From Gracilariopsis chorda (Eukaryota > Rhodophyta > Florideophyceae > Gracilariales > Gracilariaceae), in NCBI GenBank assembly GCA_003194525.1, contig NBIV01000495.1, positions 1 through 27,625 on the forward strand: a DNA stretch of 27,625 nt, read 5' to 3'. This document shows, piece after piece, positions 1-27,625 of the stretch (positions are counted from its first letter, which is position 1; each line of letters begins with the position of its first letter). The notes under the pieces were generated by a model, which was given only the letters and a program-made list of their open reading frames with translations, ran no database searches and was not told the DNA's origin. The translations under genes were made by a program, and so were the position numbers.

Positions 1-2885
1 TGTGATAGATGTAACACCCGCGATTGCAGGGAATGTGGTACCACAATCTGTGGGCGGGCTTCGACCTTCTTACGAGGTAGCCTTTGTCGTTTACCCCCGA
101 AAGGGAGATCTTCACCACCGTTGATACGGGCACGAATCGTCGAATGGGTCGCCGAATTGTTCTCGGATCATTTCTTCCGGTGATACCGGTACAAAGTTTC
201 CCGGTAACGGGTTCTCAGATTTATCTCGCGATGCGAGTAGTTCGTCAAAATCAGCATCCTCGTCCCAGTTTCTGGCCTAGCCTCGACGGCATATTCCGGA
301 TCATCCGGGTCTATGGCCATGAAACATGGGACTTCATCTCCTCGTTGGGAGTGCTTCCCACTTTGGTAAACGCGACAAAGCGTCGGCCTTGGGTGTTCTG
401 CGCGCCCTTTTTATAAATGACTTGAAAGTCATATTCCGCGAGGCGGAGTCTCCAGCGCATGAGGCGTCCCGACGGGTCGGAGATATTCATCAACCACCTC
501 AATGAGGAATGATCCGTGTACACGGTGAAGTGAACTCCCATAAGGTAGGGGCGCAGAGTGGTCATCGCCCATACGACGGCGAGGCACTCTTTCTCCGATA
601 CGGAGTAGTTCCGCTCATGAACATTGAGCGAACGTGACCAATAACCAATTGGATGTCGTTCCCCCTCGGGGGTGGTTTGAAAAAGAGCACACCCGACTTG
701 GTAGTCGCTCGAGTCCGTATCTACGGAGTATGGCAACCCAAGTTTTGGGAGATGTAGGATTGGTGCTGATGTGACAGCCTCCTTCAAGGAGTAAAAGCTT
801 CCGATTGCTCGGGCGTAAATGTTCCCAGTTTTGGGGGGTTCCCCTTTCGCAACAACGCGTTTCAGGGGCGCGCAGTATCCGAAAAGTTCGGGATAAACCG
901 TCGATAGACGTTGACCAGCCCCAGAAAGGAGCGCAGTTCCGTTTGAGTACGGGGTTCTTTCGCCTCAACGAGGGATTTGACTCGAGCTTTCTCGATCGCT
1001 AACCGTCCAGGACGGATAATGTGACCCAGATACTTCACAGTATCTGTGAAAAACTCGCATTTCCTCAACTTGAGGGTAATTCCCGCATCGCGGAGTACGG
1101 TCAGCACGTCTCGGACGTGAGTGAGATGGTCGTCCAACGAGTTGGAGAAGATGATAATATCATCAAGGTAGACCAGACAACTCCGCACTTAAAGCGGTTG
1201 AGTAGAATATCTACTGCACGCTGAAAGGTGGCGGGGCGTTGGTTAACCCAAATGGCATCCGCTTGAAGCGGTACGTTCCTGCGTGGCAGGTGAATGCGGT
1301 TTTGTCGCGATCCTCCTGTCTGACAGGTACTTGCCAATATCCCCAATTGGCATCAAGGGCCGTGAACACGGTGGCGTCTCCAAGGGAGTCAATGCACTCG
1401 TCCATACGAGGGATGGGGTACGTGTCCCTAACAGTCACGGCATTGAGCCGGCGGTAGTCGACACAGAACCTCCAGGTTCCGTCGGCCTTTAAAGCCAGTA
1501 CAACTGGGGATGCCCAGGGTGATTGAGCGGGCTCAATCACACCTGCGCGGAGCATCTTGTCCACCTGGGACTGCTCCTCTTCCCGAGCTTTCGGACCTGC
1601 CCTGTAAGGGGGTTGTGCAACCGGTCGCGCACCGGGGATTAAATCGATCCGGTGTTCCGTTGCATCAATCTCGCCAAGCGAGCCATCCCACATTGTGGTG
1701 AATTCCCGTAACATAGTACGGAGTTTGTCGCGGTGCGACTCTGGCACGTGGCTGAAGTCCAGCGCTTCAAGTGCTTTTTCCGGATCAATCCGGTCATTGC
1801 TCGATGGAGCATTGTCCTGTGGAACAGGTGTGGTTCGCAATTCCGAGTTACTCGGTATGTTCGACGCTGAAGTAGCGGTTTCCTCCCCCTCCTTAGACTT
1901 GACGTCTTCGGACGGCGGGGCGAACTCCTCAGAAGAGGTGGTAACTCCGAGTACATCGGCGGCTGTCATCTTCGTTGGCAGCATTCCCATAGGATGGGGG
2001 GTTACACTCCCAATTACTTGGTGTTTGACCAGATACTGGGGGTGTTTGCCAAGGTTGGCAACCAATATCCGGAAAGGAACATCCGGGGAAATGGAGACAA
2101 TTCCATTAGCCAGCGCCAGCTGGGATTTCTCGTACAACGAGGCGAGGGGTTGTATAACCCGAAGACCGTGTTGACGGGAATTTACCTGTACCCAGACTTG
2201 GGACTCAGCCGGTATAGAAACCGAGGCAGCGACGCGGAGCTTGGTGGACTCGCGGGACGCGGGCGGTGGTTCCTGCGCAGCAGGGAGCGGAACTTGTTTC
2301 CGAGAGGACCGCTTTAGCGGGCGGCGAACAATCGGAACCGACGATCCGTCGTCAAGTTCTACACGCCTGAGGCGGGGCCTGATTGCGTCGACAAATCTGT
2401 CGCAGTAATCACATTCCAGTATGACTGGTGCTGCCAATGAACGGCTAACGATGAAGTCCAACTTCACCACAGAGGTACCAAGTCTCACGACGAGGTCCAC
2501 TGTGCCCACCGTTTTGTAACGGATTGTTGTTCGCATCCGAAATGTCGGGGACCGCGTCAGAGCGGATACGCGACCGCACAAGCGGGGGTAACAATGATTC
2601 CACGACAAAGTTGGGGCCTGCACCTGTATCCAGGACGGTGAGAAACCTCACCATAAACTGGGGGTCAAGGCCAAGGTCGGCATAGACCTTATAATTGCGC
2701 TTGGCCAAGACCAAGACTCTACCGGGAATCCGGGGATTTTCACTCCATATCCACGGGCGACGCAACACACCGAGGTGCGCAGAGTCCGCGTCAGCGGTGT
2801 CTTTCCTCGAGAGGACTTTCACCGGGGAGCGAGGCGAGGACGCCTCGGGCGCCAACAGCCTCGTTTTTGAGGACGCCTCTCCCAA
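1..2885 (-). pseudogene. pol of element A, partial and frameshifted (protease, RT, RNase H)
   Basis: Reading from 2885 downward, the frame encodes the same retropepsin, reverse transcriptase and RNase H domains as pol of element B, at near identity. It is broken by small indels relative to B: one extra T near 2511-2520 in the protease region, two 1-nt losses near 1183 and 1230 in the RT region, and a cluster of changes at 780-870 and 60-420 (RNase H to integrase). The RNase H motifs (DTDSSDYQ, YTDHSSLRW) are readable at about 490-720. Its neighbours are gag of A upstream and the window edge downstream. The homopolymer-type indels could be true decay or consensus error. The identity of the domains is certain; whether the breaks exist in the organism is not. 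Confidence 0.9.
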
Positions 2886-2887
2886 AG

Positions 2888-2912
2888 GGGAGACTCCCTT
2901 AGTTAGTTTTCC
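2888..2912 (-). promoter_or_regulatory. candidate -1 frameshift signal, gag/pol of element A
   Basis: Same arrangement as in element B: GGAAAAC (2906-2912 on the minus strand), the gag TAA directly after it, then the stem GGGAG/CTCCC with a 1-nt loop 7 nt downstream (2888-2898). See the element B entry for the reasoning. Confidence 0.5.
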
Positions 2913-5076
2913 GCCTTCGGCGGTGGGTTGGTTTCCTCGACAACGAGTGCTTCATCCCGTTGACGGGGGTTTCTATCCGCATAAGCGGGGGTTGCAACGG
3001 ATGGTTGCGTGATCTCCCGAATCGGGGTGTATGAAGCTTGCCGCGCACGCGGGGTCTGTGGTAGGGCGTGAGAAAAGTCCGTTTTAGCACGGAGGTAGGA
3101 AGCCGTCGGGACGGAACGTTTCTCCTCTGGAGTGAGGGCCTCATAATTTGCCACCACCTTGGCCATATCCTTCAGTGAACAAATACACTGAGGAGAGGTA
3201 TGGCCATGGGCATAGCACAGGTGGCAAATGAGAGCCAGCACCGCGACACGCGGATTATTATTCCGAGTATCGGAGAAGCGAACCGCAGGGCGGGTGTCAG
3301 TCCATCCAGGCCGTTGATAACGGGATTGACCGTTTGAAAACGGGAGTCGTTGAGGTTGAACCCGACTGTTACCACCGTATAGAACGGGATCTTCTGTTCC
3401 CGTATCATGGGTCATCTCCGTCGTTGACGGTAACTCACTGGTGGGTATCGACACACCATCCCCCTGCGCTAAATGCACGGTATCAAATCTCTGTCCAGGG
3501 TTCCCATCCGCGGTGAGCGGGAGAGAGGAAGCTTCGCTTTCCAGCAACAACGCCTTGGCGGATTTAGACCGATTGTTCGGAGTTCTTGCACGAAGTGCAT
3601 CCCCTTCCGCTCGAGCGTGTTGGACCAGCTCGAGGTAGGTGATCCTTCGCTTGTCCTCCCGATAACGGGTAACTAAACTCCGGATTGCCGGGTCAAGACC
3701 ATCAATGAACATGGTACTGCGCTCCCCAGCGGGGTATACGTTACCACATCTGTGGAAAGCCTTGTTAAGGACGCACCGAGTAATCGGTCTCGGTCTCTCC
3801 AACACGCTGGCGTGTATCTCGCAAAGCGAGGATAGCCTGCTGAATAGCGGTGTTGGTGGCGTAGGAGCGCAGAAGATACTGCACAGCCTCCGGCCAGCAA
3901 GTAACTCCTCCCTCGGAGGCGCGAGAAGATCCTCTGACAGAGGTGTATTGGTCCTCCGCCACTCCCCGTAAGAAATACGGTAAAGCCAAATAGGCTTGTC
4001 CCTCATTCATACCGAGGATATCGGCCTCCGCTACAAAGCGGGATAGGAAATCCAGTACTAGGACTGGGTCCTCTACAGTAAAATACTGGTTGCGGAGCGA
4101 GAGCTGCATTCGCTTAATGCATTCTCGCACCTTTCCCGTACCACGGGGCGTACTTCCAAGTGACGAATCTTCAAGCCGGTAGTACCGGTATGATAAAAGC
4201 TTCCGGTAATCCGGGTTTGTCGGTTTCAATTCCCGAGACCGGGGTGTCTTCTCCCCTTCTGGCGGGTTCGGACCACACCTTCAGTGGCCGATGACCGCTT
4301 CGAGCGGGAGGAGTAGCCTCGCTTCTCGTCCTCCGAGTCGGAGTCCGAGGAGCTCGAGCTAACCGAATGGTTTTGGGATGAGTCCGAAGATGTCGAAGAA
4401 TCGGAGTCCGAATATTTTCGGTGATGTTTCCGTCGGTGACGGCGTTTCTTCTTCCCAGCAAGCTGGTCGTTGTGCGATGCCTCGTTTACCGGATCACCCG
4501 GGGATGGTTTGTCCATGAGGACGAACTGCTCCAGCGTCTCCAGGCGGGCACCAATCCGATCAAATCGGGCTTCAACTCCTTCGATGAAGGCGGCGGGTTG
4601 TCCCAAACTCTCCAACACGGAGTTGACGTCAGACCGTAAAATACGGAGTTCCTCGGCGACCTCCTTTACGGGGTTGCCGAGACCACCTCTTGGAGGGATT
4701 TTAGTTCCCCTACAAGGGTGTCATGGGCGGTCCACAGAGCGCGGACCTGGGATTCCAGGGAAGTCCCCTGGGGGGTGTTATCGCCCGTTCCACGGGGGCT
4801 TGAAGCCGCGACAGCGGGAGCAGGCCGGGGTGCCTGGGGCACTGCGGCAACAGCCGGAGTCGATGCTGCATTCCCCTGCGGGGGTGATAACGAGGGCAAA
4901 AGGAGGTTCCGGGGTTCCCGGTCGGGGGTATCATTCCGCGATGAAGCGGCACCAGCACGGCTGGAACTTGTCCGTATAGGGATACGGGGTACGAACCGAA
5001 CTTCGGAAGTGTCCGCGTTGTCGCGGGAGCGACTACGCGTAACCACTGGCTCCGCGTCGGAGGGATTTCTCGACAT
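2903..5076 (-). pseudogene. gag of element A, broken by three 1-nt indels
   Basis: Starts at the ATG at 5076 and ends at the TAA at 2903-2905, matching the intact gag of element B throughout. Three single-base changes break it: one G lost in a G run near 4670-4673, one base lost near 4234, and one G gained near 3770. The net effect is one base shorter than B (2174 versus 2175 nt). The C-x2-C-x4-H-x4-C zinc knuckle is still readable near 3215-3175, and the Ser/Asp-rich tract near 4300-4420. The protein would be the structural capsid/nucleocapsid polyprotein. As written no full-length Gag can be made. Confidence 0.92.
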
Positions 5077-5160
5077 GAGAAAATACCGTTACAACGGGAA
5101 ACGATCACGGAACTTCCGGTAAATAAAAACAAACCTCGTAAGAGGGAAAACAAAAACCGA

Positions 5161-5178
5161 TTCTAGGTCGGGAGACCA
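5161..5178 (-). other. primer-binding site, element A
   Basis: Minus-strand TGGTCTCCCGACCTAGAA, three bases inside the 5' LTR boundary. Identical in elements B and C. Priming of minus-strand DNA synthesis by a host tRNA is the expected role. Confidence 0.85.
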
Positions 5179-5181
5179 CTT

Positions 5182-5986
5182 TGTGGTGCAATGCCCCAAA
5201 GGGGAAAAACACCGAAAGACGTCCGGGATCTTCCTCTCACGAGGTGAACCCAGTTGGGTAGAGCCCTCCCAGAGGTGTCACGGCGAAGCCGGTTTGTAAG
5301 ACCAGGGACACCTGTCGCGACTCGCGCAGGGAGGTGAAGGCGAAGAATCGGTATCCGCGTGAGCGGGGTGTGATCCTCAGTAGAGGTATGTTTCCACGTA
5401 AGTGGGGGTGTGTGAGCGGATGCGCACACGAGGCCGCGGATAGCGGGAGGTGCTACCCTAAAAAGGGGAAAGAGGAAGGACGAGTGGGTCGCGAGAGCGA
5501 CGAGTAGATACGGCAATGCCGGTGGACAGGACTCCCTATACAGGGCGAAACACCAATATGATTGGAACAATTAGTACTCCCAATGATGGGTCTCCTTTAG
5601 ATGTGCAAGGGGGTGAACTTCCGTACACTACGGTGCTTCCCTCCAAGGAGGAGTTGAGAACACGCGGAGGCGGTAAAGCTCAGAGCCAATTCCCCAGGTT
5701 GGGGTCCCTTGTTGGGGAAGGTTTACTGGTGCGACGGCAGTGCGCCGTCGCACTAAGTACTAGCTTCCCAGAAATGGGTGTGAAAATAATAAATAAAATT
5801 AACTAAAATACTCCACATTCCGTGGCAACATCCACTACTGTGGCCAACCGCCAATTGACCCAAAACCGTGTCCCACGTGTCCATACCCACCATTGTGGGC
5901 CGTAGTTCATATACACACTACACAACCGATAATATCGGGAAAGCGTTCAAGTACCAAGAATCCCTCCTTGAGGGCGTTGCACTACA
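5182..5986 (-). repeat. LTR shared by A (5' LTR) and B (3' LTR)
   Basis: 805 bp, matching 14100-14904 with only two substitutions that I can see by eye (5880 and 5900). On the minus strand it begins TGTAGTGCAACGCC and ends GGCATTGCACCACA, an imperfect terminal inverted repeat of 14 bp (12 matches) with TG/CA ends. The primer-binding site of A lies on its left and the polypurine tract of B on its right, so a single LTR serves two elements. An AT-rich patch at 5782-5812 may hold promoter or polyadenylation signals. Short hairpins occur along its whole length, for example CCCCAAAGGGG and GTCGCGAGAGCGAC. It holds no gene. Confidence 0.93.
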
Positions 5987-5997
5987 TATCCCCCCCT
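5987..5997 (-). other. polypurine tract of element B
   Basis: Minus-strand AGGGGGGGATA, directly abutting the LTR that begins TGTAGTGC. It is all purine apart from one T. This is the expected position and composition of the primer for plus-strand DNA synthesis. Confidence 0.75.
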
Positions 5998-6241
5998 AAG
6001 ACGGGAAAACGACCGCGGACGCGGAGGGTTCCCAGACGAAAATGGGTGATAAAAGCGCGTACGCCGTCTCCGGTTCTTCTTTCCTGGCATAGCAGGCTAT
6101 TGTAGTATAGTGTTGTGGGGGGCTAGCTGCTCCCTTAAATAAACTTTCCCGTTTAGAACGGTGAATCTCGTTTGAGTTCCCCGTCTTCGACGGACCTTGC
6201 CTTGTTATCCTTTCCTTTCGCTCTCCGCTCGCGCGGCAACG

Positions 6242-7357
6242 TTACCCAACTTGGGCATTAACCAGCGTGGCTGGAGCTGCAGTTCCCGTTTGACGGTGGT
6301 ATCGCACGACCTGCGACCGTGGGAGGTGTTACATTGGCTCCCACGTATCCCCACTGGGGTCGTACCCGTACCAGCGGACGCGGTATTGTAGAATACCATC
6401 CTGGTCCCAGGTGTGTCCGACAAGTCGGTCTACTACGAACTCTCGTTCGTAGACCTGCCGGCCGTGCCGGGTGGTGGTTGTAATCCCTGGCGAGGGTTGC
6501 CCGCGGTGCGGTATAATGTCCCTTAGCAGGGTGTTCGGCGATAACTCCGACGTTGCCGTGCGCTGTCCTAGTGGCCGCTGCTCATGCGGGAAAATATCCC
6601 TCAAGAGGGTGTGTGGTGCCACGGTTTTCACCGGCAAGTCGTTCCCCAGAGGGGTGTCGTTGTTCCCGTCTTCACGGTAGGCCGGGCGAACCGCCAGTCG
6701 GCGGGGGACTTGGGTTCCGCCTTCGCGGTTGAGCGCACGAACCGCGAGTTTGCGGGAAGATGACCGCTCCTGCGGGATCGGCATTTCCACAATCCCCTGG
6801 GGGGTCCCGTGCGACACGGTGATTGGGTGGCAAACCGCCTCCCTGCCAGGCGCACGAGCGCTCTGCACCATACGTTCCGGCGATGCCGTGGTGTCCCCAG
6901 CTACTGACGGGTTGCCTGGGGCTAACTCCGGTACACCGGTATTTTGGTCAAAATTCCCCTCTGGGGGGTTCCGGGCAGGTGCCGATGACACCCTTTTCAG
7001 GGGAATTGCCGCTGAGCGCAGTGCACCATCTCCGTGAGGAGGAGCAGCGTCCGGTACGACCGGTTTCGAGCGTGCGATGGCGCGCGTTATTCCCGAGTTC
7101 CTCGGTTCTTCGCCGCAGCGATGCGGGGGTTGGCGCAAATTATTCCCCGTAGCGGGGGCTTTGATTCCGTCAACGACGGGAGGCGTTTCCGGTGCTTGCG
7201 AGCCAGGGCTTAAAGCTTCGACTGCAGCTTGGCCGCCTTTTTCCCCAAGAGGGGTGTGGGTATTCCCCTGTGAGGCCGGCGTATCTGGGCGCCCCTTCTC
7301 CGCAGGGCGCGGGTCTGATCGACCTGATTGAACCGCTTCCGCGGGGACTTCCGCCAA
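6242..7357 (-). pseudogene. 3' end of pol B: low-complexity linker and chromodomain, with internal stop
   Basis: This frame carries a Pro/Gly/Arg-rich linker followed by a chromodomain at about 6332-6451: YEREFVVDRLVGH, then a YRVRWYGYDP core, then GDTWEPM. These match the aromatic and TWEP signature of chromodomains fused to Ty3/gypsy integrases, which target insertion to particular chromatin. A TAA at 6329-6331 stops it right after TWEPM. Reading on in the same frame gives HLPRSQVVRYHR and a second stop at 6242-6244, which resembles the usual chromodomain C-terminal helix. The TAA therefore looks like a nonsense mutation. The linker joins the integrase section in a different frame, with a shift somewhere around 7210-7400. 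Start 7357 is simply the first Met of this open stretch. Confidence 0.8.
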
Positions 7358-8346
7358 CGGCGGCTTCGAGGCATCGGGCGATTGCCTTCCGCTGCTGCGG
7401 TATTGGAGTGAGGCTTCTCGTTTTCCCGTGACAAACGGTGTATTTGCCGCTTTTGCGGGGCCTGCGCGTCTGGTTCCTGTTGCACAGCACTGCCCGGGAA
7501 CGGGGGATTAGTGTCGCGTGACATACTCCGTGCTCCACGGTCAGTGTTCCGTATGTTACGGTGTGTTTCCCGTTGCGACGGTGATATCGTTCCTCGAAAA
7601 CGAGTGTTCTCCTCCCCCTCCTTAGACGGAGCGGCGGGATAAGGGATAACATTCCCCGCCTGGCGGGTATAGATGCGCGCCAGTGGGGCAGACGTGGTAG
7701 GGGCGGGCGCTGAGGGGCCCGAATTACCCGGCTGAGCCGGTGAGTCCGACAGAGTCGGTAGGTCTGAGAGTCCCCGGCTGGGGTGTGGTAGTACCGTAGG
7801 TCTAGTACTCCCGGATTGTTCCGGTGTAGCGGAGTCCGTAGAAACGGGGTTGCCTGGATCCAGGACTACCTCTGACGAGGGAGGAGGGACAAGGACAACA
7901 CGATCACGGGAAATCCGTTCGTGCGTGTCCCCCATCTCTACCACGACAGTGTCGGTGTTAACAGAGATCACCTTGAAGGGTCCATCCGCCACAGGCGAGA
8001 GTTTGTGACGCTTCTCCCGTTCCGGGTTGTAGTATTCCTTCCTGATGAAGACGTAGTTATTTGCCCGAATCGGGGATGGTTTTCCTCGCACGCGAGCGTC
8101 AAAATCCCGCTTGTAAGCGGCTTGGGCCCGTGCCATAGACTTCCGCGCAGCGGGGACCAGCTTGGAAAGCCATCGCTTCCATTGCTGCCGGTAGATAACC
8201 ACAGATGGGAAATTGTCCAAGGTAGCTTGGGGTTCCAGCGCCACAGGCGGGGGTGTTCTAGATAGAACTAACTCGAATGGCGAAACTCCGGTAGTCCGGT
8301 GTACCTGCGTATTGTACGCGTAGGTTACCGCATCAGCGTAGAGATC
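7210..8346 (-). pseudogene. integrase C-terminal part of pol B, after an in-frame TAG
   Basis: Continues in exactly the same frame as the large pol reading frame after the TAG at 8347-8349. It begins DLYADAVTYAYNTQ, the segment that normally follows the catalytic Glu of Ty3/gypsy integrase, so the TAG sits inside the integrase core (probably a former Trp codon). A GPY/F-like module follows (ADGPFKVISVNTD). After it comes a Ser/Pro/Arg-rich linker of roughly 200 residues that ends at a stop at 7210, out of frame with the chromodomain. The domain identity is firm; the fusion to the chromodomain requires a 1-nt shift that I cannot place exactly. Confidence 0.82.
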
Positions 8347-11300
8347 CTAATTCGTTGGGTGGTCAGCGACGTAGGAACGTAACGCCGCGAGTAACGTCCG
8401 GTTAAACCGTTCAACTTGCCCATTACACTGGGGGTGGTAGGTAGTCGTGAACAAGTTCTTGACATCCAGGATGCGACAAACATCCTGGAAGAACTTGCTC
8501 ACGAACTGCTTCCCGTTGTCAGAGAGCACCTCTACAGGGGGACCGTAGACAAAAATCCAGTGCGTCACCAGAGCCTGGGCCACCGTGAGAGCGGTTATCC
8601 TCCGAAGAGGGACAGTCCGTACCAGCTTAGAAAAGCGGTCGGTAATGACAAGTAGAAACTTGTTTCCACGTTTCGTGGTGAGTAATGGTCCGAGAATATC
8701 GATCGCGATAAACTCGAGCGGCGCCCTTGCGGGGAATAGTTTCATCTTCTTCGCATTTTTGCGGAGTTTGACGCGATTCTTCGCGCATTCGCTACAAAAC
8801 CGCACAGTTGCGTAGCAATCCACCGCCATTGCGGGCCAATAGAAATCCCTTCGCAGGGTTAGGTAGAGTTTCCTCCCACCTGGGTGACCTCCAATGGGGG
8901 CGTATTGTGATAGATGTAACACCCGCGATTGCAGGGAATGTGGTACCACAATCTGTGGGCGGGCTTCGACCTTTCTTACGAGGTAGCCTTTGTCGTTTAC
9001 CCCGAAAGGGAGATCTTCACCACCGTTGATACGGGCACGAATTCTCGTACAGAATGGGTCGCCGAATTGTTCTCGGATCATTTCTTCCGGTGATACCGGT
9101 ACAAAGTTTCCCGGTAACGGGTTCTCAGATTTATCTCGCGATGCGAGTAGTTCGTCAAAATCAGCATCCTCGTCCCAGGTTTCTGGCCTAGCCTCGACGG
9201 CATATTCCGGATCATCCGGGTCTATAGCCATGAAACATGGGACTTCATCATCCTCCGTTGGGAGTGCTTCCCCACTTGTGGGTAACCGCGATAAAGCGTC
9301 GGCCTGGGTGTTCTGCGCACCCTTTTTATAAATGACTTGAAAGTCATATTCCGCGAGGCGGAGTCTCCAGCGCATGAGGCGTCCCGACGGGTCGGAGATA
9401 TTCATCAACCACCTCAATGAGGAATGATCCGTGTACACGGTGAAGTGAATTCCCATAAGGTAGGGGCGCAGAGTGGTCATCGCCCATACGACGGCGAGGC
9501 ACTCTTTCTCCGATACGGAGTAGTTCCGCTCATGAACATTGAGCGAACGTGACCAATAACCAATTGGATGTCGTTCCCCCTCGGGGGTGGTTTGAAAAAC
9601 AGCACACCCGACTTGGTAGTCGCTCGAGTCCGTATCTACGGAGTATGGCAACCCAAGTTTTGGGAGATGTAGGATTGGTGCTGATGTGACAGCCTCCTTT
9701 AAGGAGGTGAAGGCTTCCGATTGCTCGGGCGTAAATATTCCCAGTTTTGGGGGGTTCCCCTTTCGCAACATCGCGTTCAGGGGCGCTGCAGTATCCGAAA
9801 AGTTCGGGATAAACCGTCGATAGACGTTGACCAGCCCCAGAAAGGAGCGCAGTTCCGTTTGAGTACGGGGTTCTTTCGCCTCAACGAGGGATTTGACTCG
9901 AGCTTTCTCGATCGCTAACCGTCCAGGACGGATAATGTGACCCAGATACTTCACAGTATCTGTGAAAAACTCGCATTTCCTCAACTTGAGGGTAACTCCC
10001 GCATCGCGGAGTACGGTCAGCACGTCTCGGACGTGAGTGAGATGGTCGTCCAACGAGTTGGAGAAGATGATAATATCATCAAGGTAGACCAGACAACTCC
10101 GCCACTTAAAGCGGTTGAGTAGAATATCTACTGCACGCTGAAAGGTGGCGGGGGCGTTGGTTAACCCAAATGGCATCCGCTTGAAGCGGTACGTTCCTGC
10201 ATGGCAGGTGAATGCGGTTTTGTCGCGATCCTCCTGTCTGACAGGTACTTGCCAATATCCCCAATTGGCATCAAGGGCCGTGAACACGGTGGCGTCTCCA
10301 AGGGAGTCAATGCACTCGTCCATACGAGGGATGGGGTACGTGTCCCTAACAGTCACGGCATTGAGCCGGCGGTAGTCGACACAGAACCTCCAGGTTCCGT
10401 CGGCCTTTAAAGCCAGTACAACTGGGGATGCCCAGGGCGATTGAGCGGGCTCAATCACACCTGCGCGGAGCATCTTGTCCACCTGGGACTGCTCCTCTTC
10501 CCGAGCTTTCGGACCTGCCCTGTAAGGGGGTTGTGCAACCGGTCGCGCACCGGGGATTAAATCGATCCGGTGTTCCGTTGCATCAATCTCGCCAAGCGAG
10601 CCATCCCACATTGTGGTGAATTCCCGTAACATAGTACGGAGTTTGTCGCGGTGCGACTCTGGCACGTGGCTGAAGTCCAGCGCTTCAAGTGCTTTTTCCG
10701 GATCAATCCGGTCATTGCTCGATGGAGCATTGTCCTGTGGAACAGGTGTGGTTCGCAATTCCGAGTTACTCGGTATGTTCGACGCTGAAATAGCGGTTTC
10801 CTCCCCCTCCTTAGACTTGTTGTCTTCGGACGGCGGGGCGAACTCCTCAGAAGAGGTGGTAACTCCGAGTACATCGGCGGCTGTCATCTTCGTTGGCAGC
10901 ATTCCCATAGGATGGGGGGTTACACTCCCAATTACTTGGTGTTTGACCAGATACTGGGGGTGTTTGCCAAGGTTGGCAACCAATATCCGGAAAGGAACAT
11001 CCGGGGAAATGGAGACAATTCCATTAGCCAGCGCCAGCTGGGATTTCTCGTACAACGAGGCGAGGGGTTGTATAACCCGAAGACCGTGTTGACGGGAATT
11101 TACCTGTACCCAGACTTGGGACTCAGCCGGTATAGAAACCGAGGCAGCGACGCGGAGCTTGGTGGACTCGCGGGACGCGGGCGGTGGTTCCTGCGCAGCA
11201 GGGAGCGGAACTTGTTTCCGAGAGGACCGCTTTAGCGGGCGGCGAACAATCGGAACCGACGATCCGTCGTCAAGTTCTACACGCCTGAGGCGGGGCCTGA

Positions 11301-11802
11301 TTGCGTCGACAAATCTGTCGCAGTAATCACATTCCAGTATGACTGGTGCTGCCAATGAACGGCAAACGATGAAGTCCAACTTCACCACGGAGGTACCAAG
11401 TCTCACGACGAGGTCCACTGTGCCCACCGTTTGTAACGGGTTGTTATTCGCATCCGAAATGTCGGGGACCGCGTCAGAGCGGATACGCGACCGCACAAGC
11501 GGGGGTAACAATGATTCCACGACAAAGTTGGGGCCTGCACCTGTATCCAGGACGGTGAGAAACATCACCATAAACTGGGGGTCAAGGCCAAGGTCGGCAT
11601 AGACCTTATAATTGCGCTTGGCCAAGACCAAGACTCTACCGGGAATCCGGGGATTTTCACTCCATATCCACGGGCGACGCAACACACCGAGGTGCGCAGA
11701 GTCCGCGTCAGCGGTGTCTTTCCTTGAGAGGACTTTCACCGGGGAGCGAGGCGAGGACGCCTCGGGCGCCAACAGCCTCGTTTTTGAGGACGCCTCTCCC
11801 AA
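8347..11802 (-). pseudogene. pol of element B: protease, RT, RNase H, integrase (truncated at TAG)
   Basis: An open frame of 1151 codons in the -1 frame relative to gag. Domains in order: retropepsin with DTGA at residues 86-89; reverse transcriptase with FCVDYRRLN (473-481), the first catalytic Asp at 511 (TALDANWGYW) and YLDD at 573-576; RNase H with Asp 723/725, a Glu in SEKECLA near 765, Asp 792 (YTDHS) and Asp 835 (ADALSR); integrase zinc finger His 963, His 973, Cys 1003, Cys 1006; integrase core Asp 1035, Asp 1095, Glu 1131, with exactly 35 residues between the last two. The first residue is a TTG codon. The first real Met in this frame is residue 78, just before the protease active site, so translation must come from gag by frameshifting. 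It ends prematurely at the TAG at 8347-8349. Confidence 0.95.
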
Positions 11803-11804
11803 AG

Positions 11805-11829
11805 GGGAGACTCCCTTAGTTAGTTTTCC
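11805..11829 (-). promoter_or_regulatory. candidate -1 ribosomal frameshift signal, gag/pol of element B
   Basis: On the minus strand gag ends GCG GAA AAC TAA. The pol frame lies -1 to gag and is open through this point with no usable ATG upstream of the protease. The sequence GGAAAAC (11823-11829) sits directly before the gag stop, and 7 nt after it comes a perfect stem GGGAG-T-CTCCC (11805-11815). The same layout with the same stem and spacing recurs in diverged element C. The slip site is not a canonical X-XXY-YYZ heptamer: the A-site codon AAC re-pairs as AAA, but the P-site codon pairs imperfectly. Confidence 0.55.
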
Positions 11830-13994
11830 GCCTTCGGCGGTGGGTTGGTTTCCTCGACAACGAGTGCTTCATCCCGTTGACGGGGGTTTCTATCCGCATA
11901 AGCGGGGGTTGCAACGGATGGTTGCGTGATCTCCCGAATCGGGGTGTATGAAGCTTGCCGCGCACGCGGGGTCTGTGGTAGGGCGTGAGAAAAGTCCGTT
12001 TTAGCACGGAGGTAGGAAGCCGTCGGGACGGAACGTTTCTCCTCTGGAGTGAGGGCCTCATAATTTGCCACCACCTTGGCCATATCCTTCAGTGAACAAA
12101 TACACTGAGGAGAGGTATGGCCATGGGCATAGCACAGGTGGCAAATGAGAGCCAGCACCGCGACACGCGGATTATTATTCCGAGTATCGGAGAAGCGAAC
12201 CGCAGGGCGGGTGTCAGTCCATCCAGGCCGTTGATAACGGGATTGACCGTTTGAAAACGGGAGTCGTTGAGGTTGAACCCGACTGTTACCACCGTATAGA
12301 ACGGGATCTTCTGTTCCCGTATCATGGTTCATCTCCGTCGTTGACGGTAACTCACTGGTGGGTATCGACACACCATCCCCCTGCGCTAAATGCACGGTAT
12401 CAAATCTCTGTCCAGGGTTCCCATCCGCGGTGAGCGGGAGAGAGGAAGCTTCGCTTTCCAGCAACAACGCCTTGGCGGATTTAGACCGATTGTTCGGAGT
12501 TCTTGCACGAAGTGCATCCCCTTCCGCTCGAGCGTGTTGGACCAGCTCGAGGTAGGTGATCCTTCGCTTGTCCTCCCGATAACGGGTAACTAAACTCCGG
12601 ATTGCCGGGTCAAGACCATCAATGAACATGGTACTGCGCTCCCCAGCGGGGTATACGTTACCACATCTGTGGAAAGCCTTGTTAAGACGCACCGAGTAAT
12701 CGGTCTCGGTCTCTCCAACACGCTGGCGTGTATCTCGCAAAGCGAGGATAGCCTGCTGAATAGCGGTGTTGGTGGCGTAGGAGCGCAGAAGATACTGCAC
12801 AGCCTCCGGCCAGCAAGTAACTCCTCCCTCGGAGGCGCGAGAAGATCCTCTGACAGAGGTGTATTGGTCCTCCGCCACTCCCCGTAAGAAATACGGTAAA
12901 GCCAAATAGGCTTGTCCCTCATTCATACCGAGGATATCGGCCTCCGTTACAAAGCGGGATAGGAAATCCAGTACTAGGACTGGGTCCTCTACAGTAAAAT
13001 ACTGGTTGCGGAGCGAGAGCTGCATTCGCTTAATGCATTCTCGCACCTTTCCCGTACCACGGGGCGTACTTCCAAGTGACGAATCTTCAAGCCGGTAGTA
13101 CCGGTATGATAAAAGCTTCCGGTAATCCGGGTTTGTCGGTTTCAATTCCCAGAGACCGGGGTGTCTTCTCCCCTTCTGGCGGGTTCGGACCACACCTTCA
13201 GTGGCCGATGACCGCTTCGAGCTGGAGGAGTAGCCTCGCTTCTCGTCCTCCGAGTCGGAGTCCGAGGAGCTCGAGCTAACCGAATGGTTTTGGGATGAGT
13301 CCGAAGATGTCGAAGAATCGGAGTCCGAATATTTTCGGTGATGTTTCCGTCGGTGACGGCGTTTCTTCTTCCCAGCAAGCTGGTCGTTGTGCGATGCCTC
13401 GTTTACCGGATCACCCGGGGATGGTTTGTCCATGAGGACGAACTGCTCCAGCGTCTCCAGGCGGGCACCAATCCGATCAAATCGGGCTTCAACTCCTTCG
13501 ATGAAGGCGGCGGGTTGTCCCAAACTCTCCAACACGGAGTTGACGTCAGACCGTAAAATACGGAGTTCCTCGGCGACCTCCTTTACGGGGGTTGCCGAGA
13601 CCACCTCTTGGAGGGATTTTAGTTCCCCTACAAGGGTGTCATGGGCGGTCCACAGAGCGCGGACCTGGGATTCCAGGGAAGTCCCCTGGGGGGTGTTATC
13701 GCCCGTTCCACGGGGGCTTGAAGCCGCGACAGCGGGAGCAGGCCGGGGTGCCTGGGGCACTGCGGCAACAGCCGGAGTCGATGCTGCATTCCCCTGCGGG
13801 GGTGATAACGAGGGCAAAAGGAGGTTCCGGGGTTCCCGGTCGGGGGTATCATTCCGCGATGAAGCGGCACCAGCACGGCTGGAACTTGTCCGTATAGGGA
13901 TACGGGGTACGAACCGAACTTCGGAAGTGTCCGCGTTGTCGCGGGAGCGACTACGCGTAACCACTGGCTCCGCGTCGGAGGGATTTCTCGACAT
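11820..13994 (-). CDS. Gag polyprotein of element B (724 aa)
   Basis: The only intact full-length retroelement gene in the window. It forms the virus-like particle that packages element RNA. Features by residue: a Ser/Arg/Pro-rich N-terminus (1-105); a predicted coiled-coil-like helix (about 107-187); a basic patch KKRRHRRKHHRK (210-221) followed by a Ser/Asp-rich acidic tract (223-252); a capsid-like region starting ELKPTNPDYRKLLSYRYYRLE (about 283-500), which is the part best conserved with element C; and one zinc knuckle C-x2-C-x4-H-x4-C at 618-631 (CHLCYAHGHTSPQC), giving nucleocapsid RNA binding. The start is the ATG at 13994, 84 nt after the primer-binding site. It ends at the TAA at 11820-11822, where the frameshift signal lies. 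Copy A has the same protein broken by three indels. Confidence 0.94.
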   Translation of the reverse strand: MSRNPSDAEPVVTRSRSRDNADTSEVRFVPRIPIRTSSSRAGAASSRNDTPDREPRNLLLPSLSPPQGNAASTPAVAAVPQAPRPAPAVAASSPRGTGDNTPQGTSLESQVRALWTAHDTLVGELKSLQEVVSATPVKEVAEELRILRSDVNSVLESLGQPAAFIEGVEARFDRIGARLETLEQFVLMDKPSPGDPVNEASHNDQLAGKKKRRHRRKHHRKYSDSDSSTSSDSSQNHSVSSSSSDSDSEDEKRGYSSSSKRSSATEGVVRTRQKGRRHPGLWELKPTNPDYRKLLSYRYYRLEDSSLGSTPRGTGKVRECIKRMQLSLRNQYFTVEDPVLVLDFLSRFVTEADILGMNEGQAYLALPYFLRGVAEDQYTSVRGSSRASEGGVTCWPEAVQYLLRSYATNTAIQQAILALRDTRQRVGETETDYSVRLNKAFHRCGNVYPAGERSTMFIDGLDPAIRSLVTRYREDKRRITYLELVQHARAEGDALRARTPNNRSKSAKALLLESEASSLPLTADGNPGQRFDTVHLAQGDGVSIPTSELPSTTEMNHDTGTEDPVLYGGNSRVQPQRLPFSNGQSRYQRPGWTDTRPAVRFSDTRNNNPRVAVLALICHLCYAHGHTSPQCICSLKDMAKVVANYEALTPEEKRSVPTASYLRAKTDFSHALPQTPRARQASYTPIREITQPSVATPAYADRNPRQRDEALVVEETNPPPKAEN

Positions 13995-14078
13995 GAGAAA
14001 ATACCGTTACAACGGGAAACGATCACGGAACTTCCGGTAAATAAAAACAAACCTCGTAAGAGGGAAAACAAAAACCGA
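13995..14078 (-). other. 5' leader between primer-binding site and gag of B
   Basis: 84 nt, no gene. Contains short hairpins such as CCTCGTAAGAGG (plus-strand view) near 14053-14064. Packaging or dimerisation signals would be expected here, but none can be named from sequence alone. Confidence 0.6.
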
Positions 14079-14096
14079 TTCTAGGTCGGGAGACCA
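14079..14096 (-). other. primer-binding site, element B (tRNA-Tyr-like)
   Basis: Minus-strand TGGTCTCCCGACCTAGAA, starting 3 nt after the LTR's terminal CA. Its complement reads as a complete tRNA 3' end: C61, a T-stem strand CTAGG, an acceptor strand TCGGGAG, discriminator A73 and CCA. G72 (hence a C1-G72 pair) with A73 is characteristic of eukaryotic tRNA-Tyr, so that tRNA is the likely primer. The first PBS bases also pair with the LTR end (ACCAC/GTGGT around a 3-nt loop). Confidence 0.8.
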
Positions 14097-14099
14097 CTT

Positions 14100-14904
14100 T
14101 GTGGTGCAATGCCCCAAAGGGGAAAAACACCGAAAGACGTCCGGGATCTTCCTCTCACGAGGTGAACCCAGTTGGGTAGAGCCCTCCCAGAGGTGTCACG
14201 GCGAAGCCGGTTTGTAAGACCAGGGACACCTGTCGCGACTCGCGCAGGGAGGTGAAGGCGAAGAATCGGTATCCGCGTGAGCGGGGTGTGATCCTCAGTA
14301 GAGGTATGTTTCCACGTAAGTGGGGGTGTGTGAGCGGATGCGCACACGAGGCCGCGGATAGCGGGAGGTGCTACCCTAAAAAGGGGAAAGAGGAAGGACG
14401 AGTGGGTCGCGAGAGCGACGAGTAGATACGGCAATGCCGGTGGACAGGACTCCCTATACAGGGCGAAACACCAATATGATTGGAACAATTAGTACTCCCA
14501 ATGATGGGTCTCCTTTAGATGTGCAAGGGGGTGAACTTCCGTACACTACGGTGCTTCCCTCCAAGGAGGAGTTGAGAACACGCGGAGGCGGTAAAGCTCA
14601 GAGCCAATTCCCCAGGTTGGGGTCCCTTGTTGGGGAAGGTTTACTGGTGCGACGGCAGTGCGCCGTCGCACTAAGTACTAGCTTCCCAGAAATGGGTGTG
14701 AAAATAATAAATAAAATTAACTAAAATACTCCACATTCCGTGGCAACATCCACTACTGTGGCCAACCGCCAATTGACCCAAAACCGTGTCCCACGTGCCC
14801 ATACCCACCATTGTGGGGCGTAGTTCATATACACACTACACAACCGATAATATCGGGAAAGCGTTCAAGTACCAAGAATCCCTCCTTGAGGGCGTTGCAC
14901 TACA
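14100..14904 (-). repeat. 5' LTR of element B
   Basis: 805 bp, TGTAGTGCAACGCC ... GGCATTGCACCACA on the minus strand, the partner of 5182-5986. The matching of the copies stops exactly at 5986/14904, which fixes the outer boundary. An AT-rich segment (about 14700-14725) contains the only TATA-like stretch and a TATTTTAG word also found in the LTR of element C. There are no coding features. Confidence 0.93.
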
Positions 14905-15120
14905 AAATTGTCAACTTCAAACAGGTGGCGGCAGCAGCAAAACGTAATGTGATCGGTACAGACCCCCGTTTGAGGAATCCAACTTTTACCTCAACTCATA
15001 CGATGCGTCCACCGCCCATGGCGCCACCCCACCCATTTCGGCTTCGGCTGTGCAAGCAGCACTTGGTCGCGCAGCTGGCGCCCACGTACCGCATGTCCAT
15101 CCTGCACTGCGCCGCGCGCA
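14905..15120. other. host flank of element B, no recognised gene
   Basis: Unique sequence directly right of the 5' LTR of B. It leads into the COQ5-like fragment, but I see no convincing homologous reading in it. The target-site duplication of the insertion would start at 14905 (AAATT...), but its partner is outside the window. Confidence 0.6.
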
Positions 15121-15291
15121 CGCTTCCTCATGCGCGAGTTTGCCGCCGTGCATCATCCCATGCTGCGCAGCTTGTACGACGCGTATTCTTTCAATGTGAT
15201 TCCGCGCATTGGCCAGCTGGTGGCACAGCATCAGTTTGCTGACATGATCAAGCACTGTGGCTTTCGCCATGTAACTGTTACTGTGCTTTGA
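15121..15291 (+). pseudogene. C-terminal fragment of a COQ5/UbiE-family methyltransferase
   Basis: A frame ending at the TGA at 15289-15291 reads RFLMREFAAVHHPMLRS, then LYDAYSFNVIPRIGQLVA, then FADMIKHCGFRHVTVTVL. This follows the C-terminal part of COQ5/UbiE, the SAM-dependent C-methyltransferase of ubiquinone synthesis (normally a mitochondrial protein of about 270-330 aa). The family's LYDxYSFxVIPxxG motif is very clear. The conserved stretch that normally follows (SYQYLVESIRRFP, about 20 residues) is absent, the reading jumping from GQLVA to FADMIKHCGF, and the usual C-terminal GIVAIHxGFK is also missing. Upstream, the SAM-binding domain cannot be read. This is therefore a deleted relic, 216 bp from the retroelement LTR. 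The identification rests on motif recall, not on a search. Confidence 0.7.
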
Positions 15292-15602
15292 AACCACCTC
15301 ACTAGCTAGAAACTTTGTTGGGCGACCCTCGCCGTACTTTCAAATTGTGGTGGTTGATATACGCGTACCAGCTGCGACTATCATCAGTTCACACCGGACA
15401 TGTGGCCTAGTCGTTTTGACTATGACACAAATTAAGAAGGGTGCGGACATGCTTGCTCGTTCTGGTTCAGTGTCCACCTAATGGTCAAAGCAGAACACCG
15501 GTACGGTGATGTTGCCCCAACCATAAAAGGCGCGTAAGGAAGTGGATCATGACCAAGATGGCAAAGGTATGAAACCGGAAGGGATAGGCCATTGTGTATC
15601 AG

Positions 15603-15731
15603 ATGAGCAGGAAGATGACGGCAACCAAGAAGAGTGGTCATGTACGACCAGTTGGCGAACGAAAAGCTGGAAGGACCACTAGAAGACATGATGAGAAGAT
15701 CAAAGTGAAAAAGTTTTTGAAAAAGTTTTAA
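15603..15731 (+). other. short basic reading frame (42 codons), possible exon or relic
   Basis: From ATG 15603 to TAA 15729, rich in Lys/Arg and ending KIKVKKFLKKF. The composition and tail resemble a small ribosomal-type or nucleic-acid-binding protein tail, but I cannot name a family. Stops precede the ATG in frame. It could be a terminal exon, a gene fragment like the neighbouring COQ5 relic, or chance. Confidence 0.2.
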
Positions 15732-15763
15732 GGTTTTGATAAAGTTCTAGAGTAATTAATATT

Positions 15764-15779
15764 GACCTCATATGAGGTC
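15764..15779. repeat. 16-bp perfect palindrome
   Basis: GACCTCATATGAGGTC, self-complementary over its full length. First of a series of palindromes upstream of the orphan gene. Confidence 0.9.
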
Positions 15780-16008
15780 GCTGGTCAGATAGACAAGATG
15801 TGACCACCCGAAAGTGGCATATCTACCGCATCATGTGATGAAGTGACAGGGTTCACCCGTGAGCACTTGCGCTCTATCGGAGACCGTATCTCGTACCTTA
15901 TCAGGTATCATAACAGGAGAGGTAAGATCTCACTGCAAGCAGAAGGAGATCGGCCATCTGCTAAATACCCTCGACAGGTACTACTACGTGTGAATGGCTG
16001 TACCAGCC

Positions 16009-16046
16009 GTTCAGTGAAACGTGTACACGTACACGTTTCACTGAAC
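16009..16046. repeat. 38-bp inverted repeat (18-bp arms, 2-nt centre)
   Basis: Arm GTTCAGTGAAACGTGTAC at 16009-16026, centre AC, and its exact reverse complement at 16029-16046. It can form a perfect hairpin or cruciform. Confidence 0.95.
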
Positions 16047-16728
16047 CTGACGGTCAGAGTATCAATAAAGCACCGCCGGCGGCTCTGGCTGACCTCGTGC
16101 GCGGTTCACTACCCATTTTTCGTCGTGGAACGGTACCATCTGTTTGCACCTGTGTGGTGCTGCATGCACGCATCGCGATAGCGTCCCCTTTTACGGTTGA
16201 GCACCGCCATGCTGCTGCACTCGCTGATCAAGAGTGAACTGCTGCCTGTGATTAGCCGAATTTGTACTGCTTTTACTACAAGTAGATTCAGCCCTTTCCG
16301 CTGCAACGTCGCAATTCCGTGTCACACGTGGAAGCAGTTTGTACGCCTTCATACGCTCGCCCTACCCTTGTCGCATAACTTTGACTCACTCATCATATGA
16401 GCCCCCCCTTGGTGTATGAGCTTTAATGGCCACGTGGCCATTATAATCGATCGCATGTAAGCACTTTAGCTCGAGCCCCATCAGCTTTGAGTATGATACG
16501 GGTGTAAGTGCCTTTCTTACCAACTCGCCCGCCGCTTTTGAGCTACAGAGTAGCTACAGTTGTGCACCAACACGTACGCAGTCGCCATACCCATCCCCCA
16601 CCTTGACAACCGATCACACGACCTATATGTTTGTGCACAAACCACATTCTTTTGTCCGTACGGGCTACGGGTATCTTTGGTACCGGTACCCTCTTTGAAC
16701 GATCTCGCAACGTTCTTTTTCACGACAG
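16047..16728. other. intergenic sequence with several small palindromes
   Basis: No recognised gene. Perfect palindromes at 16424-16443 (20 bp), 16629-16642 (14 bp, GTTTGTGCACAAAC) and 16679-16690 (12 bp, GGTACCGGTACC). Short open stretches here look like chance. Confidence 0.5.
16424..16443. repeat. 20-bp perfect palindrome
   Basis: TAATGGCCACGTGGCCATTA, with a central CACGTG E-box-like core. It could be a dimeric transcription-factor site or a simple hairpin. Confidence 0.9.
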
Positions 16729-16783
16729 CCAGCACACGCACTCAATCCACTTCCAGTGGAAGTGGATTGAGTGCGTGTGCTGG
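16729..16783. repeat. 55-bp perfect palindrome (27-bp arms)
   Basis: The left arm starts CCAGCACACGCACTC (16729), there is a single central G at 16756, and the right arm 16757-16783 is the exact reverse complement. It lies about 250 bp upstream of the first ATG of the orphan gene. An uninterrupted palindrome this long is unexpected by chance. Confidence 0.96.
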
Positions 16784-17032
16784 AAGTCTTCCACGCTTCT
16801 CGTGGAACAGTCTCGTTCCATTCACGGCTCCCTCATCTCTTTCGCCTCTGAGACACGCAAATACCTAACTTACAAAACGAACCCTCAACAACTTACGGCT
16901 CCACTCCTTACACATCCATCACCTAGTCTCTTACATTAAAGAACAACCTTTTCTCCTACACCAAACTGCTTCCTTGTGCGCCACTTGCTTCCTCACTCGG
17001 CGTCAGAGACCCACATAAATAGCGTCCTGTCG
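16784..17032 (+). promoter_or_regulatory. pyrimidine-rich region upstream of the orphan gene
   Basis: A C/T-rich stretch between the 55-bp palindrome and the first ATG, similar to a fungal or algal 5' UTR/core promoter. No clear TATA box. The coding frame stays open back to 16976 without an ATG. Confidence 0.35.
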
Positions 17033-18904
17033 ATGCCTGCACCATCCTTTTCTGCCGCCACCACCACCAAACTTCCAGTTCTACACTCCACTCCAAACCA
17101 TTTCTCCACTGTCAGGTACCATCTTTCATCGCCCTCATTCCCCTCAGTACATTATCCATACCGCCTCACTCAGCCCTTCACAAGCTCCGACCTTGAAAGG
17201 TATACAAACTGTCTCCGTCAACCACACTCGTGCGAAACTATGTTGGATCAACCCAGAGTCGGCTTCTGCAAACGTCCGCTATGTGCCAGTTGTGCCCGGA
17301 ACGGCTTGCCAAGCACCTGTTGCTACGGCATCACTGAGACCCGATGGCTCACACCTCGAACTCAGCAAGTAATCTCTCACAATATCTGTTCCCCGGAGTC
17401 TTACCAACTACCCATCTTATCATATCACAACGCCATGCCGCGTACCGTTGCCGTCTTGTCGCAGATTGTCGCCCTGCACAACACCTACTACGGAGTGGCC
17501 ACACTGGAGATCGAGAAGGCCGGTTTGCATGATGCTCATTCCGAGTTCAATATTCGCTCACGCTGGGATGCACTTCTGGATCAGGGTCAATTACCACTCA
17601 TCATGTCGGCCGTCAACGCGCTCGAAGTCGTCGTCCAGGATCTTCGAGACATGGAGCAGTGCGGTATGGACGATACAGGTGATTTCCTAGCTGGCGAACT
17701 TGGTGAAGATCCGGGAACACTCAATCTGTTGATCATGTTGCTCAAGCTGATTAACGGCACTCCTTCGGAAGCAGACCTGTCAGAGCAGCTGCAACAGGCC
17801 ATCCGTCGATGGATGAAGTACAGATTCCGACATTCACCTAGTATCGATAAGCTGCTGAGAACCGAAGTTGACCGCCTGGTGCAAGGTCTTGAACATTGTG
17901 GTTTGCCAGTGCTGCACTACCTGGATGTGCGAGACGCCATACGGCGAGATCTGGGGGTCACAGAACTGGATCTCATCGCTCTGGCCATACACGCATGCGC
18001 CGAAGCGGGGTATGAAGCAACCGGTGACAAGTGGATTCGAGAAGTCACCGTGCAACTAAACAAAACGGCGAGGGGCGTCGTCATCACCCCAACACCGACC
18101 CCGCGAGGTATTATGCTAGGGCTCTTGGGACGCATGCTTGTGGTGAATGGTACTTCGGTGCACGGTCTTCCTACCAGTGATCGTTGGTACGCAGAAACAG
18201 ATGCGGAGTACTGCACCGATGCACAGTCACCACTCAGTCTGTTAACCGACCTGAGGTACACTGGTCGACACATGATCAGAATGCCTGTGCTTAAGGCAAC
18301 AATCCGTGATGTGCCGCGGTGGCTGACAAAGCTTCTGGAAAACCTCAACCGAGGACGACATCAACCTACCAAGCTTTCATATGCGGAATTGATGGAAGTG
18401 AAAGCATCTGATGTCTCCCCAGAAGGTAGGGACAGCGCACTAGTGTGGCAGCGGTTCTTCGAGCGGCTGCAGAAGGAGGAAGGTCCTGGACGAACCAGTG
18501 TGATTCGAAAAGTTGTGACCATGCGATCATTGGTGCGAATAGGAACACATGCTCAGGATGCCAATGACTACGGTAAATTACTTGCACAACGAATCATTGG
18601 CTCATTTGAGATCAATCGACTCAGTATTCGGGGGAAGACGTGGGAGATGGTGTTGTCTATCGATCAAGTTGGGAAGGTGGTATCGGAAACGAGGGGTACT
18701 GATGCACCGGCTGACCTTGTCGACCTGATCATCACTACCCTGAATGATACGCAGTCGCAGGACAACGTGAACGCCGTACCTAGCGGAAGTAGCATGGTAT
18801 ACATGTGGCCCATGATCCGTAGGGATGTCGGTGCGCATGCGTCCTGGCGACCGCAACCACAGTCAACATCTGGCATTCCGATTGCGTCCTCACTTCAGCC
18901 CTAG
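17033..18904 (+). CDS. orphan protein, unrecognised
   Basis: A single long frame of up to 623 aa from ATG 17033 (stop TAG 18902-18904), the only long host-type open frame in the window. I do not recognise its family. Later in-frame ATGs at 17240 and 17435 are alternatives; 17435 (context CGCCATGCC) starts right where the sequence changes from a Ser/Thr/Pro/His-rich, low-complexity stretch to protein-like helical sequence, giving 489 aa. Residues from 17435 onward are rich in amphipathic helix-like segments with many Leu, Asp and Arg, and have no signal peptide or membrane span. The upstream part carries a Cys cluster (CKRPLCASCARNG). Long palindromes lie on either side (16729-16783 and 19250-19308). 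After the stop the same frame is open again at 18917-19045, so the gene end or an intron is uncertain. Confidence 0.65.
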   Translation: MPAPSFSAATTTKLPVLHSTPNHFSTVRYHLSSPSFPSVHYPYRLTQPFTSSDLERYTNCLRQPHSCETMLDQPRVGFCKRPLCASCARNGLPSTCCYGITETRWLTPRTQQVISHNICSPESYQLPILSYHNAMPRTVAVLSQIVALHNTYYGVATLEIEKAGLHDAHSEFNIRSRWDALLDQGQLPLIMSAVNALEVVVQDLRDMEQCGMDDTGDFLAGELGEDPGTLNLLIMLLKLINGTPSEADLSEQLQQAIRRWMKYRFRHSPSIDKLLRTEVDRLVQGLEHCGLPVLHYLDVRDAIRRDLGVTELDLIALAIHACAEAGYEATGDKWIREVTVQLNKTARGVVITPTPTPRGIMLGLLGRMLVVNGTSVHGLPTSDRWYAETDAEYCTDAQSPLSLLTDLRYTGRHMIRMPVLKATIRDVPRWLTKLLENLNRGRHQPTKLSYAELMEVKASDVSPEGRDSALVWQRFFERLQKEEGPGRTSVIRKVVTMRSLVRIGTHAQDANDYGKLLAQRIIGSFEINRLSIRGKTWEMVLSIDQVGKVVSETRGTDAPADLVDLIITTLNDTQSQDNVNAVPSGSSMVYMWPMIRRDVGAHASWRPQPQSTSGIPIASSLQP

Positions 18905-19249
18905 GTTATCGTCTAGATCTTTTATTCCAGCGAAGATGACGAAATGCTAGCATTTCTTCGAGATCTTTCCGTAAATGAAGCCGAACGAAGCATTCCTCGT
19001 GTACTTTACCATTTCTGTAATTTGTTGTTGGTTCCCTTCTCAGTTTGAGCTAAACAGCTGTGGCGGAGGCCGCTTAGCAGATTGAGAACAATCTGTTCTG
19101 AGACTTTGGGAGCACACTCCGCCAGTGATACATAAAACTGGCTTGATGTTTTCGGAATTACGGAGTTAGCCTCTTGCACGGAGAAGTGCGTTGTAGGCCT
19201 CCGAACAGCTGAAGGACTGGAGTGAGATATTGATCTCAACGTTTCCAAT
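18905..19249. other. region downstream of the orphan gene, two weak coding-like stretches
   Basis: Plus strand 18917-19045 is open in the frame of the orphan gene and reads SSEDDEMLAFLRDLSVNEAE, which is protein-like. It is preceded by TTTTATTCCAG, a possible 3' splice site. Minus strand 19046-19272 reads FYVSLAECAPKV and LLSGL, faintly like HEAT-repeat proteins such as condensin subunit 1. Neither can be called a gene. Confidence 0.3.
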
Positions 19250-19308
19250 GAGCTGCAAGCATACACTATCAAACCGCGCCGCGGTTTGATAGTCTATGCT
19301 TGCAGCTC
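19250..19308. repeat. 59-bp near-perfect palindrome (29-bp arms, one mismatch)
   Basis: Arms 19250-19278 (starting GAGCTGCAAGCATAC) and 19280-19308 are reverse complements with one mismatch (G to C) around a single central C at 19279. Its partner in size is the 55-bp palindrome on the other side of the orphan gene; the sequences differ. Confidence 0.95.
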
Positions 19309-21613
19309 AGAAATGGGGAATCGAGAGCCTTGTGTCACGAGGTCTTTCTTGTTAACACACGGGAAGTATCAGACGAGACATGAACTTGACACGATCGGAA
19401 CAGGTCGTACGACGAATGCCAAACGAATGATATGCTGTTGTGGATAGAGTGGAACTATGTGGAACAGATGCAAAATGTCAATGCGACAAATGGAAGTCCA
19501 CGATCAAATGGGGTTACGCCCTAACACTGTGCCGCGCTTCGCCATTAGGCGGGGAAACTCAAAACGCAACCACGTTCGGTGACTAGAAGTTGGACATGTT
19601 GCGCCAGAGAGAGAGATAAGAAGCGTCAGTGTCCTGATACGAACGCTGGTTCGAAGTCTTGACTGTTCGGGTGTCCCTGCTTTCTTCATGAGAGAAAAAG
19701 GCCATCTGTTGACAATATTGAAGGCGACGAACCGAGTTGGCCTTGGGCCGCGCTTCGTCACAGAAGTAGTTGCTCTCTTCAGGTTTAGGCGCGTTTCACA
19801 ACGTGGAGTCCCCGAAGGGACTCCTGGGTTTCCTAGAAGGAAACTGTTCGAGCCCTCGGCAAGCTATGGAAAACGCGCTAGTGATAGACTCGGGTTTGCA
19901 GGCAGCAATGGCTTAGGTCGCGGCTCGGGGGATGTAGGGAAGCATCTCTGCAGAGATGGATGGAAAGGGCCGCAACGGATGAGAAGGTTTCGGATGATGC
20001 GGGGACATTGCGCTACGCGATAAGGCAGAGACGGCGCGAACGCTGTGCGCGGTGCGCGCGCGATGTGATTCTTTTGTGCCGCATGTTCGCGCTGCTGGCT
20101 GGTGCGCTTCGGCTCCGAGAGTTGCGCTGCACACTTCATGTTGCATGAGTAGTGTGACGCCCGAAAGGGTCCGATGAGCGTTGCCAATGATTCGGCAGGT
20201 ACCCTTACCTCTAAAAACATCGTGTCTCGTGGAAGAGCAACATACGATAACAAGCACGCCTCATACTCTTCTGTCGGTGCGCGATTGCGCTTGCAACTTA
20301 AAGTGGACTGCTGCCTGTTTTGTTCCCATCCGCTATGTATGCGCCCTCTCCTGCGCATTCACCTCTGCACTCAGTTGGTACTGTTGGACATCATGTAATG
20401 CTCCGCAATGTGATCGGGTTACGGCGTGCGGCACTGAACGCTAGGATGATTGATCACCATGCGAGCTTCTTTAGTTTCGATACATTGCCGAAGTAGGTTT
20501 GTGCTTTTGCGAAGAACACGGCGGTGACGCAGTATGAGCTAACTTGTGCCATGAAATTGGACTGGAGTGTGATGGAAGAGGTATTAGGTGTGGTGTTGAG
20601 ACCATGCGGAGCAGTCGAAATGAGGATGTGCGCTGGAAGGATGATAGACGAATGTAGTGCGCTGAAAACGAATTTGCCGAGAAAAATGGTGTTGCGTGGG
20701 ATAACGATTGAGATACATGTGGCTCGGGGAAGAGAATGACGGGTTGGATTGGGTTGGACGGAAGGTGATGCATGAGACTCAGCCTCCACGCGACTTTGTG
20801 ACTTTGGCAGTTGGCGCATCGCAAACACGCACCGTTTTGTCAAACGAAGCTGACCCGATAAAAATGAACGAAACGCAGCACAGCGAGTGTGTGTGAGCTC
20901 GAAGCGGCTTTCGCACTGCATTGTATCCCAAACGCCAACTGTGTGATCATTTGAGCAACAAATTCGTATTTAAACTACAATAAATAGGCGCACAACGCGC
21001 CACCTGCGTGCTGCCCCCCTCTGCGACCGTGAAAAAACCCCCTCCGCCCTCACGGTCTGACCATCCCTTCTTCGTTGCCAACCTTCTTATGTACTAGTGC
21101 ATTCAACCGATACGCGTTCTCCGCATGTCATCGCTTTGTTTCATGTCGATGCAATGTCACGTGCATGCCGTTTTGCGTTTCGTGCTCCTTCCTTTCAGCA
21201 AAGTGCACACGCGCTGACCAATTGTTCACCTATTGCTCACCCCACTTGCGCAAAAAACGTTATCATCGCCATAGTCGCTGCCTCCTATCTCTGCAAACGC
21301 AAGCACCAGCTCGGCGAAAATGTTTGTTCTCGGAGCTCATAGCCGACGCCAGCATCACCGCCCATCTGGGAGAGAAGCGTTTACACAAGCTTGTCAATTA
21401 CTGTTTACGTTACATCTCCGCGCTCAGTATTCCCGTCAAGCGCGCTACTTTCATCGTGGTTGAAAAAGCGCATGTTGAACATTTCGCCTATTGGCACCAA
21501 TTGCACATTGCGCTCGATCACACCGAATCGCCGTCCCAACCTGCCTCGCGAACGTCGCTGGTCACCTTGCACATTCACCCCTCTTGCCCACCGCTCCGCT
21601 TGTCGCCGACGGC
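19309..21613. other. intergenic sequence, no recognised gene
   Basis: About 2.3 kb in which no open stretch looks like a known protein; the longest frames on both strands are compositionally odd and lack good starts. Small hairpins are present (for example GAGTCCC-CGAA-GGGACTC near 19805 and TTTCCT-AGA-AGGAAA just after). An 8-bp inverted repeat GACCGTGA/TCACGGTC spans 21025-21057, after an AATAAATAGG word near 20980 that could be a TATA-type element. Confidence 0.5.
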
Positions 21614-23455
21614 TTAGCCGCTTTGTCTGTCCCACACGCGCACCATATGGTCCAAAGACCCAGAAACAATCCGTGTGCCGTCGGCGCTCTCTGCAACACA
21701 CCCTATAACGCCTGTGTAACCATGGAGCGGCTGCCCGACTGCTTTGCCGCTCAATGCATCCCACAATCAAAAGGAATGATCGCTCAACTCACATGCAATT
21801 CGAGTCCCGTGCGCGTGGAATTGGATGTAACCTATGTGTGGCTCGCATTCATGCGAAACATATTGCTGGTGAGCCCCCGTCTGCCTGTTCCACACAGAAA
21901 TACCTCCGTCTTTGTGCGCTGTCACCACACTGCGTTGGTCAGGTAAGAACGAAGCACATTGCACTTCTCCCATCGTGTCTCCTCGCTTCCCAAGTTGTTC
22001 ATCATTGTATCGATTGTATTTCCGGTCATACTTCCCCACATGCAGCACACCATCACGCCATTTCTCCCACAAAATCCATACTTCGTGCCCCTCTACATGA
22101 ATGCACTTCACTGAACCTGGGCCGTTGACAACTTCTAATGCGTTTCCACCCACCTGTTGCAAGAAACCAGCAGAGGCCTTGAGCCATGGTTTAGGTGCAG
22201 ACAGTTCTATCCTCTTCACAAAATCGCTTGTCAGTTCGTTTCGCGTCGCGTGCCACAGTAACCGCCCGTAAATTTGAAACCAAACCTCACGAGAATTGCA
22301 GTTGACAAAAGATGCGCTCAGCCTGGCAACCCTGCCGATCATTTCTAGATGCTCCTTGCGATCTACGTATTGAGAAGAGTTGTAGTCGCTCGTCGCTTTT
22401 CCATGCTCTATATCTTGTTCTATTCCGAGAATCCCGCCTTTTACCAGTTGCTTCACAATCCATTGCTGTTGCGATAGTAGCAGCAGTAGCTTGTCAACAT
22501 ATCCTGCGCATCTTGGTATTCTGCATACGTTGTCGTATATGTAACCGTCATCTTCAGCATCCCACCATTCGTGATACAACGGCAAACTCGCAGTGGATTG
22601 GTCCGTCGCCCCCACTACGACTTCCTCTTCAAACACTCTCTCGGCTTCGAGTTTTGATTCCAATACGTTCACCTTTTACCTCTCTTCTACATTTTTCCTT
22701 ATATGTCTCAACCCGCCATCTCTGTTCCTCCTTCGATTAGATGACATTTAGTTTCCAATAAGGGTTTGAAAGAATGCATGCGTTTCGTTTTCTTCAGCGG
22801 CTTTCCGAACAGCGATGTCCAGAATTAATTCATGCAGCTTAAGAAAAACTAAGCCTTCGTTTCTCGTCATATGCATAACTGATACATTTGCCAACGATTC
22901 CGCAATAGTGACAGTTGTTTGTAACGAATCCAAGTCCCACAGCTTTTGCAGCATCTGTCCAGGTACGGATTGCTGTTTCTGAAGAACGCTCAAAGCGCGA
23001 AATCTGTGCTCAAACTTTAAACCCACATTCCGATTCTCCAGAACTTGAAGAGATAGATCCACAATCCTTGGAAGTTTGCCATATTCCTCAGCTTCTGTAT
23101 CCATTAAGTCCTTTTGATCGGACGATATATCTCTGTAAAATTCCGACCATGCGTCTTGCTTGTTCAAGCACTGACGTGAATACTGCCATACAGAACCACC
23201 AACAATGCCGAAACCAAGCGGAAGACCTTGGCACAAGGTGAGAAATTACTTCATTGCTTCCTCATTCTTGTGGTCAAGTACGGTATCTTCTTCAAAGCCT
23301 GCGTGGGTCAGCAACATCCGCCGTGATAATTTGCCGAATGCTTCCTTCTTTTTGTAGTGCAATACATTCCCGCGTACGGGCGATGGTGAAACTCATATCT
23401 GAGGTGTACTCGGTGCGAGCGATGAAGCGGGATGCATGAATTTTAGCCCCCGTTT
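21614..23455 (-). pseudogene. NB-ARC/WD40 (Apaf-1-like) receptor relic
   Basis: Read on the minus strand, from right to left. 23455-23310: GAKIHASRFIARTEYTSDMS..., fitting the NB-ARC strand with the T-x-R sensor. A frameshift and a TAA at 23246-23248 follow. 23236-22748: CQGLPLGFGIVGGSVW (GLPL motif), then a winged-helix-like part with RFRALSVLQ and LKLHELILDIA. After two stops, 22672-21767 holds a helical region (YDNVCRIPRCAGYVDKLLLL...) and WD40 repeats ending SVWNRQTG. A TGA at 21767-21769 cuts the next repeat, but the same frame continues LWDALSGKAVGQPL, GTRIVSGSLDHMVRVWDRQSG-like sequence to a stop at 21614. The order NB-ARC, winged helix, helical arm, WD40 is that of Apaf-1 and related immune/death receptors. 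The P-loop half is absent: element C begins 56 bp upstream. Family calls are from motifs, without a search. Confidence 0.75.
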
Positions 23456-23510
23456 ACCGGGCTAATTAGCGGTCGGGTTACCCAGGGTGGTTTTGGGAAC
23501 ATTCATATTT
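23456..23510. other. junction between receptor relic and element C
   Basis: 55 bp with no assignable feature. A hairpin with arms AGCCC/GGGCT (23445-23463) overlaps its left edge. The target-site duplication of element C would end at 23510 if the LTR start is right. Confidence 0.4.
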
Positions 23511-24264
23511 TGTGGTACTTGCCTGGCAAGGGTGGTGGACACGTGGCTACAGCCCCGGCCAGGAGGCCCAAAACGGCTACTTATTTTAGTATAGTTTAGG
23601 GGTTAATTTTACTTAGGCTAGTGCACTACCTACTGTACTGCACTGAGCTAGTACTTGAGCGTCGGCCGCACGGCGGCGAGCTCACCAAGAAAAGTAACAA
23701 GAGTTCGGCTCTGACTCTATTCGCCATGCGAAGTGTCTAACTCCTCGCGGAGGTACACCGCTTGCCCGATAGTTTCACCCGACTCGCACCACCGAGGAGA
23801 CCGTGCTCGTCGTACCCAGTGGGTTGTGACCACTCGTGGTATTCATTGTTGTCGTGTGACCGCCCGTACAGGCCCTATCTCCGCCCCAGTTTTGGGTATT
23901 GATATTACCGACGTGTGTCGTGAGACCGTGAGACCATCCCTTCCCCTCATATCCCCTAACCGCCGCGCGGTGCGTGTTCGTGTGTGTGTATCGGCACCCC
24001 CTCCGGGGTCTGTTCCCGCTTTCCGCACGCCCCCGTCGGGTGGTCCCTTTCCCTCTTTTGTTCCACTGTTCGCAGGCTACTTCCGGACCAGCCGTGGTTC
24101 CGACCCGTTCTAACCCCTAAACCTCCGAGGTACATCCAGGCTCCCGACGGAGTTACACCCGTCATACGGGACACGGAGGGCTCTACCCAGCTGGGCCTAC
24201 CTCTCCAAGAGAGCAAGGCTTCGAGCTGCCTTGGGTGCCTTTCCCACACCGGGATTGCACCACA
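23511..24264 (+). repeat. 5' LTR of element C (left boundary tentative)
   Basis: The right end is firm: GGATTGCACCACA, two bases before the primer-binding site, matching the LTR end of A/B. The left end is proposed at TGTGGTACTTGCC, which resembles the reverse complement of the right end (TGTGGTGCAATCC) and gives 754 bp, close to 805 bp in A/B. An AT-rich TATTTTAGTATAG block near 23583-23596 parallels the AT-rich block in A/B. Confidence 0.65.
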
Positions 24265-24266
24265 AG

Positions 24267-24284
24267 TGGTCTCCCGACCTAGAA
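24267..24284 (+). other. primer-binding site, element C
   Basis: TGGTCTCCCGACCTAGAA, all 18 nt identical to elements A and B although the surrounding LTR and leader have diverged. Again tRNA-Tyr-like. The PBS start pairs with the LTR end (ACCAC at 24259-24263 with GTGGT at 24266-24270). Confidence 0.85.
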
Positions 24285-24417
24285 CGGGTTTGGCTTCCAA
24301 TCCGGCCTGTCGGAAGTCCGCTTCCCTTTTTTTTTTCCTTTTATCCCTTTTTGCTCATTCGTTGAGATTCCCAAGCCGTGGGACTGGTGAAGTAAGCCGT
24401 GGACGGCTATCTGCAGT
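24285..24417 (+). other. 5' leader of element C
   Basis: 133 nt between primer-binding site and gag ATG, with a T9 run near 24328-24336. No recognised element. Confidence 0.5.
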
Positions 24418-26459
24418 ATGCTACCCACAGCTCCGAGTTCCCCCAGGAATGGTCCGCAACGGAACGCCGCAGCGGCGAGATCACGAAGGTCCGTTCCGGA
24501 ACAACTACTTACCGATGCCGTCGGTCTGGAATCCCAAGGAATCCCATCGGCAACCTCGGTGCCTCGAGCCGTGACAGCTGTGGCCACTACGCCACCTCCG
24601 GTGGTCGAAACGCCGTCGGCTGTCCCCCCGAGACCCGGGTCGCCTAAGTACCATCTCCTCGAGTCGAGAATCGACATTGCCAATGTGGCCCACGCCTCCC
24701 TCTCGCAGCAAGTTACCGAGTTGGAACGGCGATGGAGTGACTCCCTGGCTCGGGATTATTCGGGAGATATTCGTCTCCTGAGAGCTGATGTGAATTCCAT
24801 TCTGGAGTGTCTGGGTACTCCGGCTGCCTTCGTAGAAGGATATCGGGAGTTCGTGGAGGAAGTTAAAACCCATATGATGCGGGTAACCGGACGTATGGAC
24901 ACGCTGGAAGCGTTGCTCAGAGAAGACCTGAACGCTCCGAGACAGGAGGAAGTGAAGGTCATCTCAACCCAACACCGCTCCAGTCACCTCCCCCGTCACC
25001 CTGGAAAGAGAGTTCATCGTTATGAAGTTTCGTCAAGTTCCGACTCGGAAACAAGTTCGAGTAGCTCGTCTTCGAGATCATCGCGTGAAGGGAGAGGCCG
25101 CCGTCGCGGAGAAGAACCTAGTTCGAGGGCTACCTACACCTCCCATGGAGCAATCCGTGCGCGGGAGAAAGGTCGCCGTCATTTCGGCTTGAAGGAATTG
25201 AAACCGACGAATCCCCTTTACAGGAAGCTGTTGTCCTATCGTTATTACCGATTGGAAGACTCTTCGGGCACTCGAAGTTCGAGAGACACCGGTCGGGTAA
25301 AGGATCTCATACGTCGTATGAATGTGACGATGCTTAAGCGGAAGTTCTCCGGTGAAGATCCGATCCTCGTGTTGGATTTTCTGGCCCGCTTTGTGCAGGA
25401 AGCAGACGTACTCGAAATGAGTGAGGCGCAGGCATACGTTGCGTTGCCCTACTTTCTTTCAGGAATGGCTGAAGATCAGTACAACTCGGTCAGGGGTTCG
25501 TCCAGGGCCTCAGAAGGAGGTGTTACGTGCTGGCCCGAGGCTGTACACTACCTGCTCAGGTCGTACGCGACGGGAACTGCAATCAGTCAAGCCATCGTGG
25601 CGGTTCGCGATACGAAACAGAAGCCTGTTGAAACGGAAACGTCGTATTCAACTCGCTTGAATAAAGCGTTTCATCGTTGTGGAAATGTGTTTACCGCTTT
25701 TGAGCGTTGCTCCATGTTGGTGGATGGTTTAGATCCTGGTATCAGGGCACTGGTGTCCCGCTACAGGGAAGAGAAGCGCAAGGCGACGTATCTGGAACTG
25801 GTCCAGTACGCGCAGGCTGAGGGTGACACCCTCAGAGCGAGAGAACCGAGGCGTCAGTCGTCGAAGGCTCTCTTCGTCGAGAACGAGGCTTCCTCGGCAT
25901 CTCTCCCTAACCCGGGGCCATCTTCCGGATTTGCGGGTAACATCCAGTATCTTGGCAGTCTTGAACAGTCGTTGGCAACCTCGGAACTGCCGTCCACGGT
26001 TACACCCCCCGTGGTAGATCCGGCCTTTTAAGCAAACCCCGGTCGGGTTCCCCCAGCCCCGCTAGCCTACGCGTCGAGCGCCACAAGACATTCCCGCCCG
26101 GATGGTCCAACCCGAAGCAGCTAGCATTCCAACCACAACACCCTCAGCACCGCGGAATGATGTCCCACGCCACCGGAACACGTTCAGCCCCGCTGATGTG
26201 CTACATTTGTTACCTTGAAGGTCATACTGCGTCGCAGTGTACCCTCCCCATTCGCGAGATGTGGAAGATCGTGGGAAATTATGAGAATCTCCCACCGGAG
26301 CATAAGGCTCGTGTCCCGAGTAATTCGTATGAAGACGCAAAGGCTGCGGTCCACAATGCTCAAGCTCGAGAAGCCGCGAAAACCGCGAACGGTAACAACC
26401 CTAACCTTTCGGAACGGGCTCAGCCGCACCCAGCGGTCGGTTCGGTCCCGAAAAACTAA
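24418..26459 (+). pseudogene. gag of element C, one frameshift
   Basis: The first part, ATG 24418 to TAA 26031 (537 aa), aligns with Gag of B: the coiled-coil-like helix, a Ser-rich tract (SSSSDSETSSSSSSS), and the capsid-like core (ELKPTNPLYRKLLSYRYYRLE; EDQYNSVRGSSRASEGGVTCW; LNKAFHRCGNV). The second part, in another frame from about 26028 to the TAA at 26457-26459, holds the zinc knuckle CYICYLEGHTASQC (C-x2-C-x4-H-x4-C) and ends PKN. A 1-nt indel in the C6 or T4 run between 26005 and 26029 explains the break. The Asp/Glu content of the Ser tract is lower than in B. Confidence 0.9.
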
Positions 26460-26474
26460 TCTTGGGAGTCTCCC
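26450..26474 (+). promoter_or_regulatory. candidate -1 frameshift signal, gag/pol of element C
   Basis: GAAAAAC (26450-26456) directly before the gag TAA (26457-26459), then, 7 nt after the AAC codon, the stem GGGAG-T-CTCCC (26464-26474). The pol frame is -1 to gag and open through the site. Both stem and spacing are the same as in A/B, while the neighbouring bases differ. Confidence 0.6.
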
Positions 26475-27625
26475 CCACGGGAGGGGTGTCTTCCAAGCCG
26501 AAGTTGGAGACGCCTGAGGCGCCACCGCTTCGCTCCCCTGCCAAAATCCTTACGAGGAAACTGGCTCAAGAAGACGTGAGCTCGGACCACTTAGTGGCTC
26601 TGCGTCGTCCGTGGATACGGTCCCGTAACCTCCGCATCCCGGATCGAGTTTTGGTAATGGCCAAGAGGAACTATAAAGTTTATAGTGACCTCGGTCTCTC
26701 TAACCAGTTCATGGTTCGTCAGTTATCTGTCCTGGATACAGGTGCCGCTCCGAACCTGATCAATATCGGGATTATTCCACCCGCCATGCGGAAATGCATT
26801 CGCATTGGTCCAAGTCTGGATCTGGCGGACGCTAATAACAACCCGCTCCAGACTCTTGGAACAATTCCTCTGGTACTCAGACTAGGCACCTACGTGGTGA
26901 AGTTGGACTTCATCGTATGCGATTCTCTTGCTGCACCGGTCATCCTCGGTTGTGATTTCTGTGACCGCTTCGCGGAAGCTATCCGCCTTCGCTCCAGATC
27001 CGTGGAATTGGCCAACGGTTCGACCATCCCGATTGTACGGAAGCCTTTGCGACACGCCTCCCGTAAACGGGTACCTTTACCTGCTGCTCAGGAAGCGTCC
27101 AATGTGGATCGAGCATCTACGAAGATTCGCGTCGCGGAACCAGTTTCGATCCCGAAGGAATCTCAGGTGTGGGTCTCAGTAACATCCAAACACCACGGGT
27201 TGCAGGTTGTTCAACCGCTCCCCTCGCTCTACGAACAGCGCCGTCTCGCATTAGCAAATGGGATCGTATCCGTCGAGCCGGACAAAACCCTTTAAGGTTC
27301 TCGTTGCTAACCTCGGAACTACCACTCAGTGGTTGGTTAAAAACCAGGTCCTGGGCAACATGCTTCCGCATCCGTTGGCTATCCTTCCTACAAAGATTCC
27401 GATATCCGACGTTCTCGGAATACAAGACCCTAAGGAGGGGGAGGAGGTCCCGTTCGTTCCGTTGGATCCCGCCCGGGAAAGTTCAGATTCGACTGTCGAA
27501 GAAGCTCAGAAGAGCACGACTTCAGCATCGGCAGATACTGCGTTAGACCCAGAACAGGCTTTGGATAAGTTGGACCTGGATCACATTAATGAATCTTCAT
27601 CGTGAGAAGTTTCGTGACATGCTCA
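26462..27625 (+). pseudogene. pol of element C, 5' part with protease; frameshifted, cut by window edge
   Basis: Open from the frameshift site to 27295, with the retropepsin motif VLDTGAAPNL and the following conserved stretch (YVVKLDFIVCDSLAAPVILGCDFCDRF in short blocks), closely parallel to B. The frame stops at 27293-27295. The homologous sequence continues in another frame (FKVLVANLG, MLPHPLAILPTK, DPEQALDKLDLDH) from about 27285 to 27605, where an extra T near 27595 again shifts the frame (the bases after it match the ESHR-type sequence of B). RT, RNase H and integrase lie beyond the window. The TTG at 26462 is not a true start; expression would be by frameshifting from gag. Confidence 0.88.

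Follow-up and report, generated by a model that had tools for sequence, protein, structure and literature searches.

Dispersed assembly signals in RNA viruses and retroelements are hard to establish, because the individual sites are degenerate and weak. The packaging signals of MS2, STNV, parechovirus, and HBV consist of numerous degenerate stem-loops that carry a common feature genome-wide. In PMC7642675, genome-scale ordered RNA structure (GORS) of some plus-strand RNA viruses is described as hundreds of sequential stem-loops in coding sequence, with poorly conserved positions and less variable paired sites. Perfect Watson-Crick stems with compensatory changes are ascribed to template switching by Monttinen and Loytynoja 2022 (PMC8794818). 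Ty3/gypsy chromoviruses combine a zinc knuckle Gag, the order RT-RNase H-integrase, a chromodomain, and LTRs.

In the window, the whole 27,625-nt stretch of Gracilariopsis chorda DNA analyzed here, a Ty3 chromovirus of a group that we call family A carried a dense array of mini-hairpins, which occurred in a retrotransposon clade far beyond chance and was apparently kept by evolution. As in the packaging-signal systems, we found multiple dispersed stem-loops with a common sequence-structure feature; here, however, that feature lies at the stem base and not in the loop, the host element is a retrotransposon, the binding is putative, and approximately 220 sites above chance contrast with the 60 ordered RNA contacts given in an abstract on parechovirus. 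The array resembles GORS in its series of stem-loops, poor positional conservation, less variable paired sites, and a similar folding-energy excess in family A, but differs in having 4–5-bp stems, a fixed 12–13-nt span, a CC...GG base, and no G·U preference, and in residing in an LTR retrotransposon, LTR included. Compared with the template-switch hairpins of PMC8794818, those reported here are element-wide and fixed in size and base sequence, and recent changes, in one copy pair, look like single substitutions. The first-pass annotation knew of no described element with such a pattern, and our literature searches agreed; the array points to a recurring recognition code that, to our knowledge, has not been described in such elements.

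Organization of the Family-A Element and Its Gag Protein

The family-A element occupied positions 5182–14904, with its sense strand being the minus strand, and contained 313 non-overlapping mini-hairpins with a span of 11–14 nt. Its parts, all on the minus strand, were the 5' LTR (14060–14904, with an approximate inner edge; 29 hairpins, of which 20 were of CC...GG type), a gag ORF of 724 aa (11820–13994; 70 hairpins), the pol ORF (8347–11802; 107 hairpins), a 3' coding region (6329–8346; 67 hairpins, 48 of CC...GG type) with a chromodomain at approximately 6335–6439, and the 3' LTR (5182–5990; approximately 28 hairpins, counted over 5182–5999). The 3' LTR was common to a second family-A copy at 1–5181 on the same strand (99.1% identity over 6004 aligned columns), which was likewise hairpin-rich (27.6 per kb in the 5-bp-arm count). 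A family-D relative, with 50.5% amino acid identity in gag over 493 aa, lay on the plus strand at 23456–27625 and had 107 hairpins (25.7 per kb), and the host-type stretch at 14905–23455 (11.7 hairpins per kb) served as the control. A search of the window for cellular RNA families and tRNAs detected none.

The pol ORF showed the domains RVT_1, RT_RNaseH, Integrase_H2C2, and rve in that order, and the ORF at 6329–7357 at the 3' end contained the chromodomain PF00385 (E 2.5e-8, above the cut-off). In the predicted Gag structure, residues 268–511 formed a capsid-like helical core with a pLDDT mostly of about 90 (mean of the whole model, 59.3). The best 50 of 382 matches between this model and known structures were retroviral, Arc, or PNMA2 capsids with a probability of 0.96–1.00, and none of these 50 had an E value of 0.001 or below. 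The CCHC zinc knuckle residues C618, C621, H626, and C631 were nearly invariant among 20 sequences. A Gag with a predicted capsid-like fold and CCHC knuckle, together with the domain order and the chromodomain, places the element in the Ty3/gypsy chromoviruses.

Hairpin Density in the Element and in Host DNA

The first-pass annotation had listed 11 inverted repeats in 9919–10269; all were present, two of them beginning one base earlier than claimed, and 10 of the 11 indeed had loops of 1–3 nt, where 0.85 was expected from composition. A rescan with arms of at least 5 and loops of 0–8 gave 13 hairpins in this interval. Examples on the minus strand, in plus-strand letters, are CCGTCC-A-GGACGG (9919–9931), CCGCTT-G-AAGCGG (10177–10189), and CCTGC-ATG-GCAGG (10196–10208), each spanning 13 nt. 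The region 9001–9590 was hairpin-rich as described, but with one center per 29.5 nt by the present criterion instead of the claimed spacing of approximately 23 nt. The LTR at 5182–5990 followed the same pattern (one center per 27.0 nt), and the host-type interval 17401–17800, held to be free of it, had no hairpin with arms of at least 5 and loops of 1–3.

For the whole element, 313 hairpins compared with 94.4 (SD 7.8) in 20 mononucleotide shuffles, and the excess over chance was therefore approximately one hairpin per 44 nt. Each of seven element segments had 27–46 hairpins per kb (34 in the LTRs, 32 in gag, 31 in pol, and 33 in the 3' ORF), the maximum of 46 being a 65-nt stretch that holds three hairpins. 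Against synonymous-codon shuffles, the counts of span 11–14 were 170 versus 41.8 in pol (z 17.3), 96 versus 28.2 in gag (z 10.5), and 39 versus 13.5 in the 3' ORF (z 6.7), and family-D gag had 50 hairpins versus 19.2 in shuffles. The hairpin density of the element exceeded that of synonymous, codon, and dinucleotide shuffles and that of the host-type stretch, in line with the first-pass annotation. Ordinary sequence bias, in the form of base composition, codon usage, or chance, is ruled out as the hairpin source by these shuffles, which failed to give the density, and control elements of the same genome were negative; we give this explanation next to no credence. Nothing in the element itself spoke for it, and only non-coding host DNA was mildly high.

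The two long host ORFs in 14905–23455 were at chance (z −0.5 and −0.2), and the stretch as a whole had 121 hairpins versus 85 in dinucleotide shuffles (1.42x). This excess was mostly non-coding (20.8 per kb in 14905–16975 and 16.1 per kb in 18905–21766, versus 7.8 and 10.1 per kb in the parts with ORFs) and far below the level of the element. Since same-genome copia elements, other Ty3 elements, and host ORFs were at chance, a host-wide origin was rejected as the main cause, with the mild non-coding excess as a caveat.

Geometry, Base Sequence, and Polarity of the Hairpins

The mini-hairpins had a span of 11–14 nt with a peak at 12–13, a 4–5-bp stem, and a 3–4-nt loop, whereas spans of 15–20 nt reached only 1.0–1.6 times expectation. 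The cases noted earlier with loops of 1 or 2 were real but mostly represented this one object with its fixed 12–13-nt span. The outer pairs were CC...GG and the inner pairs arbitrary: CC-N8-GG with both inner pairs occurred 76 times versus 4.5 expected and CC-N9-GG with all three inner pairs 54 times versus 1.2, and CC-N8/9-GG frames with zero or one inner pair were at 1.2–1.5 times expectation. Inner pairs were proportional to base composition without a GC preference, and the loops had no common motif. The flanks were strand-specific: among 127 CC hairpins (130 minus three near ends), A stood at +1 in 71 and the mirror T at −1 in 19 (p 3e-8). This asymmetry held in gag, pol, the 3' ORF, and the T-rich LTR/5'UTR, and it speaks against a site that is symmetric on double-stranded DNA. 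Codon phase showed no consistent preference; in pol, two span/phase classes were fuller, with 13 and 12 of 45. Strict periodicity of spacing did not hold up, the hint at approximately 20 nt in family A reducing to avoidance of very short linkers (no linkers of 0–1 nt versus 10.5 expected). Linker preference was not consistent in families B–E, and family E had four such linkers versus 1.2 expected.

The trait was present in five related families, A–E, four from this genome and one from another DNA source, and outer and flanking bases differed between families. The excess was absent from three copia and two host reading frames and, in contrast to the family-A chromovirus, from nine other Ty3 reading frames. 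In the RT tree, which covered A, B, C, and E of the five families, these four were set apart by a single branch (support 90/86, not starred; present in 91% of bootstrap trees). The nearest outgroup, L089, had no hairpin excess (z 1.5) and a zinc-knuckle-like motif recognized by eye. The apparent enrichment of four other Ty3 loci (L061, L072, L074, and L087) was explained by a family-A LTR that they carry (90–92% identity over 805–806 of 809 bases). Relatives were not found in the viral contigs searched.

Conservation of the Stems and Template Switching

Because one copy defines the hairpins, earlier counts of stem conservation were biased, and the present counts omit the defining copy. At codon positions 1–2, variable sites in close copies numbered 3 of 617 in stems versus 26 of 1576 in loops and linkers (p 0.036), and between the copies L005 and L004 they numbered 6 of 618 versus 52 of 1575 (p 0.002); at codon position 3, protection was weak, and a single comparison out of four fell below p 0.05. 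Double changes restored pairing in 40/85 cases between A and B, 33/81 between A and C, and 39/66 between B and C, where slid controls gave 3–33% over all A, B, C comparisons; A versus E showed no covariation (18/66). The lower variability and compensatory changes support a constraint on the stems.

A mutational explanation takes up the template switching raised in the first-pass annotation: the RT of the clade would often switch template in short quasi-palindromes, copying arm from arm, so that near-hairpins would be perfected; the CC/GG base would be the re-annealing point, and no function would be needed. Strict Watson-Crick pairing, inner pairs that follow base composition, the lack of G·U preference, the confinement to related families, and the directional flanks fit this process, and PMC8794818 reports a comparable mechanism in DNA replication. 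However, imperfect frames were not depleted (CC-N8-GG with zero and one inner pair, 43 and 33 versus 36.7 and 25.8 expected), one-mismatch stems were 14–24% above chance (pooled A–E), one-sided changes far outnumbered paired ones from A to B (340 versus 40), and the density was similar in constrained pol and in the LTR. In the first 2350 nt, where L004 and the window copy differ by 28 substitutions, hairpins differed at seven places, six through one arm substitution and one through two, in this single pair. Template switching fits the strict pairing, but we do not favor it and judge it unlikely; it remains the chief rival. If the cause is mutational, this would be an RT that writes palindromes on a scale that we have not seen described.

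RNA Folding and Sites on DNA

Selection for folded RNA per se, for example as an escape from small-RNA silencing, RNase, or sense-antisense annealing, would lower folding energy across the genome. Family-A pol had −104.6 versus −91.8 per 300 nt in synonymous shuffles, 14% lower, which is close to the 15% that PMC7642675 reports for a coronavirus genome. The excess was approximately 14% in A pol and gag, 11% in E gag, 8% in D gag, 5–6% in B and C pol, and approximately −1% in the host ORF, and the numerous stem-loops were poorly conserved in position (25/134 common to A and B), as in GORS. The RNA-level pairing of GORS, with G·U accepted and stem lengths varied, was not found: in pooled A–E the G·U ratio was 1.14, below A·C (1.24) and other mismatches (1.19), and spans of 16–20 were at 1.57x versus 3.02x in ten ssRNA phages, which unlike these families tolerated G·U better in the same test. 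These G·U tests superseded an initial strand test with 6-bp arms, which was underpowered. Moreover, the local minimum-energy fold contained just 45% of CC hairpins, native flanks were no better than shuffled ones for hairpin folding (0.43 versus 0.50), and an oriented sequence motif is unnecessary for folding. The constraint on stems implied by the earlier suggestion of RNA-structure selection was upheld; folding as such was unsupported because there was no G·U tolerance, no GC preference in inner pairs, and no help from flanks. We disfavor genome-scale RNA structure as improbable.

DNA hairpins tolerate G·T wobble poorly, and loops of 3–4 nt suit DNA. The mini-hairpins could act on DNA, in the single-stranded first-strand cDNA, where nucleocapsid or integrase would bind them or where they would limit self-annealing and nuclease attack. 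The polarity fixed relative to the element and the lack of G·U preference agree with such sites, but the same data are compatible with RNA bound by a strict protein, and we consider DNA sites quite unlikely. More broadly, the array may be a new genome-wide architecture tied to reverse transcription and not to RNA folding, in which the elements of the clade would write hundreds of 12–13-nt hairpins with strict Watson-Crick pairing and a family-specific base, or would need them on their single-stranded cDNA; this is conceivable but doubtful. If true, it would mean a polymerase that writes palindromes, or a hairpin-coded nucleoprotein different from the packaging signals known so far.

Dispersed Recognition Sites as the Preferred Explanation

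Our preferred explanation, held tentatively and with slightly less than half of our confidence, is that the hairpins are dispersed recognition sites on the single-stranded nucleic acid of the element for an element protein, most likely Gag, which packages or condenses the genome. The element would carry a degenerate array of 4–5-bp stems with 3–4-nt loops, in which the base (CC...GG with a 3' A and a 5' A/C) would be recognized by its sequence and the inner pairs solely by their Watson-Crick pairing. The strand-defined molecule is most likely genomic RNA in the virus-like particle, possibly first-strand cDNA; we infer the binder, the molecule, and the packaging role. Many weak sites would act jointly, and density would therefore be kept though single sites come and go, while the preferred outer bases drift by family.

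Recognition sites would account for a density that differs little between coding and non-coding DNA, the fixed span with outer CC...GG, asymmetric flanks, family-specific outer bases, the single RT-tree branch, stem conservation and restored pairing, the absence of 0–1-nt linkers in family A, and a Gag with a capsid-like core and conserved zinc knuckle. On genomic RNA, however, G·U should be more tolerated than A·C, which was not so. The modest share of CC hairpins in the local fold, the native flanks that gave no advantage, the outgroup with a knuckle-like motif yet no excess, loops without a common motif, inconsistent linkers in B–E, the missing A–E covariation, weak position-3 protection, and the mild excess in non-coding host DNA also count against recognition sites. 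The statistical signal, with a z of 17 in one gene, is very large, occurs in five families, and is absent from the control elements examined, so that one protein and short oligonucleotides allow a direct test of whether such dispersed signals exist. The longest hairpin-free stretch of the family-A element, the 97 nt at 12061–12157, contains the part of gag that encodes the zinc knuckle (residues 618–631; 12102–12143, minus strand).

Identity and copies of the element

The element at 5182–14904 (minus strand) is a Ty3 chromovirus, because its pol ORF encodes RT, RNase H, and integrase in that order, a chromodomain ends its 3' ORF, and LTRs flank the whole (LTR, gag, pol ORF, 3' ORF, LTR). Its best protein relatives came from Agarophyton chilense, with 69 and 51% identity for pol and gag, respectively, which makes a gracilariacean red alga the most likely host. 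In the genome containing the window (91.3 Mb, 1081 contigs), at least 40 copies matched a 301-base pol stretch at 100%, among the best 40 of 987 candidates scored. A second copy of the same family (family A), 99.1% identical to the main element, lay in the left part of the window (1–5990), where the two were joined in tandem at a common LTR. Copies L002–L004 were mosaic in the pol segment. L004 had 28 differences from the window copy over the first 2350 nt and was 82% identical over the last 949 nt, a break that points to recombination between subfamilies.

Excess of short hairpins

All 11 inverted repeats that the first-pass annotation had listed for 9919–10269 were real, and 10 had loops of 1–3 nt where 0.85 were expected. 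Its claim that hairpins crowd coding and non-coding parts alike held in each of seven element segments (27–46 per kb), and in the codon-preserving comparison that it had proposed, pol, gag, and the 3' ORF were far above synonymous shuffles. Perfect stems of at least 5 bp with loops of 1–4 nt numbered 68 in pol (12.9 in shuffles) and 43 in gag (10.1); two host ORFs had no excess of such stems. A total span of 11–14 nt was the better criterion, giving 170 vs 41.8 in pol, 96 vs 28.2 in gag, and 39 vs 13.5 in the 3' ORF. The whole element contained 313 non-overlapping hairpins, compared with 94 in shuffles. The statement that the host-type region lacks the pattern applied to both host ORFs, which were at chance, but not fully to the whole stretch at 14905–23455, with 121 hairpins vs 85 in shuffles (1.42-fold); the same kind of count gave 414 vs 100 for family A. 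Short hairpins reached 20.8 and 16.1 per kb in the non-coding host parts (14905–16975 and 18905–21766) and 7.8 and 10.1 per kb in those with ORFs. The host stretch also held a few long inverted repeats with arms of 10, 14, 18, and 27 bp, and its two ORFs gave weak, sub-cut-off matches (APAF-1-like WHD and WDR3 beta-propeller).

Six stretches longer than 75 nt were free of hairpins. Two of them, at 12061–12157 (97 nt) and 8859–8945 (87 nt), encode the Gag zinc knuckle and, judged by eye, the integrase zinc-binding region; strong protein constraint is expected at both.

Among titles and abstract openings of open-licence papers, no description of such a pattern was found under LTR retrotransposon hairpins in red algae, coding-region RNA structure of retrotransposons, short inverted repeats in LTR elements, or Ty3 packaging stem-loops.

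Structure of the hairpins

Stems in pol were far over chance up to 5 bp (loop of 3) or 6 bp (loop of 1) and at or below chance beyond, because the hairpin span is fixed. Stems of spans 11, 12, 13, and 14 were 2.6, 3.9, 4.0, and 2.2 times the expectation, respectively, and those of spans 15–20 were 1.0–1.6 times. At spans 12–13 in family A, the outermost pair was C-G in 75–82% and the second in 64–78%. CC-N8-GG frames numbered 43 without any inner pair, 33 with one, and 76 with two (expected 36.7, 25.8, and 4.5), and CC-N9-GG frames with 0–3 inner pairs 42, 43, 22, and 54 (expected 27.2, 28.7, 10.1, and 1.2). The inner pairs followed base composition (AT.15, TA.22, GC.34, and CG.28 vs.19,.19,.31, and.31), and the loop sequences had no common motif. 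The flanks were strand-specific: A followed GG in 71 of 127 hairpins, and the mirror T preceded CC in 19 of 127 (p 3e-8). This tendency was also present in gag, pol, the 3' ORF, and the LTR/5'UTR, the last a sample of 18 hairpins in a region T-rich on that strand.

If selection for RNA stability made the hairpins, G.U pairs should be tolerated. In CC frames of family A with the other inner pairs formed, the tested pair was Watson-Crick in 314 of 369, G.U in 10, and A.C in 12; the corresponding numbers were 67 of 91, 3, and 6 in family B, 27 of 49, 2, and 4 in family C, and 25 of 55, 5, and 3 in family D. When families A–E were pooled, perfect stems were 3.35 times the shuffled number, and G.U stems (1.14) fared no better than A.C stems (1.24) or other single mismatches (1.19). 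The same test on ten ssRNA phage genomes gave 2.08, 1.20, 1.07, and 1.05, respectively; the short-stem G.U signal was modest there too. At spans 16–20, the phages had 3.02 for perfect, 2.05 for G.U, and 1.65 for A.C stems; A–E had 1.57 for perfect stems, 1.45 for G.U, and 1.47 for other mismatches. Pairing was no more probable with native flanks (0.43) than with shuffled ones (0.50). Folding energy was below that of synonymous shuffles by about 14% in A, 5–6% in B and C, 8% in D, and 11% in E. Despite this lower energy, generic selection on RNA folding is a poor explanation and an improbable cause of the hairpins, since G.U pairs were not tolerated, inner pairs tracked composition, and the flanks did not help.

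Distribution among families

Every fetched locus of family A (8 of 8, including the window itself), B (7 of 7), and C (23 of 23) was enriched, at 5.9–6.5, 3.0–3.2, and 2.9–4.1 times composition, respectively. Ratios for 20 copia loci were 0.9–1.7. Among 30 loci fetched by integrase domain, four were rich in CC hairpins (1.7–2.1) and 26 had ratios of 0.7–1.6. These four (L061, L072, L074, and L087), whose integrases are those of other Ty3 elements, were rejected as enriched Ty3 elements because a family-A LTR, 90–92% identical, was present; their CC hairpins lay within the LTR part, with one more outside it in L074. Against synonymous shuffles of one representative each, z was 9.2 for pol of B and 10.6 for pol of C; D (23456–27625, plus strand) gave 7.5 for gag and 4.5 for the ORF after it, and E gave 7.9 for gag and 6.5 for pol. 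By contrast, 14 control ORFs (9 Ty3, 3 copia, and 2 host) showed no excess (z −1.6 to 1.9). One copia locus (L039) had an excess of 5-bp stems of span 17–22 (58 vs 32.7, z 3.9), with short spans at chance.

The Gag encoded by family E (L090) is related (35% identity over 645 aa), and its Pol is 48% identical. The contig, which was binned with a Robiginitomaculum MAG, probably comes from another, eukaryotic organism. Contigs L089–L095, L090 among them, belonged to bacterial MAGs of GTDB and carried Ty3-like genes, probably as eukaryotic contamination; the MAG of L090 had 12 matches to the window pol, and the family-E pol ORF (L090, 2448–4100) a weak, sub-cut-off dUTPase match (E 0.0039).

In an RT tree of 21 rows, where L090 spans only 30% of columns and family D, for which no RT was available, is absent, a branch separated A, B, C, and E from the remaining rows (support 90/86; recovered in 91% of bootstrap trees). 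L089, which has no hairpin excess, adjoined this group. The outer bases differed: families A and B had CC, C had a pyrimidine ahead of CC, D had CC one position further inward, and the preference was weaker in E.

A putative binding protein

A base read by sequence, inner positions that are paired but free in identity, a narrow size, and strand-specific flanks suggest that a protein would recognize the hairpins on a single-stranded molecule. First-strand cDNA is a possible such molecule, although a cDNA role for the hairpins seems rather improbable. The protein may be encoded by the element, as the hairpins are restricted to related families and their bases are family-specific. Gag would be the natural candidate, since it has a capsid-like core and a zinc knuckle conserved within its family, and many Gag copies act on one genome. 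We tentatively propose, at somewhat less than even confidence, that the hairpins are recognition sites for Gag as the putative binder. The main rival, that template switching during reverse transcription makes the hairpins, we consider unlikely. Recognition by Gag would operate in the way that small RNA viruses use dispersed packaging signals (PMC6281560).

Evolution of the hairpins

Families A and B, 64% identical in nucleotides, had 25 of 134 hairpin positions in common (background 9.4); A and C shared 27 of 131 (8.4), and B and C 25 of 103 (7.0). Positions in common with family E were near background. Double changes at stem pairs restored pairing in 40 of 85 cases for A–B, 33 of 81 for A–C, and 39 of 66 for B–C, with partner-slid controls at 3–33% over all comparisons among these three families; A–E double changes gave no covariation signal (18 of 66). 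Most A hairpins had no hairpin counterpart in B, with 340 pair changes that were one-sided, so hairpin density is kept while single sites turn over.

Among close copies, compared without the copy that defined the hairpins, changes at codon positions 1–2 affected 3 of 617 stem sites and 26 of 1576 elsewhere (p 0.036). Between copies L005 and L004, the numbers were 6 of 618 and 52 of 1575 (p 0.002). Stem variability at these positions was lower in four of four comparisons (p 0.036 to 0.0005), and protection at codon position 3 had p <0.05 in one of the four. In an 82%-identical segment, 21 of 38 hairpins were in common, against a background of 3.1.
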